From a virus: a stretch of 64,000 bases of DNA. Below the pieces are notes generated by a model, which saw nothing but the letters and a program-made list of their open reading frames with translations, had not been told where the DNA came from and searched no databases. The DNA is taken from the IMG/VR virus record IMGVR_UViG_3300033978_000480, positions 93,527-157,526 of that record; one strand, given 5' to 3'. Of this stretch, positions 1-64,000 are shown one piece after another; positions within the stretch are counted from its first letter, which is position 1; the number at the start of each line of letters is the position of its first letter. A program made the position numbers and the translations under genes.

Positions 1-111
1 CGCAAGCTCGAAGAGAATAATTTTCCGCTGCCAGTGAAAGAAGTCCGGCACGCCTACGACCCGCTGCACGCTGTCGCGCGTGGCTGTCTCATTGCTGCCA
101 AGATTCTCTAA
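1..111 (+). CDS. C-terminal fragment of an unknown protein, possibly actin-like ATPase
   Basis: Frame 1 is open from the first base to a TAA at 109-111, giving the last 36 residues of a gene that begins upstream of the window. The visible end contains DPLHAVARGCLIAAKIL. The pattern 'DP..AVARG..IAA' recalls the C-terminal nucleotide-fold motif of actin/Hsp70-type ATPases such as ParM-like proteins. That resemblance rests on a dozen residues and is only suggestive. The fragment is followed by a 100-base gap with a small hairpin before the next gene. Confidence 0.4.
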   Translation, partial: RKLEENNFPLPVKEVRHAYDPLHAVARGCLIAAKIL

Positions 112-146
112 TCACGCGCGTTCTTTTTGTGGACGCTTTGCTGAGC

Positions 147-170
147 CTGCGGTACGATTGGGCACCGCAG
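147..170 (+). other. Small hairpin in the gap after the partial gene
   Basis: Bases 147-153 (CTGCGGT) pair perfectly with 164-170 (ACCGCAG) around a 10-base loop. No U-tract follows on either strand, so it is not a clear intrinsic terminator. It could be a transcript-end or processing structure between the partial gene and the gene at 212. Confidence 0.3.
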
Positions 171-211
171 CGCATGCATCGCGCTCGTGTTAACAAACTA
201 AGGAAAGTTAT

Positions 212-670
212 ATGGGTACACGCCAGCGTTTCGACGGAATTATCATTTCGCATCTCGGAAATATCGCTGGCCGGGTTCCAGAACGTGAAAATACGCTTAA
301 ATATCTGCAGGCGGCGTTGAAAGCTGGCTGGCACGTAATGGCAGACGTGCAGTTTATTAATGGCGCGTTTATCTTGCCGAATGACAACGGTTTTAGTGCC
401 GCCCCGCCCAGTTTCTTCTCGAATCAACGCGTCTGGTCCCGCTGCCAGAACGCCGAAACCATGGATGCGCTGTGCAACATTGGCGCGCATGCTTTTATTA
501 ATGCCGACGCGCCTTTGGTGTTAACAAGCGCGCAATTTATCTGGACGCTTCCGCCCCGCGAACTTTCTCCGCGCTCTATCGCGGTTTATCCAGAACTGGC
601 CGAAGCTGATTGGCTCGAACAATATGAGCCAGCTGGCCTGTGCAGCAATGAACCGATGAACTACATTTAG
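212..670 (+). CDS. Degenerate GDPD-like (glycerophosphodiester phosphodiesterase-like) protein
   Basis: This 152-residue protein starts at an ATG with AAGGAAAG about 4 bases upstream. From memory, its motif order follows a family of short GDPD-like TIM-barrel proteins: 'HRGN..G..PE.EN', then 'G..vEiDVw..ng..yLGHD', 'W.HaKN..al..L', 'LTS..fiWTyPg' and 'SI.V.PE'. Here they read ISHLGNIAGRVPERENT, HVMADVQFINGAF, LPND, VWSRCQNAETMDAL, LTSAQFIWTLPP and SIAVYPELAE. The first His is kept. The Arg after it, the Glu of ExD, the His of GHD and the His of W.HaKN are replaced by Leu, Met, Asn and Arg. I infer a non-catalytic relative, perhaps a binding protein. The fold assignment rests on motif order alone. 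Confidence 0.55.
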   Translation: MGTRQRFDGIIISHLGNIAGRVPERENTLKYLQAALKAGWHVMADVQFINGAFILPNDNGFSAAPPSFFSNQRVWSRCQNAETMDALCNIGAHAFINADAPLVLTSAQFIWTLPPRELSPRSIAVYPELAEADWLEQYEPAGLCSNEPMNYI

Positions 671-697
671 TTTTAGTTTGTTGTGTCATCGCGTTCT

Positions 698-727
698 TTG
701 ACAATTTGGCGGCCTGTGCGCAATTCT
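698..727 (+). promoter_or_regulatory. Possible sigma70-type promoter upstream of the structured RNA
   Basis: A perfect TTGACA lies at 698-703. The only -10-like hexamer at suitable spacing is weak (AATTCT at 722-727, 18-base spacer). It sits just upstream of a strong hairpin and the candidate RNA at 768-996, in a gap with no protein gene. The weak -10 keeps confidence low. Confidence 0.25.
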
Positions 728-760
728 GTACATCAGCTCGTTATGGGCGTACAGAGTTGT
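720..760 (+). other. Strong hairpin upstream of the candidate RNA
   Basis: Bases 720-731 pair with 749-760 over 12 consecutive pairs, including a U724-G756 wobble and an outer G720-U760 wobble, around a 17-base loop. The wobbles pair only if the + strand is transcribed. No U-run follows, so it is an unlikely simple terminator for the gene ending at 670. It may be the 5' domain of the structured RNA at 768-996, or a processing site. Confidence 0.5.
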
Positions 761-767
761 TAAAATT

Positions 768-996
768 GAGGTGTGTCAAAAGTTAGTCGTGGTGGTCGAC
801 TGGTTAGGCGTTTCTTCTGCGGCATGGATGCGGCAGGGGTTACAGGTTCCGTGGTCAGATTTTGTCGGGCTCACGGGCGGAGGAGCAGCAAATGCCACAC
901 GGGATAATTTATATCCTTGAAAGTTGCTGCGGAACCGCGGCTTCGGCCGTGGTAGGGCCTGCGGACAGGGGATCGCAGGGGCTTTTGACACATTTT
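768..996 (+). ncRNA. Candidate highly structured non-coding RNA, about 230 nt, class unknown
   Basis: The 365-base gap between genes (671-1035) lacks a credible ORF but is dense in nested helices. A closing stem pairs 768-782 with 982-996: 11 perfect pairs extended by G-U wobbles. Inside it I read P2 783-789/797-803, P3 814-820/833-839 with an inner 822-824/829-831, P4 849-853/872-876, P5 885-891/924-930 enclosing P5a 901-906/912-917, P6 934-941/946-953 capped by a UUCG tetraloop, and P7 958-963/974-979. The G-U pairs in the closing stem, P2, P3 and P6 would be A-C mismatches on the other strand, so the + strand is the RNA. A loop-loop contact (792-795 with 895-898) is possible. I do not recognise a known class; it is far shorter than GOLLD or ROOL. 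Confidence 0.65.
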
Positions 997-1035
997 GTTT
1001 GACGTAAGTGTATATCTTGCAGGCAGTTAGTAATT

Positions 1036-1392
1036 ATGAACGATGAATTTATTCATTCATTGTCCGTGCTTTTTAGCGCGTTTGGCGCAGCTGCTTTTGC
1101 TGGGCTGGCAACCCTTTTGCGGTTTGCCAAGAAGTTATCTAAACTAGCAGTGGTCAGCGCAATGTTGAACGCCGGATTTCTGGGGCTCGCCATTGCGTTG
1201 ATTTGGTATCAGAATTATCGGAAAGCCGAAAACGTCTATGGGCTGATCGGCATTTGCGTGCTGGCGGGCATGGGCGGCTCGACGCTGACAGATCTGGCGA
1301 TTTCGTTATTGTCAGGCGCGGGTATCAAAGTAACCATTGTGCACGAACGCGATCGACAAGGAGATCACGAGCATGACAATGACGAATCGTAA
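1036..1392 (+). CDS. Holin-like small membrane protein
   Basis: A protein of 118 residues with about three hydrophobic segments (roughly residues 10-28, 38-57 and 66-90) and a charged, His/Asp-rich tail (HERDRQGDHEHDNDES). Small size, multiple membrane spans and a charged C-terminus are typical of phage holins, but no specific family motif is recognised. It follows the structured RNA. Its last 20 bases overlap the next small membrane gene, and such an overlapping pair of small membrane proteins is common in lysis cassettes. It could equally be another inner-membrane phage protein. Confidence 0.6.
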   Translation: MNDEFIHSLSVLFSAFGAAAFAGLATLLRFAKKLSKLAVVSAMLNAGFLGLAIALIWYQNYRKAENVYGLIGICVLAGMGGSTLTDLAISLLSGAGIKVTIVHERDRQGDHEHDNDES

Positions 1393-1522
1393 ACAATTGA
1401 GTGTAGCGGCGTGGGGCGCATCAGCAGTATTCTGTGTGCTGCTTCTTGTTTCTGCGCTCTCGGCTGTTTCGCACAGCATCGGTAGCCACGTCGATATGCC
1501 AACTATCTCAACACATCCTTGA
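1373..1522 (+). CDS. Small single-pass membrane protein
   Basis: A 49-residue ORF. The ATG at 1373 is chosen because AAGGAG lies 9-10 bases upstream inside the preceding gene; a longer reading from 1337 has no such site. The protein has a short basic N-terminus (MTMTNRKQ), one hydrophobic stretch (about residues 10-32) and a short polar tail. The topology resembles a spanin- or antiholin-type accessory lysis protein, but no lipobox is visible. It ends 6 bases before the tRNA gene. Confidence 0.55.
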   Translation: MTMTNRKQLSVAAWGASAVFCVLLLVSALSAVSHSIGSHVDMPTISTHP

Positions 1523-1528
1523 CATTTA

Positions 1529-1604
1529 TGCCTGATAGCTCAGTTGGTAGAGCAGGCGACTGTTAATCGCCGGGTCGTAGGTTCAAGTCCTACTCAGGCA
1601 GCCA
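1529..1604 (+). tRNA. tRNA-Asn (anticodon GTT), CCA encoded
   Basis: A complete cloverleaf can be read. The acceptor stem TGCCTGA (1529-1535) pairs with TCAGGCA (1594-1600). The D-arm contains AGCTCAGTTGGTAGAGC. The anticodon stem GGCGA/TCGCC encloses loop CTGTTAA, giving anticodon GTT. The T-arm is GTAGGTTCAAGTCCTAC, the discriminator is G at 1601 and CCA is encoded at 1602-1604. It is wedged between two protein genes with 6 and 17 bases to spare, so it is probably cut out of a longer transcript. Confidence 0.97.
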
Positions 1605-1621
1605 TAAGAACGGTCTCAGCT

Positions 1622-2944
1622 ATGGACAGCTTATCTGCGCTTGATCCGCTTAGCTGGGAGCCTGACTATCTGCGGGACCATCCCGCCTACGCCGCCGGCA
1701 ATGCGCTGGGCTGGCTGTACCGCGGCGACAAGCAAGCCGCGACGAATTATCCGCTCACAGGCCGCCTGTACTTGTCTAATTCTGGCTGGCTGATGCTTTC
1801 TGTGCCCAATGCGCTTGTGCGTGGCGTGTATGACGCCATGAGCGAGCCGGGCATTGAGCTGCCTACGGCCGCCGCGTGGTCTGTCGGCGACAAGAAAGAA
1901 CTACTCAACGCGCACATCTCAGTTATGACGGCCGACGAAGTGCAGCAGGTTGGTTCTGATAACATTAACGAGCGCGGCCACATGTTTGGCTACACGCTCA
2001 GCGGTTTAAAAGAAATCACGCCGCGGTCAAACACGCCAATCAGCAAAATCTGGGCGATTCAAGTAACCGCGCCAAACTTAGCTGCCTTGCGAAAAAGCTA
2101 CGGCTTATCTGCGCTGCCGAATAACGACGAGCAGTTTCATATCACAGTAGCTGTGCGTAAACGCGGCGTTCTTCTCGACAACGGCAAGGCCAAGGGTTAC
2201 GAAACCGCTGCCGAAAGCACCGAGGGGCGGCGGTTTAGTAACCCCATTAGCCGGGGCGCGCTAAAAGCTGCTGCCGCGGATGACACCACGTACGACTGCA
2301 GTTGCTCTGGGGCGTGCACTTGCCCCGAGACTTGCACGTGCAAACAAAATGGGCGCTGCGGCGCCCCGCACAAAGCCGCCGCGCTTTCCCGATCGGGAGC
2401 AAAACTTTCCCGAGCGGGACAAAACGACCTGTTAGTGGGCGGAAAAGCCGACAATGTTCCCGATCGGGAAATTTCTACACCAGCGTTAGCCGAAGGAGCT
2501 AAACATGAGCACGAACACACAGACAATGATCAAATCGCCCGCGAAATTGCCAAAGATCATCTGTCCGAAGACCCGCGCTACTACGAAAAAGTCAAAGAAA
2601 TAGAGAAAGCGAGTTACGCGGCGCAGAATTCTGCTGGCAGTGTGTACGCGCAGCAGTTTCGCAATCTTTTGAATTTCCGTGAGCCGTTTAAATACGACCA
2701 CAACAAGCCGGTGTTTCAGAATGTCACCGATCACTTGTTAAAAGCCAAGCAGCGCGGCGACTTTATCATTTCTGCACGAAACAAAGCGCACATCTACCGC
2801 TCGCAGTTAGATCCGCAGTATCGGTATCAAATGGCGCAAGCGGCTATTAATGGCACGCTGCCGCAAATGAATACAACAGACAAGATTGTGCAAATGTACG
2901 GTAATGATATCTTTGACTCAATTGGCCGCTGGGGGAAGAAATAA
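1622..2944 (+). CDS. 2H-phosphoesterase-domain protein with Cys cluster and C-terminal extension
   Basis: Translation is taken from ATG 1622 (440 residues); reading further upstream would run through the tRNA. Residues about 40-185 carry two H-x-[ST]-x motifs, H98-I-S100-V and H173-I-T175-V, the signature of the 2H phosphoesterase superfamily (RNA ligase-like or cyclic-nucleotide phosphodiesterases, including the phage anti-CBASS enzyme Acb1). A linker with a dense Cys cluster (about residues 223-245, CxCxxxCxCxxxCxC) and a low-complexity stretch follow. A charged helical C-terminal part of about 140 residues is unrecognised. Cleavage of a cyclic oligonucleotide or RNA end is plausible; the substrate is unknown. 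The DNA for the linker holds three palindromes. Confidence 0.6.
   Translation: MDSLSALDPLSWEPDYLRDHPAYAAGNALGWLYRGDKQAATNYPLTGRLYLSNSGWLMLSVPNALVRGVYDAMSEPGIELPTAAAWSVGDKKELLNAHISVMTADEVQQVGSDNINERGHMFGYTLSGLKEITPRSNTPISKIWAIQVTAPNLAALRKSYGLSALPNNDEQFHITVAVRKRGVLLDNGKAKGYETAAESTEGRRFSNPISRGALKAAAADDTTYDCSCSGACTCPETCTCKQNGRCGAPHKAAALSRSGAKLSRAGQNDLLVGGKADNVPDREISTPALAEGAKHEHEHTDNDQIAREIAKDHLSEDPRYYEKVKEIEKASYAAQNSAGSVYAQQFRNLLNFREPFKYDHNKPVFQNVTDHLLKAKQRGDFIISARNKAHIYRSQLDPQYRYQMAQAAINGTLPQMNTTDKIVQMYGNDIFDSIGRWGKK
2387..2470. repeat. Three operator-like palindromes inside a coding linker
   Basis: TCCCGATCGGGA occurs at 2387-2398, TCCCGAGCGGGA at 2408-2419 and TTCCCGATCGGGAA at 2457-2470. Centre-to-centre spacing is 21 bases between the first two (two helical turns) and 50 bases to the third. 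They lie in the low-complexity linker region of the 2H-phosphoesterase gene, where protein constraint is probably weak. The layout resembles a dimeric repressor operator cluster. Confidence 0.6.
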
Positions 2945-3210
2945 TGACAACACCGTGGCTCGATGCAATCAAAAAGAAGTTGGGGCTAGATAAGAAAAAG
3001 CCGCAACCAGCGCCCACGCCATCACCAGCGCCGAAGCCCTCGCCCGGTGTGATTGATTACTTGAAGGCGTTAAAGTTATTTAACGCATCGCACCTTGATA
3101 AACTAGGCCCGGCAGTTGGCTTAAGCCTGCTGACGCTTTTTTTTGCTATTAGCGGTTTATTGGCGTGGATTGTGGTTGTGCTTAAATTCATGCTCACTCT
3201 GGCGCGCTAA
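2944..3210 (+). CDS. Small proline-rich, C-terminally anchored membrane protein
   Basis: An 88-residue protein whose ATG overlaps the preceding stop (TAATG). The order is a Lys-rich start (LDAIKKKLGLDKKK), a Pro/Ala/Ser linker (residues about 20-35), an amphipathic stretch and a C-terminal hydrophobic segment (about residues 60-85). It is probably anchored in the host inner membrane with the basic part in the cytoplasm. The function is not recognised. Translational coupling ties it to the 2H-phosphoesterase gene. Confidence 0.55.
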   Translation: MTTPWLDAIKKKLGLDKKKPQPAPTPSPAPKPSPGVIDYLKALKLFNASHLDKLGPAVGLSLLTLFFAISGLLAWIVVVLKFMLTLAR

Positions 3211-3213
3211 ACC

Positions 3214-4254
3214 GTGAACAACATTCATACGCTTACGACATGGCAGGCTGTACCGCAACGCATTGCGACGTTGTTACCGCTAGCGCACGCGACCAAGTTT
3301 GCACACGAGCAGGCGGCGAGTTCTGCTGGATTGCTCGCAACTTCGGTGGCGACATGGCGACCAGATCTGAACATGATCACGCTGTATGTCCCTGACGCCA
3401 TTACCAAAGAAGCTTTTGCGGTATATGAGCGCGCGGTGCAAGCCGGCGGCCGATCAACCGCAGCCGTGACGCTCCACGGGACTGAACCTGACTGGGACGA
3501 AGAAATCGTTATTAAACGCGGCTCTTTAGTCCCGGCTCTGCCGACTGTCTGGAACACGGGCAATACGCTACTAGGCGGCCCGACGCCGTTATCCAATGGC
3601 ATCATGGCTGGCTTGCTTGCTGGTGGTACTGGCTACGGCGCTGGCATGTTAGCAGAGCAGCTGTTTCCAGAGCGTTATATTCAGCGCGGCAAGCTGCGCC
3701 GCACATTGGGCTTACTTGGCGCTGCCGGCGGCGCTGCAATGGGTGGCTTAAATGCCTACTCAAACGCAAAAGCGCTGCGCACGAGTTTTCTCAAAGGGCT
3801 GATTACAAATAACAAAACACCGGTGACGTATCCGTATCAGGTAAAAATGCAGGAGCGCGAAAAGAAGGCATACGCGCCCTATCCCGGAGCACCCGAGCAG
3901 TCTCTGTATTCGCCGGTTGTTTCTGTGCCGCAATTCAATCAGGCCGCGTGGCAAGACGTAAACAGAGGCATGCGGGCCGGTAATTTCCAGACATACACGC
4001 CGCCGCAATTCGCCGCAGCCACCACGGGTCTCATGACCGGTATTAGCACAAATATGCGGTCGCCCATTATCCGCCCGATTGACGTAATTAACGGTATTGC
4101 GTCTGCCGGCGTGGGCTTGGCGACGGCGCATGTAGCCGGGCGGGCGTTATCGGCGCTTGCTGGTTTGACGCCAGAAGGTCAAAATAAGTTACAAGAAATG
4201 GGTCTCTGGGGCGGCATGATGCACGCCATGGTCCCATCGCTTTTTGGCCGTTAA
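3214..4254 (+). CDS. Glycine-zipper membrane-interacting protein, function unknown
   Basis: A protein of 346 residues from a GTG start 3 bases after the previous stop; no strong Shine-Dalgarno site is visible, so the start is uncertain. The middle (about residues 127-185) is a glycine-zipper-like hydrophobic region with GLLAGGTGYGAGMLAEQL and GLLGAAGGAAMGGL, separated by a basic turn (RGKLRR). The rest is soluble, with a Tyr/Pro-rich patch. Similar hydrophobic Gly-rich segments recur in the proteins at 9101, 9821 and 23173. These may insert into membranes, perhaps during genome delivery, but that is inference. Confidence 0.55.
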   Translation: MNNIHTLTTWQAVPQRIATLLPLAHATKFAHEQAASSAGLLATSVATWRPDLNMITLYVPDAITKEAFAVYERAVQAGGRSTAAVTLHGTEPDWDEEIVIKRGSLVPALPTVWNTGNTLLGGPTPLSNGIMAGLLAGGTGYGAGMLAEQLFPERYIQRGKLRRTLGLLGAAGGAAMGGLNAYSNAKALRTSFLKGLITNNKTPVTYPYQVKMQEREKKAYAPYPGAPEQSLYSPVVSVPQFNQAAWQDVNRGMRAGNFQTYTPPQFAAATTGLMTGISTNMRSPIIRPIDVINGIASAGVGLATAHVAGRALSALAGLTPEGQNKLQEMGLWGGMMHAMVPSLFGR

Positions 4255-4261
4255 TTGCGTA

Positions 4262-4290
4262 TTGCAGTCTTTTTTGTTTCGGGGCATAAT
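4262..4290 (+). promoter_or_regulatory. Sigma70-type promoter candidate
   Basis: TTGCAG (4262-4267) and CATAAT (4285-4290) are separated by exactly 17 bases. They lie in the 63-base gap before the gene at 4318, which itself has a good AAGGAG Shine-Dalgarno site. Each hexamer matches the sigma70 consensus at four or five of six positions. Confidence 0.5.
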
Positions 4291-4317
4291 GTGTGCTCAT
4301 TACTCAAGGAGTGATTT

Positions 4318-4689
4318 ATGGCTACAAAGAAAAGTGTTGAAACAGTACGTGAAGAACTGCGGGTGTTAAACAGCGCTGTTGACGATGTAAACGTTGACAA
4401 CGGTAACTGGCTAACGCCGGAATTCTGGACAATGGCCTTCGGCGCGATCACGAATCTCGTGGCTGTTGGCGTCCTCATTGGCTGGATTGACTCGTCGCAG
4501 GCTGAGTCGCTGACCAAGGCTATAACGGCGATCGTTGGTGCCACGCAAATTGTCGTGCTGAATAGCGCGTTGATTTGGAAGTATCTGTCTGGCCGCACTG
4601 AGCTGCGTGCCCAGATGGTTGACGCCCGCTATCGGTACATGGAAGCAGTGGCTGTTGAGAAAATGCGTTCAGACCGCGCGAGCAGCTAA
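4318..4689 (+). CDS. Holin-like two-span membrane protein
   Basis: A 123-residue protein with AAGGAG 8 bases upstream of the ATG. A charged N-terminus (MATKKSVETVREELRVL) precedes two hydrophobic helices (about residues 40-60 and 68-88) and a basic C-terminal tail. The pattern (N-terminal soluble part, two spans, charged end) fits phage holins that sit beside cell-wall or lysis enzymes. The metalloprotease with a peptidoglycan-binding-type domain is two genes downstream. The window then has two holin-like genes (also 1036), which may act as holin and antiholin or have unrelated roles. Confidence 0.55.
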   Translation: MATKKSVETVREELRVLNSAVDDVNVDNGNWLTPEFWTMAFGAITNLVAVGVLIGWIDSSQAESLTKAITAIVGATQIVVLNSALIWKYLSGRTELRAQMVDARYRYMEAVAVEKMRSDRASS

Positions 4690-4692
4690 CAC

Positions 4693-5097
4693 ATGACCAC
4701 GGCAGAACTGCAAAAACGAATTGATGCATCCGCAGCGTTGTCGGACTTGAAGCGCAAACTCACGGACGAGATTGCGCTTCAAGCTGACAATAGCTTTCAG
4801 TTTGATCCGTTTCTGGTTGTAATGATTATCTCTGTGCTTGTGCAGGTGATTATTCATTGCCGCGAGCAGAATTCAGACGATGCGATTCAACAAAGCATGC
4901 GAGAACTGCGTACGCTTCCGCCCCGTAAATTAATGCGACTACGACGCCGCTTAAACAATTTATGGCGCGAGCACTGCGCTAAGACAGGTACAGAATACAC
5001 ACCCGATAACCCAATCGTTGGGGCTGTGTATCGGTTAAGTGATACAATTGATGACGCTGCCGCAGCCGGCCTCGTGGAGTTGGCTGCCGCGCGTTAA
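4693..5097 (+). CDS. Single-pass membrane protein, possible lysis accessory
   Basis: The ATG lies 3 bases after the preceding stop. This 134-residue protein has a soluble, probably coiled N-terminus, one hydrophobic helix (about residues 37-54, FLVVMIISVLVQVII), then a very basic helix-rich region (PRKLMRLRRRLNNLW) and a short C-terminal domain. No family is recognised. Its place between a holin-like gene and a secreted-type peptidase suggests a lysis or envelope role. Confidence 0.5.
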   Translation: MTTAELQKRIDASAALSDLKRKLTDEIALQADNSFQFDPFLVVMIISVLVQVIIHCREQNSDDAIQQSMRELRTLPPRKLMRLRRRLNNLWREHCAKTGTEYTPDNPIVGAVYRLSDTIDDAAAAGLVELAAAR

Positions 5098-5118
5098 TCT
5101 CTTGCAAGGATGCGCATT

Positions 5119-5943
5119 ATGGCAAGGAAGCCAACCGCACAATCAGAAGCTCATGTTATTCCTGTCGGCGAGATCCTCAAGCGTTTACACGCGCTCGGGT
5201 ATTTCGGAGACAAGACACTGGCGCAGGTCAAAAAGATCAAAGGCGTCGAGTTACAGAAGGCTGTACGGGCGTTTCAGGAATTTAACGGCCTGAGCCCTAC
5301 GGGCACAGTTGGCCCGAAGACCGCGCACCGGATCAACCGGCGTCGCTGCGGCCTACCTGATTTTAATATCACGGCACCCGGCGGCGACCCGTGCAAATGG
5401 CCAATGCCCGGCGTGACGTACTACCACGATGTGCATCTGCCCGGTTTAACAGACTCGCAGGTAGCCGAAGCGTACGACATTGCATTCAGCCAGTGGGCCG
5501 AAGTGTGCAATCTGAATCCGTCGCGTGTTGATGCCGCGAACAAAGCTAATATTTATGCTCGTTCTGGCGTCGGTAAGAAGTACGGTTTAGATAACAAAGG
5601 CGGCACGTTGGCGTGGAGCGAGTTACCGTGCGGTGTTGCTGAAAACATCCAGCTTGATCAGATGTTTGACGAGGCAGAAGACTGGTCTTTTAATATGGCC
5701 GTCGCTGTCATCTGCCACGAGCTTGGTCACGCATTGGGCCTGCCGCATTTAAATTCCGGCAATCTTATGGCGCCGTATTACGACCCAAACGTCACAAAAC
5801 CGCAAGATGGTGACGTTGTAGAGATAGTGAAGTTATACGGTAAACGAACAGCGGCGTATCCCATTACGCAAGATGCCGGATTACAAATTAACGGTACGCT
5901 TACAATTAATGGTCGTCCGTATGTTCTTGTGCCGCAGACGTGA
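5119..5943 (+). CDS. Matrix-metalloprotease-like zymogen (PGBD + cysteine switch + metzincin)
   Basis: Start 5119 is preferred over 5110 because AAGGA (5106-5110) is then 8 bases upstream; the product is 274 residues. Residues about 10-72 form a peptidoglycan-binding-type helical domain (LQKAVRAFQEFNGLSPTGTV, GPKTAHRINR). Next comes R75-R-C77-G-L-P-D81, which matches the MMP propeptide cysteine switch (PRCGxPD). The catalytic domain carries H200-E-L-G-H204-A-L-G-L-P-H210 (HExxHxxGxxH) and a Met-turn (NLMAPYY). The order is that of MMP zymogens without a hemopexin domain. The C-terminus ends with INGTLTINGRPYVLVPQT, a motif shared with the tape measure C-terminus. It probably cleaves protein or peptide cross-links in the envelope; no signal peptide is seen. 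Confidence 0.85.
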   Translation: MARKPTAQSEAHVIPVGEILKRLHALGYFGDKTLAQVKKIKGVELQKAVRAFQEFNGLSPTGTVGPKTAHRINRRRCGLPDFNITAPGGDPCKWPMPGVTYYHDVHLPGLTDSQVAEAYDIAFSQWAEVCNLNPSRVDAANKANIYARSGVGKKYGLDNKGGTLAWSELPCGVAENIQLDQMFDEAEDWSFNMAVAVICHELGHALGLPHLNSGNLMAPYYDPNVTKPQDGDVVEIVKLYGKRTAAYPITQDAGLQINGTLTINGRPYVLVPQT

Positions 5944-5978
5944 TAAAATAACAATAACACACAATCGTTGGAGAAATT

Positions 5979-6260
5979 ATGACTATGAATACGTTTCAGC
6001 TTGTTTTAGCCGGTCTTTTTCTTGTAGCGCTTGTTGCGACCTATCGTGACACGCTGCTTGGTTTTTTAAAGAAGCGCGGCGTAGCCGCCGTATCGGGCGT
6101 GCAGGAATCGATCGCTGTCCCGCTCGTCAACGACATCTTGGCGGTGACCAAGCTGCGTGACAAACTTTCTGCAGAAGGCTGCACGGCGGGCGTTGATGCC
6201 TGCACAGCTTTGCTGCGCGTGATTGTCGAGTATGAACAGCCGTCAAAGGGTGTTGTATGA
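5979..6260 (+). CDS. Small membrane-anchored protein
   Basis: A 93-residue protein with GGAGA just upstream of the ATG; a second in-frame ATG lies at 5985. One N-terminal hydrophobic segment (about residues 4-22) is followed by a basic stretch and a helical soluble domain with two Cys (CTAGVDAC). Its stop overlaps the next start (ATGA), so the two genes are translationally coupled. The function is unknown. Confidence 0.55.
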   Translation: MTMNTFQLVLAGLFLVALVATYRDTLLGFLKKRGVAAVSGVQESIAVPLVNDILAVTKLRDKLSAEGCTAGVDACTALLRVIVEYEQPSKGVV

Positions 6261-6712
6261 AAAAAGTAGTTTGGATTCTCGGTTTACTGCTGCTGCTGTC
6301 GTTTGTGTTTCCAAACGGCCTACCCGGTTTGCACACACCGACCGACACAGACGTAACGCCCGTTGTGCCCGCCGGGCCAACTGACGCGAAAATTGTTGAA
6401 GTATTAACTGGGTCTGACGCCGCTGATCGCGCGCGCATTGCGGGTGTGTACGCTGGTTTAATCCACGTGCTAAATCGCGACGGCGGAAAGAAACTGATCA
6501 CAACGACTGAAAAGTTTGCGATGCTGCAGGCCAATACACTCGGCGTAGCTATTGATACGCCGGGCGAGTATCCGGGGCTCGACACCGCAATTGAGAGCGT
6601 GTTTTTAACGGCTGTGGGTTCTGATGACGTCGTACCCGTTACGCCGGAACTGGTCACAAAGTTGGTCGATGCTTGTGCTGTTATTGTCAATTCGGCTACT
6701 ACGGCTAAATAA
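6257..6712 (+). CDS. Exported or membrane-anchored protein, unknown
   Basis: This 151-residue protein begins with a classic signal/anchor sequence (MKKVVWILGLLLLLSFVF), followed by a Pro/Thr linker and an Ala-rich helical domain (about residues 45-150). There is no lipobox, so an N-terminal anchor or signal-peptidase-I substrate is likely. It is translationally coupled to the gene at 5979 and precedes another membrane-anchored ORF. The three form a cluster of small envelope proteins next to two peptidase genes. Confidence 0.6.
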   Translation: MKKVVWILGLLLLLSFVFPNGLPGLHTPTDTDVTPVVPAGPTDAKIVEVLTGSDAADRARIAGVYAGLIHVLNRDGGKKLITTTEKFAMLQANTLGVAIDTPGEYPGLDTAIESVFLTAVGSDDVVPVTPELVTKLVDACAVIVNSATTAK

Positions 6713-6715
6713 CAA

Positions 6716-7171
6716 ATGCCGCTCACGCTGTCTGTACTGTTATTGTGTTTGATCGTTTGGCTGTTGGCCGTGATGTACGCCCACCTGAACATGGTGGACT
6801 ATCCATCGCGGCCGCAGGGATTAGAGTTGGTACAAATTAGGAGTAATATCGCTATGGCTGATGTTTTAACGTATCGTGTTTCTGCCGCCGCCCCGGTTGA
6901 CGCTGACGTGGTCTCGCGCGTTGTTACGCTCAAGATCAACGGCGAAGACAAGGGCGCTCGGACGTTTGAGGGCGCTGTAACTGATCTCGGCACCGTCGCC
7001 GCGCCGCAAGGTGCGGAAGTCGAGCTGTCGCTGGTCGACGTAGATGACGCGGGCAACATTTCGCAGCCTGCTACATATACGTTCACGGCTGTTGATACCC
7101 TGCCGCCGGCCGTTCCCGGCGCGTTCAATGTCACGCTGGTCAGCGAAGCTCCCGAAGAGCCCGCTGTCTGA
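6716..7171 (+). CDS. Beta-sandwich-like small protein with optional membrane anchor (two starts)
   Basis: The frame is open from ATG 6716 (151 residues; weak ribosome site). It begins with a hydrophobic anchor (LTLSVLLLCLIVWLLAVMY). A second in-frame ATG at 6854 is preceded by AGGAG and gives a 105-residue soluble form. That part alternates strands (VVTLKINGEDKGARTF, AEVELSLVDVDDAGN) and looks like an immunoglobulin or fibronectin-type fold ending in a Pro/Glu tail. Either or both starts may be used. The function is unknown. Confidence 0.55.
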   Translation: MPLTLSVLLLCLIVWLLAVMYAHLNMVDYPSRPQGLELVQIRSNIAMADVLTYRVSAAAPVDADVVSRVVTLKINGEDKGARTFEGAVTDLGTVAAPQGAEVELSLVDVDDAGNISQPATYTFTAVDTLPPAVPGAFNVTLVSEAPEEPAV

Positions 7172-7192
7172 ATCTAATGTCGGAGTCATTCC

Positions 7193-8218
7193 ATGGCCAA
7201 TACAGAGAACTTCTTTGAAAACGTTTATGACGTTGTGGCAGCGTACGAAGGCGGCTACGTGGGGGCTTACAGCAACCCCGAAGCAGCTGAAGCGCTCCGC
7301 GATCAGATTAAAGCCGCCGGTGGTATTCCCGACGGCGCCATGGCATGCTCGACATATAAACTTGAAGAAACTGGCAAGGGCAGGTTAAGTTTGCCGTTTC
7401 TTGAGATCCTGAAGCTCTACCCGGACGCCCTGCCGGGTGGAGCGCAGGGTCGCGGTGACTGTGTAAGTTGGTCGACGCGAAACGCCTGTCTCGGCACGAT
7501 GTGCTGCGAGATTACAAGCGGTGTTCCCGACCCCAACAGCAACCGGCTTGAGGGTGCGCCGGAAGTAAGTGACACCGCGCGGCTTAACGGCGTGTTAAGC
7601 ACTGAGGCGTTTTACAATTGGCGCCGACACGGTGGCGACGGCTGGAGCTGCGCTGAAGCCGCGCAAGTAGCCTTAAACGATTCTGGTCTCTGGCTTCGAA
7701 AGAAGTACGACGAGATCGATGTTGACTTTACGCAGTACAGTTCGCGGAACGCCGGTATTTACGGGAGCCGAACGCCCCCGGAATCATGGCGCGCGATCGG
7801 TAAAGATCACCGCGTGCAGACAATCACAGAAGTAGAAGAGTATGAAGCGCTGCGCGATCTTTTAGCCAACGGTTACTGTATAAGTAGCTGCGGTAGTGAA
7901 GGATTTTCAGATAAACGAGATGAACATGGCGTCAGTCGTCGTCGTGGTAGTTGGGCCCACGCGCTCGCATATCTCGCTGTAGACGACCGGCCTGAAACGA
8001 TTAAGTTATATGGTGAGCCGCTTGTATTAGTTCAAAACTCGTGGGGCGCGTGGAATGACGGAAGTCGGCGTATTTTAGGCACTACGATCGATATTCCTGT
8101 TGGTGCTTTCTGGGCGCTCTGGTCAGATATTAAAAACCGCTATATGGTAGCTATCTCTGGCGTAAACGGTTGGCCGCCGAAGAAGCTCAAGAGTTATGGC
8201 GCGCTCGGTAACATATAA
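7193..8218 (+). CDS. Papain-like (C1 family) cysteine peptidase
   Basis: A 341-residue protein with CGGAGT upstream of the ATG. The papain triad can be placed: nucleophile in G-D-C90-V-S-W-S, His in S-W-A-H256-A-L-A-Y and Asn in V-Q-N282-S-W-G-A-W. The oxyanion Gln is not obvious (QGRGDC precedes C90). About 90 residues precede the nucleophile, which could be a short pro-region, and no signal peptide is seen. Papain-like enzymes are uncommon in phages. It may cleave host envelope proteins, toxins or virion precursors. It lies in a block with a metzincin, giving two unrelated protease classes and no obvious classical endolysin. Confidence 0.8.
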   Translation: MANTENFFENVYDVVAAYEGGYVGAYSNPEAAEALRDQIKAAGGIPDGAMACSTYKLEETGKGRLSLPFLEILKLYPDALPGGAQGRGDCVSWSTRNACLGTMCCEITSGVPDPNSNRLEGAPEVSDTARLNGVLSTEAFYNWRRHGGDGWSCAEAAQVALNDSGLWLRKKYDEIDVDFTQYSSRNAGIYGSRTPPESWRAIGKDHRVQTITEVEEYEALRDLLANGYCISSCGSEGFSDKRDEHGVSRRRGSWAHALAYLAVDDRPETIKLYGEPLVLVQNSWGAWNDGSRRILGTTIDIPVGAFWALWSDIKNRYMVAISGVNGWPPKKLKSYGALGNI

Positions 8219-8254
8219 GCGCAACGTGTTGCAATAATCGAAAAAGGACGACAT

Positions 8255-8599
8255 ATGTTTGAATGGCTTGTTCTCGCAGTTCCGGTGACATATGCCGAAC
8301 CACCCAAGAAAGACTATATCGGGGTGGTCGCTGCAGAGGCTGCTTATGCTTCTTTGCTTCCTGACGCGGCGCCTGTAAAGCCACTCGTAGACACAAAAGA
8401 CTGCAAGCGCTGCAACGGCACAGGTCGGATCCGCACGGGCGACGACATTAACTGGACGGACTGCCCGGACTGTGAACCGAAAGACGGCTCTATCAAAGAA
8501 TCGGGCCCGCTGCCGTCCATGCGTTTACAGGTTAAGCCCCTGCCGCCGGTTAAAACGAGTGATTGCGAAACCGGTCGTTGTCCAGCTCCTCGCACGTAA
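8255..8599 (+). CDS. Small protein with DnaJ-type CxxCxGxG zinc module
   Basis: The sequence is 114 residues long. The N-terminus is hydrophobic (MFEWLVLAVPVTYAEPP) and could be a short signal peptide. Residues about 46-72 contain C-K-R-C-N-G-T-G, a spacer and C-P-D-C, the two half-sites of a DnaJ-type zinc ribbon. The rest is Pro-rich with a terminal Cys pair. A structural or chaperone zinc-binding role is likely; no enzyme is suggested. AAAGGACG upstream supports the start. Confidence 0.55.
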   Translation: MFEWLVLAVPVTYAEPPKKDYIGVVAAEAAYASLLPDAAPVKPLVDTKDCKRCNGTGRIRTGDDINWTDCPDCEPKDGSIKESGPLPSMRLQVKPLPPVKTSDCETGRCPAPRT

Positions 8600-8607
8600 G
8601 GTGTTGA

Positions 8608-9099
8608 ATGTCTGTGTCTCAGTCGTCTGGCAAATGCTATAGCTACCGCGGTCTCAAATTTTACGCCAAAAACGGCTTTGTTTGTCTGCATGACGAGCAG
8701 ACTGGCGAGTTTTATGTTTTAACGCGCCGTGAGTTTCTTCAACGCGCGCAGGCAATTAGCGACGAGGCCAAGCGGCTGCGCACAATGGCTGCGTCAAATC
8801 CAGCTCAGGCCGCGTGGATGTCCGCCGACCGCATGGATTTACAGGTGGCTATTGATAATATGGTCGCCTGTACCAAGGAAGCCAAAGAGCAGGGCGACCG
8901 CAACGATCCCGCTGTAGATGCGTGGTTTACAAGACACCGCCCGGGCAGAAAGAGTAAGATATCGATGGCTAGCGGAGCTAACTTTAAGACGGCGTTGCCG
9001 GGTGTTTTACCGTTGGGTAAAGATACCGGAAAATATGTAACGCCGGACTTTACTGTTGGCGCGCAGCCGAAAAAACTTATTCTGCCCGGAGAATTTTGA
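8608..9099 (+). CDS. Hypothetical protein
   Basis: A soluble 163-residue protein with AAGG upstream of the ATG. The N-terminus reads as a small beta-rich unit (CYSYRGLKFYAKNGFVCLHD) followed by a charged helical region (about residues 40-110) and a Gly/Pro-rich tail. I recognise no family. It lies 1 base from the next start in a tightly packed operon leading into the RNA polymerase gene. Confidence 0.5.
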   Translation: MSVSQSSGKCYSYRGLKFYAKNGFVCLHDEQTGEFYVLTRREFLQRAQAISDEAKRLRTMAASNPAQAAWMSADRMDLQVAIDNMVACTKEAKEQGDRNDPAVDAWFTRHRPGRKSKISMASGANFKTALPGVLPLGKDTGKYVTPDFTVGAQPKKLILPGEF

Positions 9100-9100
9100 C

Positions 9101-9457
9101 ATGGACGTCACGGAAAAAGAAGCTTTTAAGCTCGGTTTTCTGCAGCGCTGCGCCGAAGAAGCGCTTGACGCTACAGCCCTTGAGCAGCGTGTAAACGCAG
9201 CTGACGCATTTGCCAAGTGCGGTTTTGATATGAGTTCGTTGTCCAACGCAGGGAATATGGCTGGCAATATTGCCTACGCCCCGCTTCTGCTTGCGACAGC
9301 TGGTGGCGGGTTAGCGGGACATCTGGCCGGTAAGTTAACTGAGCCCGATGTAGACGAAGAAGATCTCAAGGCGCGAGAATTAGCCGCGGCGTACAAGGCG
9401 TACGCCGCTAGGGCTAAGACAAACAAAAAGTTACGGTTGTATCGTCCAGAAAGGTAA
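9101..9457 (+). CDS. Small glycine-zipper protein
   Basis: ATG 9101 is chosen over upstream starts because CCGGAG is well placed before it and the N-terminus (MDVTEKEAFKLGFLQRCAEE) then looks complete; 118 residues. A hydrophobic Gly/Ala segment (about residues 52-78, LLLATAGGGLAGHLAGKL) resembles the glycine-zipper stretches of the proteins at 3214, 9821 and 23173. A charged helical tail follows. It could interact with membranes, perhaps as an ejected virion protein. The function is unknown. Confidence 0.5.
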   Translation: MDVTEKEAFKLGFLQRCAEEALDATALEQRVNAADAFAKCGFDMSSLSNAGNMAGNIAYAPLLLATAGGGLAGHLAGKLTEPDVDEEDLKARELAAAYKAYAARAKTNKKLRLYRPER

Positions 9458-9460
9458 TTT

Positions 9461-9808
9461 GTGAGTTTGCGCAAATATCACGGAGAAATTGGCGGGCAGC
9501 AGCACGCCAACCAGAATTTAAACTGGCCGGGAACTCTGGACGGTTTTCCTGTTATCGGCAACGGAAATCGGGCCGACCTAAAACAGGACGAACTCGAAAA
9601 TATTGACCTGCGATACGATTTTAAATCGCACATGTTCGAGTTATGGGATCCGCAGCAAAAGACGGAATTTGACGACATCAATGATAAAATAGTCAACGGC
9701 TGGTATCGGCTGCTGAAACGCAGCGATAACTGGGACGACGAGAAAAAACATTTTCGTATCTGGCTGGAGTGGGCGCAGGTTTACGGCATGCTTCCGCCAA
9801 AGATGTGA
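9461..9808 (+). CDS. Hypothetical acidic protein
   Basis: This 115-residue protein starts at GTG 9461, 3 bases after the previous stop, with AGAAAGG upstream. It is rich in Asp, Glu, Trp and Asn (SDNWDDEKKHFRIWLEW) and predicted soluble and mostly helical. No family is recognised. Its position between two Gly-zipper genes, just before the polymerase, suggests a virion-associated or assembly role, but nothing in the sequence proves it. Confidence 0.5.
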   Translation: MSLRKYHGEIGGQQHANQNLNWPGTLDGFPVIGNGNRADLKQDELENIDLRYDFKSHMFELWDPQQKTEFDDINDKIVNGWYRLLKRSDNWDDEKKHFRIWLEWAQVYGMLPPKM

Positions 9809-9820
9809 ACGAGGATATAA

Positions 9821-10702
9821 ATGACCACCAACATTAAAACAGCTGCCAATGGAACACCTGTCTCAGCCCCTGTTGGACAACCTACGCCCCAAGATTTCCA
9901 GCGTTTCTGGGGTGACCGCATTGTGCGTACTGGCGTCGGTGGTCTTGGTCTTGGTGCTGGCGCTGCAAGCCTTTATTACTTGGCGCGCGGTTTGTCGCAG
10001 GCTTTGCGCGACAGGAAGCCCGTAGAAGAAGAAGACGAAAACGTACCGGCTACTGCCGTGGTCGCGGGCAACAAAATGGCCGGGCTGTATGACAATATGG
10101 CAACGGGCACCGGAAAAATGCTGCCCGACAGCCTCGCTGATTTTTTAAAGCCTTTCACGCCGGCAATTCGGCCCGGCAAAGACAACACGTTTGATCCGAA
10201 TGTCATTCGGTCTTCTTTCGGCACAGCAGCCACGCTTGGCGCTGGCGCGCTTGGCACATATGGCGGTTACAAGCTCATTAGCGCGCTGCACGGTATGAAA
10301 AAGAAACGCGATCGGCAAGCTGAGATCGACGAAGCTGAGCAAGCATATTACGACGCGCTTACTGGCAGCGGCGGCAATAAGCTGGCCGGCGTTTATGACA
10401 CAGCGAGCGAGAAAGCTGCTGCAGAAAAAATGGCGAACCCGCTGGAGTTGCTTAGCGGCATGTGGGATACGGCAAAACGCGTGCCAGCAGCTGTTGGCGG
10501 CGGCTACGTTGCTACTGGTTTGGGTCTCGGCGGCCTTGCCGCGAAACTAATGTATGACCGCGCCCGTGAACGCTCTAAGGCCAAAGCAGTCGAAGAGGCT
10601 GCACGCTCCAAAGCGCGCATCGCCGGGATTCTGCCGACATACGTTGACCCGGATGAAATTGTCGCCTTAAAGCAGCGAGCCGAACAAGCGCAGGCAGGGT
10701 GA
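9821..10702 (+). CDS. Glycine-zipper protein with repeated K-x-A-G-x-YD motifs
   Basis: A 293-residue protein with GAGGATAT upstream. Three hydrophobic Gly-rich segments (about residues 38-55, 130-150 and 222-245) suggest membrane insertion. Between them it repeats NKMAGLYDNMA and NKLAGVYDTAS, short units also echoed in the protein at 27066 (TKTAGYDP). It immediately precedes the RNA polymerase gene. An internal or ejected virion protein is a reasonable hypothesis because similar proteins flank the capsid genes. The enzymatic function, if any, is not visible. Confidence 0.5.
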   Translation: MTTNIKTAANGTPVSAPVGQPTPQDFQRFWGDRIVRTGVGGLGLGAGAASLYYLARGLSQALRDRKPVEEEDENVPATAVVAGNKMAGLYDNMATGTGKMLPDSLADFLKPFTPAIRPGKDNTFDPNVIRSSFGTAATLGAGALGTYGGYKLISALHGMKKKRDRQAEIDEAEQAYYDALTGSGGNKLAGVYDTASEKAAAEKMANPLELLSGMWDTAKRVPAAVGGGYVATGLGLGGLAAKLMYDRARERSKAKAVEEAARSKARIAGILPTYVDPDEIVALKQRAEQAQAG

Positions 10703-10706
10703 TGCT

Positions 10707-13700
10707 ATGCCGACCCCTGAACTGCCCCCGTTAAAGCAACCCGATTTTGCTTCTGCGCCGCCGTTAGCGCCCGCAGCGCCAGCGCCTCTTCCGCCGCCAG
10801 CCATGCGCACGTTTGGCGATATTGGATCGATGCGGCAGAACATATTTGAGCAGGCACGTACGAGCGCGCAATCGTTGCGGCCTCTGCAGAACGATCTTTA
10901 TACGCTGCAGCTGCAAGACGTAGATTATTCCGGCCCAGAAAGTTTCACACGGGCTGATCAGAAGAAAGCTGTCCTCTCTAGAGGCACGCTTGCTCGCCGA
11001 TTGCAGGGTACGTGGACGCTCGTTGATAACAAAACCGGCGAGTCGGTTGGGCAGAAGCGCGCTACGATTGCACACGTGCCGTATCTCACAGACTCTGGCA
11101 CATTCGTAAACGGCGGCGTTGAATATACGCTAGCGCATCAGATGCGGTTAAAAGCCGGTGTGTTTACGCGCGAAAAAGACAACGGCGAGATTGAAGCGCA
11201 TGTGAACACGCTGCCCGGTAAAGGCCGCTCGCATCGTTACTTCCTCGACCCCAAAACCGGCGTATTCAAAATCAGCATCGGGCAGGCGCAGATCCCACTC
11301 ATGCCGATGCTCAAAAGCATGGGCGTCTCTGAGCAAGATATTCGCAAGGCGTGGGGCAACGAGATTACCGCCGTCAACATGGAAAAAGGCGACGCGGGCA
11401 CAATGGATAAATTGTATGCCCGCATCGTAAATAAACAGGTGGCGGGAGCTGACGCGCTGGCCAAAGCAAAGGCTGTGGCTGAAGAGTTTGCCAAGACAGA
11501 GTTAGATCCAGAAGTAACTAGACGAACACTCGGCGGCGAGCACAAGAACCTTACGCCTGACACCATTCTGGCGATTACAAAAAAACTTATCGCCGTCAAT
11601 CGTCGCGAAGCCGAATCAGACGACCGCGACAACATGGTGTTTCAGTCAGTGGTCGGTCCAGAAGATTTAATATCAGAACGGTTTACAAAAGATCGGTCTG
11701 CGTTAAATAAATTACTCTGGCGGGCCACAGCGAAGAAGTCTATCGACCACATACCCAGCGGCGTATTCGATAAGGCTATTTCAGCTGCGCTAATCGGCTC
11801 TGGTCTCGGCTCTAGTCTTGAAGAAATCAACCCGGCCGAGATTTTCGACCACCAGACGCGCGTAACCCGCATGGGCGAGGGCGGCATCTCGTCACTAGAC
11901 GCTGTTCCGGCCGAATCGCGTAGTGTGCAGCCGTCGCATCTCGGGTTCATCGATTATCTGCGGACGCCTGAGTCCGGAAAAGTCGGCGTTGATATGCGTT
12001 TTGCTCGTGGCGCAATGAAGGGCGCTGACGGCAAGGTGTATACGCCGGTTGTAAACATGCAGACCGGCGAAACAGAATATAAAACACCGCAAGAGCTGTC
12101 AGACACACCGCTAGTGTTCCCCGGCGAAGAGAACAACAAGTTGCCGGTTGTCGCTGCGCTCGTCAACGGAAAGATGAAGTACGTTGACCGAAAAGAAGCG
12201 CAATACAGCTTGCCCAACATGGACTCGACGTTCTCCAGCCTTACAAACATGGTACCGATGAAGGCCATGATCAAAGGCCAGCGCGTCATCATGGGTTCGC
12301 GCATGTTTACTCAAGCTTTGCCGCTTGTAGGAGCGCAAGCGCCGTTAGTGCAGTCGGCCAAGTTTGATGACCCCAACATGTCGCACGAAGACGAAATGGG
12401 AGAAAAGCTTGGCGCCACCCGGGCAACCACTCGCGCGCAGGTAGTCGATGTAACGGCTGACGGTATTGTGCTGCGCGACAAAGACGGGAACAAGAAAACA
12501 GTCGAGTTGTATAACGAGATGCCGTACAACCGAAAAACGTTCTTGCATCAAACGCCGATGGTAAAACCCGGCGATGTTGTGCAACCCGGGCAGCTGCTGG
12601 CTAAGTCAAACTTCACAGATGATCAGGGTAGCGCGGCACTCGGGCTTAACATGCGTGTAGCTTATGTGCCGTTCCGCGGTAAAAACTACGAAGACGCCAT
12701 AGTGATATCAGAATCGGCGGCAAAACGGTTGACGTCTGAGCACATGTATCAGCACGAAGCAGAGTGGGATGAAAATACACACGTCGGGAAAAAGGCATTC
12801 ACAAGTCTGTTTCCGACAGAGTACGACAAGAAAATGCTGGACAATTTTGACGATCAGGGCGCAATTAAAAAAGGCGCTGTCGTTAATTTTGGCGACCCCC
12901 TTGTTCTCGTCGCTAAGAAAAAAGATACGGTGTACGGCAAGGTGCACCGCGGTCGTGCCGGTAGTTTCACCAACGACACTGTTACGTGGGACCATCACGC
13001 GCCCGGTATTGTAACCGACGTTATGCACACCAAAAAAGGTGTCAGCGTTGTTGTAAAAAATCAGGCGCAGATGGACGTTGGCGATAAGCTCACCGGTCGC
13101 TTTGGTGATAAGGGCGTCATTGCCGATATCATTCCAGACGACCAGATGCCGCAAGACAAAGAAGGCAATCCGTACGAAGTGCTTGTCAGTCCGCTGGGTC
13201 TTATCAGCCGCGTGAATCCGGCGCAGGTTATAGAAGCAGCACTCGGTAAAGTTGCAGCAAAAACAGGCAAACCATTCAAAATCAAAGACTTCGATGACCA
13301 GAATGATTTAATTGAATTTGCGCAGAAAGAACTCGACAAGAACGGGCTTTCAGACACAGAAGATTTAACAGATCCTGAGACTGGCCGAAAAATTCCGGGT
13401 GTTTTAACCGGAACGCGTTTCTTCATGAAACTGCACCATACAAGTGAGTCTAAGGCGCAGGGTCGGGCCATGGGGGCTTATACCGCCGAAGGCACGCCAG
13501 CAAAAGGTGGCAGTGAGGGCGCGAAGCGTGTTGGCATGCTCGACCTCGGTGCTTTGTTATCGCACGGCGCTGGTAAAGTTATCCGCGACGCCAAAATGGT
13601 ACGCGGGCAGGCCAATCCAGAATACTGGTCGCAGTTCATGGCTGGCTATACGCCGCCGCTGCCGAAAGTTCCGCATGTCTATGAAAAATTTGTTGGGCAG

Positions 13701-15143
13701 CTGAAAGCGTCTGGCATTAACGTCGTCCGCAGCGGCACGAAAACAAACGTCATGGCGTTGACTGACAAAGACGTGGATCAGCTTGCCGGTCCAAGAGAGA
13801 TTCAAAACTCTGAGACTGTTGACTGGAAAGGCCGGTTGAAACCAATTGCTGGCGGCCTGTTTGACGAGAGCTTAACAGGTGGTCACGGCGGCAATCGGTG
13901 GGGGAAGATAACCCTTCACGAGCCGATGCCGAATCCAGTCATGGAAGATCCGATCCGGCGTGTTCTCGGGCTAACAGAAAAGAAATTCCGCGGTATCCTC
14001 GCCGGCCAAGACAAGATTAACGATCAAACCGGTCCCAAAGCTATTCAGACGGCGCTGGCCAATATTAATCTGCCGAAAGCGATTGAGCAGGCGCGTGAAG
14101 ATATCAAATCCGGCCGTAAGACACTGCGCGACGCCGCTGTTCGTAGGCTTGGGTTTTTGAAAAGCGCGGAGCAGGCCGGTGTGCATCCGAAGGACTGGAT
14201 GCTGACAAAAGTTCCGGTCCTGCCGCCGCTATTTCGGCCGGTCAGCACCATGGGGCCGAAGAAGTTGCCGCTCGTTGCCGACGCGAACTACTTGTACAAA
14301 GAATTGCTCGACGCCAATGACTCGTTAAAAGAAGCGTCTGGTGCGCTTGCAGAGTACGGCGACGAGCGCCTTGGTGTATATGACGCCATGAAAGGCGTGA
14401 CCGGTCTTGGTGAGCCGCAGCAGCCGAAAAACGCTGAACGCAACGTAAAGGGATTTTTACGGCATATTTTCGGCAACTCGCCCAAGTACGGTACGGTACA
14501 GCGCAAGTTACTCAGCTCGACGGTTGATCTTGTCGGCCGCGCTGTTATTACGCCGAACCCAGACCTAGACATGGACGAGGTTGCCCTGCCAGAAGAGAAG
14601 GCGTGGGATATCTATAAGCCTTTTGTGGTGCGCGATTTAGTTCGCCGCGGCCTTCCCAGAATGCAGGCACTTGATGCCGTAGAGAAAAAAACGAAAGAAG
14701 CGGCAGCCGTGCTTGAGCGGCAAATGAGTTCGCGCCCGATTGTTATTAACCGCGCGCCCGTGCTGCATCGTTACGGCATGATGGCTTTCTACCCGCGGCT
14801 GACCAAGAACAAAGTCATGGAAGTCAACCCGGTTATTACCAAGGGTTTCGGCGCTGACTTTGACGGCGACGCGATGCAATACCACGTACCCAGCACAGAA
14901 GACGCCGCTAAAGAAGCCGTGGACAAAATGCTACCCAGCAAAAATTTATTTGCGGCATCCACGTTTAAAGCGCACTACGTACCGAACAAAGATTATCAAA
15001 CTGGTTTGTACGTCGCGTCCAGTAGAATTAATAACAAAGCAAAACCCCGGGTATTCCGAAACAAGCAGGACGCTATGCAGGCGTACAGGCGTGGTGAAAT
15101 AGAGGTAGACACCCCGGTTCATATTGTGGAAGATACTAAGTAA
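10707..15143 (+). CDS. RNA polymerase beta / beta-prime N-terminal fusion
   Basis: This 1478-residue protein has a Pro-rich head (residues 1-35) and then beta subunit motifs in order: VPYLTDSGTFVNGG (near 129-142), GSRMFTQALPL (near 530), ALGLNMRVAYVPFRGKNYED (near 645-665), GDKLTGRFGDKGV (near 792) and the C-terminal GGSEGAKRVGMLDLGAL (near 935). From about residue 1037 it continues as beta-prime: LKPIAGGLFDE, RPIVINRAPVLHRYG (1343-) and D1384-F-D1386-G-D1388, the magnesium-binding catalytic loop. The usual beta-prime N-terminal zinc-finger Cys are absent (GGHGGNRWG). It ends soon after the catalytic loop; the bridge helix and trigger loop are encoded at 16108. No alpha or omega is seen. It should form the catalytic core of a phage multisubunit polymerase. 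Confidence 0.93.
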   Translation: MPTPELPPLKQPDFASAPPLAPAAPAPLPPPAMRTFGDIGSMRQNIFEQARTSAQSLRPLQNDLYTLQLQDVDYSGPESFTRADQKKAVLSRGTLARRLQGTWTLVDNKTGESVGQKRATIAHVPYLTDSGTFVNGGVEYTLAHQMRLKAGVFTREKDNGEIEAHVNTLPGKGRSHRYFLDPKTGVFKISIGQAQIPLMPMLKSMGVSEQDIRKAWGNEITAVNMEKGDAGTMDKLYARIVNKQVAGADALAKAKAVAEEFAKTELDPEVTRRTLGGEHKNLTPDTILAITKKLIAVNRREAESDDRDNMVFQSVVGPEDLISERFTKDRSALNKLLWRATAKKSIDHIPSGVFDKAISAALIGSGLGSSLEEINPAEIFDHQTRVTRMGEGGISSLDAVPAESRSVQPSHLGFIDYLRTPESGKVGVDMRFARGAMKGADGKVYTPVVNMQTGETEYKTPQELSDTPLVFPGEENNKLPVVAALVNGKMKYVDRKEAQYSLPNMDSTFSSLTNMVPMKAMIKGQRVIMGSRMFTQALPLVGAQAPLVQSAKFDDPNMSHEDEMGEKLGATRATTRAQVVDVTADGIVLRDKDGNKKTVELYNEMPYNRKTFLHQTPMVKPGDVVQPGQLLAKSNFTDDQGSAALGLNMRVAYVPFRGKNYEDAIVISESAAKRLTSEHMYQHEAEWDENTHVGKKAFTSLFPTEYDKKMLDNFDDQGAIKKGAVVNFGDPLVLVAKKKDTVYGKVHRGRAGSFTNDTVTWDHHAPGIVTDVMHTKKGVSVVVKNQAQMDVGDKLTGRFGDKGVIADIIPDDQMPQDKEGNPYEVLVSPLGLISRVNPAQVIEAALGKVAAKTGKPFKIKDFDDQNDLIEFAQKELDKNGLSDTEDLTDPETGRKIPGVLTGTRFFMKLHHTSESKAQGRAMGAYTAEGTPAKGGSEGAKRVGMLDLGALLSHGAGKVIRDAKMVRGQANPEYWSQFMAGYTPPLPKVPHVYEKFVGQLKASGINVVRSGTKTNVMALTDKDVDQLAGPREIQNSETVDWKGRLKPIAGGLFDESLTGGHGGNRWGKITLHEPMPNPVMEDPIRRVLGLTEKKFRGILAGQDKINDQTGPKAIQTALANINLPKAIEQAREDIKSGRKTLRDAAVRRLGFLKSAEQAGVHPKDWMLTKVPVLPPLFRPVSTMGPKKLPLVADANYLYKELLDANDSLKEASGALAEYGDERLGVYDAMKGVTGLGEPQQPKNAERNVKGFLRHIFGNSPKYGTVQRKLLSSTVDLVGRAVITPNPDLDMDEVALPEEKAWDIYKPFVVRDLVRRGLPRMQALDAVEKKTKEAAAVLERQMSSRPIVINRAPVLHRYGMMAFYPRLTKNKVMEVNPVITKGFGADFDGDAMQYHVPSTEDAAKEAVDKMLPSKNLFAASTFKAHYVPNKDYQTGLYVASSRINNKAKPRVFRNKQDAMQAYRRGEIEVDTPVHIVEDTK

Positions 15144-15166
15144 CTTTAGCTCGACACGGAGGTCGT

Positions 15167-15877
15167 ATGTTCACTGTTAACCCCGAACTAATCGCGCTGG
15201 CAAAGGCGCGATTTGAGAAGTCTGCGCTCGTGCCCGGTGCCGCCGTTGATCCGGCTGCGGCTGGGGCTGCACCGCCAGTAGACCCTGCGACCATGGGAGC
15301 AGTGCCGCCGGTTGACCCCGCGATGGCCGGCGCCGCGCCCCCGATGGATCCCGCGGCAATGGGTATGCCTGCTGCGCCTGCGCCCATGCCTGCTGCTCCG
15401 GCGGCGCCGGGTGCGGCCCCCGCATCTGGAATGCAGCAAAAGTTAAAACCAGAACAAATGATGCAGATGCTCGATTACCGGCTTTACAACATGCAGCAGC
15501 AGCTTACCGCGATTATGAACGCGATGGGCGTGCAAGTTCCGCCGGAATCGCTCGTCCTGCCGCCGGGTACTACTGGCGCCCCGCCCGCTGAAACAGCGCT
15601 GCCGGGTGGATCGATGGCTCCTCCGCCGCCGGATCAAAGCGCGCAGGGTGGCATGCAGCCGCCCGGTGGCCCGCTTCCGCCGGGTGGTCCGCTCCCGCCG
15701 AACGCCGCACCGCAAGATCCGACAGCGAAGGTTGCTTGGTGGAACGTAGAAGCGGAAAAGCCGGCGTCGTACATCGGCTATCCTGTGCCGCAAAACCCGA
15801 ATCAACCAACTGACGTGCAGATTAAAGCAAATGCCATATCCGCCATGATTCGGAGTCTTGCGGGCAATGCTGGTTAA
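15167..15877 (+). CDS. Pro/Ala/Gly-rich repetitive protein between polymerase genes
   Basis: A 236-residue protein with CACGGAGG upstream. Residues about 20-90 are low-complexity and repeat the unit 'PPVDPAxxGA' several times. A helical Met/Gln-rich segment (about 92-125, QMMQMLDYRLYNMQQQL) follows, then more Pro/Gly repeats and a short ordered C-terminus. A PPMDPAMAGA unit also occurs in the scaffold-like protein at 25669. It is probably an extended linker or scaffold-like protein; function unknown. Its location inside the polymerase operon suggests a role with the enzyme or its packaging. Confidence 0.55.
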   Translation: MFTVNPELIALAKARFEKSALVPGAAVDPAAAGAAPPVDPATMGAVPPVDPAMAGAAPPMDPAAMGMPAAPAPMPAAPAAPGAAPASGMQQKLKPEQMMQMLDYRLYNMQQQLTAIMNAMGVQVPPESLVLPPGTTGAPPAETALPGGSMAPPPPDQSAQGGMQPPGGPLPPGGPLPPNAAPQDPTAKVAWWNVEAEKPASYIGYPVPQNPNQPTDVQIKANAISAMIRSLAGNAG

Positions 15878-16106
15878 AACGCAGCACCACTTACAGCCAA
15901 CCGAGCAAAAGGCGCACAGCATCGTCGTGGAAGACGACGTTGGTAATCCGATCTTCGTCGCCATTCAAGTCGACGAAGCCATCATTTACTCAACGCCCGG
16001 CGAAAAAGACTTCCACTCAATGCTGCGCGCTCTGGGTATTGAAAAAACGGTGGTTGTAGCCGACTTTAAACCTAAGCCGCTGCAGAATATTGTGCGGCCG
16101 ATGTAA
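15867..16106 (+). CDS. Small hypothetical protein in polymerase operon
   Basis: ATG 15867 overlaps the end of the previous gene and is preceded by GGAG; 79 residues. The sequence alternates strands and helices (HSIVVEDDVGNPIFVAIQVD, IIYSTPGEKDFHSML), giving a compact alpha/beta domain. I cannot match it to omega or another polymerase subunit, although small size and location would suit an accessory subunit. The next gene starts 2 bases after its stop. Confidence 0.5.
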   Translation: MLVKTQHHLQPTEQKAHSIVVEDDVGNPIFVAIQVDEAIIYSTPGEKDFHSMLRALGIEKTVVVADFKPKPLQNIVRPM

Positions 16107-16107
16107 C

Positions 16108-17988
16108 ATGCTTAAAACCACGCTCGGACAAGTCCTGATTAACGAAGCGCTCCCGCCGGAGATGCGCGACTATGACCGCGTGCTCACTAAAAAAAGCATG
16201 GGCGCGCTGGCGACTGAGCTAGCCAAGTCGCATCCCGAAAAATATCGGGAGGCAATGAAAAAACTGCACGACGTCGGCAAAGACGCTGGTTACAGCAGCG
16301 GCGGGCTTTCTTTCAGTTTGAAGCACATTCGCCCGACGCTGGCCGTGAAAGCCGCGCAGATTCGCACGCAAAATGCCATGCGCGAGATTCTGTCCGACAA
16401 GCGTTTAGACAGCAAAACGCGGCAAATTAAACTGCTAGAGTTAGCTGCAAACACGCAAAAAGAGTTGCTAGACAAGGTCTACAAAGAAGCCGAGAGCCAA
16501 GACAATCCGCTGGTGCATCAGATTGCTGGCGCTGGTGTCGGCAATAAATATCAATTGAATTCTTTGATCGGGGCTGACATGCAGTACCTCGATCACCGCG
16601 GCGAGCCGATTCCAATTCCAGTGCTACGCGGCTACGGGCAAGGGTTACGCCCCGTTGAATATTTTGCCGGCGCTTTCGGTACCCGCAAAGGTGTTATCGA
16701 CCTTAAGACGGCCACCGCCGACGCTGGGTTTTACGGTAAACAGCTGGCGCAGATGACGCACAGACTTTTAGTCACCGCGGACGACGATGACGATACAGAC
16801 GAAGAGCGCGCGGCATCTGCGTTAGAACGTGGCTACCCCACAGACGTCGATGACCCAGATAACGAGGGCTCACTGCTCTCTCGCCCAATCGGACCGTATA
16901 AACGCAACACGGTATTAACGCCGAAGATCCTGCGTGACATTAAGGACATGGGCGTTAAAGATATTTTAGTCCGTAGCCCGATTGTAGGGGGTCCAGCAGA
17001 TGGCGGCGTATACGCGAAGGACGTTGGTTATCGCGAAAAAGGCCGTTTACCGCCGGCTGGAGATTATGTGGGCATCGCCGCGGCCCAAGCGTTGTCTGAA
17101 CCTGTCACACAAAGCCAGATCAGCTCGAAACACTCTGGCGGTGTCGGCGGCGCAGGCGCAATCTCTGGTTTTAAAGCGCTCAATGCCCTTGTGCAGGTGC
17201 CGAAAAAATATCCCGACGGCGCCGCGCATGCGCAAGCCGACGGCCGGGTGCAAGAAATCCGTCCGGCTCCGCAGGGCGGCCACTATGTGCAGATTAATGG
17301 GCAAGATCACTATGTTCCGACCGAGAGAGCATTATCAGTTAAAAAAGGCGATGATCTTGAAGCTGGCGACGTACTATCTGACGGTATGCCCAACCCGTCA
17401 GAGATCGTAAAGCACAAAGGCATCGGCGAGGGTCGGCGTTATTTTGTGCAAGCCATGCGGCAGGTAATGGGCAATAGCGGGATTACAGCTCACCGCCGAA
17501 ACATTGAATTATTGTCGCGCGGCCTTGTAAACCATGTCCGGCTGACCGACGAATATGGCGATTACTCGCCGGACGACATTGTGCCGTACTCTTCGTTAGA
17601 GCGAAATTGGACGCCGCGCGACGGAAGCGTGTCAGCGGCGCCGCAGACATTAACCGGGCACTATCTCGAAAAACCGGTTTTACACTATTCAATCGGCACG
17701 AAGATCGGTAAAAACGTGCTAACGAACTTGAACAAATACGGCATTAAAAATATTCAAGCCCACAAAGAACCGCCGCCGTTTCAGCCGGAAATGGTGCGGG
17801 GTATGGCCAATATTTCAAATGACCCGGATTGGATGACGCGCATGCTTGGGTCGTACCAAGAAAAAGGTTTAATGAATAGCGTTCACCGCAACTTATCCAG
17901 CGACGCCGCCGGCAGCAGTTATGTGCCTGCTTTAGCGCAAGGTGAGCAGTTTGGCGTAACCGGCACGACAAGCGGGTGGAAGCCTTGA
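16108..17988 (+). CDS. RNA polymerase beta-prime C-terminal part
   Basis: ATG 16108 gives 626 residues. It continues the beta-prime chain where the fusion gene stops. The bridge helix region is near residues 140-165 (GAGVGNKYQLNSLIGADMQY). The trigger loop is near 183-221 (EYFAGAFGTRKGVIDLKTAT, then ADAGFYGKQLAQM), matching cellular EYF..HGARKG..D.AL.TA.SGY. The late motif VGIAAAQALSEPVTQSQISS (near 320-340) aligns with VGIIAAQSIGEPGTQ. An Asp/Glu-rich insert (about 226-240) is unusual. Together with the 10707 product it supplies a complete active centre. Confidence 0.92.
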   Translation: MLKTTLGQVLINEALPPEMRDYDRVLTKKSMGALATELAKSHPEKYREAMKKLHDVGKDAGYSSGGLSFSLKHIRPTLAVKAAQIRTQNAMREILSDKRLDSKTRQIKLLELAANTQKELLDKVYKEAESQDNPLVHQIAGAGVGNKYQLNSLIGADMQYLDHRGEPIPIPVLRGYGQGLRPVEYFAGAFGTRKGVIDLKTATADAGFYGKQLAQMTHRLLVTADDDDDTDEERAASALERGYPTDVDDPDNEGSLLSRPIGPYKRNTVLTPKILRDIKDMGVKDILVRSPIVGGPADGGVYAKDVGYREKGRLPPAGDYVGIAAAQALSEPVTQSQISSKHSGGVGGAGAISGFKALNALVQVPKKYPDGAAHAQADGRVQEIRPAPQGGHYVQINGQDHYVPTERALSVKKGDDLEAGDVLSDGMPNPSEIVKHKGIGEGRRYFVQAMRQVMGNSGITAHRRNIELLSRGLVNHVRLTDEYGDYSPDDIVPYSSLERNWTPRDGSVSAAPQTLTGHYLEKPVLHYSIGTKIGKNVLTNLNKYGIKNIQAHKEPPPFQPEMVRGMANISNDPDWMTRMLGSYQEKGLMNSVHRNLSSDAAGSSYVPALAQGEQFGVTGTTSGWKP

Positions 17989-18018
17989 GCCGCTTTTTGT
18001 AGGATATAAGGACTTCGG

Positions 18019-18038
18019 CGCGGTAAATTATTGCCGTG
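18019..18038 (+). other. Hairpin after the polymerase operon
   Basis: CGCGGTAA (18019-18026) pairs with TTGCCGTG (18031-18038) with G-U wobbles around an ATTA loop. It is followed by TCATTATTTGTG, which is only moderately T-rich. It sits in the 81-base gap between polymerase and the next gene and could be a weak terminator or an mRNA processing hairpin. Confidence 0.35.
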
Positions 18039-18069
18039 TCATTATTTGTGCGCAGCATGGAGGCTGGCC

Positions 18070-20454
18070 GTGTATAACAAAAAAGCTAAAGAGTCGTCCG
18101 TTAAGCATCTGCTCAACGTCATGCGGTCCTATGACCGGACCCAGACTAAGTACGCTGATTTAGGCGGAAAAGGTGATGACACTTCTTTCGAGCAGTCGTT
18201 TAGCAATCTTGCGCACGCCTATCTCCGCGACTCAGCACCCAAGCTCCTTGACCACGAGATCGGTTTCCAGCTTCTCGACCGTAATCGCGAGAACACCAAG
18301 GCTGTCGGTGTATTTGCGTTTAAAGTTGGTTCGATGTGGCTGTACGCGCCCGTGTTCTTTTTAAACGGCGACCTCAAGGGCCACGAACTGCTGTATATCA
18401 AGAATCAGGACATGTTCGTGCCGCTCAAGGAAAACTGGATTAACTATCTGATCAACCGCAAGCCCAACATTCTTGGTAGCGGCGTCGAGCGCAATCTGTC
18501 TAATCTCGGCCAGCGCCAGCCTGACTTTACGCAACTCTCTCGTAGCCCGTCGAAGTTTGGTTCGGCGAAACCCACGCTTAAAGAGATGATGACGGCCGCT
18601 ATGCCGGCGTTCGCCAAGAGCGCCACATTAAATACACAACAAACCTTCGCTGAACTCGGTGAAGCGTTAAACCTGAAAACGTTCTTAAAGCAGGCTGGTT
18701 TAGACGTAATCGGCTCGTTAATTAAAATGTGCCAGTACGCGCCGCAGGTAGCCAACGCAATCGACGAGTTTCACGGTTTAGATATCATCAAAGAAGCAAT
18801 GGCTGCTGCCAAGCTTCGCGAAGCCGCCTCGACTACCAAAGTTGCCAGCGTACTGTCGGAAGCACCTAAGACGCCCGAAGCGGCCAAGGGTCTCAAGGTC
18901 ATCGCGTATGACGCTACAGTTCAGACCAAACTGCCGGCTGGTCATACAGAAGAAGATCAAGAGAAGTTACTGCGCGACGGTGTGCTGATCCAAGACCAAC
19001 GCGACCGCGACAATGTCTCGATCCCTTACAACATTCAGGTCGAGAAAAAGCTGTTCAATCCGACCGAAAGCGGCCTGTACGAGATCCTCGTCAAGCCCGG
19101 CGATATTGAGCGCTGCTACGTGGCTGTGCACCCGCAAGGCGCTGCCAAGCGCGAGAACTTCATTACTGTTGTGCGCACAGACGGCAAGCCTGACTGGCTT
19201 AATACCCGCGCTGACCAAGTGTTTGCGCTGTCGCGCGTTGAGGGCGAAGAGTTTGACAAGTGGTTCGACGCCCTGCCCGAAGCCAACAGCGTGCCCAGCA
19301 AAGACGCGCGGTATATCGCACTTAGCAAGCGCGGTGACTGTACGGCTCCGTTCCGCGTTATTCGCGAGTACGGCAAGTCGGAGCACGACATGCAGTGCTA
19401 CGAAGTGCATCTTGAAGATCACTCGAAGTATCCGCCCAAGGGCAGCATTTGCGGTAGCTGCTATACAGACCCTCTGAACTATGACAAGTGGCGTGACGGT
19501 GTTCGCATTCACCTGAACGGTAAGAAGGGTTCCAGCCTGCGCGCGAGCATGGGCGACATCTTCGTGCCGGAAGGTTTCAAGCTCCTCAAGGTGAGCAAGG
19601 GCGCAGACGATGAGGACACGGTTAAAGATCAGGACGCATGTGGTTGCGGCGAGAGTGATCCGCCGGCCCTGCAGCCCGGCAACCTCGTTGACGCGCAACT
19701 GGCGCTGATGGGCAAGACTGCCGCCTTAACTGTGTACCACAACGGCACAGAGGTCAGCATTAACAAAGAAGCCAGCCTAAGCCCCATCAAGGCGCTGGTC
19801 ACACTTGTTGAGCACCACGGCCTGCGTGAAGAAGCTGCCCGCGAGATCTTAAAGCAAGCGTCTGCCAAGAAGAAGTTTGAGTGCCGCGTGAAGTACGCCG
19901 ATCCGTACGGCGGCGCAATGCTCGTCAACAGCGCCCCGAACGCCCCGACAGATCCGGGCCCGGTTATGGGCGGCGAAAGCATCATGGGCACCAGCGTTCC
20001 GACCCAGCTCGGTATTGACGTTGGTCTGCCTGTGTCTGGCATGAGCGCGAGCAACACAGACCGCAGTGTTTACAACCCCAACACGCAGTTTGATAAGCGA
20101 GACGTGCGGTCTATCGTTGACGCCGCGCAGAGCGGCCAGCGCGAAGTATTTGACACGGCCATGGTGGGCACAATGTTGCGCGCTGTACGTGACGACTCGC
20201 TGGTTGACCGGTATATGGGCGAGCTGACCAAGGGGTTAGACAAACTTGGCCGCATTTTATTTATGTTTTACTGGCACGGCGATCGGTTTGCTGAGCGTTA
20301 TGGCAAGTCCGACATGCCGGAACTAGAAGATTCGCTGCGCAACGCGTTTGAAATGCTCGGCGACGTTATTCTGTTCCTCAAGCAGAAAACAATTGAACCG
20401 TATCCCGAAGAGGCCGCGTCGGATATCGATCTTGGCGCTACCGCTAACGTTTAA
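18070..20454 (+). CDS. Large probable virion protein, unknown family
   Basis: GTG 18070 is chosen because GGAGG lies 7 bases upstream; 794 residues. An N-terminal domain (to about 150) has DLKGHELLYIKNQDMFVPL. A helical middle, a Cys-containing beta region (GSICGSCYTDP near 460; ACGCGESD near 525) and a C-terminal helical domain (FDTAMVGTMLRAVRDDSLVD, LGRILFMFYWHGDRF) follow. Codon use (AAG, CTC, GTC preferred) resembles the capsid and sheath genes rather than its neighbours, which suggests high expression and therefore an abundant virion component. It could be a portal or inner head protein, but no portal motif is recognisable. Confidence 0.6.
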   Translation: MYNKKAKESSVKHLLNVMRSYDRTQTKYADLGGKGDDTSFEQSFSNLAHAYLRDSAPKLLDHEIGFQLLDRNRENTKAVGVFAFKVGSMWLYAPVFFLNGDLKGHELLYIKNQDMFVPLKENWINYLINRKPNILGSGVERNLSNLGQRQPDFTQLSRSPSKFGSAKPTLKEMMTAAMPAFAKSATLNTQQTFAELGEALNLKTFLKQAGLDVIGSLIKMCQYAPQVANAIDEFHGLDIIKEAMAAAKLREAASTTKVASVLSEAPKTPEAAKGLKVIAYDATVQTKLPAGHTEEDQEKLLRDGVLIQDQRDRDNVSIPYNIQVEKKLFNPTESGLYEILVKPGDIERCYVAVHPQGAAKRENFITVVRTDGKPDWLNTRADQVFALSRVEGEEFDKWFDALPEANSVPSKDARYIALSKRGDCTAPFRVIREYGKSEHDMQCYEVHLEDHSKYPPKGSICGSCYTDPLNYDKWRDGVRIHLNGKKGSSLRASMGDIFVPEGFKLLKVSKGADDEDTVKDQDACGCGESDPPALQPGNLVDAQLALMGKTAALTVYHNGTEVSINKEASLSPIKALVTLVEHHGLREEAAREILKQASAKKKFECRVKYADPYGGAMLVNSAPNAPTDPGPVMGGESIMGTSVPTQLGIDVGLPVSGMSASNTDRSVYNPNTQFDKRDVRSIVDAAQSGQREVFDTAMVGTMLRAVRDDSLVDRYMGELTKGLDKLGRILFMFYWHGDRFAERYGKSDMPELEDSLRNAFEMLGDVILFLKQKTIEPYPEEAASDIDLGATANV

Positions 20455-20463
20455 AGGTGAATT

Positions 20464-20847
20464 ATGCCTAGTACAGTTTGGTCCGGTAGTGTTTCGTTTA
20501 CAGCCACCGGCAGCCAGTCGAACACAATCGCTGTACCGATGCCGCACCGCGCGACATTGCGCGGCTACAGCCTCGTCGAGTCGGCGGGTGGCGCAACTGG
20601 CAATTTTACGGCTGCGCTGTACACCAGCAAACAAGACACGGCACCGAACAACACGCTTCCGGCCGACTCTTTTAAATTAATGTCGTTTGACCAGACCGCA
20701 GCGTCTAATAACAATCTGAACTTGTCGTACGTTAATCGCGACGGAACGCCAACAAATCCGCAGCGTTATCTCTACCTCAAAATCACACCGGCTGCGACAA
20801 AAACGCTGGTGTTTTCTGTAACCGTCGATACCCCGACGCTTCGATAA
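20464..20847 (+). CDS. Small beta-rich protein, possible decoration or head protein
   Basis: A soluble protein of 127 residues, with AAAGGTG upstream. The whole chain reads as alternating beta strands rich in Thr, Ser and Asn (WSGSVSFTATGSQSNTIAVP, LYLKITPAATKTLVFSVTVD), typical of jelly-roll or Ig-like domains. It lies between the abundant 18070 product and an HTH protein in the head module. A capsid accessory role is plausible; no specific homologue is recognised. Confidence 0.5.
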   Translation: MPSTVWSGSVSFTATGSQSNTIAVPMPHRATLRGYSLVESAGGATGNFTAALYTSKQDTAPNNTLPADSFKLMSFDQTAASNNNLNLSYVNRDGTPTNPQRYLYLKITPAATKTLVFSVTVDTPTLR

Positions 20848-21795
20848 ATGAATAACACGTTGCGTGATAGCCCGCGTCGTGCTCCGCACTGGCGCTGGCT
20901 GCGTGCTGTTGAAATCGACGGCGGTGGTTTTCGCGCGTCCCGGAATATTGACGGGCCCGATGGTTTTATCTGGATTCGCCGCGCCCTAAAACTCAAGCGG
21001 CATTTTGAGCGAGCTAATAACAGGCCGCAGGCGGTATACGCGCTGCTGTACCGAGACCGCGACCTGTTCTGGGCGCATGCGATTTGGAGCGAAGATAAGT
21101 CGCCAACGCGCTGGGCAATAGAGGCGCGTATTTTAGCTGGCCAGACAGACGAAGAAATTGCGCAAAAAGCTGGCACAGAACCGGGCGTCATCGCAGCTTA
21201 CGCAAATACATTTTTCGACGTACGCGATAAATTAGATCGCATGGATTACGTCCAAAACGTAGTTATGGCTGACGCCGTAACGCGTGGGCTACAGGAGCGG
21301 CACTATGACCTGCTCTGGAAATTGCTCGGTTTTCGCGGCGGTCCTCACGTAATTGATGCAGTAATTAATAAGTTTCCAAACGTGAATCGCCCAGAAAACG
21401 CGGACGGTGTTTCTGGCTATTTTCAAGATATGGCGATCAGTAGCATGAAATATAAGGCCGCCATAGCCAGTTTGAGCGTTCCAATTAATACACATACACA
21501 GTTACCATTGCTCGATTCTTTTGTAAAATATGTAGAAATCGAGCGGACGACGGATAGTACCAGCAAGGCACACGCAACGATTGTCGAAAATATCGGCGCG
21601 ATGTTATCTGCACTTCCGTTCAAAGTGGGTACAAAACTGGATTCGGCAGCTATAAAAATGTTACCTTACGATAACGGGGCTGCCGAGTTACGAAACGATG
21701 AAATGATGATTGTGGCTACTGGCGGCTCGCTGGATAATCAAACGATCATCCAAGCACTGCATTACCCGGAGAATACCGATGCGGGCACTAAGTAA
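20848..21795 (+). CDS. Helix-turn-helix protein, possible small-terminase-like DNA-binding protein
   Basis: A 315-residue protein starting immediately after the previous stop. Residues about 90-130 contain IEARILAGQTDEEIAQKAGT followed by EPGVIAAYANTFFDVRDKL, a helix-turn-helix of the type that binds DNA in small terminase subunits and response regulators. The N-terminal part is rich in Arg and Trp; the C-terminal half is helical. In phage head modules a gene here often encodes the small terminase. I see no large terminase in the window, so this remains tentative. Confidence 0.45.
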   Translation: MNNTLRDSPRRAPHWRWLRAVEIDGGGFRASRNIDGPDGFIWIRRALKLKRHFERANNRPQAVYALLYRDRDLFWAHAIWSEDKSPTRWAIEARILAGQTDEEIAQKAGTEPGVIAAYANTFFDVRDKLDRMDYVQNVVMADAVTRGLQERHYDLLWKLLGFRGGPHVIDAVINKFPNVNRPENADGVSGYFQDMAISSMKYKAAIASLSVPINTHTQLPLLDSFVKYVEIERTTDSTSKAHATIVENIGAMLSALPFKVGTKLDSAAIKMLPYDNGAAELRNDEMMIVATGGSLDNQTIIQALHYPENTDAGTK

Positions 21796-23164
21796 AGAAG
21801 CTGAGCAAAAATTAATTAGCGCTATTGAACGCGCGGCCTCCCTTGTTAACGATGGCGCCAACCCAAACGACGCCATTGTTAAAAGCGCTTCGGACGCTAA
21901 CATCCCAGCCGGGCACATTAATCTTATGGTGCACGCCTACAACACTGGCCGTACCACGAAGCAGCGCGAGCAGGGTTCTAATCCGCTAGAGAAAGCAGCA
22001 GACTTTCAATTAGCAAATGCAGATACCGTTATGGCGCGCTTATATCCGCAACAAGTCAAGACATCGGCAGAACTGACGCAGTCGTCTGTTGTGTCGGCTG
22101 AGTACGCTATATCGCCGCGCGGTTTCATCGGCCGCCGAAACGCTGAGATGCAGAAAGCTGCCGCCGCTCAGTCGATTCTCCCGGAAAAGACTTTCGTACC
22201 AGCACCCCGCGACGATCATTCAGCCGCCCGTCGTGCTTACAGCCAGCAAGTTGCCGAAAAGCGTGCGGCTGAAGAACTTCGTCGGCAAGCAACCGCGGCG
22301 CATATGAAAGCTGCCGCGGCCATGGAAGATCTTTGTCATTACTTTCGTGTACCCGGCAGCATGGCGTTTAACGACGCTGTTCGCGAGGTCGGTTTGCGGC
22401 TTGGTGACATCGGCGTCTCAACACTCAAGAAAGCCGCTGCTGTATACCCGCAGTTAGAGAAACAAGCCGCCACGAACGAGAACTTTTTCGGTAATTTGCC
22501 CGTGGTCACGCTTGTTGAGGACGTTATTCGCGCCGTTGGTTCGTATAACGACGCGCAAAGCAAAATTGCCGCAACGCAAACCAAGGCAGCTGAATTCGGT
22601 AAGAAAGAAGTACCAGAAATTATTACAGGTTCGATCCTGCATGACCCCAAGACAGCTCCGCTAGCTTTAAAAGTGGCTGCTGTTGTCGGTAAAGGAAAAA
22701 AAAAACCTGATAGTCCAGAACCTGCCCCGTTAGGCTCGTATAGCGGCGTGTTATCGCACATGGGCAAAATTATGGGTCCCGGCGCTGCTATTGCTAAAAG
22801 CGAAACAGACAGCGACCCGACGCGGCAAAAAGCCAAAGCGTTTATGAGCATGTCTGACGCCGACCACGAAAATAAACTTCAGCAGATTAAATCGCGCGGC
22901 GTGTTAAATGATCTCATCCTGAACGACCCTGTAATCTCTGGTTATGACCCGCACGAAGTAGCTTCTGCTTATAATCAGATCGCCGAAATGGCTCCTAACT
23001 TTACCGGACAAAGCGCGGCTATGCAGGCGTTACTTCGCAAACGGTTAGAGGCGGGTCAGCTGGCTGATTTTGACGTAAAGCAAATGATTGAAATGGAAAA
23101 ACTGCGCGCTGAGAGTTTAAAGTCAAATCTTGAAGCGCAGCAAAAAGCTCGTGAACTCCTGTAG
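21779..23164 (+). CDS. Ala-rich helical virion-module protein
   Basis: ATG 21779 overlaps the previous gene by 17 bases and has CGGAG upstream; 461 residues. The chain is strongly helical, charged and Ala/Lys-rich, with repeated K-A-A tripeptides (LEKAADF, MQKAAAAQ, LKKAAAVY). A likely coiled coil spans residues about 150-185 (RAAEELRRQATAAHMKAAAA). A Pro/Lys linker near 310 precedes a C-terminal helical region. Position upstream of the protease and scaffold suggests an internal head or core protein cleaved during maturation, but this is inference. Confidence 0.5.
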   Translation: MRALSKEAEQKLISAIERAASLVNDGANPNDAIVKSASDANIPAGHINLMVHAYNTGRTTKQREQGSNPLEKAADFQLANADTVMARLYPQQVKTSAELTQSSVVSAEYAISPRGFIGRRNAEMQKAAAAQSILPEKTFVPAPRDDHSAARRAYSQQVAEKRAAEELRRQATAAHMKAAAAMEDLCHYFRVPGSMAFNDAVREVGLRLGDIGVSTLKKAAAVYPQLEKQAATNENFFGNLPVVTLVEDVIRAVGSYNDAQSKIAATQTKAAEFGKKEVPEIITGSILHDPKTAPLALKVAAVVGKGKKKPDSPEPAPLGSYSGVLSHMGKIMGPGAAIAKSETDSDPTRQKAKAFMSMSDADHENKLQQIKSRGVLNDLILNDPVISGYDPHEVASAYNQIAEMAPNFTGQSAAMQALLRKRLEAGQLADFDVKQMIEMEKLRAESLKSNLEAQQKARELL

Positions 23165-23172
23165 GACTTAGC

Positions 23173-24153
23173 ATGAACAACACCGAAGCAAAAGAACTTG
23201 CGCGCGGCTTGTCCGGTGTGGCGCTACGCGAGCCGAATGACGCCATGAGCAAAGTGGCTGCAGCCGTTGTTGACTTACAGTTCAAACAAGCCGCGATTGA
23301 TCTGCAGCAAATCATCAGCAGCCCGTATACGCAGAATGCTTTACTGGGCGCTGGCGCTGGTGGTTTAATCGGCGCGCTGCAGGGTAAAAAGAAACGCCGC
23401 GCCGTGCTTGATTACGCCTTAATGGGCGGCTTGGGTGGTCTTGGCGCTACCGCAGCAAAAGAAATGTTATTAAAACCCGCGACGCCACCCCCGGCCGTTG
23501 CTGCAGCCAAATACGATAACAACCCGGTTGGGGCTGCGACTGGCTTGGCTGCTGCTGGCGCTGGTGCCTACGGCGGTCGTCAGGTTGCAAACGCAATTGA
23601 CTCGCACGGCAAACTCAACAGGCTTCTGGGCGCTGATTCGGCAATCGCTAAACAACTACAGCCGACCATCGACAGCCTGCGCTCTACGAACGGCGCAACA
23701 AAAATCACTGAGAACCTTACGGATCATTTGCGGGCTGCGCAGCTTGCTGGTAACCCGTCGCTTGCAACACGGCTGCAGTCGTTAGCTCGCGGGAATGACC
23801 ACATGCCACGTGACGTCGGCCTGCACCTTGAAAATGCCGGTATGACAACGCCATCTTCTGTGGCCGGTCGCGTGCAATCAGCTCGCGGCGCAGCTCGTGG
23901 CAACTTTTTAGGTGGCCTCTTCGGTCGCAACACGGACGACGTCGCTAACTCGATGGCAGCGATTGCCGCCGAGCCGGCTTCTGGCGTCGGTCGCGCTGGC
24001 CGCGGATTAACCGGTTCTCAGTTGCAGCAGGCGCTGCGGCGGTTACCGCGTCGTGGAGGCGCTCTCGTCGGTCTCGGTTTACCCGTATTAGGTGCGCTGG
24101 CCGGTCCAGCGCTTTTAAACAGTTTTAGCAGCGGCGCTGCCGCGGGTGAGTAA
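23173..24153 (+). CDS. Glycine-zipper membrane-interacting head-module protein
   Basis: A 326-residue protein with AGGAC upstream. Hydrophobic Gly/Ala stretches occur at about residues 56-68 (LLGAGAGGLIGAL), 82-95, 118-132 and near the C-terminus (GGALVGLGLPVLGALAGPAL). Basic patches separate them (GKKKRRAV, RRLPRRGG). The protein belongs to the same compositional type as those at 3214, 9101 and 9821. Location directly before the head protease makes a packaged, ejected, membrane-channel protein a good hypothesis. Confidence 0.55.
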   Translation: MNNTEAKELARGLSGVALREPNDAMSKVAAAVVDLQFKQAAIDLQQIISSPYTQNALLGAGAGGLIGALQGKKKRRAVLDYALMGGLGGLGATAAKEMLLKPATPPPAVAAAKYDNNPVGAATGLAAAGAGAYGGRQVANAIDSHGKLNRLLGADSAIAKQLQPTIDSLRSTNGATKITENLTDHLRAAQLAGNPSLATRLQSLARGNDHMPRDVGLHLENAGMTTPSSVAGRVQSARGAARGNFLGGLFGRNTDDVANSMAAIAAEPASGVGRAGRGLTGSQLQQALRRLPRRGGALVGLGLPVLGALAGPALLNSFSSGAAAGE

Positions 24154-24155
24154 AC

Positions 24156-25622
24156 ATGAGCATGATCAAAGTTATTCAACCGCACTCGCAGGATTTCAGC
24201 GAGCCGGTCGCCGCGCTAATTAAGATATCTAGTCGCGGCATCATTGGCGCCGACAAGCAAGACCTTGTAAAACGCGCCGGCGCTGAATTTGCGCACAAAC
24301 TTGAAAACATCAAGTTTGCCAAAGATGAGATCCCGGTTCACATGATCGCCATCGGGGCTACGGAAGATTACGGCCCCAACCGCAACGGCGACGGGTTTAG
24401 CCGCGAATGCTGCCAAAACTATCACAACACATTTGAAAAGTACGCCCGTTTTTACCGGGATCACGCCAATAAAAATCCGGCAAAAAGTTTCGGCATTGTA
24501 AAAGCCAGCGCCTACCACGAGCCGATGCGCCGTATTGAGCTAGTTGTAGCTTTAAACGGCTCTAAAGAAGCCGCTGATCGTAACGGTGGTTTAATTGCCG
24601 ATAAGGAAATGGAAAAGCTGGCAAACGACAAAGACATCGCCGTTTCCATGGCCTGCAAGATCCCGTTTGATAAGTGCTCTTCCTGCGGCAACACGGCCAA
24701 GACACGGGCCGAATACTGTGACGCTGTAGAAAACGGCGGGCACTGCAAGGCTGGCGGTTTACGGCGCAATATCGGGCGCGTTCTAGACGACGGCCACGTA
24801 CTGCACGCCGATAACCCCAATCCTAGCTTTTTTGATATTTCGCACGTTTTCAGGCCTGCAGACCGCATTGCGTATGTTTTCGGCAAAGTCGCCGAACTGC
24901 AAAAGGCGGCTTCTGCGCACTGTATTTCCGGGGTAGAGCTGGCCGAGCAAATGGGGATTACTGCCCCGATTGCCTTTGACGCTGGCGGTACCCCTAGTCG
25001 ACGGGTGCAAACACAATTAGAGGCGTTAACACAATTAGCGCAGGCTGAGAAGTTAGCTGGTGACGGCGCTGCGTGGGCCCAGACCGCTCTCGCGTCTAAT
25101 CCAGTTGTTCAACCGGCTATTGATGTAAATTGCTGCCCGTCTGTTAAAATGTCGGAAGTGTTGCGCGGATTAACAGACGCCGGTGTAATCCTGCCTTTGC
25201 GGGACTTTCTGGCGTTGACAGTTAAATCAGCCAATGCGAAACTTGTTAGTGCAGTGGCCTACGCGCTGCCTAACATGTTCTCTAAAGTTGCAAACGATCC
25301 TGATGTCGTTGGGTTACTTGAGAACAACGTGTACTATCCAGCAAATGCCGCGTCGCCAAGCGTGCGGGTATGGGCTGAAAAAGTAGCACACACACATAGC
25401 GTATTACCGAGCAATGTTGAAAAGCGGGCTTATTTAGCCGCTCTTCGCAACGCTCAACCCAGTGAGTTTTCAACAGATAAACAAGCAAGTGGAGAAGCAG
25501 AAACAGCTCTTGCGCAACATTACGCTTTGTATAAGATCGCTGCTTACGCCACAATCTGCGAGAAATATGGAAATCATTGGTTGACAACAAACCACTGTGT
25601 ATTGCAAAATTATGTCACATGA
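24156..25622 (+). CDS. Head maturation (prohead) serine protease with zinc-like Cys cluster
   Basis: A 488-residue protein beginning 2 bases after the previous stop. The N-terminal 230 residues fit herpesvirus-assemblin/HK97-type prohead proteases: RFYRDH103ANKN holds the catalytic His and IAVS164MACKIPF the catalytic Ser strand. Directly after the Ser strand lies a Cys cluster (CSSCGN, YCDAVENGGHC), probably zinc-binding. Residues about 245-488 form an additional helical region of unknown role that may be a self-cleaved tail. The gene precedes a scaffold-like protein and the major capsid protein, the usual order. It would trim scaffold and internal proteins during head maturation. Confidence 0.75.
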   Translation: MSMIKVIQPHSQDFSEPVAALIKISSRGIIGADKQDLVKRAGAEFAHKLENIKFAKDEIPVHMIAIGATEDYGPNRNGDGFSRECCQNYHNTFEKYARFYRDHANKNPAKSFGIVKASAYHEPMRRIELVVALNGSKEAADRNGGLIADKEMEKLANDKDIAVSMACKIPFDKCSSCGNTAKTRAEYCDAVENGGHCKAGGLRRNIGRVLDDGHVLHADNPNPSFFDISHVFRPADRIAYVFGKVAELQKAASAHCISGVELAEQMGITAPIAFDAGGTPSRRVQTQLEALTQLAQAEKLAGDGAAWAQTALASNPVVQPAIDVNCCPSVKMSEVLRGLTDAGVILPLRDFLALTVKSANAKLVSAVAYALPNMFSKVANDPDVVGLLENNVYYPANAASPSVRVWAEKVAHTHSVLPSNVEKRAYLAALRNAQPSEFSTDKQASGEAETALAQHYALYKIAAYATICEKYGNHWLTTNHCVLQNYVT

Positions 25623-25629
25623 ACGGAAG

Positions 25630-25650
25630 CTAATCGCTTAACACGATTAG
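25630..25650 (+). other. Hairpin before the scaffold-like gene
   Basis: CTAATCG (25630-25636) pairs perfectly with CGATTAG (25644-25650) around a 7-base loop, in the 46-base gap between protease and scaffold-like genes. No U-tract follows. It may protect or process the mRNA so that the capsid genes are expressed more strongly than the protease. Confidence 0.45.
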
Positions 25651-25668
25651 ACCCCAAAGGAGAAAGTC

Positions 25669-27048
25669 ATGGCACGGATGCAACGTTCACTGTTCGCTCA
25701 ACTTAATGCTCTCGCCGAAGAGATCGCGCAGAGCCCCATCAAGTCGGCTGCTGATAAGTCGGCTTCTCCCGTGCCGGCTGATCCGGGTGGCTATCAGGGT
25801 GCGTCTTCGCATCCGACTACGACCGCCGACAACGGCGTCCAGAATGCTTCGACCGGTGCCCGTGCGTCTGAGTACGCCGCCGACATCAAGAAGCAGCAGG
25901 GCGCTCTTGCTGTAGACAACACACCTGAGCTTTCGCAAGAAGGTCGTCAAGACGAAGTTCAAACGAACATTGGTCTTGCCGCTAAGGCGACTGGCGAAGA
26001 TCCCGCCAATGAAAAAGATTTCAAGGGCACGAAAGATGATCCGGGTACTTCGTCGCCGGTTAAGGCCGATGACGGCGAAAAGTATAGCACGGTAACTTTC
26101 AAAGAAGCCCGTGAGCGCGCTGGCAACCTCGGTAACGATATCCTCGCTAACCTCATCAACTTTGGTGTTAGCAATCTTCAAGGTGAGAAGGCCGCTGAAA
26201 TGCCGGCTTTCCTCAAGGAGAAGATGGAAGGAAAAAAAGAGGAAGCCGGTGAATCCGCCAAGCACGAGGCCACTGAATCACCGGCTGCTGAAAAGGCCGA
26301 ACACAGCGGCTTAAAGGGCGACCAGCACAAGCTCGACACCGACAACGACGGTAAGATCGAAGGTTCTGATCTTGCTGCGCTTCGGAACGACAAGGCTGCT
26401 GCCTTCAAGGCTGGTTATGAACTTGCTGCGCATCTCGGTCTGAACAAAGAAGCTGCTGAAGCTTCTGTTCGCGACGTGTGCGCTAACACGCTTCGTGAAG
26501 CCGACGAGATGGCTGACCTGTTCATTGGCTTTGTAACTTCGAAGTCCGCTGCTGCTGATCCGACCGAAGAAGCTGCCGAAGGCGAAGATCACTCTGCCCC
26601 CGGCGACGCCGACTCGGGCATGGGTGACGCCCCGGCTGCCGCGCCTGCTGGCCTTGAGGCCATGATGGGTGGCGAGGGTGGTGCTCCTGATATGGCGCCC
26701 GAAGAGACCGCCGGCGGCGAGCCGTCGGAGGACGAGGCTGTGCAGGAACTTGCTATGGCGCTTCAAGAACTCGGCATCCCGCCGGAAGCTCTTCTGCAAG
26801 CCCTGTCGCAAGGTGGCCAAGGTGGCGGTGACGCCGCTGGCGCTCCCGCGATGGAGCCGCCGATGGACCCGGCTATGGCCGGCGCTGACCCGAAGATGGC
26901 CGCGGCTAACGACCTTAACCTGATCGGTCACGCTGTTGTTAACTTTAAGCGCGCCGGTAAGTTTCAGATCAAAGAAGCCCGCACAAAGCGTTCGCGCGAA
27001 CTGCGGGACATGATGAAACAGCACGTTCTTGAACTCGTAAACCGGTGA
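25669..27048 (+). CDS. Acidic scaffold-like head protein with EF-hand loop
   Basis: This 459-residue protein is preceded by AAAGGAGAAAG. It is very acidic, rich in Ala, Glu, Lys, Pro and Gly and largely low-complexity, as expected for a capsid scaffold or core protein. Residues 223-234 form a canonical calcium loop, D223-T-D225-N-D227-G-K-I230-E-G-S-D234. A helical unit near 240-285 (KAGYELAAHLGLNKEAAEAS) and a Met/Pro/Gly-rich stretch (near 315-420, with PPMDPAMAGAD) follow. The basic helical C-terminus (RTKRSRELRDMMKQHVLELV) may bind the capsid protein, as scaffold C-termini often do. It lies between the protease and the capsid genes. Confidence 0.65.
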   Translation: MARMQRSLFAQLNALAEEIAQSPIKSAADKSASPVPADPGGYQGASSHPTTTADNGVQNASTGARASEYAADIKKQQGALAVDNTPELSQEGRQDEVQTNIGLAAKATGEDPANEKDFKGTKDDPGTSSPVKADDGEKYSTVTFKEARERAGNLGNDILANLINFGVSNLQGEKAAEMPAFLKEKMEGKKEEAGESAKHEATESPAAEKAEHSGLKGDQHKLDTDNDGKIEGSDLAALRNDKAAAFKAGYELAAHLGLNKEAAEASVRDVCANTLREADEMADLFIGFVTSKSAAADPTEEAAEGEDHSAPGDADSGMGDAPAAAPAGLEAMMGGEGGAPDMAPEETAGGEPSEDEAVQELAMALQELGIPPEALLQALSQGGQGGGDAAGAPAMEPPMDPAMAGADPKMAAANDLNLIGHAVVNFKRAGKFQIKEARTKRSRELRDMMKQHVLELVNR

Positions 27049-27065
27049 TAACACGGAGGTTTTTA

Positions 27066-27491
27066 ATGTCTACTGCAAATAACGCGCTCGTACAGAAAAT
27101 CATCGATTACATCGGTTACTCCGATGCCGCGATGACCAAAGCCGCCGCCGCCGACAAGGCGCAGGTTGAAACCAGCGAGAAGCTGGCCAGCCTGATCCCC
27201 GAAGCCGTAAAGGTGTGCGTGGAGAACGAGCGGATTGAAGCTCACCAGAAAGAAGCGCTCGCTGCAGCTCTTCAAGATCCGGTGCGCACAATGGAACTTG
27301 TTATCAAATTAGCTGCGCATAAAAACGCTGCTGAAATGGCTCGCCTTGGTACACCGGTCGCCACAAAGACGGCCGGCTATGACCCGACGAGCAGCCTGAC
27401 GAGCGGGTATGTGGGTGCCCGCGATGGTCGCCTCAAGGCTTCTGATGTGAAATTTTTCACTGGCCTTGGTCTCAACCCGCCCACTACCTGA
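27066..27491 (+). CDS. Small head-module protein
   Basis: ATG 27066 is chosen because CACGGAGG ends 6 bases before it; 141 residues. The protein is helical and Ala/Lys-rich with repeated EKLA and KTAG tripeptide-like elements (SEKLASLIPEA, ATKTAGYDPTSS) and a Gly/Pro/Thr tail. Codon use matches the neighbouring capsid genes. It is probably a scaffold-associated or minor head protein; no family is recognised. Confidence 0.55.
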   Translation: MSTANNALVQKIIDYIGYSDAAMTKAAAADKAQVETSEKLASLIPEAVKVCVENERIEAHQKEALAAALQDPVRTMELVIKLAAHKNAAEMARLGTPVATKTAGYDPTSSLTSGYVGARDGRLKASDVKFFTGLGLNPPTT

Positions 27492-27546
27492 GTTTCGTCC
27501 CTTACCTGAACACGTTTCCAATTGCTAAAGACACGGAGGTCTAACA

Positions 27547-28134
27547 ATGCCTGCTCCTGATCTTATGTTTGAACACGGCCTTGACGTCAAAAAGGGCTGG
27601 TTTGATATGGCGTCCCTTGACTACTCGGCCAAGCTGAAAAGCACGGTCTCTTACGATGTTCCGCGCGGTCGCGTGGTGCATCTGCAGAAAGAGAGCGGCA
27701 AGGACGTTTTCGCCCCCGGTGTTTCCACCACGGGTGTTGCTATTTTCTTGCTGAACGGTTCGGCAGATGCTGACGTCAGCAATCCGGGTACCACAGCGTC
27801 CGGCGCCTTCATGCATCAGGCTGTTTCGCCCTCGGGCAAACTGTCGGGTCTTGTCGCGACCGGTGGTTATGAAATTGCCACCACCGAGTACGTGAAGACG
27901 TCCGGCAATCCTGCTGTGGCCGTGGTTTACAGCCCCGGCGATCTTCTGACTGCTCCCACCACCGGCGGCTCGACTGTCGAGGGCGTGCTGACGAAAGCCA
28001 GCGCTGTGCAGTACGTAAACCCGGTTTGCGGTGTTGTTTCGAGCGGCGCGGCCAAGAACCACAATGGCGTGGACACGCTTTCCTTCTGGTGCGTGTACCT
28101 GCCGGCTGGCACCGCGGCGACAATCAACGCTTGA
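27547..28134 (+). CDS. Probable capsid decoration protein
   Basis: A 195-residue beta-rich protein with CACGGAGG 7 bases before the ATG. It sits directly upstream of the major capsid gene and shares its strongly biased codon use, indicating abundance. The sequence (SYDVPRGRVVHLQKESGKDV, TGVAIFLLNGSADADVSN, LSFWCVYLPAGTAATINA) is consistent with a compact beta domain of head-stabilising type. Position and expression signals support a decoration role; sequence identity to a known family is not established. Confidence 0.6.
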   Translation: MPAPDLMFEHGLDVKKGWFDMASLDYSAKLKSTVSYDVPRGRVVHLQKESGKDVFAPGVSTTGVAIFLLNGSADADVSNPGTTASGAFMHQAVSPSGKLSGLVATGGYEIATTEYVKTSGNPAVAVVYSPGDLLTAPTTGGSTVEGVLTKASAVQYVNPVCGVVSSGAAKNHNGVDTLSFWCVYLPAGTAATINA

Positions 28135-28173
28135 TCTATCCCTAACTAATTCAGGAACATGGAGGTTCCCAAA

Positions 28174-29100
28174 ATGCCCACTCAGCAAGAAATCCAACTG
28201 CTTAACGAGACGCTTTTTGAGCAGCTTGATACCCCCGGCATGCAAAAGCAGGCCATTGATGCGGTTAACGATTTCACGCGCACCAAGATGCGTGAAGACG
28301 GGTTCTACCGGCGGATTATGCCGCCGCTGACTATCACCAACGACGAGCTGGACCGTCAGGTTGACACTGACAAGCCCGTCAAGGTTGTGGACAAGGAGCC
28401 CGATTCCCCGGCGGCTGTGTCGCTTCCGTTCGCGACGCTCCCGATCAACTTCTACATCCGTGGCCCGCGCTACCGCGTCATGTTTGACCGGATCGTGTCG
28501 CCCCGCGCTGTGAAGGACGTCGACGAGCTGCGTACGTATGTCATCGACATCCGTCAGGTTCTGTCGGACAACATGATCAAGGACATGCTGGCTGAAGAGG
28601 ACGGCAAGTTTATTGCCGCCTTCAACGCCGTCCTGCCGACTGCTGGTGTTGCTAACGTCGCTAGCGGCGTTGTGCAGTACGAGGAGATCAGCGGTGGTAT
28701 CACCCGCGAAACGCTGGTGGACGCCCTGAAGGTCATGCCGCGCACGCCGTCGCACTTTGAGGTTGAAACTTGCCTCGTGAATAACATCACGATCAAGGAA
28801 CTCCTCAAGTTCGGCCGCGACGAAATGGGCGGTGACTTCTCGCAGGACATCATCAAGAACGGTTGGGCGGAAACCAACTTCCTCAACTGCCGCTGGATCG
28901 TCACGATCAAGCGCGACCTCGTTCCCGATGATGCCATGTTCATGTTCGCCTCGCCGAAGTTCATCGGCAAGAACTACGAGCTGGAGCCCACCACGATGTA
29001 CATCCGTCGTGAGGCGTTCATGCTTGAGTACTTTGCGTATCAAACATCCGGCGGCTCGTTCGGCCATACGAACGGTCTCGCTCGGGTTGACTTCAAGTAA
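28174..29100 (+). CDS. Major capsid protein (HK97-fold candidate)
   Basis: ATG 28174 is selected because GGAGG (28161-28165) lies 8 bases upstream; 308 residues. The head order (protease, acidic scaffold, decoration, this gene) and the strongest codon bias in the window point to the major capsid protein. The N-terminus is helical (NETLFEQLDTPGMQKQAIDA), and then DFTRTKMREDGFYRRIMPPL resembles the N-terminal region of myovirus capsid proteins. The C-terminal FGRDEMGGDF, TIKRDLVPDDAMFMFASPKF and EAFMLEYFAYQTSGGSF look like the P-domain end of HK97-type folds. No cleavage site is obvious in the first 50 residues. Confidence 0.75.
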   Translation: MPTQQEIQLLNETLFEQLDTPGMQKQAIDAVNDFTRTKMREDGFYRRIMPPLTITNDELDRQVDTDKPVKVVDKEPDSPAAVSLPFATLPINFYIRGPRYRVMFDRIVSPRAVKDVDELRTYVIDIRQVLSDNMIKDMLAEEDGKFIAAFNAVLPTAGVANVASGVVQYEEISGGITRETLVDALKVMPRTPSHFEVETCLVNNITIKELLKFGRDEMGGDFSQDIIKNGWAETNFLNCRWIVTIKRDLVPDDAMFMFASPKFIGKNYELEPTTMYIRREAFMLEYFAYQTSGGSFGHTNGLARVDFK

Positions 29101-29135
29101 TGTCGTGTAAGGATTAACACCTAAAGGAGCACGTT

Positions 29136-29522
29136 ATGGATAACGTTAAAGAGGCGGCAGAGCAAGCGTATGCCACCATCGTGGCGGAACTTGCCGCGCC
29201 GTATTTCTTCGAGAAGCTTGCCGCGCATGGGATTGCCCCGCGCACGGAAGGCGAGGCCGCAGAAATGTGGTCGGCCGCTTCCAAGCTTCATGTGCTCTAC
29301 ACGGCGGAGCAAGAAAAGGCCGCGGCTGCGCAAGCATCCGAGCTAGCTGCTACTAACCAGCAGCTGGACGCGATGCTTGCCGCCGCGGGCCTTGGCGGCA
29401 CAGTTGAAAAGGCGGCTGCTTTCGGCGGCGCGGCTAACGTCGCAGCGGATCAACCTGAGATCGCTCAGGCTGTTCTGGTGCTTCAAGCCGCGGCTGCTAC
29501 AGCTCTGCAAAGCGCATCTTGA
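29136..29522 (+). CDS. Small helical head-module protein
   Basis: A 128-residue Ala-rich protein (about one third Ala) with AAAGGAG upstream of the ATG. It carries repeated EKLA/EKAA elements (FFEKLAAHGIAP, VEKAAAFGGAA) like other proteins in this module. Its codon use is like the capsid gene. It is probably a minor head protein or assembly factor; no known family is recognised. Confidence 0.5.
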   Translation: MDNVKEAAEQAYATIVAELAAPYFFEKLAAHGIAPRTEGEAAEMWSAASKLHVLYTAEQEKAAAAQASELAATNQQLDAMLAAAGLGGTVEKAAAFGGAANVAADQPEIAQAVLVLQAAAATALQSAS

Positions 29523-29540
29523 AGAATGGAGTAACTAACA

Positions 29541-29864
29541 ATGCCAGTACCCGGTTTATACACGACAGTTAAGAACACTTCGGGCGCTGCCCGCGTGTTC
29601 GGTTTCCTTGGCGCCCACGGCAAGCGGCTCGAATCAAACGCAACCTACACGGTTCCGGGCGATCTCGTGGCTAAGCTTGGCAACGGCGGTAGGGACAGTC
29701 AGCGACAATTCAAGGCGCTTGAAAAGGCCCTTGAAACAAACAAGATCGACATTTTAAGCTCGCCCGCTGTTTACCTGCTCGACGCGAACGACAATAGCGT
29801 CGATCAGCTGCGGGTCAACGCCAACACTCTCGGCACGGTAACGCCGCCGACAGGTTGGACTTGA
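29541..29864 (+). CDS. Small structural protein of the head-tail module
   Basis: The product is a 107-residue soluble protein with GGAG upstream. A beta-rich start (TTVKNTSGAARVFGFLGAHG, KRLESNATYTVPGDLVAKL) is followed by a helical part and a short C-terminal strand. It is the last gene before a strong intrinsic terminator, closing the capsid transcript. Its size and place suit a head completion or decoration protein; the exact role is unknown. Confidence 0.5.
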   Translation: MPVPGLYTTVKNTSGAARVFGFLGAHGKRLESNATYTVPGDLVAKLGNGGRDSQRQFKALEKALETNKIDILSSPAVYLLDANDNSVDQLRVNANTLGTVTPPTGWT

Positions 29865-29892
29865 TTAAAAGCAAATCGGTCTGAATCTTTAC

Positions 29893-29930
29893 AAGGGCTG
29901 GCTGCGTAAGCGGCCAGCCCTTGCTGTTTG
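29893..29930 (+). terminator. Intrinsic terminator after the capsid genes
   Basis: AAGGGCTGGC (29893-29902) pairs perfectly with GCCAGCCCTT (29913-29922) around a 10-base loop, giving a GC-rich 10-bp stem, followed by GCTGTTTG. The U-tract is short, but the stem is strong and it lies exactly at the end of the head module. Confidence 0.7.
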
Positions 29931-29959
29931 TATACTAGAGCTATAGCACGGAGGGATAT

Positions 29960-30952
29960 ATGGTCGTTATTGCCACACCCGTTTCTCATCCCATTGTCCC
30001 GTGTTGCTCTGGCGACAGCGCCGGTCAGCAGGTAGCGCCAGTCGCTTGCGCGACACAGAACGTCATAAGCGCGCCCGTCTCGACGGTTAACGGGAAACCG
30101 CTGCTGACCCGCATGCGCGCCATTACCGTCACACAGGGCCAATGCGCCACAGTTGCGTGGCAGCTACACGACCGAGAAGGTCACCCCGTTAATATCGCGC
30201 CATGCGTAACAAGCAATAACTTTAAAATCGTTTTACGGTTAAAAGAACAGTTATCTCTCGGCAATCAGAACGCACCTGTAGAGGTTAACGCGACTATTGT
30301 CGACGCGGCGACCGGTAAAGTTTCCGCATCACTGACATCCGCCATGACAGGCGTACCCGGTGTGTACTACGGCGAAATGGCGATGGTGAGCGTGCCCGCG
30401 CAATTGAGTCAGCAACCGTGCGTGATCTTTTCAAACACGTTTTCGCTGATCATTGCGCGCAGCACGTTTGACAGCGTAAACCAGATCGGCGGGCCGCCCA
30501 GTATCGCCGAAATTCGGCTGCACCTGCGGGACTCAGCGCCGGGCGAGAGCTTTCTTTTAGATAACCTCATGTTTGACGACGCAGAAATTGCGCTGGCGAT
30601 TGCGCGACCGGTTCAGTACTGGAATGAAGTGCCGCCGCCGATTGACGCTGTATACAACACGCAATCATTTCCGTTTAGATATCATTGGCTGGAAGGTATA
30701 TGCGCCAATCTGTTTTTAATGGTGGCGGAACAATTTAGGCGCAATCAGCTCGACTATACCGCGGCCGGGTTGTCAATTAACGACCAGAATAAAGAGTCGG
30801 GATATGAGCGCGCAGGCCAAACACGGTGGCAGGCGTACCGCGAGTGGGTGCGGGCTACAAAGGCTAGCATCAATCTGGAAGGCTGCTACGGCGAAGTCTC
30901 GTCGTCGTATAAATATTCTTCGTACACCGACGCGCTTCGTATACGTTATTGA
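29960..30952 (+). CDS. Head-tail connector/neck-like protein
   Basis: A 330-residue protein with CACGGAGG 5 bases before the ATG, opening the next transcript after the terminator. The N-terminal half is beta-rich. The C-terminal half (about 170-330) has IAEIRLHLRDSAPGESFLLD, then FDDAEIALAIARPVQYWNEV and a helical region ending near SSYKYSSY. The pattern 'D.EI..A...A...WNE.PP' is typical of connector or head-completion proteins beneath the portal. It precedes further neck genes and the sheath, which supports that call. Confidence 0.55.
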   Translation: MVVIATPVSHPIVPCCSGDSAGQQVAPVACATQNVISAPVSTVNGKPLLTRMRAITVTQGQCATVAWQLHDREGHPVNIAPCVTSNNFKIVLRLKEQLSLGNQNAPVEVNATIVDAATGKVSASLTSAMTGVPGVYYGEMAMVSVPAQLSQQPCVIFSNTFSLIIARSTFDSVNQIGGPPSIAEIRLHLRDSAPGESFLLDNLMFDDAEIALAIARPVQYWNEVPPPIDAVYNTQSFPFRYHWLEGICANLFLMVAEQFRRNQLDYTAAGLSINDQNKESGYERAGQTRWQAYREWVRATKASINLEGCYGEVSSSYKYSSYTDALRIRY

Positions 30953-31005
30953 TGTTGTGAGTGGGTTAACATAACTATTCCCGTCTAAACCGCGCGAAAC
31001 GTCAA

Positions 31006-32253
31006 ATGCCTCAATCTGTTGTTTTTCCCTTCCGTCGCGTATCTGTGGATCATATGGTCCGCGGTACAACACGTGTTTGGTGGCAATTAGACCGGGTATT
31101 TAATCAACCCGGCCCGTATGTCTTTCAACTGCAATTAGGCAAAACCGGTTTAAGAGACGCAGCCGACTGGGTAAATATCGGCCCGCCAGTTGTAAACGGT
31201 TACGCGGCTTACGACCCTATTTGGCGCGAAGCCGGCTACGACCTACTCGACCATTATCGCGTAGTTCTTACGACGCCTACTGATGTTTACGTCTCGCAGG
31301 CAGCTAGTTGCTTCGGAGATTTACCGGAGCGCGACTGGACGTTAGCGCGTGAAATTATCAGAAAAGAGCAATTGCGGTTTCAGTATGTTGCCACGCCGGG
31401 TTACCTATTAAAACCATTCCGCTTTGGTAAACCATGCCGTAGATGCCGCGACGAGCTAACGCAAGAAGTACTAGACTCTGACTGCCCTGTTTGTAGCGGT
31501 ACGGGTTTTGAAGTTGGATATCACCCGCCGCTTGCGCTGCAGTGCTGGGATATCTCGCCGCAAACAATTCAAGAAGATGTAGACGCAAACATAAAGGGTT
31601 CGACACGAGAAAGCCCGTATATCACAGCCCGCGTCATCGGTTTCCCTGCAATTAACAAAAACGATATTTGGGTAAACGGATCTAGCGACGAACGATGGCT
31701 AGTTGAAACAATTCAAATAGGCGCGGCAATTCGGAACGTGCCGATTGTTTACCAGATTAAATTAGGTCTAATTCCGTTTAGCAACACAGCGTACGCTATC
31801 GAAATCGGTGGAGAGCCAGCCGCGCGCGTAGGCCCGACATTGCCGATAGAAGGCTGTGGGGCTATTCCGGTCGACCACAATCACGGCGGGCTGGATGAGC
31901 TTGTTTACAAAGATGCAAGCGATTGCCCTATTGTGGGTGCGCGTGTGTATATCTTTGACAAAACCATATTTGAAATTAGCGGCGCGCAGACGTCAAAGAC
32001 ATTAGCGCTTGGCAGCACAACGACAACCGCAAACGGGCGCTGGACGCAATCGCTTAACCTAGACCCGGGCGAATATGCCGTAATGTTTGAAAAGCCGGGA
32101 GAATACGGTCCGGATGCTACTTTTATCGTCGTTACTTCTCCTTCTGCTCCGTTAGCTGTTTCATTACCGGCGCCAGAAGTTATTTCAGTCGTTACGCCGC
32201 CGCCAGTTGTTGCAGCGCCGGTTAAAGCTGTAAATGATTTTTGGGAGATATAA
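31006..32253 (+). CDS. Neck/structural protein with zinc module and CarboxypepD-reg-like domain
   Basis: A protein of 415 residues; no strong Shine-Dalgarno site precedes the start. It has an N-terminal beta-rich domain, then a zinc-type module near residues 142-170 (C-R-R-C ... C-P-V-C-S-G-T-G), then a domain (about 175-275) with DIWVNGSSDERWLVETIQIG. The C-terminal part (about 300-390) looks like a carboxypeptidase-regulatory/Ig-like domain (GARVYIFDKTIFEISG, TTANGRWTQSLNLDPGEYAV). The tail is Pro/Val-rich. A structural virion role at the head-tail interface is likely. Confidence 0.5.
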   Translation: MPQSVVFPFRRVSVDHMVRGTTRVWWQLDRVFNQPGPYVFQLQLGKTGLRDAADWVNIGPPVVNGYAAYDPIWREAGYDLLDHYRVVLTTPTDVYVSQAASCFGDLPERDWTLAREIIRKEQLRFQYVATPGYLLKPFRFGKPCRRCRDELTQEVLDSDCPVCSGTGFEVGYHPPLALQCWDISPQTIQEDVDANIKGSTRESPYITARVIGFPAINKNDIWVNGSSDERWLVETIQIGAAIRNVPIVYQIKLGLIPFSNTAYAIEIGGEPAARVGPTLPIEGCGAIPVDHNHGGLDELVYKDASDCPIVGARVYIFDKTIFEISGAQTSKTLALGSTTTTANGRWTQSLNLDPGEYAVMFEKPGEYGPDATFIVVTSPSAPLAVSLPAPEVISVVTPPPVVAAPVKAVNDFWEI

Positions 32254-32409
32254 GTGGAGAAAAAAATTAACCCTGCCGAACCGTTATTGAGCCGTGTTGC
32301 TGTTGGGTTAGATAAACTAAAAATAGGCGAAAAGATCAAACTTTTCACCGAGAGTAAAAAGGATCATTTACGTGAGTACTTGCGACGAACCAAATCCGCC
32401 AGAAATTGA
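32254..32409 (+). CDS. Small basic protein, 51 residues
   Basis: A short ORF starts at GTG 32254 directly after the preceding stop, with GGGAG 7 bases upstream. It ends at TGA 32407-32409, overlapping the next gene by 38 bases. The product is charged and helical (LLSRVAVGLDKLKIGEKIKL, then KKDHLREYLRRTKSARN), with a strongly basic end. Good ribosome site and coupling make it credible; no family is recognised. Confidence 0.5.
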   Translation: MEKKINPAEPLLSRVAVGLDKLKIGEKIKLFTESKKDHLREYLRRTKSARN

Positions 32410-33082
32410 AGCGCAGTTCCCGGCTGGAAGCACACCAGAAAACCGTGTAGAGCGCGTCAGTTCGCTTTGTTCTTACGGTATGCGCCCGCACGTAATGACC
32501 GGTCTTTTGCGGCAGTTAATTATCGGGCACTTCTCTGACCCGGATAATATTGAAGAGCCGCGTATTCGCAGACATATTCAAACGTTGGGCGCGTGGAAGC
32601 CAACAGATACCGGCGACAACAACGGCGGTATTTTAGTCGAGAGCATAACACGCTGGGCGCCGAATACTGCCGACAAACGACCGGCTGTATTAATTAAACG
32701 AAATGGTTGGAAATGGCAGCGACAGGGTATTGGTGACATCATAAGTCAGAATGATTATACTGGAGCTGTAAGCTATGCCGGGCTGTGGGAAGGTAGTCAC
32801 ACGCTGTACTGCCTAGCACAAAACGGCGCCGAAACTGAATTTTTGGCGACTGAAGTTATCAAATTCTTGGTAATGTTCTCGCCGCTGATTCGGGAACAAA
32901 TGGATTTGTTTAGATTTTACATCGCCGAAGTTGGCGGTATAGGAGAAATTCAAGAGGTTGTTCAGGGGTATGCCGTCCCTGTCACCGTTGCGTACGTTGC
33001 CGAGGAAGCTTGGACGCTCCAGCCGTACGCGCCGCGCCTAAAGCGGATTGTCTTCAAGGCATCAGATTTACTGTCTTGTTAA
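32372..33082 (+). CDS. Tail-terminator/neck-like protein
   Basis: A 236-residue protein from GTG 32372 with AAGGA about 9 bases upstream. It sits between connector proteins and the sheath, where many contractile-tail phages encode the tail terminator or tail completion protein. The sequence mixes helices and strands (VMTGLLRQLIIGHFSDPDNI, GLWEGSHTLYCLAQNGAETE, FRFYIAEVGGIGEIQEVVQG, TVAYVAEEAWTLQPYAPRLK). The closing strands and size fit a tail terminator, but the evidence is mostly positional. Confidence 0.45.
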   Translation: MSTCDEPNPPEIEAQFPAGSTPENRVERVSSLCSYGMRPHVMTGLLRQLIIGHFSDPDNIEEPRIRRHIQTLGAWKPTDTGDNNGGILVESITRWAPNTADKRPAVLIKRNGWKWQRQGIGDIISQNDYTGAVSYAGLWEGSHTLYCLAQNGAETEFLATEVIKFLVMFSPLIREQMDLFRFYIAEVGGIGEIQEVVQGYAVPVTVAYVAEEAWTLQPYAPRLKRIVFKASDLLSC

Positions 33083-33099
33083 CAAATTTTTATGGTGGG

Positions 33100-33177
33100 T
33101 GTTTTTTTATTGAAAGCGGAGTTGTGTATACTACGCTCTGAACGCCACACCGCACACACGATATTTAGGCACGGAGG
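33100..33177 (+). promoter_or_regulatory. Leader region of the sheath gene: TATACT element and CACGGAGG site
   Basis: The 102-base gap before the sheath holds a T7 run (33102-33108), TGTATACTA near 33125-33133 and CACGGAGG (33170-33177) 7 bases before the ATG. The same TGTATACTA string occurs before the gene at 29960 (29929-29937). No sigma70 -35 fits at 16-18 bases. It may be a promoter for the phage polymerase; this is speculative. Confidence 0.3.
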
Positions 33178-33184
33178 CTGACGC

Positions 33185-36100
33185 ATGTCGAGCTACGTAA
33201 AACCCCAAGTTCTCGTTTTCCAAGAATTTCGTATTGTTCCCACGGAGATCACCGAGCCGCTGCGCGCCCACATTGCTGGCCCGCACGCCGTTCTCCACCG
33301 CTATAGCGACGTCGATGAGAAACCCGATTGTCTTTTAGGCGCTTATGATCGCTTAAATGACACATGCTACACGTGGCCGCAGCGTCTCGCCGGTTCGCAA
33401 GTCGACCGCGATTACGTAAAGCTGTACATCGACGACGCAATGCTGCGTTACTACAACCACACGATGGGCGATGGCAACACCATCATCACATCCGTAGTGG
33501 GCAAAGCAAACTGGATCCAGTCGAGCAACCTGTCGTTTAAGACGAACACGTCGGCGTATCCGCGCTCGTCCGCATTCTACGACCGTGACGTTCAGCTTGG
33601 CGACGTTGTGAAGCTGCGTATCGTAAGCGCCGACAACAACTGCAACGAGACGGTACTTGAAACGTATGTCACTGGTTTTGCCAGCGACCTCGTTCCGTCG
33701 CGTATTCTCCCCGCTTACGAAGACGTCGCCAACGCGTCGTCGTATTCCGCCGCGTCTAGCACGGGTGTAGACGTAACTGCGACGCAGATTGCCGGCACTG
33801 ATAATAACGTAGCCGTAGCTGTACTAGATACAACTACAGCCGGCGCTACAATCTATAACGGACTCGTTGACGGCTATGTTAACGAAGAGTACGTTGTTGA
33901 AGTTATCAAGAGCACAATTTCGGGCTGCAACGCTGCTCGTCTGCGTGTCACATCTGCGAGCGGCACAGACGATCAGGCTGAAATCACGCCGAATACGATG
34001 GATACGGGCGACCTGTCCAACGTCACATTCATCGGCACGCGCGGCCTCTCCGTTCGGTTCACAACGACCGGCACCGACGACTTTGTGGTCGGTCAGCAGT
34101 GGCGCTTTGTTGTCCGTCAGACATTTGAGCCTGTCACGGCTACTTCTACCGCTGACGGTACTCTTGTAACAGAGACGTCCGTAACTGGTGTTGCTGGTGA
34201 GGTTGACATTCTCGGCGCTTATGCTGGTGCCAAGAACGACGTCTACATCATCGAGTGCACCAAGGGCGGTGTCTGGGCTCAGCTGCCCGAGATCATGATC
34301 CGCACGGCGAAGGGCTTGGACTTCTCTGGTCCGACCGAAGTAACCGGCGACGGCGAAGGTAGTGACTCTGTTGCTGTGCCGATCGGTACTAACGGTGTTA
34401 AGGTGAAGTTCCTTGGCGCAACAAACGCGTCTGGCGACGCTGTTGCCGGTCTGCGCAAGGGCGACAAGTGGTACATCACTGTTAACTCCAGCCAAGCTGG
34501 TCCGGTCAAGAAGCTCATCCTTCGCGACGACCTGCCCACCAGCATGCTTGCCAAAGACGGCCTGCCTGTCGATAAGGTCGGCGTGGTTAATGTCAGCGCG
34601 TCTGGCACTGGCTACACGTCGGCCCCGACTGTTACTTTCTCGGCGGCTCCGCTCGGCGGCGTAACAGCCACTGGTACTGCTGTGCTGGGAACTGGCGCGA
34701 ACGCCGCCAAGGTTGTTAGCGTGACGATCACGAATCGTGGCTCTGGCTATGTAACCGCCCCGACTGTCACGTTTAGCGGTGGCGCAGGAACCGGCGCCGC
34801 AGCTACAGCTGCGCTTATCAGCGGCGAGGATATGGATCTGGAGTTGTTCATCAAGGACAACATTCAGGTATCCAAGAATCGCGTTGGTTTTGCGCCGATG
34901 ACTAACTACTTCCTCGAAGACACGCAGATCTGCGTGCAGGAAGGCATCGTTGCTTACCACCCCGAGTGGACAAGCGCCGGCGCTGAGCAGCCGCTGAATG
35001 TTATGAGCGGCAAGGTTTATGTTGAATACCGCGAGTTCCTCTCGGAGCTGGCTGATCAAGTTAACTCGATCAGCGACGTGGCTGACCTCGATCAAATCAA
35101 GGGTCAGTTAGATCCTGATAACCCGATGAAGTGGGGCGTCTACAAAGCGCTTTCGAACAGCAACGGCACTGTAGTAAAGTACACAGCCGTAGTTGAGCCG
35201 GGCGATCTGGACAGCTGGGTGCAGGTGCTGGAGCGCATCAAGGGTCGCGACGACATGTATAACCTTGTCCCGCTGACGTTTGATCGTCGTGTTCACAATC
35301 TGTGGGCTGCTCATATCGGCGCTGAGTCGAATGAATACGCCAACAATTGGAAGGCCGGCTTCTTCGCGCTCAAGGCTGTTCCGGTTGTGAAGGTTTCTGG
35401 CGAAGGCGTGCCGGTTAACGGCGTGCTGGGCACAGAGGTCACCACACCGGTATTAGCGACACTCGCGGACGATCCGAATGCCACGAACACGCAGTACACA
35501 AAGCTGACTGTTACATCTGGCAACGGCTACTTCATCACGAATGACGTGCGCCCCGGCGACATCGTTCGTTACAACTTCTCGGTCGACGGTTTCGGCGACG
35601 AGCAGTACGAAGAGTACGTTGTTGATCAGGTCCTGTCCGAGTCGACCCTGCTGCTTTACTCCGGCGCTGACGCCGCTGTAACAGTTCCGCAGCGCGTCGA
35701 GATCTCCCACAACCGTAACCGCAACGAAATTGCGGAAGACATCGCCACAGCGGCTGGTGGTCTTTCCAATCGTCGCGTGTGCGCCGTGTGGCCGGATCAG
35801 GTAGGCGAAGCTGGCGTATCGCAGCCCGGTTATTACCTTGCTGCAGCGCTCGCTGGTCTTGTCAGCGGCGTGGTACCCCATCAGCCCCTCACGAACGTAG
35901 AGGTCGCCGGTTTCGACGACTACACACGGTCGTACAAGTACTTCAACGAAACGCAGCTGAACCGTATGGCTGAAGCTGGTACGTGGATTGTGACAGAAGA
36001 CCGTGACGGAACACCGCACACGCGGCACGCCGTCACAACGGATAACCTCGACCTGAATCGTCGGGAAGAGATGATCCGCCGCAATGTTGACAGCATGTCC

Positions 36101-36364
36101 TACTTGTTCCTGCGTCGCCTGCGTCCGTTCATCGGCCGCACCAACGCGCAAGAGGGCATGGTTCGTCGGCTTCGGTTCGAAGTCACTGCCATCATCGACT
36201 TCCTCAAGGCCAATGGCTTCACCGAGGAACTGGGTTCGCAGTTAATCGACGGTGAAATCAGCCGGCTGCAGATCCACCCGCTGTTAAAGGACCGCATTGA
36301 GATTGTTCTTAATCTCACTGTTCCGGCGCCGCTCAACAACATTGAGCTGCACTTAGTGGTCTGA
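33185..36364 (+). CDS. Tail sheath protein, enlarged by beta-domain insertions
   Basis: A 1059-residue protein, much longer than T4 gp18 (about 659). The N-terminal part (LVFQEFRIVPTEITEPLRAH) and the C-terminal domain (SMSYLFLRRLRPFIGRTNAQ, EVTAIIDFLKANG, LQIHPLLKDRIEIVLNLTVP) match the conserved ends of contractile sheaths. The middle contains two related beta-domains of about 95 residues (near 215-310 and 340-430). Two short repeats follow near 467-545 (SGTGYTSAPTVTFSAAP and RGSGYVTAPTVTFSGG). These are probably surface-exposed. Codon bias and the strong ribosome site indicate high expression. A sheath proves a contractile tail. Confidence 0.85.
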   Translation: MSSYVKPQVLVFQEFRIVPTEITEPLRAHIAGPHAVLHRYSDVDEKPDCLLGAYDRLNDTCYTWPQRLAGSQVDRDYVKLYIDDAMLRYYNHTMGDGNTIITSVVGKANWIQSSNLSFKTNTSAYPRSSAFYDRDVQLGDVVKLRIVSADNNCNETVLETYVTGFASDLVPSRILPAYEDVANASSYSAASSTGVDVTATQIAGTDNNVAVAVLDTTTAGATIYNGLVDGYVNEEYVVEVIKSTISGCNAARLRVTSASGTDDQAEITPNTMDTGDLSNVTFIGTRGLSVRFTTTGTDDFVVGQQWRFVVRQTFEPVTATSTADGTLVTETSVTGVAGEVDILGAYAGAKNDVYIIECTKGGVWAQLPEIMIRTAKGLDFSGPTEVTGDGEGSDSVAVPIGTNGVKVKFLGATNASGDAVAGLRKGDKWYITVNSSQAGPVKKLILRDDLPTSMLAKDGLPVDKVGVVNVSASGTGYTSAPTVTFSAAPLGGVTATGTAVLGTGANAAKVVSVTITNRGSGYVTAPTVTFSGGAGTGAAATAALISGEDMDLELFIKDNIQVSKNRVGFAPMTNYFLEDTQICVQEGIVAYHPEWTSAGAEQPLNVMSGKVYVEYREFLSELADQVNSISDVADLDQIKGQLDPDNPMKWGVYKALSNSNGTVVKYTAVVEPGDLDSWVQVLERIKGRDDMYNLVPLTFDRRVHNLWAAHIGAESNEYANNWKAGFFALKAVPVVKVSGEGVPVNGVLGTEVTTPVLATLADDPNATNTQYTKLTVTSGNGYFITNDVRPGDIVRYNFSVDGFGDEQYEEYVVDQVLSESTLLLYSGADAAVTVPQRVEISHNRNRNEIAEDIATAAGGLSNRRVCAVWPDQVGEAGVSQPGYYLAAALAGLVSGVVPHQPLTNVEVAGFDDYTRSYKYFNETQLNRMAEAGTWIVTEDRDGTPHTRHAVTTDNLDLNRREEMIRRNVDSMSYLFLRRLRPFIGRTNAQEGMVRRLRFEVTAIIDFLKANGFTEELGSQLIDGEISRLQIHPLLKDRIEIVLNLTVPAPLNNIELHLVV

Positions 36365-36408
36365 TTGCTCAAACTGTAACTGGTAAACATCACAAGAATA
36401 GGTGAACT

Positions 36409-36852
36409 ATGGCAAGTCCTTTCGGTAAAAATCAGGAACACAAGGGCACGTTCCGGGCAGAAGATCTGAAGATGACTTTTGCCGGCGGTTCGGGCGACGG
36501 TGCACTGGTGCAGCAGGCTAACTTTACGGTCAACCGGACTGTAAACTTTATGTATGAAATCGGCTCTAACAACATTTATTATGTTGGTAACCGCCGTCAG
36601 GGTCAGGCGCAACTGGTCCGCGTTGTTGGCGGATCCGGTACGTTTAAGACGATGGTCACCAAGTACGGCGACATGTGTAACCCGGCTGACCTCGTCCTTG
36701 AGGGCAACGGCGGTTGCGGTGGCGTTACGGTGAACGTATCGTACACCCTGAAGAAAGCCACACTGACGTCGATCGGCGCCAGCGTGACTGCGCAGGAAAT
36801 CGTGATTAACGAAAATCTCGGCTTTATCTGCTCGGATATCGAGTACACCTGA
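36409..36852 (+). CDS. Tail tube protein
   Basis: A soluble 147-residue protein with TAGGTG upstream, directly following the sheath, the usual order for sheath and tube. The sequence is beta-rich with a Gly/Asn character (FRAEDLKMTFAGGSGDGALV, VNFMYEIGSNNIYYVGNRRQ, GGVTVNVSYTLKKATLTSIG), consistent with the gp19-type tube fold. Size is near the usual 150-170 residues. It ends just before a strong hairpin, so sheath and tube may form one transcription unit. Confidence 0.75.
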   Translation: MASPFGKNQEHKGTFRAEDLKMTFAGGSGDGALVQQANFTVNRTVNFMYEIGSNNIYYVGNRRQGQAQLVRVVGGSGTFKTMVTKYGDMCNPADLVLEGNGGCGGVTVNVSYTLKKATLTSIGASVTAQEIVINENLGFICSDIEYT

Positions 36853-36876
36853 GCCTGATTTTGTTGTCTAAATAGA

Positions 36877-36911
36877 TAAGCGGCGGTTGCTTAAAACGCA
36901 GCCGCCGCTTA
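36877..36911 (+). terminator. Terminator-like hairpin after sheath and tube genes
   Basis: Bases 36877-36890 pair with 36898-36911 (14 pairs, one G-U) around the 7-base loop TTAAAAC. The stem is very GC-rich (GCGGCGG/CCGCCGC). It lacks a U-tract, so it may be a processing or 3'-protection hairpin that marks the end of the abundant sheath/tube mRNA. Confidence 0.6.
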
Positions 36912-36971
36912 TGGTATTAGGCGGTAACGCCTTGGGCTTCGTGCCCGTAACCACACCTTTTGGTGGCATAA

Positions 36972-39857
36972 ATGTCGACGAATCAGCCCCCGAAGCCGGT
37001 GGGCATTACGCCGGGCTCCGGGCATCAACACTCATACGATCAAACGCAGACAGCTCGGCGCATTCAAAATAATACGCAATTCTCTAGCCGGACTAGCACG
37101 GCAGCGTATGGCGCCCAGCTTCAAGCTGTTGCTGATCCGAATACAAAACTAGCCGGCTTTAAGCAAGGCTTTCAGGATACTGGCCGTCTGTGCACAGGCT
37201 GGATTGTAGACGGCACGTCGATCGCCAATTGCTATAAAGTATTCGTAGAGAAGTCTCGCGCTCCGATTATCGCAGCGGCGCTTTCTGGTACCAGCCACGT
37301 TTGCTTCGGCGCCAGCTCTGTTAATACATACGCGCCCGGCACGTCAGTCATTTTGATGGTGCATGACAAGGTTGGGCAGGCTTACATTCTCGGCTCTGTG
37401 CCTAACGTGCTAGACGTCGGCAAACGCGCGTATCACGACTATATCTCGCAGGCATCTCGAAAGCGCGTCGATGACTGCCACAAGAAGTACATCAAAGAGC
37501 CGATGAACGGCCAGATGGTGGACTGGAGTTCTTGGCGGCCGTGGGATGCAACACTCGCCAGCGAGTGGGGCGCGGTCTCTACAACAGGTATCGCAATCAG
37601 TATTGACGATTTTATGTTGAAAGCCGCCGTAAATGAATTTTGCGGCTTGTATGGTTTTTATCACGACTCGTTGCTGCGTGTTGCCGGCTATAACTTCCAA
37701 CTGTGGACAGCCGGCAGTGAGCGCGACGCCTACATGGACCAAGCCGAGTGCAATGATCTGCAGGGTTATTCACCTTATCCGTGGGAAGCTGTCGGTTTAA
37801 TTGAGCCGGGCGGCTCAATGGTTAATGAGTATGAGCCGAAGGATTACCAGTGCGCGCTCGCCAAGCCGTATTACTCGCACTGGGAAAATAAACACGAGTT
37901 TCAACAACCTTACCACCGCACACAGAAGTTTTTTGGTTATTTCGGCCAAGGGCAGCGGTCAGTTGTGCATGCGCCGCCAGACGGGCTACAGCGCTTTACA
38001 TATAAGCCCGGCAGCTCTGGGTCGCCTTCGCCGCCGTTTGAGTCGTCTGTAAAGGGCAAAGACGGCCTATCGCCCGATTGCGGCGGCGGACCAGACAAAG
38101 AACGCGACTACCAAGAAAAACCCGTTAAAGGCTTGCACGAAGATAACGTCGCTATGGACGGCCGACGTTTTATCTCGTCAGCCAAGGGTGTAGTGCTGTC
38201 GAAGCGCATGCTGTTGCCGATGCCGCAACGTATTAAGCGCCCTGAAGCAGGAGATGGCGACGACGCAGAAAAGAACTATAAGGCGTCGAGTAAGTATGGC
38301 GCTGGGCCGGATCACAAAATCACCGGTGATATCAAAACGACAGACGAAAAGTATCCGAACATGCAACGGGCCTCCGCGTTGCTCGATATGCACGGGTATT
38401 TGTTTAACTATGCCGGTATTCATCCGTTCTACTGGCACGCAAAAGATTTTAAGACGTGGGAAGAGTCTGAACTGCAGTACGCTGACGTTAATCAAAAAAT
38501 TCCCAACTTCGGCGAGCTTAAGGGGTCGATGTACCTCAAGGAAATAACGCCAAAGAAACTCAAAATCGACCACCGTTACAACACTCAGAATTTCTACGAG
38601 ACAGAGTGTTTTATTTCGCTGCTAGAAGACGGCGGCGTTGTAATCGGAGACGGTTACGGCGCAGAGATTCGCATGTCTGGCGGTTGTCTTATTCTTTCTG
38701 CGCCCGGCGATGTCTGGATGAAGTCTGGGCGACATACGCAAGCGTGGTCTGGTGGCGACTGCATTATCCGCGCGAAAGAAGGCGTTGACATCTCTACAAC
38801 GGATAAAAATATCCGTATCAAGAGCGAACAGAACGTCATGATCCTCGCCGGCAATGACAGCTCTGAACGCGAAGGCGGCGTGCTTATTGAAAGCCGCGCG
38901 AACAACCCAATCTACGAATTTGAGCAATGCGGTGATGACGTTATTTTCGGCGGCATCGTGTTGCGCGCACCCAAGTCTGAAGTTGTCAGCATCGGGCACC
39001 GTATTTACATGCGCACGGGTGGCGGCGGCAGTTCTATACCGCCGGGCAATATAACCATCGACGCCGGCAAGGGTGAAGCGGAGTTGGTTACAAAATCTAA
39101 TAACATTTTCCACTACATGGGCGAGGGTGGGCGTATGTACCACTTCTTCCGCGCCAGCGCTGACGAAGATACCGTCAAAGCGAATATGTTCTCTAAGTCA
39201 TTTACGCTGCTCGCCGGCCCGCTCGGTGTCGATAAAGATATCATTTCGAACGGCGCCGGACTGTTCAAAAAGAGCCTGCTTGTCAGCAAGGGGCATATCC
39301 TCACAGAAGCCGCCGCGAAGGGCGCTATCTTTGTTGGACCCTGTGACGGTGAATGCCAAGGCCAGATTAACGAAGCTATCGACAAAATTCGCGATCTGGT
39401 TGATAAAGAACTACCTGATATCGGAGACCAGATCGACGAAGAAATGTTGGAGCAGCTGTGGTACGCCGATAAACGACCGGGCAATGCGCGTCTTATGGAC
39501 ATCATGGAATTCACGTTCCGCACAGACGAGCAATATAAGATCCCGGACTTCCTGCTGTATGAAGATCGGTGGCAGCAAATGGCGCGAATCGGTGGCTCAA
39601 TACCGGAGCGCTGGACAGAGAAACCAGTGAAAGCGAAAGCGTGCGAAGAGACGTGGCCGTTTCCCGGAAAGAAGTGGCTCAACGAAGAGCCGGCGTATGT
39701 TGAGCAGGACTTTAATATTGTTGAGATGGCGGGCGGCGGTTTAAGAGACAAAGACCGCGGAGAGGCGCCCGGATTAGCTGGCGAATATGCGTCGCCAGAG
39801 TTCAAGTCTAACGACAAGAAGATTATTAACGGCTACTACCCGATTGTAGGTCGATAA
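36972..39857 (+). CDS. Baseplate spike/hub-like large protein
   Basis: A 961-residue protein. An N-terminal polar, His/Gln-rich segment precedes an OB-fold-like stretch (about 100-150; GTSVILMVHDKVGQAYILGS). The middle is Tyr/Trp-rich and includes EPGGSMVNEYEPKDYQC. The C-terminal part (about 540-800) reads as a beta-helix or stacked-strand fold (GGCLILSAPGDVWMKSGRHT, CIIRAKEGVDISTTDKNIRI, IPPGNITIDAGKGEAELVTK). The order OB-fold then beta-helix is that of gp5/VgrG-type central spikes. No lysozyme motif is seen. It follows the tube gene, as baseplate genes do. Confidence 0.6.
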   Translation: MSTNQPPKPVGITPGSGHQHSYDQTQTARRIQNNTQFSSRTSTAAYGAQLQAVADPNTKLAGFKQGFQDTGRLCTGWIVDGTSIANCYKVFVEKSRAPIIAAALSGTSHVCFGASSVNTYAPGTSVILMVHDKVGQAYILGSVPNVLDVGKRAYHDYISQASRKRVDDCHKKYIKEPMNGQMVDWSSWRPWDATLASEWGAVSTTGIAISIDDFMLKAAVNEFCGLYGFYHDSLLRVAGYNFQLWTAGSERDAYMDQAECNDLQGYSPYPWEAVGLIEPGGSMVNEYEPKDYQCALAKPYYSHWENKHEFQQPYHRTQKFFGYFGQGQRSVVHAPPDGLQRFTYKPGSSGSPSPPFESSVKGKDGLSPDCGGGPDKERDYQEKPVKGLHEDNVAMDGRRFISSAKGVVLSKRMLLPMPQRIKRPEAGDGDDAEKNYKASSKYGAGPDHKITGDIKTTDEKYPNMQRASALLDMHGYLFNYAGIHPFYWHAKDFKTWEESELQYADVNQKIPNFGELKGSMYLKEITPKKLKIDHRYNTQNFYETECFISLLEDGGVVIGDGYGAEIRMSGGCLILSAPGDVWMKSGRHTQAWSGGDCIIRAKEGVDISTTDKNIRIKSEQNVMILAGNDSSEREGGVLIESRANNPIYEFEQCGDDVIFGGIVLRAPKSEVVSIGHRIYMRTGGGGSSIPPGNITIDAGKGEAELVTKSNNIFHYMGEGGRMYHFFRASADEDTVKANMFSKSFTLLAGPLGVDKDIISNGAGLFKKSLLVSKGHILTEAAAKGAIFVGPCDGECQGQINEAIDKIRDLVDKELPDIGDQIDEEMLEQLWYADKRPGNARLMDIMEFTFRTDEQYKIPDFLLYEDRWQQMARIGGSIPERWTEKPVKAKACEETWPFPGKKWLNEEPAYVEQDFNIVEMAGGGLRDKDRGEAPGLAGEYASPEFKSNDKKIINGYYPIVGR

Positions 39858-39872
39858 CTGAAGGAGCAGGTT

Positions 39873-40871
39873 ATGGATTTGGTTGAAAACCCTTACGTAT
39901 CTGATTTCACGAAGAAGACGTTAGAGCAATTTGACTGGAAACAGGGCGACCCTATTCCAGACGAACTGGGCGACGTCATGCTGAAAATCAAAGACAAGTT
40001 ACCGCCGTCGACTCGCGTAGACGTGCTGATTGAAAAAGATTTAATGCCTGAATCCGATGTTGAAAAAGTACAGAGCCTTTTAAAAGCCGCAAAAGAATTA
40101 TTGAAGTCTCGCAAAAAGGCTGAAGAACTAGATACCGCGACGAAAAACATGTCGCCGAGTGTGCGCGAAGCCTACGAAAAAATGGCAGCAGATTCGGCGC
40201 CGCAAATTGTTGATGACCGCGAAGAAGTGGCCGCGGCTGAAGAAAAGGCACCTGAGCCCGCCGACGTACCGATAGATCCGACCATTGAAAACAAAATGGA
40301 TACCGGCGCGGATCAAATGGTTATCTTGCCGTTCTGTCCTCGTTGCGGCTGGGACATGCGACAAAAGTTCGACACTGACATTACAGACAAAGACAAGGAA
40401 GATTTTTTAGCCACGCTGTTAGGCGGCGCACGCTTTAAACGAGACTACAAGTTAGTCGGCGGCAAAATGATCGTTCGTTTCCGCAGCATGCTCGCCGACG
40501 AGAATTTTCTAGTGCAGCGCCAGCTTCTTCTTGACCAGCAAGCCGGCGAGATACTGTCAGAAGCCGAGTGGTTTGTTCGCATGGCTGAGTACCGGATGGC
40601 GTGCTCTTTAGAGGGCGTTTTTGACGCTGACGGGAAAGCTCTGGTAGCTAACCCGGAGCTGGGCGACGTACCGTTTACTCCGCCGGCTGATAAGCCGACT
40701 CAAACAGTGCTGACAGTGATGCGGCAGAATGTGAATACAAAAGCGCTGTCGCAAGAAGTTACGCGGCGATTAATTTCAGTGCAGTTGCGCAAATTTCAGC
40801 GGCTCGTAGAGGCGTTAGAGGCCATGGCGCTCGAACCAAGTTTTTGGGACGGGATCGAATCGCAGCTTTGA
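39873..40871 (+). CDS. Tail-assembly-chaperone-like protein with CxxC motif
   Basis: A 332-residue protein with AAGGAG 8 bases upstream of the ATG. The N-terminal half is charged and helical (LLKAAKELLKSRKKAEELD). A PFCPRCGWDMR motif lies near residue 155, followed by an alpha/beta region (RFKRDYKLVGGKMIVRF) and a helical C-terminus. The gene lies immediately before another small gene in the -1 frame and the tape measure, where tail assembly chaperones are normally found. Its role would be to coat the tape measure during tail assembly. A baseplate-hub assembly factor is an alternative. Confidence 0.5.
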   Translation: MDLVENPYVSDFTKKTLEQFDWKQGDPIPDELGDVMLKIKDKLPPSTRVDVLIEKDLMPESDVEKVQSLLKAAKELLKSRKKAEELDTATKNMSPSVREAYEKMAADSAPQIVDDREEVAAAEEKAPEPADVPIDPTIENKMDTGADQMVILPFCPRCGWDMRQKFDTDITDKDKEDFLATLLGGARFKRDYKLVGGKMIVRFRSMLADENFLVQRQLLLDQQAGEILSEAEWFVRMAEYRMACSLEGVFDADGKALVANPELGDVPFTPPADKPTQTVLTVMRQNVNTKALSQEVTRRLISVQLRKFQRLVEALEAMALEPSFWDGIESQL

Positions 40872-41233
40872 TGGTGCGTGCTGCTGTGTCCGGCGCAATT
40901 AATTACGCCGGCGCCGATCCCCAAAATAGACAGTGGCGTTTAAAGCACCGAATTTTACTGGCAGAGGTTGAGCGCCGAGAAGATTACGAACTACTGACAA
41001 TTGCGCACAAACACTGGTTGGCGCTTTTGTCGCACGGAAATTTGACAGAAGAAAGCTTCAAAGAAGTCAAAAAACAAGCCAACGAGGTCATGGGTGAAAT
41101 ACAAAAAACTACCTTTCCGTGGGTAGAAGTAAAAGAGGCCGGAAAAGACGCGGAAAAAGATACAATAGTTGACAGCAGTACACAGGCGCTAATTGATCGT
41201 TACAAACAGCAACTAACGAATAAAACCGGTTGA
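40871..41233 (+). CDS. Second tail-assembly-chaperone-like protein
   Basis: ATG 40871 overlaps the previous stop (TGATG); 120 residues. It is helical and charged (WRLKHRILLAEVERREDYEL, LTEESFKEVKKQANEVMGEI). Its frame is -1 relative to the upstream gene and stays open upstream of the overlap, the layout of frameshift-linked gpG/gpGT chaperones. No canonical X XXY YYZ slippery heptamer is visible, so coupled reinitiation is more likely. It ends 8 bases before the tape measure. Confidence 0.5.
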   Translation: MVRAAVSGAINYAGADPQNRQWRLKHRILLAEVERREDYELLTIAHKHWLALLSHGNLTEESFKEVKKQANEVMGEIQKTTFPWVEVKEAGKDAEKDTIVDSSTQALIDRYKQQLTNKTG

Positions 41234-41241
41234 GGCGGCGT

Positions 41242-44200
41242 ATGGACGGATTTGACTTTAACCAAACCGGCTATAAGCAGAACCAAACGGACCGGGCGTA
41301 CAATTACGCCCCGCCGGTATATTCGCCGTTCCAGAACCCGAATAACGTAGATAACGCGTTTGGGTATCTGGCAAATATGTATGGCCCGTCGCTGGTGCAG
41401 GGCATGGCGGGGCAAGATGCATTTCTGGCTCATCAAACGCCGAGTCAGGCTTTAGCCGACCAGCGCACTGCGTCTATTTACCAGCAGCAGGGCGCCAGAG
41501 CCACGGCATCCGCTAACATGGCCGGCAACCAAGCGGTCGCCACTCGCATGCTTGGTTTTCAGTCGCTTATGAACGGCGGAAGGCCAGCGACGCAATTAGA
41601 CCGCGAGCACGCGCAGGTTGGGGCAAGCGTAATTAATAATCCGGTATTTAAAGCATTTGCGGCCAGTCAAGTCGGTCCGGAGAACCTTGAAGATATGATG
41701 TTCGGCCGGCGCGGGGATCCGAGCGCTATCGCGGGATCAACGGGGCGCATGGGCTTTTTTCGCGCTGACGCGGCCACCGGCGACCGCCGTATGTCAGAGG
41801 CGTCGCGCGAGAGTTTTTCGCAGAACGTATATCAAAATCTATACGGACCAGACGCCAATCTAGACGAGATGCATGGTTTTAACGCCACGGCATCTGGCGC
41901 CATGATGGAAGATTTATTTCAGAAAGGAAAGTTGCCGCAAAGCTTAGGTAACATGACGGCGGCAGAACGTGTAAAAGCGATCAGCGGCGCGCAGCGCGAC
42001 GATAAAACGATGAGCCGCCTCGCAGACGAATTTGCGCACAAAGACCTAAGCGAGCGCGACTACGATTACGCGAACGCCACGGCGGAAGAGCAAAAAATAA
42101 TTCGGGCGGACAAAGTTGGTGGTTATAAAGATCGCCTAAACAAAACGTTCACTGAAATTGATAGATTTAAATCTGGCGATTCTCGGGCTAAGTCCGCAGA
42201 AGAGATCGAGCAGCTGGAGGGTTTTGGTTCAGCCGCAAATGCTGTAGACGCCCAGCGCACATCTAAAGCTATCAAAGAATATAACGGCGCTCTTTCGGCT
42301 ATCCGTGAGATCTTTGGCGATAGCGGGCAGTCTGGTGCACCGGTTCAACAATTAATGGCTAGCTTGCAGCAACTAACAAACGGGTCGCAAGGTGGGTTGT
42401 CGCAGGGCAAGGTCGAATCGCTCGTGCGCGAGATGCGTCTTGCCGCGCGCGATACGAATACCGATGTCGGCGCTTTAACCAAGATGATGTATGAAGACAA
42501 GGCAATTGGCGGTCAGCTAGGTCTTCAAGAAACAACAGTTGAGCAGGGAATGGCTGGCCGGCTACTGCACGGACAAGCTATGTCAGATGCAGGGGTATTT
42601 GAAAAAAGCGGTTACGGAAAATTACAGCGCGGAGAGGCTGAACAGCGACAACGCCAGATGAGCATGCGCGGAGACGCGTCTTCTGTCGGGCGTTCGCTAG
42701 CGGTGATCAACCGACTTGTGGCTGAAAACCCAGAGAAATATAAGGGCACAAAACTAGAAGCCGCGGCAAAAGCCTACCAATCCGGCGAAACAACTTTTAC
42801 ATACAACGGCGAGAAAACAAACTTAGCGGAACTAGCTGGAAAACAAGGCGTGGCCGGCGTATACAACATGGCCCGCGAGTCTGGCGCGGATAGTAGAACG
42901 TTGTACGCCTATACGCGCGACAAGATAGGTACCGAGGAGTACCTAAACGAGGGTTACGCGTACAAAGCGCAAAAATACGAACTGCAGCGCAATTTTTCAC
43001 GCTCCAATGAGGGTGCGCTGCGCGACAGGATGACGTCGAAAGAATTTAACGCGCTGCAGGGTGGCTTGTCTGATAAGGAATTCTCGCAGCGTAAAAATGA
43101 TTTGTCGAAGGGTTTCAGCTACGCCATGACGGGCATCGTTATGGACGAAACTGCCGACATGTCGTCAGAGCAGCGAATTGCTCATATGGAAAAGCGCGGG
43201 AAAGAAGAATTAACCAAATACTTCAAGAGTTCCCGCGGCGGCAACATGGGCGATAAAGAAGCACAAGCTGCGGCAGAAAAACACTTTAACGCAATGTACG
43301 GCGCAGATAAAAAAGAGCGCGCGTCGTCGTTGGCTGCTTCATATGCAGAAATCAGCGCCGTATCTGCTGACCGCACAAACGTGAACATAGAAGCCAATAA
43401 GCAGATGTACAACCAGCGCGCTATTGAAAACAAAGATGCGCAAGCAAAAGTAAATACACGCCGTGCGGACCGACTAAAAGACGCGTCTGCCGGTACAGAA
43501 TCGACACTGCTGCAGCGCGCCAGTGATGAGTTAGAGAATTTAGGGTCTGGCAATTCGGGCCAAGCGTCTGATGCATTGAAGCGCGTATTTAATGTTGTCT
43601 CAGAAGACAGCATATTGCAGAAGTATGCGCCAGATATGCAGGAAGGGCTTGTCGCTGTTTCTAAGTTAGATCGCTCCGCCACTACGTCGGCTAAAGATAT
43701 CAGCAAACTTGTTGATCAGGCGGAAGCAGAGCCAGACGGCGCCGCGGCAAAAACGTTGAAGCAAATGGCTGGATTTAAACCGGACCAGAAGTTAACCGAG
43801 GAAGAACAAGCCAGCCTTGGAAGTCGCGCGCTCATGCGTTCTGGCGAAACAGCCAAGGGCACCACAGACGCCGATCGAGCAGCAAACGAAGCCCGCCGGC
43901 AGCGCGCGACGACTATGTTTAAAGCGTTTAATACAGGCAAGCAAGAAGACGTTATGGCTGGCGCCCGCGCTTTAGCTAAAGAAACGCTAGGGGCAGACGC
44001 GGATAAAGACAAGCTAGACGAATTTGCGAAAGCAGCCTTAAACGACGACACAACCGCGTTTGAGAAAAAAATGCAGGGCGGTTTATTCGGCGGCAAACTC
44101 AGCGACGAAAAACAAGAGTCGGCACGTAGTGTGGCGCGGGCGCTCCGTGCGTCTAGGGCTATGGGCGGGTTGAGCGCGGCTGGTTTAGAGCAGACGGCGC

Positions 44201-45795
44201 AAGGCGTTGATTCTGCGCAAGAGCGGTCTGTAGCGAAAGCCAACGAGGTTACACGCGATATACGCGATAAGATAACAAAACAGGTTGAAAAGGGATTAGA
44301 TCAACCGGCATTTGACAAGATACAGCCCGATAACCAACCGGCAGACGTACGGGCCAACCAGCGTAAAGAATTTGTCCGCAACGCGAGCGAAACGTTGGCT
44401 GGCATCGCCGTCAACGAGATGGGCAGCGCAGAAAACTTATCGCCAGAAGAGCGCGCAGATTATATGCAGCGTCGTTCTGTTGAAGAGTTTACAAAGCACT
44501 TCACGCGAAAAGGTATGGTACCAGCGCGGGCCGAAGAGCAGGCTAAGAAACACTTCGCGGCGGCATTCGGTTCAGATAAAGAAACCGTTACGCGGCGCAT
44601 GAACGCTGTGTATGACACCACAATACAGGAAGCTAAAGCACGAGGACATGACACCGCGTTAGCCGCCACACCCGAACCGACCAAAGTTGACCCGGCAACC
44701 GGCAAATTAAATTACGACTACGAAAAGCTAGGTGTCACCAAAACACTGAGCGCCGATCAGAAAAAGTTAATGGATGAGGTCAGCAAAGACCCAACCGGCG
44801 GCGGTTTATCAGAAGCTATTGGTGACAAAAAGAAACGCGAACTTTTATTAACAATACCGGACGCGGCCGCTGTTGATCTGTTTGGCAAATTTACACCCGA
44901 AGCACAGCAAAAGGGTTTAGAAAATATCGACACGCTGCGTAACAGCCCGCTCGCGCAGATGACTTACGGTCTATCAGGCAAAGACACGCAAAATCTTGGC
45001 CGCATCCGTGACGCTATCGGAGCCAAGGCGCCGGGTGGTTTGTCGTCGCAGACTATTGATCCAGCGGCGGCCATAAATGCTGCGGGTGTACGCGCAGAAG
45101 ATATACGCGCTGCCTCGACCAACACCGGCATTATGGCTATGGGGATGGAACTGTTCGGCAGTGGCGGCTACGAAAAACACATGAAACAGCTCGAAGCAAC
45201 CGCCGTTGACGGCGAGATGTCGAAGCTGTACGACACGAAAGCTAAATCCGGCTGGTTTACAAACGAAAAAACATTTTCCGACAACGCGGACAAGATAAGG
45301 TATCGCGATCTGAGCCAGCGTCGTATGGAGTTAGAATCTGGCGATGAGCTAGGTTTTGTTGATAGACAAATCGCTGACGTAAAGGGTCGCGCTAAATCTG
45401 GTTGGTTTACAAGCGACAAAACGTTATCTGGCGAGGATCAAGAGCAGCTCGACTTTTTAACAAAACGGCGCGATTCACTAACACGCGGTGACGGAGAAAT
45501 GCGCGCGGGGTTAGACGCCGTACAAGCGAGCCGAGATTCAATTAAAGACTCGCAGCAGTTTAGCAGCATGCGTTCTGATCAGGTTGTACGGCAGCTTGAT
45601 TACAACCGCGACCGAGGAGACCCTCAAATGGGTGGTGGGCAAGGTGGGCGCGAGATGAGCATCAACGGTACGCTCACGCTCAACGGGCTGTCAGAGGCCG
45701 TGCTGCAAGCCAACGGCAAGCGCATGGAAGAAACACCAGACGGCGGCGCGCCAATCGATATGGCCCCGGGCAATACCGCATACAACGGCAGGTGA
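41242..45795 (+). CDS. Tape measure protein
   Basis: ATG 41242, with GAGG upstream, gives 1517 residues. It is long, helical, Gln/Ala/Lys-rich and placed after chaperone-like genes and before baseplate genes, as tape measures are. At about 0.15 nm per residue it predicts a tail near 230 nm. A unit of about 75 residues occurs twice (coding bases about 43132-43365 and 44401-44625; SSEQRIAHMEKRGKEELTKY versus SPEERADYMQRRSVEEFTKH). A shorter unit, AKSGWFTxxKT, occurs twice near 45242-45421. The C-terminus contains INGTLTLNG. No peptidase or lysozyme domain is recognised. Confidence 0.8.
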   Translation: MDGFDFNQTGYKQNQTDRAYNYAPPVYSPFQNPNNVDNAFGYLANMYGPSLVQGMAGQDAFLAHQTPSQALADQRTASIYQQQGARATASANMAGNQAVATRMLGFQSLMNGGRPATQLDREHAQVGASVINNPVFKAFAASQVGPENLEDMMFGRRGDPSAIAGSTGRMGFFRADAATGDRRMSEASRESFSQNVYQNLYGPDANLDEMHGFNATASGAMMEDLFQKGKLPQSLGNMTAAERVKAISGAQRDDKTMSRLADEFAHKDLSERDYDYANATAEEQKIIRADKVGGYKDRLNKTFTEIDRFKSGDSRAKSAEEIEQLEGFGSAANAVDAQRTSKAIKEYNGALSAIREIFGDSGQSGAPVQQLMASLQQLTNGSQGGLSQGKVESLVREMRLAARDTNTDVGALTKMMYEDKAIGGQLGLQETTVEQGMAGRLLHGQAMSDAGVFEKSGYGKLQRGEAEQRQRQMSMRGDASSVGRSLAVINRLVAENPEKYKGTKLEAAAKAYQSGETTFTYNGEKTNLAELAGKQGVAGVYNMARESGADSRTLYAYTRDKIGTEEYLNEGYAYKAQKYELQRNFSRSNEGALRDRMTSKEFNALQGGLSDKEFSQRKNDLSKGFSYAMTGIVMDETADMSSEQRIAHMEKRGKEELTKYFKSSRGGNMGDKEAQAAAEKHFNAMYGADKKERASSLAASYAEISAVSADRTNVNIEANKQMYNQRAIENKDAQAKVNTRRADRLKDASAGTESTLLQRASDELENLGSGNSGQASDALKRVFNVVSEDSILQKYAPDMQEGLVAVSKLDRSATTSAKDISKLVDQAEAEPDGAAAKTLKQMAGFKPDQKLTEEEQASLGSRALMRSGETAKGTTDADRAANEARRQRATTMFKAFNTGKQEDVMAGARALAKETLGADADKDKLDEFAKAALNDDTTAFEKKMQGGLFGGKLSDEKQESARSVARALRASRAMGGLSAAGLEQTAQGVDSAQERSVAKANEVTRDIRDKITKQVEKGLDQPAFDKIQPDNQPADVRANQRKEFVRNASETLAGIAVNEMGSAENLSPEERADYMQRRSVEEFTKHFTRKGMVPARAEEQAKKHFAAAFGSDKETVTRRMNAVYDTTIQEAKARGHDTALAATPEPTKVDPATGKLNYDYEKLGVTKTLSADQKKLMDEVSKDPTGGGLSEAIGDKKKRELLLTIPDAAAVDLFGKFTPEAQQKGLENIDTLRNSPLAQMTYGLSGKDTQNLGRIRDAIGAKAPGGLSSQTIDPAAAINAAGVRAEDIRAASTNTGIMAMGMELFGSGGYEKHMKQLEATAVDGEMSKLYDTKAKSGWFTNEKTFSDNADKIRYRDLSQRRMELESGDELGFVDRQIADVKGRAKSGWFTSDKTLSGEDQEQLDFLTKRRDSLTRGDGEMRAGLDAVQASRDSIKDSQQFSSMRSDQVVRQLDYNRDRGDPQMGGGQGGREMSINGTLTLNGLSEAVLQANGKRMEETPDGGAPIDMAPGNTAYNGR

Positions 45796-45798
45796 TAT

Positions 45799-46254
45799 AT
45801 GCCAGCAATTTTTAGCCCGTGTTTGGGCGCAATAGCAAAAGTACCCGGCTGCGAAGGCGAGGCGGCGTTTGCGATTAGTTTTGGCGGCGGCGCAAAGCTC
45901 ACCGCCCCTATGACCGGTTTTGTTTTAGAGCAAAACGGAAACTATCAGTTCTTGCACACGGTAAATGATTTTATTTACGTATATGCGTTCGGTGACAGGG
46001 TGGGCGAGTTACTGATATCTGGCATTGGTTTTGTGAAAGCCTGTCCCGGCGCCGACTCTGCGAAATTATGCACCGTGTTCGATTTCTACCAGAACAATAA
46101 AATATCAAAAAAGGGCGACCTGACCGTCTCAATCGGCGACTGCCAAGATGCAACGTTTTTTGCGTTTTTAACGGGCATGCGTTTAGAGATGCAAGATCCG
46201 ACAACGCTAGTCGGACAATGGTCACTTCGCTTTAGCATCGTACCGAAGAAGTAG
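45799..46254 (+). CDS. Tail tube-fold or baseplate protein
   Basis: A compact 151-residue beta-rich protein 3 bases after the tape measure stop. It has ALSO-like alternating strands such as LTAPMTGFVLEQNGNYQFLH, FGDRVGELLISGIGFVKAC and QWSLRFSIVPKK. The size and fold character resemble proteins that cap or initiate the tail tube at the baseplate. The function is inferred from position between tape measure and hub genes. Confidence 0.5.
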   Translation: MPAIFSPCLGAIAKVPGCEGEAAFAISFGGGAKLTAPMTGFVLEQNGNYQFLHTVNDFIYVYAFGDRVGELLISGIGFVKACPGADSAKLCTVFDFYQNNKISKKGDLTVSIGDCQDATFFAFLTGMRLEMQDPTTLVGQWSLRFSIVPKK

Positions 46255-46256
46255 CC

Positions 46257-47084
46257 ATGATAAATCACGGACGCACGTTGTTGCTAAACATTTTCGCGCA
46301 AAGCGCCGGCACACGAGATGCCGGCTACGAATACATACCACCCGCGTTTCGACCGCTGGTTATACCGTCGGCGCTGCGTATTGTGCGTGGAGTATTATTT
46401 GGCAAACAACCTGACCAACGATTTTTGAATCTGCGGGCCCGAGAACTACTGAGCTATATCCATCAAACAGAATTAGCGCAATATCTTTACGCACTTGACA
46501 GCCGTATAACATACTGGCCTGAACAAGAAACAACGACGTTCAAGTACGAACCAAAAGTTACCGTAAAACAAAGAACAGGGCCGCAGACGCCAATTGCGTT
46601 TAGCGGTGACTTCGTCGTAGGCAATGCTGGCGGAAAAGCAGCCCGCGAGTTTCTGGTACAGCTAGCCGCGTCTGCGCAGGAAAACCTACATATTGCTGTG
46701 ACAGAAGTGGGTGCGATTACAACAACGTATACGCAAATCTCCAACCTCACAAATATGCCGGTAATTACACTACCTGAAACACAGATAAAGTTCCGCATCA
46801 ACAATATGCCAAACGTGTCTGCGCCGGCAAACGGCACGCAACTGGCTACGTGGTCCATAGCGCTAGCTGCGAATCCGCCGCCGGCCATCACCACGCTAAT
46901 GCCGACGTTAGAGCTGCTCGGAGAACCTGTGTTTTTAGAGCTTTTTGGTGTCGAACCCGCTGAACCTTATGCCACGTTTAAAAACGTATGGTTTGACCAC
47001 CCGCTTCCGGCCTACAAGCTCGCCGGACTAACGTTAGCGTTTATCTACCGCCTAGAAGAAGTAAGGTTGCACCGCAATGGCTGA
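46257..47084 (+). CDS. Baseplate-module protein, unknown
   Basis: A 275-residue protein starting 2 bases after the previous stop. A helical N-terminal half with LNLRARELLSYIHQTELAQY is followed by a beta-rich half (PVITLPETQIKFRINNMPNV) and a C-terminal segment (AYKLAGLTLAFIYRLEEVRL). It overlaps the next gene, a hub protein, by 8 bases. No family is recognised; a baseplate structural part is the best guess. Confidence 0.45.
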   Translation: MINHGRTLLLNIFAQSAGTRDAGYEYIPPAFRPLVIPSALRIVRGVLFGKQPDQRFLNLRARELLSYIHQTELAQYLYALDSRITYWPEQETTTFKYEPKVTVKQRTGPQTPIAFSGDFVVGNAGGKAAREFLVQLAASAQENLHIAVTEVGAITTTYTQISNLTNMPVITLPETQIKFRINNMPNVSAPANGTQLATWSIALAANPPPAITTLMPTLELLGEPVFLELFGVEPAEPYATFKNVWFDHPLPAYKLAGLTLAFIYRLEEVRLHRNG

Positions 47085-48711
47085 TCCGTACGTCTATGCA
47101 AAGTTTAAGCTCAAAGCTGTAATCGGCGGACACACGTTTGAAGACATCGTGTCGATGTCGGCTACGTTTGGTTTAAATAGCATTCCAACCGCAACACTGA
47201 CAGTCGCCGTCGGGCACGACGCGCGTAGCGGGCGGTCAAAAAAGGCGACGATTCATACAGCGCGCAAAAGTCTTAAACCCCGCGACAAAGCGGTTGTCAC
47301 ATTAACAATCTCGCCGACCGAGGGTAATACCTCAAAAATGGAAGAAGGCGAATTCGTTATTTTTGACGGAATGCTCGCGGGTATTGGGTATCAACGATCG
47401 CACAATAACGCGAACTACACCATTCAACTAATACACTGGCTTGACGACCTAAATAACTCGTCTGCGTTAAACGGCAATTGGTTTCCGAATGCGCCGTATA
47501 GCATGGCCACGAACGCCGCATTTTATGCGCTAGAGCTTGGTGAAGGCGGCGGGGCCGGTGGCGATCAGTGGTCGTCTGTGCCTGCTATTGATATCAACGG
47601 TGATCATATTAACAAAGGTCAAATTGAATCCGACCTTTGGGGTAACGTGATCAAACCAGTGTTCGAAAAAATTGCGCAGTACCCATTACCAAACGACAAG
47701 CCAAATGACGCAGCTATTAAAGCGTTAGAGCGCATACCGAACGGTGCGCCTTTTAATACTCCGCTGCGTTTAGATCTTGAAGGTTTAAACGCAAATGATA
47801 TTGAGTTGTCTGTGCGCACAGCGTTAACGAAAGACTCGCTTGATTCGTTTGCATATACGTCTTTCTGGGGAAAACTTGTTGGAGAGTATGCTGCGGCGTT
47901 TTTCTTTGCCGTATCTCCCGGCATCGAGCACGCATGTGTTATTCCGTTTTTTGGCGGTTTGAAGTTTGAAGACGGAGCCGCAGGCGCAAAAACAATTTAT
48001 GGCGACGAGTATAGTTATGCGAACTTTAATGCTAGCTTAACGCAGCTACTGGAAAGCGTAATGGTCTTTTGGCCATCGCAGTCCGACCCGATGTTGGGCA
48101 CGGGCGGCGAGACGCAGTCGATCGATTCGTTTACTTTCCCGGTAGGCGAATACCCCAAAGGCGCAGCAGGAGAAGATAAGCCGGGACTTAAGTTGTTCAA
48201 GGATCTGCCGCCGTGGCTAGCGAATATCTCTCCTTGGCCCGTGTACACAGGTCCGACAACCGGTATTAAGGGCAAGTTACCGGGAGATTGCTTAGCGCCA
48301 CAAACGGGCGAATCAGATCCACCACCAAACTGGCTACCGCCTGCTGAAGCGGCTGACGAGATGACAGATAAAGTGGCAGAGCGATTTGCGCACCACTGGT
48401 ATAAAACTGAACTGCTCGGTCAACGTTACGGCGAGCTATCGGGCAAATTACGATTTGATATCGCGCCCGGCAGCATAGTCAAAATAGAAATGCCGACAAC
48501 TGAAATCGAGTCTGACGGTTTTATGGTTGCGGCTGTGACGCAGGTTTCATACGCAATCAACGCAGAGCGCGCGCTGGCCGGCACGTCTTTTGCGCTGTCG
48601 TATTTACGTACAGTAGAAGAAGATAATGATAGTTTAATCACCCACTCATTTGCGCCGTTATACAAAGAAGGCACAAAATGGCACGGCGGACCACTCAAGA
48701 AGAATCCTTAA
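47077..48711 (+). CDS. Baseplate hub protein (gp27/gpD-like)
   Basis: The sequence is 544 residues long. The N-terminus (AKFKLKAVIGGHTFEDIVSM, SIPTATLTVAVGH) has the strand pattern of phage hub proteins that form the ring above the spike. A second beta-domain (EEGEFVIFDGMLAGIGYQRS, YTIQLIHWLDDLNNSSALNG) follows. A large central region and a C-terminal domain (SGKLRFDIAPGSIVKIEMPT, DGFMVAAVTQVSYAINAERA) complete it. It overlaps the upstream gene, and its end overlaps the sigma-like gene. The hub would hold the spike and attach the tube. Confidence 0.65.
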   Translation: MADPYVYAKFKLKAVIGGHTFEDIVSMSATFGLNSIPTATLTVAVGHDARSGRSKKATIHTARKSLKPRDKAVVTLTISPTEGNTSKMEEGEFVIFDGMLAGIGYQRSHNNANYTIQLIHWLDDLNNSSALNGNWFPNAPYSMATNAAFYALELGEGGGAGGDQWSSVPAIDINGDHINKGQIESDLWGNVIKPVFEKIAQYPLPNDKPNDAAIKALERIPNGAPFNTPLRLDLEGLNANDIELSVRTALTKDSLDSFAYTSFWGKLVGEYAAAFFFAVSPGIEHACVIPFFGGLKFEDGAAGAKTIYGDEYSYANFNASLTQLLESVMVFWPSQSDPMLGTGGETQSIDSFTFPVGEYPKGAAGEDKPGLKLFKDLPPWLANISPWPVYTGPTTGIKGKLPGDCLAPQTGESDPPPNWLPPAEAADEMTDKVAERFAHHWYKTELLGQRYGELSGKLRFDIAPGSIVKIEMPTTEIESDGFMVAAVTQVSYAINAERALAGTSFALSYLRTVEEDNDSLITHSFAPLYKEGTKWHGGPLKKNP

Positions 48712-49532
48712 TCATGCAATCACCAACACCAAAACCGGCTGGCATGCCATCTATTCTGGGTGACGTCCCGGCGCCATTCTCAGCGAAACGTCCTGCAGGC
48801 GTGGGTGAAGACTTTGACACCCTTTATCCGCAGTGGCAGACAACGCGCACGCCAGAAAATAACACCGCAATTTTAAAGACATTACAGCCTGTCATAGACA
48901 CGGCTGTAATGAGCTATGCCGGGCAAGCAGCCAGCCCGACGATCCGGTCACGCGCGAAGCTCATGGCGCTCAAAGCGCTTGATACGTACGACCCGCAACG
49001 CGGCAACGTCCGCACGCATCTTTTATCGCAGATGCAGAGCTTACGGCGGCTATCTGCGCAGACACAGAATATTATTTCTATTCCAGAACAAGTTAGCTTA
49101 GATTTTTCGCGGCTGAGTGAGAACGAGAACGAGCTGCGCGATCAGCTAGGGCGAGACCCTGCCGATGACGAACTAGCCGACGCAACAGGTCTATCTGTTC
49201 GCCGTATTCGAAAAATACGCGCATTTAATCAGCCGGTCGCAGAAGGCATGACAACTCGTGATGTCGGCCCGGATGATAATTATGGCGGCGACTCGGCCAG
49301 TAACATACCCGGCAGCACCCGCTCGGCTGATGCGTGGTTCAAATTTGTATACGAAGATTTGAGCCCCGTTGACCGTCTGATTGCCGATATGACGCTAGGA
49401 CGCAATGGCCGAAAAAAGACAAGCACGCAAGACATAGCGCGGCGTTTAAACATTACCCCCGGGGCAGTAAGTCAACGCGCGGCAAAAATTCAAACAATGC
49501 TCGATAAGCAGTACACGCACGGCGGATTTTAA
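48678..49532 (+). CDS. Sigma-factor-like protein encoded in the baseplate operon
   Basis: A 284-residue protein. ATG 48678 has GAAGG 6 bases upstream and overlaps the hub gene by 34 bases; a second ATG at 48714 has a weaker site. Residues about 65-135 resemble sigma region 2 (KLMALKALDTYDPQRGNVRT, HLLSQMQSLRRL, NIISIPEQV). Residues about 148-180 match region 3 (LRDQLGRDPADDELADATGL). Residues about 226-280 match region 4 with a helix-turn-helix (LSPVDRLIADMTLG, TSTQDIARRLNITPGAVSQR). A role as specificity subunit of the phage polymerase encoded at 10.7-18 kb is inferred. Its place among baseplate genes may mean late expression or packaging. Confidence 0.75.
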   Translation: MARRTTQEESLIMQSPTPKPAGMPSILGDVPAPFSAKRPAGVGEDFDTLYPQWQTTRTPENNTAILKTLQPVIDTAVMSYAGQAASPTIRSRAKLMALKALDTYDPQRGNVRTHLLSQMQSLRRLSAQTQNIISIPEQVSLDFSRLSENENELRDQLGRDPADDELADATGLSVRRIRKIRAFNQPVAEGMTTRDVGPDDNYGGDSASNIPGSTRSADAWFKFVYEDLSPVDRLIADMTLGRNGRKKTSTQDIARRLNITPGAVSQRAAKIQTMLDKQYTHGGF

Positions 49533-49542
49533 GGAGTAACAT

Positions 49543-50004
49543 ATGGCCCCCGGAACAGGAACGTCAAAAGGACAGCTCGACGGCAAATTCACCGCACGAA
49601 TTGAAGAGCTAGAGCAACGCGCACAAAAAATGTCGGAGTCTTTCAAGACTACCGATCTGCGGCCGTGGCACACACCGGAGGACATGAAAGGTTACGACCT
49701 ACTTGACGTGCCGGGCATACACGAGCCGTCTTGGAATCGCGATAACATTAATCAGCTGTATTCTGAGTCGATTTTGGCGGGGCCGGGGAAAACAGGTGGC
49801 ACCACGGGCGATTTAATCGCTATGAAGTGGCAGGCTGATTTTATGGCCGCAGAAGAGCGGGCATGGCGCACACGGCACGCCAGTTTTGTTCGCTGCGCGT
49901 GCTTTATGCACGGCCGACTTGACGGGCACGGGAAGTCAGGAATAAGTGTGTTCTCGTTCTTCAAGGATGGTGTAAACTCATACATTAAAGCCGGACAGTC
50001 GTAA
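49543..50004 (+). CDS. Baseplate-module hypothetical protein
   Basis: A 153-residue protein with AAGGAG 7 bases upstream. A charged coiled-coil-like N-terminus (RIEELEQRAQKMSESF) is followed by a Trp/Pro/Asp-rich middle (RPWHTPEDMKGYDLLDVPGI) and a C-terminal part with two Cys. No family is recognised. It lies between the sigma-like gene and the gp25-like wedge gene. Confidence 0.45.
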   Translation: MAPGTGTSKGQLDGKFTARIEELEQRAQKMSESFKTTDLRPWHTPEDMKGYDLLDVPGIHEPSWNRDNINQLYSESILAGPGKTGGTTGDLIAMKWQADFMAAEERAWRTRHASFVRCACFMHGRLDGHGKSGISVFSFFKDGVNSYIKAGQS

Positions 50005-50014
50005 AGGTCTGTAA

Positions 50015-50482
50015 ATGAGCATAGCTGACTACGCAAATCGAAAATACGATTTTCTTGCTTTTCAAAACGTCAACACGGCGCGCGAAAGCAAGTTAGGGCT
50101 CATGCTCTATGACGAGGACACGAGCGGTAAAATTTGCGTAGGTATACAGAAACTGGCACAGCGCTGGACCCTTGAATTTCTCACTGAAAAAGGATCCATG
50201 ACCGGCTTATCGACCCGCGGCTGCGACTTTATGACGCTTGTGCGGCGCGGGCAACTTCACACACAGCTGGATGTGACGCAAAGCTTTTACGCGTCGGCAA
50301 TACGCATTCGATCAACACTGCAGGCCGAAGAATACGCTGGGATGCCTGACGACGAAAAACTATCTGACGCGGATTTAATCTCCGTAGCGATCCTTCCCGG
50401 ATACATAAACATACGCGTTATGGTTGAGAGCGTAGCGGGGAATGAGCGCGCAATAATTCTACCAATAGAAACACTGCCGTAG
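50015..50482 (+). CDS. gp25/gpW-like baseplate wedge protein
   Basis: This protein has 155 residues, with AAAGG upstream. KICVGIQKLAQRWTLEFLTE, then KGSMTGLSTRGCDF, recalls the gp25/gpW pattern 'I..LL.T..GS....R..GSDF'; the C-terminal strands (PGYINIRVMVESVAGNERAI) also fit. It lies directly before a gp6/J-like gene, the conserved neighbour pair in contractile tails, which strengthens the call. Confidence 0.6.
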   Translation: MSIADYANRKYDFLAFQNVNTARESKLGLMLYDEDTSGKICVGIQKLAQRWTLEFLTEKGSMTGLSTRGCDFMTLVRRGQLHTQLDVTQSFYASAIRIRSTLQAEEYAGMPDDEKLSDADLISVAILPGYINIRVMVESVAGNERAIILPIETLP

Positions 50483-50489
50483 GTGTCAT

Positions 50490-52202
50490 ATGCCGATTGA
50501 AATTTCCAGCTTAAAACAGCTCGACGAAGCGAAAGTACAGCGCATGGTCGCGACGCTTTCGCAGTGGATGGCGGAGCGCCACCCTGACGTCGAGCTGACC
50601 CGCGGCGTATTTCACGACCTTGTGTTGTATTTTGACGGCTTATTAAACGCAGCTATTCAAGAGAATATTGACCGGGTGCGGCAAAGCAACAGCCTTTTAA
50701 AGATTAACGAAGACCCGACCCTTGCCGATACCGAGGTTGTAGATCAGGTACTGTCTAACTTCAACTTAACCCGCGATAACGGTACGCCGGCAGTCGGTGT
50801 CGTTACTGTGGTGTTTAATTCGGCCACGCGGACAGCCATCTCGCTTGCTACTCGGTTTACGGCTGAGAACGATCAAGTGGTATTTCTGCCGACAGAAGCT
50901 TTTATCGTCCTACCGCCAACCGCGACGGCAACCGCGTCTAACGAGCGTAAGATGATCGCCGTGGGCGACGGTACGTACGCGGCAAACATCACGGTAGTCG
51001 CTGCCGCTGTGGGCGCCGCTGGCAATATACGGCGCGGCACAAAATTAACACCTAATAGCGCGCTGAACAACGTTGCGGATGTTTACGCTAACGCTGATTT
51101 TATTAAGGGCAAAGATCCCAGCACAAACGAAGCGTATCTTTCAAAGTTAGCACCAGCTCTCGCGGCAAAAACAATCGGTAGCCGCCAGAGTTATTCCGCG
51201 GCTATTTTGAATCAGACAGCGTTTGCAAATATTCAGAACCTTTCGATCTTGGGCTGCGGCGACGCGGAACAGCAGCGCGATCAGCACAGCTTATTTCCGA
51301 TCTCTGGCGGTGGTAAGGTTGACATCTACGCGCAGACGAACGGTTACTCACAGGAAAAAGAACATTTACTTGAAGCCACGTATGTCGGACCGAATGCCGC
51401 ATATAACCGTAGCGTGTCTTCTAACTGCAGCCCCGCCGGCTTAGGCAGCTCGACAACGCTGGGAACGATCTGGCAGGTAACAATTGCCCGCGACACGGCC
51501 CCCGGTTTTTACGAAGTCGTGCGAGTTGCGGTGCCGGGTGCGGATAACGACAGCGGCTACGGAATCGTTAGTGATGACCGCGGCGTAGATTTCTCTGACA
51601 TTGAATTTGTGCCAGACATCCTCTACATCCCTGAAAGCGCATACACGCGATACCAGACGGCCATCATTCGATTTGAAGACACGGACACACAGCCGTCCAG
51701 CGCTCTTATTCCGGGCGAGAGCAAAAAAATATACGCTGTGACAACAACTGGAATGCCGCTCATCGCTGAGTTGCAGGACTACATGAGTTCTCGCGACGTG
51801 CGTGCCCGCGGAACAGACGTTCTTGTAAAAGCTGCTGTGCCCTGTTTCACAAAGATATCATTTGAAATTATGAAACCGGCTAGCGCGGCTGATCCTGACA
51901 TTTCTGCGATTCAGCTAGCCATCAGTTCTGCTATTTCGCAGGTCGGCTTTTCGGGGCAGCTACACTCGTCAGTAATTAGCAATGTCGTACACAAATACCT
52001 GAGCGGCAAACAGGCGCTCGGCAGCATAGACATGTTTGGACGAATCAGGCGCCCAGATGGCTCGTTCGATTATGTGCGGGATAACACAATTCTGTATATG
52101 CCGACAGACTATCAGCGCCTTGTCACTGGGCGCACAACTGCATTTTTAACAAGCCCGGAAGATGTGTCTGTATCTATCAAAGCCACAGATTTTTTGAGCT
52201 AA
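50490..52202 (+). CDS. gp6/gpJ-like baseplate wedge protein
   Basis: A 570-residue protein. The N-terminal helical region (VELTRGVFHDLVLYFDGLLN) and the following beta-region (VVTVVFNSATRTAISLATRF, then TAENDQVVFLPTEAF) are characteristic of baseplate J/gp6 proteins. Later elements (AAVGAAGNIRRGTKLTPNSA, NQTAFANIQNLSILG) belong to the same family pattern. The C-terminal part is alpha/beta with AIQLAISSAISQVGFSGQLH. It forms the wedge ring that joins hub and fibres. The gp25-like gene is immediately upstream. Confidence 0.75.
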   Translation: MPIEISSLKQLDEAKVQRMVATLSQWMAERHPDVELTRGVFHDLVLYFDGLLNAAIQENIDRVRQSNSLLKINEDPTLADTEVVDQVLSNFNLTRDNGTPAVGVVTVVFNSATRTAISLATRFTAENDQVVFLPTEAFIVLPPTATATASNERKMIAVGDGTYAANITVVAAAVGAAGNIRRGTKLTPNSALNNVADVYANADFIKGKDPSTNEAYLSKLAPALAAKTIGSRQSYSAAILNQTAFANIQNLSILGCGDAEQQRDQHSLFPISGGGKVDIYAQTNGYSQEKEHLLEATYVGPNAAYNRSVSSNCSPAGLGSSTTLGTIWQVTIARDTAPGFYEVVRVAVPGADNDSGYGIVSDDRGVDFSDIEFVPDILYIPESAYTRYQTAIIRFEDTDTQPSSALIPGESKKIYAVTTTGMPLIAELQDYMSSRDVRARGTDVLVKAAVPCFTKISFEIMKPASAADPDISAIQLAISSAISQVGFSGQLHSSVISNVVHKYLSGKQALGSIDMFGRIRRPDGSFDYVRDNTILYMPTDYQRLVTGRTTAFLTSPEDVSVSIKATDFLS

Positions 52203-52203
52203 C

Positions 52204-53922
52204 ATGCACAAGCGCGTATTTGTATACCCCGGATCAGATCTTGACCGCAGTCGTAATATGATTGCGGCGCTGGGTAGCTTCTGGTCTCGCATATACGAAG
52301 GCTCAGACCAGATTTCGTCGTACGTCACTGCCACGGCATTACTGGCAAACCAGACGTACTTAAATCTGCTTGAAGTAGTTGCCGCGACAAGCCGTTACGA
52401 CATACCGCTGTTTCACACAGAATACATTACGCCAATTGTTTTACGGCGGTCAGAACAAAACTCTGCGCGCACAACAATTACGCAGTTCGATCGCAACGAC
52501 AAGGTATTTGACGGCGACCTGCGGTTTGATACGCCGCCGACAACAGATCTGTTTTCGTTTCCGCTGCCGGAAGCACTCGCGAACGTCATGCATGTTTTCA
52601 ACCGCATTACGTTCCCGACCGCGGTACTGACAAAGAACATCGGTTTCATAATAGACCGCGACCGGCACGCAATCGTATTTAAAGAAAATCCGTTCGACAA
52701 CCCGAGCTTCTTGCGCCGGCCGGTTACAGATGCGCCAGAACCAGACGAAGAAATAACGCTATGGGGTTTTCGCGGTGAATTTGATTACGACTTTATCTTC
52801 GATCAATTTGCATACGCTGTTAGCCTTAAACTTCAAACCAGTCAGGGCTATAAAGAATTAACCAACGCCATCATTAGCGGTTTAATCGAAGGCGGCGCTA
52901 CATCTGCCATCCTCGACGCTGCGCTTGCTGCTATATGCGGTGTTCCAGTCAGCATTGACCCGCAAGAAACAGTAGAAGCCATTGAGACTGATAATGGCGG
53001 CTTGTTTATTGCTACGGATAAAAATGTATATCGATTTGCCGATAATGCTATTCCGCGCGTAACCGTTGATCAAGTAATACCGGCCGGAACGCAGTTAATT
53101 CAGGCCATTGAAATCAGCGAGTTTTTTGTCGGCAACGCGTACACACCCAATAGCGGGGAGCAGCGTGTTATTTGTTGCCCGGCGCCAAACAACATCCTGT
53201 CCACGAATGTCTGGGAGGAGTTAACAACAGAAGACAGCGCCGAAATACTGCTGGATCCAAGTGACAAAGAATGCACCGCGCGACGAAGCGTAACAGCCTT
53301 GGCGCTCGACAGCGGATTCTTAGCCGCCTGCTTTTACGGCAACCTTGTGTTCGAGAATAAGGTTGTGCCACTTGAGATCGACACGGCGCACCCCAGCGGG
53401 CATACGTTTGTGAAGTTTAAAGTGGGCGGCTTACCCGCTGACGTAGACTGGTTTTTTGACGAGGTCCACCACCGCGGTATTTTATCGGCACAGGCGCCCG
53501 CAGATAACTGCCACAAAAGGCGCAGAAAAGGGACGCTCGCGAACCTGCTCGACAGGCGTGTAAATCCCAGCGGAAATCCCGGCCCAGAGCACCTACCGAA
53601 AAACATTAATCCGCTTCGTTTTCTGATCGAAAACGTGCTGCGAAACAATGTATTTATTGTGCGTATTCTCGTTTCAGCGTTGGGGCAAAATAGGCTCGGC
53701 CTGTACAATATTAGACAGCTGCGACAACTTTTGCCGCCCCAAACGGCAATGATCACAATTTTCGAGCTTGACGCCGGTAAAGATAGCATAAACGCCGAAA
53801 ACCAGATCAGTGACGCTATAACGTACTTTAGAGGGATGACACCGATAGCTGACACGGTACCGGTGTCGCTAGTGCAGGATATTGGCGCGACAGCAAAATT
53901 AATATCTGGAACTTGCCAGTAA
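52204..53922 (+). CDS. Baseplate wedge / tail protein I-like protein
   Basis: A 572-residue protein starting directly after the gp6/J-like stop, the place usually taken by tail protein I or gp7/gp8. The N-terminus (FVYPGSDLDRSRNMIAALGS, FWSRIYEGSDQISSYVT) is followed by a helical region and a middle beta-rich part (DNGGLFIATDKNVYRFAD). The C-terminal part has LAALLRNN-type helices (RFLIENVLRNNVFIVRIL). It probably links wedge to fibre proteins. Sequence evidence for a defined family is weak. Confidence 0.45.
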   Translation: MHKRVFVYPGSDLDRSRNMIAALGSFWSRIYEGSDQISSYVTATALLANQTYLNLLEVVAATSRYDIPLFHTEYITPIVLRRSEQNSARTTITQFDRNDKVFDGDLRFDTPPTTDLFSFPLPEALANVMHVFNRITFPTAVLTKNIGFIIDRDRHAIVFKENPFDNPSFLRRPVTDAPEPDEEITLWGFRGEFDYDFIFDQFAYAVSLKLQTSQGYKELTNAIISGLIEGGATSAILDAALAAICGVPVSIDPQETVEAIETDNGGLFIATDKNVYRFADNAIPRVTVDQVIPAGTQLIQAIEISEFFVGNAYTPNSGEQRVICCPAPNNILSTNVWEELTTEDSAEILLDPSDKECTARRSVTALALDSGFLAACFYGNLVFENKVVPLEIDTAHPSGHTFVKFKVGGLPADVDWFFDEVHHRGILSAQAPADNCHKRRRKGTLANLLDRRVNPSGNPGPEHLPKNINPLRFLIENVLRNNVFIVRILVSALGQNRLGLYNIRQLRQLLPPQTAMITIFELDAGKDSINAENQISDAITYFRGMTPIADTVPVSLVQDIGATAKLISGTCQ

Positions 53923-53931
53923 GGAAGCATT

Positions 53932-54561
53932 ATGGCTGCTGACAACATTAACCCGGAATTTGGCGTTAAGGGCCGCGTTACGCTCTGGCACGTTGACGAC
54001 AAGACTGGATTAAAAATCCCTTTCTGGTCGCAGCCAAACCAGATCCAGTACGCGTGGGGTTATATTGCGGCAAAGCAGCTTGGTTATCGCCGGCAGGCCG
54101 ATAGGCCCGACTACCACATTTCGGCCATGTACATTGAGTACGAGAATCAGGCAAATCCGGCCACGGTTATCTCAACGCCTTCTTTCACCAGAAATATCGA
54201 CATTAGTTATTACAACGATCTGGTGTCTTCGTCTACGCGTAATTATCTGCGCGTTCCTCTGAGCCTCGAACCGGCACTCAGCGTCTCGACTGGTTACGAA
54301 GCCAATTTGCCTGTTAATCAGTCTGGTAATCAACTAACGTTTTTTGCGCAGACAGCCGCCGCGTCAGCTGTGTACTCCGGCGCTGGTCGGGCGTTTGATA
54401 CAACCAGTAAAGTTTTTGCTGCCTGCCTTGTCGCTGCTCCAGTTTTTAGCGACCGGACGAAAGATGTCATTTTTGCGCGGACGCAATTCAGCGGCTCAAA
54501 TCAAGTAACAAAAGAGCCGTCGTCGCAAATCGGCATCACTTGGGATATCGCGTTTCTTTAA
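53932..54561 (+). CDS. Tail/baseplate peripheral protein
   Basis: A 209-residue protein with AAGGAAG upstream. It opens with FGVKGRVTLWHVDDKTGLKI and continues as a beta-rich chain (RPDYHISAMYIEYENQANPA, RNYLRVPLSLEPALSVS). It is similar in character to small proteins at the base of tail fibres. It may be a fibre adaptor. No family is recognised. Confidence 0.45.
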   Translation: MAADNINPEFGVKGRVTLWHVDDKTGLKIPFWSQPNQIQYAWGYIAAKQLGYRRQADRPDYHISAMYIEYENQANPATVISTPSFTRNIDISYYNDLVSSSTRNYLRVPLSLEPALSVSTGYEANLPVNQSGNQLTFFAQTAAASAVYSGAGRAFDTTSKVFAACLVAAPVFSDRTKDVIFARTQFSGSNQVTKEPSSQIGITWDIAFL

Positions 54562-54590
54562 TCGCACAATTTTACCGCCGGAGGACAAGG

Positions 54591-56699
54591 ATGTCCGGAA
54601 ACTGGCTACATAACATCAAGCACGTCAACGCCGGGGAACCGGTGCAGGCTGGCATTGTATCGCGACCAGATCGCACGCTTGAAAACCGCACTGAATATTT
54701 AAAAGACCGGCTTGACGCGGCAGCGCTCGGTCGCGCGCTGTTCGATACTGACGCGACGATTGCGCCTGACGTTTTAGCGGGGCAACCTGTCTACTGGAAC
54801 TACACAGAGAAACGTTACGAGCTGGCTATCGCTGCTGTAGCCGTTGATAACACTACACAAGCGTTAAACGTCCAACCGTCGTCTGACTGCGTTGGCTTGT
54901 GCTTGCGCAAAAAGTCTGACACGCGAGGCGACATCGTTTTGCGCGGTATCGTGGAGGTGCCGGATCTGGGCAACGCCATTAATGGCAATATTCAACCCGG
55001 ACGCTATTACCTTTCATCCGCAGAGCCCGGCAAACTTGTAAAACAAAAACCGTCCGTGTCGGTAGCGGTTTGCCATGTGCAAGGTCCAAAAGACAGCTGC
55101 TCTGTCGTCCCGCGCGTATTGGTGATGCCGCATATCCGAGACTTCATTGACGAGCACGTGCATTACCGTTTTGATCTTGTTGCCCGCCCGGCTGGTACAC
55201 ACACCCCACCAAGCGGCAGCGGTATTCATACAATTAACCCGGCTAACGCCGCGCTACCGGGTTGGCTCCCCGCCAACAACGCTATTTTTAACGGTAAGGC
55301 ACCTGCCGGCGCGCTATTTGGCTATAACCTCAGCCAACACACAGCGCTCGCTAATGTGTGGCCGCCGCTACCGATTCAGTCTGTAGCCGTATTGTGGGAC
55401 AAGGGTTCAAGCAGAGTTGGCGCTACGGAAGTTCCACTAGGCAGCCAAGGGTTAGTGGTGTGCGACACAAACGGTATTTGGTGGATGAGCAATTGCTACG
55501 GCGACGTACCGTGGCCTACGACACTCGACACGACGGCTGTTGTTAGTTCTTCAACGCCGCCAGTCGCAGAGTGCCCGCGCGAGGAAACTGTGCGCGTATC
55601 TGTCGTGTTTCTACGGATGCTACTCGGCAACGACAGAAGCGCGGTAACAAGTTTAGAGCCGGACATTGACGAGAGCCCTATTGTCGTTACCAATTGCGAC
55701 GGGGCGCCTGCTACGACCGGCGACTTACGCCTTGATTTGAATATGCAGGTAACTCCCGGCGAGTCAATTGGCGGCCGGGCTGTAAAAGAAATCATCAGCG
55801 GTAAGAAGCTAAAAACTGGCGGTATTGCCGAAGGCGCATTTACGCTATCGAATCAGCTGCGAATTACGGGAACACAGGTCACGCCGACACGTACCGTAAC
55901 GGTGACTATTGCAACGCCGGCTGTTTTCACAGTTGCGAATCACGGGTTTGTTGCGGGATCCGCCGTGCGGTTTACAACAACTGGCGCGCTGCCGACAGGG
56001 ATAGTAAGCGACACAATTTATTTTGTTATCAGCGCTGGCCTAACGACAAATACGTTTCAGGTATCAGCTACATCGGGCGGGGCCGCGGTTGCTACAAGCG
56101 GCGCACAAGCCGGCGTACACTCGGTTGATTACGTACGCCTTTTAACGGCGCAAGAAAAAAGCAAGTTTGACATCTCTGGTCAAATTGAGCTGAAGCAGGG
56201 TGTACTGAAGATTGAATACACGGATCAATTTGTCGAACGAGAACTACAACCGCAAATAATCAGGTTAAGCGACACAGTTGAGCGGTTATACACAGACATT
56301 CCGTATATTGGATTTCCGGCCGGACAAGAGTCGTTAATTCGTTTGCGGTTTAATGTGCCGTATTCCAATATGGGCGATAACCTCGCCATGAAAGTTCGCG
56401 TCCAGTATTTTGGTCGCGGTGCTGGCACAATTCCCGCGCTATATTTAACTCGGCGTATTTTACCGTCGCCGGTTGGAAACGCGCAGCAGCCATTAATTAC
56501 GGCAGACACGGTTATGTCAAGTTTACTAGCCGTAGGTAGCATGACCGCAGATCAAGTAATACAACGCGACAGTGAACCTTTCGCTGTAGCTGAGGGCAAC
56601 ACAGTACTTATCACGCTCGGCCGTGCGGCGAATTCCGCGGATGTTTACGGGGAGGTCGGCGTACTGCGGGTTACCGGCATTGTTTATAGCACTACTTGA
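54591..56699 (+). CDS. Large tail-fibre-like protein with phage Ig-like insertion
   Basis: ATG 54591 is chosen because CCGGAGG lies just upstream; 702 residues. The N-terminus (NWLHNIKHVNAGEPVQAG) is followed by a beta-rich domain, a segment with His/Pro-rich character (GTHTPPSGSGIHTINPANAA) and a second beta region. Residues about 430-515 hold a mobile phage beta-domain recognisable by TTGALPTGIVSDTIYFVISA and GLTTNTFQVSATSGGAA. The C-terminus (MKVRVQYFGRGAGTIPALYL) looks like a fibre head. It probably contributes to receptor binding or fibre attachment. Confidence 0.55.
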   Translation: MSGNWLHNIKHVNAGEPVQAGIVSRPDRTLENRTEYLKDRLDAAALGRALFDTDATIAPDVLAGQPVYWNYTEKRYELAIAAVAVDNTTQALNVQPSSDCVGLCLRKKSDTRGDIVLRGIVEVPDLGNAINGNIQPGRYYLSSAEPGKLVKQKPSVSVAVCHVQGPKDSCSVVPRVLVMPHIRDFIDEHVHYRFDLVARPAGTHTPPSGSGIHTINPANAALPGWLPANNAIFNGKAPAGALFGYNLSQHTALANVWPPLPIQSVAVLWDKGSSRVGATEVPLGSQGLVVCDTNGIWWMSNCYGDVPWPTTLDTTAVVSSSTPPVAECPREETVRVSVVFLRMLLGNDRSAVTSLEPDIDESPIVVTNCDGAPATTGDLRLDLNMQVTPGESIGGRAVKEIISGKKLKTGGIAEGAFTLSNQLRITGTQVTPTRTVTVTIATPAVFTVANHGFVAGSAVRFTTTGALPTGIVSDTIYFVISAGLTTNTFQVSATSGGAAVATSGAQAGVHSVDYVRLLTAQEKSKFDISGQIELKQGVLKIEYTDQFVERELQPQIIRLSDTVERLYTDIPYIGFPAGQESLIRLRFNVPYSNMGDNLAMKVRVQYFGRGAGTIPALYLTRRILPSPVGNAQQPLITADTVMSSLLAVGSMTADQVIQRDSEPFAVAEGNTVLITLGRAANSADVYGEVGVLRVTGIVYSTT

Positions 56700-56716
56700 T
56701 TATTGTGTGAGCCGCC

Positions 56717-57658
56717 ATGCCTATTGGAAATTGGAATTTACAGTGGCTCAACCACAACTCTCAGCGGTCATACCCGCTGACGGAACGTGCCACAAAGAAA
56801 AGTATTGACGGGACCATTACGATCCCGGATAGCTTTATTGTCGCACTGTATTTACCGATTCATTCCGGTCTTTCTTTTGCGCCAAATAACTTTTTTATCA
56901 AAAGCCTGTTAATCGCGCCGACAGGTTTTAACATTGTTGTTGGTTATTCGTCGGGCGGTGTCGCTGTCGACGCCGCGGCCGCGAACATTATTCGCAGTAA
57001 TTACACGCCGAATCAATCGTATGCGCTCGGCGGCGTCGGAAATTTCGATGACTGTGTCGGTCGGATTGTTCTGGGCAGTCTTGACGAAATCGACAAACTG
57101 GCGCCCGGCTTTTACGAGTTTAATCAAGCTGGCGGCGAACTAGAAACAGACGCTATTCGGCCGATGATCCGCGGCGTTTCACGACTGCGCGTTTTGAACA
57201 ACAACGAATACAGCGACGCTATTTACGGCGACGTAACGTTGGTTGCGGGTACGAATATTCGCATCACAACAACAACGGTAAGTGGTGAGACTCAAATTCG
57301 TTTTGACGCGATTTCTGGGCTTAACCTAAACGAAGATTGTTTGTGTAATCCCACTGAGGGTGAATGCATTCGGTGCATCAACGGTGTCTGCAGCACAGAC
57401 GGTGACTTTGTAATAGCGTCTGACGACTGCGTACAAATTACGACCATGACAAACGGAATCAAAATCGCGGACACGTGTGCGCAGCCGTGTTGCGGTTGCA
57501 CAGAACTAGACGCCGTCATCGATCAGGTTAATAGATTCGGCGACGGCGTTACTACTCTGCAAAATTTCGTGACGCGTCTGGGATCTGAAGTCACGCAAAT
57601 GAGTCTCGTCGTACTCGGTAGCCGCCTTGGCGATTCTGGTTGTTCGAACTCGGGGTGA
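56717..57658 (+). CDS. Tail adhesin/fibre protein with Cys-rich segment (paralogue 1)
   Basis: A 313-residue protein. The N-terminal motif NWNLQWLNHNSQRSYPL shares 'S.R.YPL/F' with the proteins at 59379, 61115 and 61891. A beta-domain (about 25-180) precedes a Cys-rich part (CLCNPTEGECIRCINGVC, then CAQPCCGCTEL), and the C-terminus is helical and probably coiled. The QPCCxC motif recurs in the next gene. Its abundant Cys, unlike the head proteins, suggest disulfide or metal stabilisation on the outside of the particle. Confidence 0.5.
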   Translation: MPIGNWNLQWLNHNSQRSYPLTERATKKSIDGTITIPDSFIVALYLPIHSGLSFAPNNFFIKSLLIAPTGFNIVVGYSSGGVAVDAAAANIIRSNYTPNQSYALGGVGNFDDCVGRIVLGSLDEIDKLAPGFYEFNQAGGELETDAIRPMIRGVSRLRVLNNNEYSDAIYGDVTLVAGTNIRITTTTVSGETQIRFDAISGLNLNEDCLCNPTEGECIRCINGVCSTDGDFVIASDDCVQITTMTNGIKIADTCAQPCCGCTELDAVIDQVNRFGDGVTTLQNFVTRLGSEVTQMSLVVLGSRLGDSGCSNSG

Positions 57659-57661
57659 TTT

Positions 57662-59377
57662 ATGACGTGCCCCGACTACGTAACATCTAAACGCGGCCGG
57701 CAGGGACTCGGCGTTGTTCAGCCGCAAAGCGGTTTGAATTACCCGCTTGTTGCGCCGTCAGCTGACATCAAATACCTGCTCGCGGATTTTTATTTGAGCT
57801 ATGACGACGACGGCGAGTATTTTGCAGGTACAACGCCAGCCGTCCATCCGCTACGGATTAAATATCTATACGGGGTGGGCTGCTTAGATAACACTCCCGC
57901 CAGCGGCTTCCCGGCGAACGTGCACGCGGCTGACGTCGTTATAGTCGACGCAAATGAACGCGTCATTTTAAACACGAACTCGGTTAACGTAAGTTTTAAT
58001 GTGCAGCCGTGGGGCGACGATTACAAAATCTACGAGTGGAAAAGCAGCAAAGCTGTGTGCCGGCTCGTAGCGTACACCACGTGGCCGGATAACGACGGCG
58101 TATACACAGATGACGACACGCGCCGCAATTACAACAAGTCGCTTACACCAGCTAATGCAAAACTCGACGAACGCGCTGTGTATAAAATGCCGCGGCGGTT
58201 GTTATCAATACGCGTTAAAAATGGCCAAACAACGACGGCACAATACCGCAATAAAATAACGTTTGTGAACGGGTACAATTCCACAATTACACCAGCAACT
58301 GGCACAACAGTAGATTTCAGAAATAACACAAACGTGTTGTTTTCCACAGTAGCCGGTTCTGGTTTAGGAAAATACGGTGATTGCGGAGATACGACAACTA
58401 CCGTTCCAATTACAAAAATTAACGGTGTATCAGGTAATGCCGGACACTTTTTAATTTCCGGCACAGATTGTTTGTGGGCGCGTCGTCCGGTCAACAGCGT
58501 AGGAGACGGCGCTGGGGGTGGCTCTACCGCGGAAAGACTACTGGCCGAAGATGGCAGTTTTCTTATTACCGAAGCCGCTGATTTTGATTATTGGGTTAAT
58601 GAGACGAATACCAGCAGCGCAATACCAGATAACAACTCTAGTTATATCGTCAGCCCGTCCACAACAGCGCACCAACAAATTGGCGCTGATTGCCAACCGT
58701 GCTGCGCATGTAGCGACTACTCAGATACAGCCAAATATCTAAATGATACAAGTTATCGATATAAGCTGATCGGGCAGCGTGCAGAACGCGTACGAACTGA
58801 GCACGAAAATAATATTGCGCGTTGGGCTGACCAGCGCGCGTGCAGCGTTCAGCGACCTTTGCGGCTACTCTTGATCCCGCAGCGTTGCCCGTTCATGGAT
58901 ATTGTGATGCTGCTGTGCAATCCGTGTAAAAAATGTTTTAAACCAGCGGCGCTCTCCGTCACGCTAAGCATCGCCGGAGCAGAAGGAAAAACTATAGTCC
59001 CACAACTAGAACGGGGTTATACAGAAATGTACGCCCCGGGAGTAAATAACAGCGTCGTACAGGTTAATACCGTCACAAACGGGCTGACATACTCAGTAAA
59101 CATGCCGGAATTAAAAGCTGGCGACTCAGCGTATGTAAAATTTAGGGTTCGATTCTCGGAAGTGGTGCAGTACAGCGACGACGCGTTTGGTGTAGAAAAA
59201 GCGCGCGGGCAGTATTCAGTTACTGGCACGCTAACTGGTAGTTTTCTCGGCGGCGGTGCCGTTCTTACAAACTGCGGAGACAATTTAAACGACGGCGCGG
59301 CACCACCGGCCGCGACCGCTCAAACCACACGCGTATTAAATTGCAACTCTGCCGGTCAAACAATAGTGTCGCAGTAA
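57662..59377 (+). CDS. Tail adhesin/fibre protein with QPCCxC motif
   Basis: A 571-residue protein starting 3 bases after the preceding stop. An N-terminal domain (LVAPSADIKYLLADFYLSYD) and several beta-rich regions lead to CQPCCACSDYSDTAKYLND near residue 345. A helical segment with more Cys (IARWADQRACSVQRP, CNPCKKCFKPAAL) and a C-terminal beta-sandwich (TYSVNMPELKAGDSAYVKFR) follow. The QPCCxC motif links it to the protein at 56717. It is likely an outer tail component. Confidence 0.5.
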   Translation: MTCPDYVTSKRGRQGLGVVQPQSGLNYPLVAPSADIKYLLADFYLSYDDDGEYFAGTTPAVHPLRIKYLYGVGCLDNTPASGFPANVHAADVVIVDANERVILNTNSVNVSFNVQPWGDDYKIYEWKSSKAVCRLVAYTTWPDNDGVYTDDDTRRNYNKSLTPANAKLDERAVYKMPRRLLSIRVKNGQTTTAQYRNKITFVNGYNSTITPATGTTVDFRNNTNVLFSTVAGSGLGKYGDCGDTTTTVPITKINGVSGNAGHFLISGTDCLWARRPVNSVGDGAGGGSTAERLLAEDGSFLITEAADFDYWVNETNTSSAIPDNNSSYIVSPSTTAHQQIGADCQPCCACSDYSDTAKYLNDTSYRYKLIGQRAERVRTEHENNIARWADQRACSVQRPLRLLLIPQRCPFMDIVMLLCNPCKKCFKPAALSVTLSIAGAEGKTIVPQLERGYTEMYAPGVNNSVVQVNTVTNGLTYSVNMPELKAGDSAYVKFRVRFSEVVQYSDDAFGVEKARGQYSVTGTLTGSFLGGGAVLTNCGDNLNDGAAPPAATAQTTRVLNCNSAGQTIVSQ

Positions 59378-59378
59378 C

Positions 59379-61115
59379 ATGTCTATTCGAAATCAAAACT
59401 GGTACAACCTGCAGTCCACGCGGCGCTATCCGCTTGACGACATCAGTACCGGTGTAGACGACGCGGGCGCGTTTATACGCGATGACATTATTGTTGATTG
59501 CCATATCCGTTTTCCGAATACGCTCGGTCAGTATTTATACGTACAGGGCGTAACTGTGTCAGCCGGCATCGTTACCGTTTTATTTGGTGTTGCCGGCTCT
59601 ATAAACGCAACGACCGGCACAACGATTGCCGCTGTATCTGTAGCTAAACCTGTTGCGCCGTATGTGCACTACAACATCTCTGGTCTTGTAACCGGCGTTT
59701 CGGGTTGGGTTGTTTTCGGCCCCGGAGTAACAGAAAACTTCGTAGGCCGATACACAACGCCAAAACAAACCCTGCTACAACCGCGGTCCGCTCGCGCGTA
59801 CAGGCCGCTACCAGTACCAACACTGGGTAAATTGAATTTAGGAACCGCGCTACAGGGTGTTGTGACAATACTGGGCAGCACACCTATAAGTGCAAAATAC
59901 GAAGTAATTACATACGGCGGTCGGACATATCCAGCAATTGTTTTTCGGCTGGACACAACTGATCTGTCGTTAGATTACAACCCGCTGTCGCAGTTTTTGG
60001 GCCCATGCAGCCCGCGACCAGAAAGCGGTACTTGTCCTAGAACGCCAATTGAGACGATTAACGGCATCGCGCCAGATTGCGATGGCAACATCAATATCTC
60101 GTTCGACGGGTTTGATTCCTACTTGTTCTCAAACTGCGGCGGCATGGACATTTTAACGCCGGTAAGTCTGGCAACTGTTTGCGATTCAAACAAACCAAAA
60201 AAACCAACTGAGTTTAGCGACGCCTGCTGCAACATCACAGGAGAATTAATATCGTCGTTTCCGTCTTTTACAGACTTCCCGCTTGTGGGCGAAACTGGGC
60301 GACTGTATAGCGCGGCAGATACCAACAAAATTTATCGCTGGGAAACTGACAAATATGCGGTAACAGATATCGTGGCCGACGAATACTGCTGGGGAGATCC
60401 GACGCTAGCCATTGACGAGTTTGTAGATGAGACACTCGATGAGCTTAATTATCCGTGTATAACAGTTCCGCTTTGCGTAGATTTTATTTCGTGCGACCCC
60501 GGTTTTTATTTTACGACGCTTACGGGCGCGTTTGTGCAAGGTAATACGCTAGCGCCTGAGTCGTGCGGTAATTGCGCTAATACGACGTTTGTGCAGCTCG
60601 GCCCGTCTACCGCGCTAACGAATCACGGAACATATTTAACGTCTGGCATTGGTAGCGTTAACATTGCGCTCTTAAAAAATTGCGCAACTGACTGGGCTCT
60701 CGGGCATGCAGTGACTACCGAACTTAAAATAACACCCAACGGTTTAGCCAGAAACGGCGGGCTTGTTTTAAACTACGTCCAAACAAAAGAGCTAAATCAG
60801 GTTATTACGCGATATATCGCCGTAGTGATTGACGCAACACGGTCACGGATCCGTGTGCTGCGCTACACAAATACTAACTTTGTCGAAGAGACGTCTGTTT
60901 ATTACCCGGCAAAAGTCAACGCGTGGTATCGTTTATCTGCGTCGTTAAACTTGAGCGGTAATGCACTTAACGTCAGTTTTTCTGTCGCAGAACTTGACAA
61001 CACAAATCAGGCGTCTGGTTTTACGGCGCTGTCAAATCCCGGCGCGGTGACAGGCGCTGTTGGGCTTTTTACAAATCAGGCTGCGACACACTTTAACAAG
61101 CTTACGGTGCAATAA
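59379..61115 (+). CDS. Tail adhesin/fibre protein (R-x-YP family, paralogue 2)
   Basis: A 578-residue protein. The N-terminal unit NWYNLQSTRRYPLDDIS carries the 'R.YPL' motif, followed by a beta-domain. Near residue 225 it has TPIETINGIAPDCDGNINIS, a phage fibre motif ('TINGxxPDxxGN') also present in the protein at 61115 and loosely at 61891. The last 190 residues form a concanavalin-like beta-sandwich (GLVLNYVQTKELNQVITRYI, WYRLSASLNLSGNALNVSFS), suggesting carbohydrate binding. Its stop overlaps the next start (TAATG). Confidence 0.55.
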   Translation: MSIRNQNWYNLQSTRRYPLDDISTGVDDAGAFIRDDIIVDCHIRFPNTLGQYLYVQGVTVSAGIVTVLFGVAGSINATTGTTIAAVSVAKPVAPYVHYNISGLVTGVSGWVVFGPGVTENFVGRYTTPKQTLLQPRSARAYRPLPVPTLGKLNLGTALQGVVTILGSTPISAKYEVITYGGRTYPAIVFRLDTTDLSLDYNPLSQFLGPCSPRPESGTCPRTPIETINGIAPDCDGNINISFDGFDSYLFSNCGGMDILTPVSLATVCDSNKPKKPTEFSDACCNITGELISSFPSFTDFPLVGETGRLYSAADTNKIYRWETDKYAVTDIVADEYCWGDPTLAIDEFVDETLDELNYPCITVPLCVDFISCDPGFYFTTLTGAFVQGNTLAPESCGNCANTTFVQLGPSTALTNHGTYLTSGIGSVNIALLKNCATDWALGHAVTTELKITPNGLARNGGLVLNYVQTKELNQVITRYIAVVIDATRSRIRVLRYTNTNFVEETSVYYPAKVNAWYRLSASLNLSGNALNVSFSVAELDNTNQASGFTALSNPGAVTGAVGLFTNQAATHFNKLTVQ

Positions 61116-61891
61116 TGTCCGGCGCACGTATTTTATACCCAGAGTTTCGCGACGAGCAGTCTGACTCGCGGTACCCGTTCGCGGACTCGGCCACGCTTGT
61201 GAGCACGACAAACGCAGCAGCTGTGATCGCCGCAGACACGTTTATCGACGCCTCGTTTTTTCCGATTGGCGGTTCCCGGCTTTTGTATATCTCGTCTATT
61301 ACCGTGGCGACACAAAAAATAACGATTACGATTGGCGACAGCGGCATGAGTCAACGTATTTACACAGAATACGACCCACTCGGCCCGCCAGATAACGGGT
61401 TGCTCACGTTTAATGACATGTATGGGCGCCCTGCCGGCACGCTGCTGTCGAGCCCGCTGAACCTTGCCCGCTTCGCTGTCTGGCCGCCGGGTACGTACGA
61501 TTTCACCGCCGCGGCCACGTCCTTTGTCGCGAGCGTCGTTATACCGGCTAATGAGCCCGGCGTTCGCGCTGTGCAACCAGAAACAGCTGAGTTTATGACC
61601 GGCGACATCTGGCTTGTCGGCGATCAAGGTGTTGTTTTACGTCGCGAAAACATAAACACGATTCGAATTGATATTATTGGCGTCCCGTTGTTCAAGCGCT
61701 TCTTGTGCGAGCCGCAAGCTTCTAACTTTCCGGCAAAAAGATATCTAAAAACGATTAACGGCTGCGGACCAGACGAATTTGGAAATTTTACGTTTACCGC
61801 GACTAACGAATTAGCGGAAGACTCTGTGTTGCGGATTTACCCCGATAACGGGACAATTGTTGTCGATACCGTCGGTAGGAGTACTGTGTAA
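61115..61891 (+). CDS. Tail adhesin/fibre protein (R-x-YP family, paralogue 3)
   Basis: A 258-residue protein starting within the previous stop. The N-terminus ILYPEFRDEQSDSRYPFADS has the shared 'SRYPF.D' motif. The following beta-domain matches in layout the N-terminal domain of the 59379 protein. Near residue 210 it has LKTINGCGPDEFGNFTF, the shared fibre motif, and ends shortly after. It appears to be a minimal version of the paralogue family. Its stop overlaps the next start. Confidence 0.55.
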   Translation: MSGARILYPEFRDEQSDSRYPFADSATLVSTTNAAAVIAADTFIDASFFPIGGSRLLYISSITVATQKITITIGDSGMSQRIYTEYDPLGPPDNGLLTFNDMYGRPAGTLLSSPLNLARFAVWPPGTYDFTAAATSFVASVVIPANEPGVRAVQPETAEFMTGDIWLVGDQGVVLRRENINTIRIDIIGVPLFKRFLCEPQASNFPAKRYLKTINGCGPDEFGNFTFTATNELAEDSVLRIYPDNGTIVVDTVGRSTV

Positions 61892-62790
61892 TGCCACGTC
61901 CCGGCTTTTATAACGACAACGAATATCGCGCCTACCCGTTTATCTATAGCCCCGATGATCCGCTGACGCCGCTGCCCACAAGCGCCATCGTTGACTGCGG
62001 GATCATCATGGGCCTAGACGCGAACTTCAACGACGCCACCGATAGCGTATGGCTGCAGTCTGTTGCGCGCGCTGGTAGCAATTTTGTGTTTACGCTGGCG
62101 ACGTCTGCTGTTCCGGCAAAATTGATTTTTGTTGTACCGGCAGCCAATGATGAGTGGGTTATCAATCACTCGCAAAGTTCTGTCGCGGCCTTAGTGTGCG
62201 CGCAAGAGCCGATCTGGGAAGGATTTTTAGTCACCGGGCCGCTAAAACCCTTACGAGATAATTTAAGCGTCGGCAGCACGTTGAGTTTTGATCAAGACGT
62301 GTACACGCTAGAGCCGGGCTGTATCCAAAATTTAAACAAGGCGTACCTGCGCTCTATTAGTGTTGGAAATTACAGCCGGGTGACAGTGCCAGAGTGCGGC
62401 GAAGCTTCAACTAACACGACACGATCAATCGTCGCAAACGCCCAGTGTCTAAACGGAGACATACGTTTAAAAGAGGGCTACAATTGCCAGATCACGCAAA
62501 CAGACCGGGTAAACGAAATTACTGTGACCGCGTATAAAGGCGCGGGCACAGCAGAAGACTCCGCGTTGTGTGCGGCCGGCAGCGAATTACCGTTTTATAT
62601 CGGCGAACCACTGGCCCCAAACAGCAAATTTTATAGCGGCGGACCAGCGTGTGATGAACTCATTTCAACAGTTAACGGTCTCGGCGGCCCTAATGTAAAT
62701 ATTGTTGGCGGCAACGGGATAAACGTAATTTTCGAAAACGCCACCATCAAAGTACAAAAACGACCAAACTCTCAAGTGACGTGCACGTGA
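61891..62790 (+). CDS. Tail adhesin/fibre protein (R-x-YP family, paralogue 4)
   Basis: A 299-residue protein beginning MPRPGFYNDNEYRAYPF, again with the 'R.YPF' motif, then a beta-domain (SAIVDCGIIMGLDANFNDAT) like its upstream paralogues. Residues about 160-230 include several Cys (VPECGEASTN, NAQCLNGDIRLKEGYNCQIT). The C-terminus carries a degenerate TVNGLGGPNVNIVGG version of the shared motif. It is coupled to its neighbours by overlapping start and stop. Confidence 0.55.
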   Translation: MPRPGFYNDNEYRAYPFIYSPDDPLTPLPTSAIVDCGIIMGLDANFNDATDSVWLQSVARAGSNFVFTLATSAVPAKLIFVVPAANDEWVINHSQSSVAALVCAQEPIWEGFLVTGPLKPLRDNLSVGSTLSFDQDVYTLEPGCIQNLNKAYLRSISVGNYSRVTVPECGEASTNTTRSIVANAQCLNGDIRLKEGYNCQITQTDRVNEITVTAYKGAGTAEDSALCAAGSELPFYIGEPLAPNSKFYSGGPACDELISTVNGLGGPNVNIVGGNGINVIFENATIKVQKRPNSQVTCT

Positions 62791-62794
62791 AGTA

Positions 62795-64000
62795 ATGGCA
62801 GAAAATCTATTTAAAGATTCGACTTGCGCGGTTGATCAGGTACCGCGCCTCGATTTCGACTTCGTGTCGGACGTCTGTAATATTCCGCCATTACCGCCGC
62901 CGATTTACGGTTGCGAGACGCCGATTATCCCGCCTGACGTTCCCACAGATGTGGGTACGTCGTGCCCGATTATTACCACGATACCGACCTTAACAGTTGG
63001 CTTCGCCGGCGCAGATTGCGACCCAATACGCAACAAGCTGACCGTTGAGCGCGTAGACGTAGATCCGTGTCGGTATGAATTAGCACTCGATTTAAATATT
63101 CCAATCCCAAGACAGCCGTGCACAACAGTCACGCCGGGTGTCTTTGACGTCGAAGTTGGCTATCAGGATTGCATTGTTCCGACTAGCGTTATCAGCGTCA
63201 CGCCAAACATCACACCCGGCGACTGCGGAACGCCAGATCAATGTGAATTCACAATCGACATCGATCTCAAGATTCCAATTCCAAAACCGGCATGCCCCGA
63301 GATCGTCGTAACATCGTTTGATGTTAACTCTGGCTACTCAGATTCGCCGTGCATGACCGGCAAGACAAACAAATTTGTAGTTACGCCTGTAGTTACACCG
63401 GGTGATTGCGACACTCCCGACGCGTGTTTATTTGAAGTCGAGCTTGAGGTTGCGATACCGATCCCGCGCACACCGTGCCCAATCATCAATTTGCCGCCGT
63501 TTAAAGTTACAACCGGTTTTAATGATTGCGTGTCTGGTGATAACAAATTCAATATCACGACAAAGCATACGCCCGGCGACTGCAACAGCCCGGGACAATG
63601 CGAGTTTGACGTAGAGCTAGAGATCGTCATTCCGATTCCGCGCGTTCCTTGCCCGGTTATAAACAGCAACTTTTTTTCAGTCACTACGGGCTTTTTTGAT
63701 TCGGCCACACAAGCAAACTGCCTTACCGGCGAAAACAGATTTGATATCACCACAAAACACACACCGGGTAACTGCGATACCCCGGAGCAGTGTGAATTCA
63801 ATGTTGAGCTAGAGATCCTTGTGCCGATTCCGCGCACACCCTGCCCGATTATTAACTCGCCAACGTTTGCCGTTACAGCCGGGTTTGACGATTGCGTGAC
63901 GGGTGACAACAAATTTAATATCACCACAAAACACACACCGGGTGATTGCAGCACGCCGGATCAGTGCGAGTTTGACGTAGAGCTGGCGGTTATTGTGCCG
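62795..64000 (+). CDS. Cysteine-rich tandem-repeat tail protein, cut by the window end
   Basis: ATG 62795 follows the previous stop by 4 bases. The frame stays open for 402 codons to the last base, so the 3' end lies outside the window. After a Pro/Cys-rich start it consists of repeats of 58-64 residues, each with 'TPGDCxTPxQCEF' and closing with 'IPIPRxPCP'. The TPG[DN]C codons start at 63212, 63395, 63569, 63761 and 63935; a degenerate unit precedes them. Conserved Cys in every unit suggest disulfide or metal cross-links. It is probably an elongated fibre or adhesin; no known family is recognised. Confidence 0.7.
   Translation, partial: MAENLFKDSTCAVDQVPRLDFDFVSDVCNIPPLPPPIYGCETPIIPPDVPTDVGTSCPIITTIPTLTVGFAGADCDPIRNKLTVERVDVDPCRYELALDLNIPIPRQPCTTVTPGVFDVEVGYQDCIVPTSVISVTPNITPGDCGTPDQCEFTIDIDLKIPIPKPACPEIVVTSFDVNSGYSDSPCMTGKTNKFVVTPVVTPGDCDTPDACLFEVELEVAIPIPRTPCPIINLPPFKVTTGFNDCVSGDNKFNITTKHTPGDCNSPGQCEFDVELEIVIPIPRVPCPVINSNFFSVTTGFFDSATQANCLTGENRFDITTKHTPGNCDTPEQCEFNVELEILVPIPRTPCPIINSPTFAVTAGFDDCVTGDNKFNITTKHTPGDCSTPDQCEFDVELAVIVP
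62990..64000 (+). repeat. Tandem repeat array, 58-64 codons per unit
   Basis: Five clear units plus one degenerate unit lie in one frame, spaced 183, 174, 192 and 174 bases between successive TPG[DN]C codons. Units share protein sequence better than DNA: codons for identical residues differ (for example GGC GAC versus GGT GAT), which points to old duplications kept by selection on the protein. Confidence 0.7.

Follow-up and report, generated by a model that had tools for sequence, protein, structure and literature searches.

A phage RNA polymerase with β fused to the N-terminal part of β', a separate β' C-terminal part and a candidate sigma factor

RNA polymerases (RNAPs) with β joined to β' are known as rpoB-rpoC fusions from epsilon-proteobacteria and Wolbachia; these include the entire β', and α, ω and the zinc ribbon are kept. 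The virion RNA polymerase of phage N4 has an unrelated single-subunit T7-like fold. In cyanobacterial RNAP, β' is broken between the catalytic barrel and the bridge helix (γ and β'2), and γ is not fused to β. RNAPs of the phiKZ/AR9 type are phage-encoded and lack α and ω; according to the accessible text of PMC7598289, phiKZ-type vRNAP and nvRNAP have in common a β' split after the catalytic barrel that coincides with the cyanobacterial split. The crAss/YonO-like RNAP carries both barrels in one chain without a detectable match to cellular β/β' profiles (PMC7481178). The virion RNAP of P23-45 is homologous to cellular RNAPs, like the polymerase analyzed here, from which its fusion to the tape measure protein sets it apart by description (accessible text of PMC10770324).

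We have analyzed a stretch of viral DNA of 64,000 nucleotides (IMG/VR record IMGVR_UViG_3300033978_000480, positions 93,527 to 157,526), referred to as the window; its features are listed in Table 1. A sequence-only reading had proposed that it encodes a phage multisubunit RNAP with a 1478-residue product passing from β into β', and had suggested a profile search of both proteins. Pfam revealed β domains 3 and 6 (PF00562, E 9.6e-52) followed by β' domains 1 and 2 (PF00623, E 8.1e-25) in this chain, the match to β' domain 1 being below the Pfam cut-off only, and β' domain 5 (PF04998, E 8.6e-24) in the second chain. A PDB sequence search covered β (best 2.2e-68) and β' as far as E. coli residue 544. 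Both the proposed enzyme class and the domain order were thus borne out. Residues ~1-1005 constitute β, a single unsplit stretch that spans residues 3-1004 in the domain mapping, ~1005-1030 the junction and ~1030-1478 the β' N-part. The chain had been said to end after DFDGD; this motif does lie near the C-terminus, but the actual end is 90 residues further on. A structure model of residues 361-1478 reached a mean pLDDT of 83.9 and a pTM of 0.74, and its β half was superimposed on bacterial β with Z 37.6 and an rmsd of 3.5 over 585 residues; the structure-search list was filled by β chains, hence it covers the β half of the model only and excludes no family.

Table 1. Coordinates of polymerase, sigma factor and virion-related features in the window
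Feature	Position	Strand	Evidence
β + β' N-part fusion, 1478 aa	10707..15143	+	Pfam, PDB sequence search, family alignment
β catalytic motif GDKLTGRFGDK, lysines K794 and K802	13080..13112	+	motif position, family alignment
R1349 of INRAP	14751..14753	+	family alignment
Metal-binding motif GADFDGD (D1384, D1386, D1388)	14850..14870	+	family alignment
236-aa Pro/Ala-rich protein between subunit genes, recurrent in close relatives, no family match	15167..15877	+	
82-aa protein (listed TTG start), recurrent in close relatives, no family match	15858..16106	+	
β' C-part, 626 aa from ATG 16108	16108..17988	+	Pfam PF04998, PDB sequence search
Bridge helix region, ~residues 183-216 of C-part, GTRKGVIDLKTATADAGF	16654..16755	+	alignment to mycobacterial β', family alignment
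Trigger loop region, ~residues 320-352 of C-part	17065..17163	+	mycobacterial β' and family alignments
Invariant trigger-loop His342 of C-part	17131-17133	+	family alignment
Homolog of Arash gp218, annotated structural protein, weak match	18031..20454	+	tblastn 1.5e-4
Homolog of Arash gp222, annotated structural protein	24156..25622	+	tblastn 2.8e-32
Homolog of Arash gp226, annotated major capsid protein	28159..29100	+	tblastn 2.6e-27
Tail sheath-like protein, homolog of Arash gp236	33185..36364	+	phrog_279, tblastn 1.5e-33
Divergent sigma-70-type factor, 284 aa, regions 2, 3, 4, no Cys	48678..49532	+	tblastn, Pfam, phrog, fold
Baseplate wedge-like protein, neighbor of sigma gene	50490..52202	+	phrog_6 3.3e-15

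The separate β' C-part resumes where β' of the fused chain stops (1.6e-32 to mycobacterial β' in the PDB sequence search). Its ORF is listed from TTG 16090, but translation probably begins at the ATG given in Table 1, which is aligned with the starts of relatives. As predicted from the letters, the bridge helix and trigger loop are located on this protein two genes downstream, in agreement with the Pfam match and the mycobacterial alignment. A frameshift artefact does not explain the split, because the two intervening genes recur in close relatives. Furthermore, the junction between β and β' lies inside one ORF in 90 of the 91 loci having the long chain; in the sole exception, the ORF stops at the contig end.

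The catalytic features of a cellular-type two-barrel core were found: the DFDGD site, the β lysine pair, the bridge helix and the trigger-loop His. The β motif is kept in the aligned fused rows except in locus L150, where the ORF is broken at that point. R1349 is, in numbering, what we take to be the equivalent of E. coli β' R425. The Asn of cellular NADFDGD is replaced by Gly in the window and is N, A or T in relatives. The Asp triad, the β lysines, the NRAP Arg and the trigger-loop His are preserved family-wide, down to ~31% identity; hence the catalytic residues, whose absence would have spoken against a polymerase, are present at the sequence level. Very probably, the locus encodes an active two-chain RNA polymerase core.

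α (PF01193) and ω (PF01192) had not been seen in the window, and profile searches agree: each went undetected in all 20 records searched, mostly IMG/VR contigs and possibly incomplete, and was detected in control genomes (13 of 14 for α, 14 of 14 for ω). The zinc-finger Cys of β' had likewise been reported missing; alignment showed that the N-terminal zinc ribbon is lacking from the window chain, which is devoid of Cys over its entire 1478 residues.

The layout of fusion plus separate C-part is widespread, occurring in the 90 loci mentioned above and in Salmonella phage Arash (OQ632216; gp206/gp216) and Vibrio phages. Arash and Vibrio phages D69, D181 and D148 show 31% and 23-25% identity to the window (fusion and β' C-part). 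Arash and D69 resemble it also in having a sigma ortholog, and differ by a second zinc site that is kept, an extra sigma factor, and a portal gene close upstream of the polymerase. In D181 and D148, β is further broken next to a homing endonuclease gene (for D148 seen in one match row only). The arrangement thus exists in related phages, but it is undescribed there: the Arash genes are annotated simply as RNAP subunit beta and those of the Vibrio phages as hypothetical, and no published description of a β-β'N fusion was found in the open-access literature. The layout had been called different from known ones; this holds for the β-β' fusion, but not for the β' split, which is known from phiKZ-type phages and cyanobacteria (phiKZ site from the accessible text of PMC7598289, window site from our own alignments). 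Judged from sequence, the novelty is the β-β' fusion. phiKZ-type phages further differ in having a split β, two RNAP sets and no recognizable sigma factor, whereas the window has a whole β fused to β'N, one set and a sigma factor. In contrast to the crAss/YonO-like RNAP, its polymerase strongly matches β and β' profiles.

The nearest phage neighbors in the tree are unfused: Cobetia Carin-5 and Yersinia GN1 have cell-like β and β' on separate genes, and in Rhizobium RHph_TM30 and Vibrio 1.031.O β' is present and β was not found. The zinc ribbon is retained in the three of them that were aligned, and a Gp23-type capsid (PF07068) occurs in all four (three above cut-off, one below) versus none of 25 fused records. 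The mReC phages (Weinheimer and Aylward 2020) were selected by NADxDGD in β', and all eight of their detected capsid proteins are Gp23-type (PMC7481178). The window has GADFDGD instead; some relatives have N, and the published mReC set, which we compared by description, could have included fused relatives that carry NADFDGD.

The polymerase had been placed among virion genes, and its neighbors indeed match Arash structural proteins, capsid and sheath; the neighbor of the sigma gene is baseplate wedge-like. Of 24 listed loci searched with a portal profile, to which five had contributed, 12 have a portal gene on the upstream side of the polymerase: it is close in Arash-like (Arash, D69) and single-chain loci and ~3-8 kb away in L045, L046, L097, L102 and L168. 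It was not found near the polymerase in the other 12, including the window and its close relatives L012 and L017; a portal gene as constant polymerase neighbor was therefore ruled out.

Additionally, cysteine is absent from both polymerase chains and the sigma factor (0 in 1478 + 626 + 284 aa). For the two polymerase chains 24.0 to 27.6 would be expected, the lower value from 52 other, chosen window genes (1.14%) and the upper one from whole-record gene calls (1.31%), which are rough, the capsid gene being overlaid by at least one call on the wrong strand. Among 53 non-redundant two-chain polymerases 36 are Cys-free; the Arash polymerase has 5 Cys and single-chain forms have 4-9. E. coli β is Cys-poor too (0.52%), and six other window proteins of at least 250 aa have none. 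The N4 vRNAP contains 0 Cys in 3500 residues, which the accessible portions of PMC3715699 and PMC3915230 connect with passage through tail or periplasm, as a proposed aid to ejection. The N4 major capsid protein is also Cys-free, and the four listed virion RNAP subunits of phiKZ contain 16 Cys in 2614 aa. Cys content is therefore neither required for nor proof of packaging, and as a general rule the cysteine argument fails in phiKZ.

Packaging and injection of the polymerase appear plausible. An ejected enzyme seems its most likely use, since polymerase and sigma factor are Cys-free and encoded in the virion gene block; whether it is carried in the virion and ejected we nevertheless consider evenly balanced, lowered from slightly favored because the window and its close relatives have no portal gene near the polymerase. 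A quite possible, if not preferred, alternative is that the polymerase is unpackaged and made during infection, when it would use the phage sigma factor to transcribe genes of the middle or late phase, host RNAP serving the early ones; its position among virion genes would then be an operon matter. This would agree with the missing portal gene in the clade of the window, with the cysteines and one zinc site retained by certain relatives, with the occurrence of Cys in virion and non-virion subunits of phiKZ alike, and with the number of polymerases: one PF04997 match, i.e., one set, was found in the window's own, possibly incomplete record, and one polymerase in each of 33 records (five with two or three PF04997 matches within one long ORF), a count that would not reveal a very divergent second set. 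Hence there appears to be no early/late polymerase pair as in phiKZ. The near-total Cys depletion of both chains and sigma, reminiscent of the ejected N4 vRNAP, the surrounding virion genes, and the portal gene located upstream in several relatives, Arash-like and single-chain ones among them, argue against this alternative.

The sigma-type factor in the same window had been passed over. A reading without sigma factor had seemed to follow from Pfam region 2, which found none in the own record nor in 11 of 14 related records; Pfam region 4, with sub-cut-off matches in 9 of 20 records and none above, opened the way to an ortholog family that overturned it. The window protein matches an ortholog at 66% (tblastn), Sigma70_r3 above and region 4 below the Pfam cut-off, and phrog_351 (sigma factor) with 1.1e-9. 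Region 2 was recognized by fold alone (Z 9.9, rmsd 2.6 over 87 residues; a Z below ~13 can reflect mere helical arrangement according to the tool), and region 4 was superimposed with an rmsd of 2.2 over 68 residues; all 50 listed fold matches derive from RNAP-sigma entries. The structure model is weak (mean pLDDT 67.9, pTM 0.37), and whole-chain superpositions were poor (TM 0.20-0.29, rmsd ~22-25). The sigma profile matched 28 of 30 polymerase-bearing records, or 20 of 22 when the eight that supplied profile rows are set aside, and none of five control records; the record of L097 (171.6 kb) gave no match. Conversely, a polymerase was present in all 33 contigs of at least 100 kb among those of 51 sigma loci; 27 of these were already known via the polymerase, and the six new ones all have it. 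The Arash ortholog is gp10, and Arash and D69 each have an additional gene that is annotated as, or matches, a sigma factor. The promoter search yielded no convincing motif; an upstream gap of 313 bp (5944-6256), considered as promoter region, resembles a coding stretch.

The phage core probably works with this sigma factor. Co-occurrence is no proof of a functional pair, because sigma is a core gene of the phage group, as are capsid genes. Rather unlikely is that it serves the host RNA polymerase, in which case the phage core would use a different specificity factor or do without one; sigma factors are also encoded by jumbo phages that lack an RNAP, where the host enzyme is their presumed target (accessible text of PMC7824862 and PMC7598289), and the second sigma of Arash and D69 would fit. 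Against this, the factor accompanies polymerases as little as ~31% identical, its profile was absent from the controls, and it is Cys-free like the core.

Relatives of the polymerase include unsplit single chains of 2077-2141 aa (L171-L174), the only ones resembling the epsilon-proteobacterial and Wolbachia fusions, as well as forms with more breaks, at least five of which carry the β N-terminal part on two separate genes. Intein-like inserts occur at active-site motifs. In the tree, the fused clade received a UFBoot of 98, L171 with all split forms 96 and L172-L174 100, the unsplit forms being the base of the fused clade. Of 41 rows chosen for the tree, L162, L178, L165 and L044 were dropped, and cyanobacteria and separate-β-N-part forms are absent; fused members supplied the profile used for its alignment, which may favor the fused clade. 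The branching order suggests that the fusion came first and splitting later. Inheritance of a split β' from a cyanobacterium-like donor (rpoC1/rpoC2), with no fission inside the phage family, seems improbable: cyanobacteria and phiKZ-type phages do have their break in this same inter-domain stretch, and the tree contained no cyanobacteria, but unsplit chains are basal, relatives show additional breaks elsewhere, and by alignment ranges the break residue differs, γ extending ~60-70 residues past the phage chain end and β'2 starting inside the phage C-part. No relative of the fused chain was confirmed in host genome contigs (8 stretches fitted the pattern, 0 confirmed); hence, no host can be named from the genome scan. 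A decayed, non-transcribing relic, e.g., a structural protein or an inactivated polymerase, is scarcely credible, as the Asn to Gly change, further trigger-loop substitutions and broken reading frames in a few relatives (L044, L045, L095, L150) stand against the preserved catalytic residues and the intact junction ORF.

Taken as a whole, a two-chain core without α and ω, acting with its own sigma factor and ejected with the DNA, is the explanation we favor by a modest degree. The core would consist of fused β-β'N with the Mg-binding DFDGD and the separate β' C-part with bridge helix and trigger loop. The fusion would keep both active-site barrels on one polypeptide and may substitute for the α2/ω assembly scaffold; the likely sigma contact site on the clamp helices appears retained in the fused chain, the phage's divergent sigma would set promoter choice, and an ejected enzyme would begin transcription at once. 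Only tentatively do we extend this to a family of large phages with a packaged, ejected α/ω-less holoenzyme, Cys-free in many members, whose relatives may record how a single-chain β-β' polymerase broke up into two chains or more, inteins being located at sites prone to breakage.

Because Arash and Vibrio D69 have been isolated, virion proteomics and in vitro transcription are within practical reach. If active, this cell-like RNAP without α and ω, with the barrels on one chain and a recognizable sigma factor, would make a minimal holoenzyme directly addressable. Furthermore, because unsplit, two-piece and further broken forms occur in one family, phylogeny and chain reassembly can be used to test whether the splits of phage RNAPs are ancient or arose by fission.

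Both polymerase genes named in the sequence-only reading are real, as judged from Pfam matches and sequence matches to solved structures. The 1478-aa chain carries Pfam β domains 3 and 6 followed by β' domains 1 (below the cut-off) and 2; against solved structures it runs from the β N-terminal lobe to the β C-terminus and then through β' up to E. coli residue 544. The DFDGD motif, after which the chain had been said to end, lies within it, and the end was found 90 residues further on. The β' C-part protein matches Pfam β' domain 5 and, compared with a solved structure, resumes at the next conserved segment. Present in the two chains are the Asp triad, the β lysine pair, the NRAP Arg, the bridge helix and the trigger-loop His; where the cellular NADFDGD motif has Asn, the window has Gly and relatives have N, A or T.

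Subunits α (PF01193) and ω (PF01192), previously noted as unseen, were each found in 0 of 20 records, with positive controls detected. The reported loss of β' zinc-finger cysteines was also borne out: the N-terminal zinc ribbon is absent from the window and from the single-chain relative L172 and present in E. coli and in β' of the phages Carin-5, RHph_TM30 and Vibrio 1.031.O. The second zinc site of cellular β', located in β'C, is lost in the clade of the window and kept in Salmonella phage Arash, Vibrio phage D69 and locus L045.

Features of the window, which forms the last part (bases 93,527-157,526) of an IMG/VR virus record of 157,526 bp
Feature	Position	Remark
tRNA-Asn gene	1529-1604	overlapped by the next listed ORF
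2H phosphoesterase domain (PF22547) and DUF5661	1544-2944	
Cys-free virion-block protein	3214-4254	
Endolysin-like match	5110-5943	phrog_1493
Cys-free virion-block protein	9821-10702	
β fused to β' N-part	10707-15143	1478 aa
β' C-part	16108-17988	626 aa
Cys-free virion-block protein	20848-21795	
Cys-free virion-block protein	23173-24153	
Homolog of Arash major capsid protein	28159-29100	
Cys-free virion-block protein	41230-45795	
Cys-free virion-block protein	46257-47084	
Sigma-70-type factor	48678-49532	284 aa
Cys-rich ORF	62795-64000	402 aa, runs off the window end

An IMG/VR scan with the long chain gave 45 loci; combined with a profile scan (best 80 of 160 encoding stretches kept), a set of 91 loci was obtained. 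A single ORF spans the β-β' junction in 90 of these, the remaining locus being cut by the contig end. A separate β' C-part was found in 79 loci, and 12 had none within the stretch examined; in L044, L045 and L095, another ORF carries part of β or β'. Scanning with the C-part, a query blind to the fusion, returned 80 loci, many on contigs already found. Here, 64 loci have the β-β' ORF (with the β' N-part itself broken in two, L165 and L181), four have everything in one ORF, seven have a separate β'N ORF with β out of reach and five have neither in reach. Arash and D69 share the fusion; Vibrio phages D181 and D148 have it with a further break in β. In each of 33 records, one polymerase was found. 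The core observation, a fused long chain with a separate β' C-part, was right; the layout is neither chance nor artefact, and the β-β'N fusion is widespread.

The layout had been called different from those known, which applies to the fusion, for which no description was found in the open-access papers searched, but not to the split. In phiKZ-type enzymes, according to PMC7598289, β' is broken after the barrel at the cyanobacterial place. The cyanobacterial break falls in the same stretch as the present one, with γ extending about 60-70 residues beyond the end of the phage chain and β'2 residue 8 corresponding to position 20 in the profile of the phage C-part; the β' split is therefore not new. 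Among published cell-like phage RNAPs, the mReC group (PMC7481178) comes nearest. Its capsid family occurs in 4/4 phages with non-fused β/β' (one below the cut-off) versus 0/25 fused records. Its selection rule, NADxDGD, would skip the polymerase of the window, although fused relatives may be in the published set.

The phiKZ-type enzymes are described in PMC7598289 as having neither α, ω nor recognisable initiation factors, and PMC13282480 reports structural homology of phiKZ gp68 to sigma. Pfam sigma region 2 had no match in the record of the window and none in 11 of 14 related records. Weak region 4 matches led to an ortholog family of about 270 aa and to its window member, which is 66% identical to an ortholog, matches region 3 above and region 4 below the Pfam cut-off and is assigned by PHROGs as a sigma factor (E 1.1e-9). 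Its predicted model is of modest confidence (mean pLDDT 67.9, pTM 0.37). All 50 listed fold matches are RNAP-sigma entries; whole-chain superposition is poor (TM 0.20-0.29). Individual domains fit better, with an rmsd of 2.6 over 87 residues for domain 2 (Z 9.9) and of 2.2 over 68 residues for region 4, although such values are rated non-conclusive for helical proteins.

Of 30 records with the polymerase, 28 matched the sigma profile, and eight of the matching ones had supplied rows to it; among the others, 20 of 22 matched. The profile missed a fragment of 27 kb and the record of locus L097 (171.6 kb). None of five control records matched (Carin-5, GN1, RHph_TM30, Vibrio 1.031.O and a fifth that looks bacterial). 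A polymerase-blind sigma scan gave 51 loci, of which the 33 on contigs of at least 100 kb were checked; all 33 contigs hold the polymerase, six of them newly found. This co-occurrence supports a functional pair without proving it, because a core gene common to the phage group would co-occur too. Arash (gp10, gp196) and D69 encode two sigma factors per record, one orthologous to that of the window and the other more canonical.

A GC hairpin with TTTTTTTAGCTAT(CAG) directly after it occurs at positions 33795, 72599, 73673 and 77742 (+) of record G000, outside the window, and at L271-L350, G002 and G060. G000 has five copies of the 16-mer TTTTTAGCTAT (0.09 expected), one without a strong hairpin. 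At least 136 sites of the 16-mer were found in IMG/VR; the 40 nt upstream of 134 sites fold at -15.5 kcal/mol compared with -7.9 kcal/mol when shuffled. Among 21 listed contigs of at least 120 kb with the 16-mer, nine were already known to hold the polymerase and all 12 tested were also positive; on shorter contigs it was found in 0 of 10 tested, shorter known holders having been left out. No enrichment was seen in 100 kb of Carin-5, in the records of two single-chain forms or in Arash stretches totalling 154 kb, overlaps included. The hairpin and its conserved downstream element are perhaps a terminator used by the polymerase.

The polymerase is sited among virion genes, as first noted: the block holds homologs of the Arash capsid, structural and tail sheath proteins and, near the sigma gene, a baseplate-wedge match. 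Of 24 listed loci, 12 have a portal gene upstream of the polymerase, close to it in the Arash-like and single-chain ones; in the window and in its close relatives, none was found near the polymerase. The two chains and sigma contain no cysteine; the two chains would be expected to have 24.0 if they followed 52 other genes of the window, and 27.6 at a rough whole-record rate. Cysteine is absent from 36 of 53 non-redundant two-chain polymerases, some non-zero counts stemming from N-terminal ORF extensions; Arash-like polymerases keep four in β'C. The ejected polymerase of phage N4 is likewise Cys-free (0 in 3500 residues), which PMC3715699 and PMC3915230 tie to passage through tail or periplasm. 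On the other side, four virion subunits of phiKZ hold 16 Cys in 2614 aa, the N4 capsid protein is Cys-free as well, E. coli β is Cys-poor and six other window proteins of at least 250 aa lack cysteine. Weighing these points, we regard ejection of the polymerase with the phage DNA as a candidate role and an even bet. The Cys-free virion-block proteins, one of 1521 aa, are perhaps tape measure or ejected proteins. The ORF at the window end has 26 Cys (6.5%; genome average about 1.3%).

A tree built from 37 sequences (1661 columns), with four bacterial ones as the root, groups all fused forms together (UFBoot 98, FastTree 0.96); the node uniting all phage forms has values of 80 and 0.52. Among the fused forms, the first to branch off are the single chains L172-L174 (2077-2141 aa); L171, whose 2498 aa include an insert, groups with all split forms (96, 0.94). 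Support for the split forms as a single group is weak (55, 0.41), so splitting may have occurred more than once. All four single-chain loci encode β, β'N and β'C in one ORF; a portal gene lies upstream in L172-L174 and a terminase downstream in L171, and the L171 and L174 records also contain sigma.

Further breaks were observed. The β' N-part is broken in L165, in L181, which adjoins Arash in the tree, and in L177, L178, L179, L182 and L187; in all but L165, the DFDGD barrel has its own ORF (383-419 aa). The first about 480 β profile positions are detached in 7 of 12 polymerase-bearing records (G048, G052, G056, G059, G062, G063, G064). In at least five (G052, G059, G062, G063, G064) this part forms two genes (219-250 aa), sometimes tens of kb off or on the opposite strand, with the rest of β fused to β'. 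The DFDGD site, the trigger loop and a number of β sites carry in-frame inserts; intein-like ones sit at active-site motifs of both genes in L006, L023, L044 (spread over two ORFs at DFDGD), L045, L046, L097, L171 and others. Six of seven inserts tested matched LAGLIDADG homing-endonuclease, Hint or intein-splicing domains, one only below the cut-off.

These single-chain and further broken relatives, the sigma partner and the Cys-free composition, all overlooked by the sequence-only reading, are the more informative parts of the system. With single-chain forms at the base, further breaks and inserts at active-site positions, the tree, with its small cellular sampling and an alignment profile built from fused members, suggests that fusion came first and that the polymerase was later broken at insert-prone sites.
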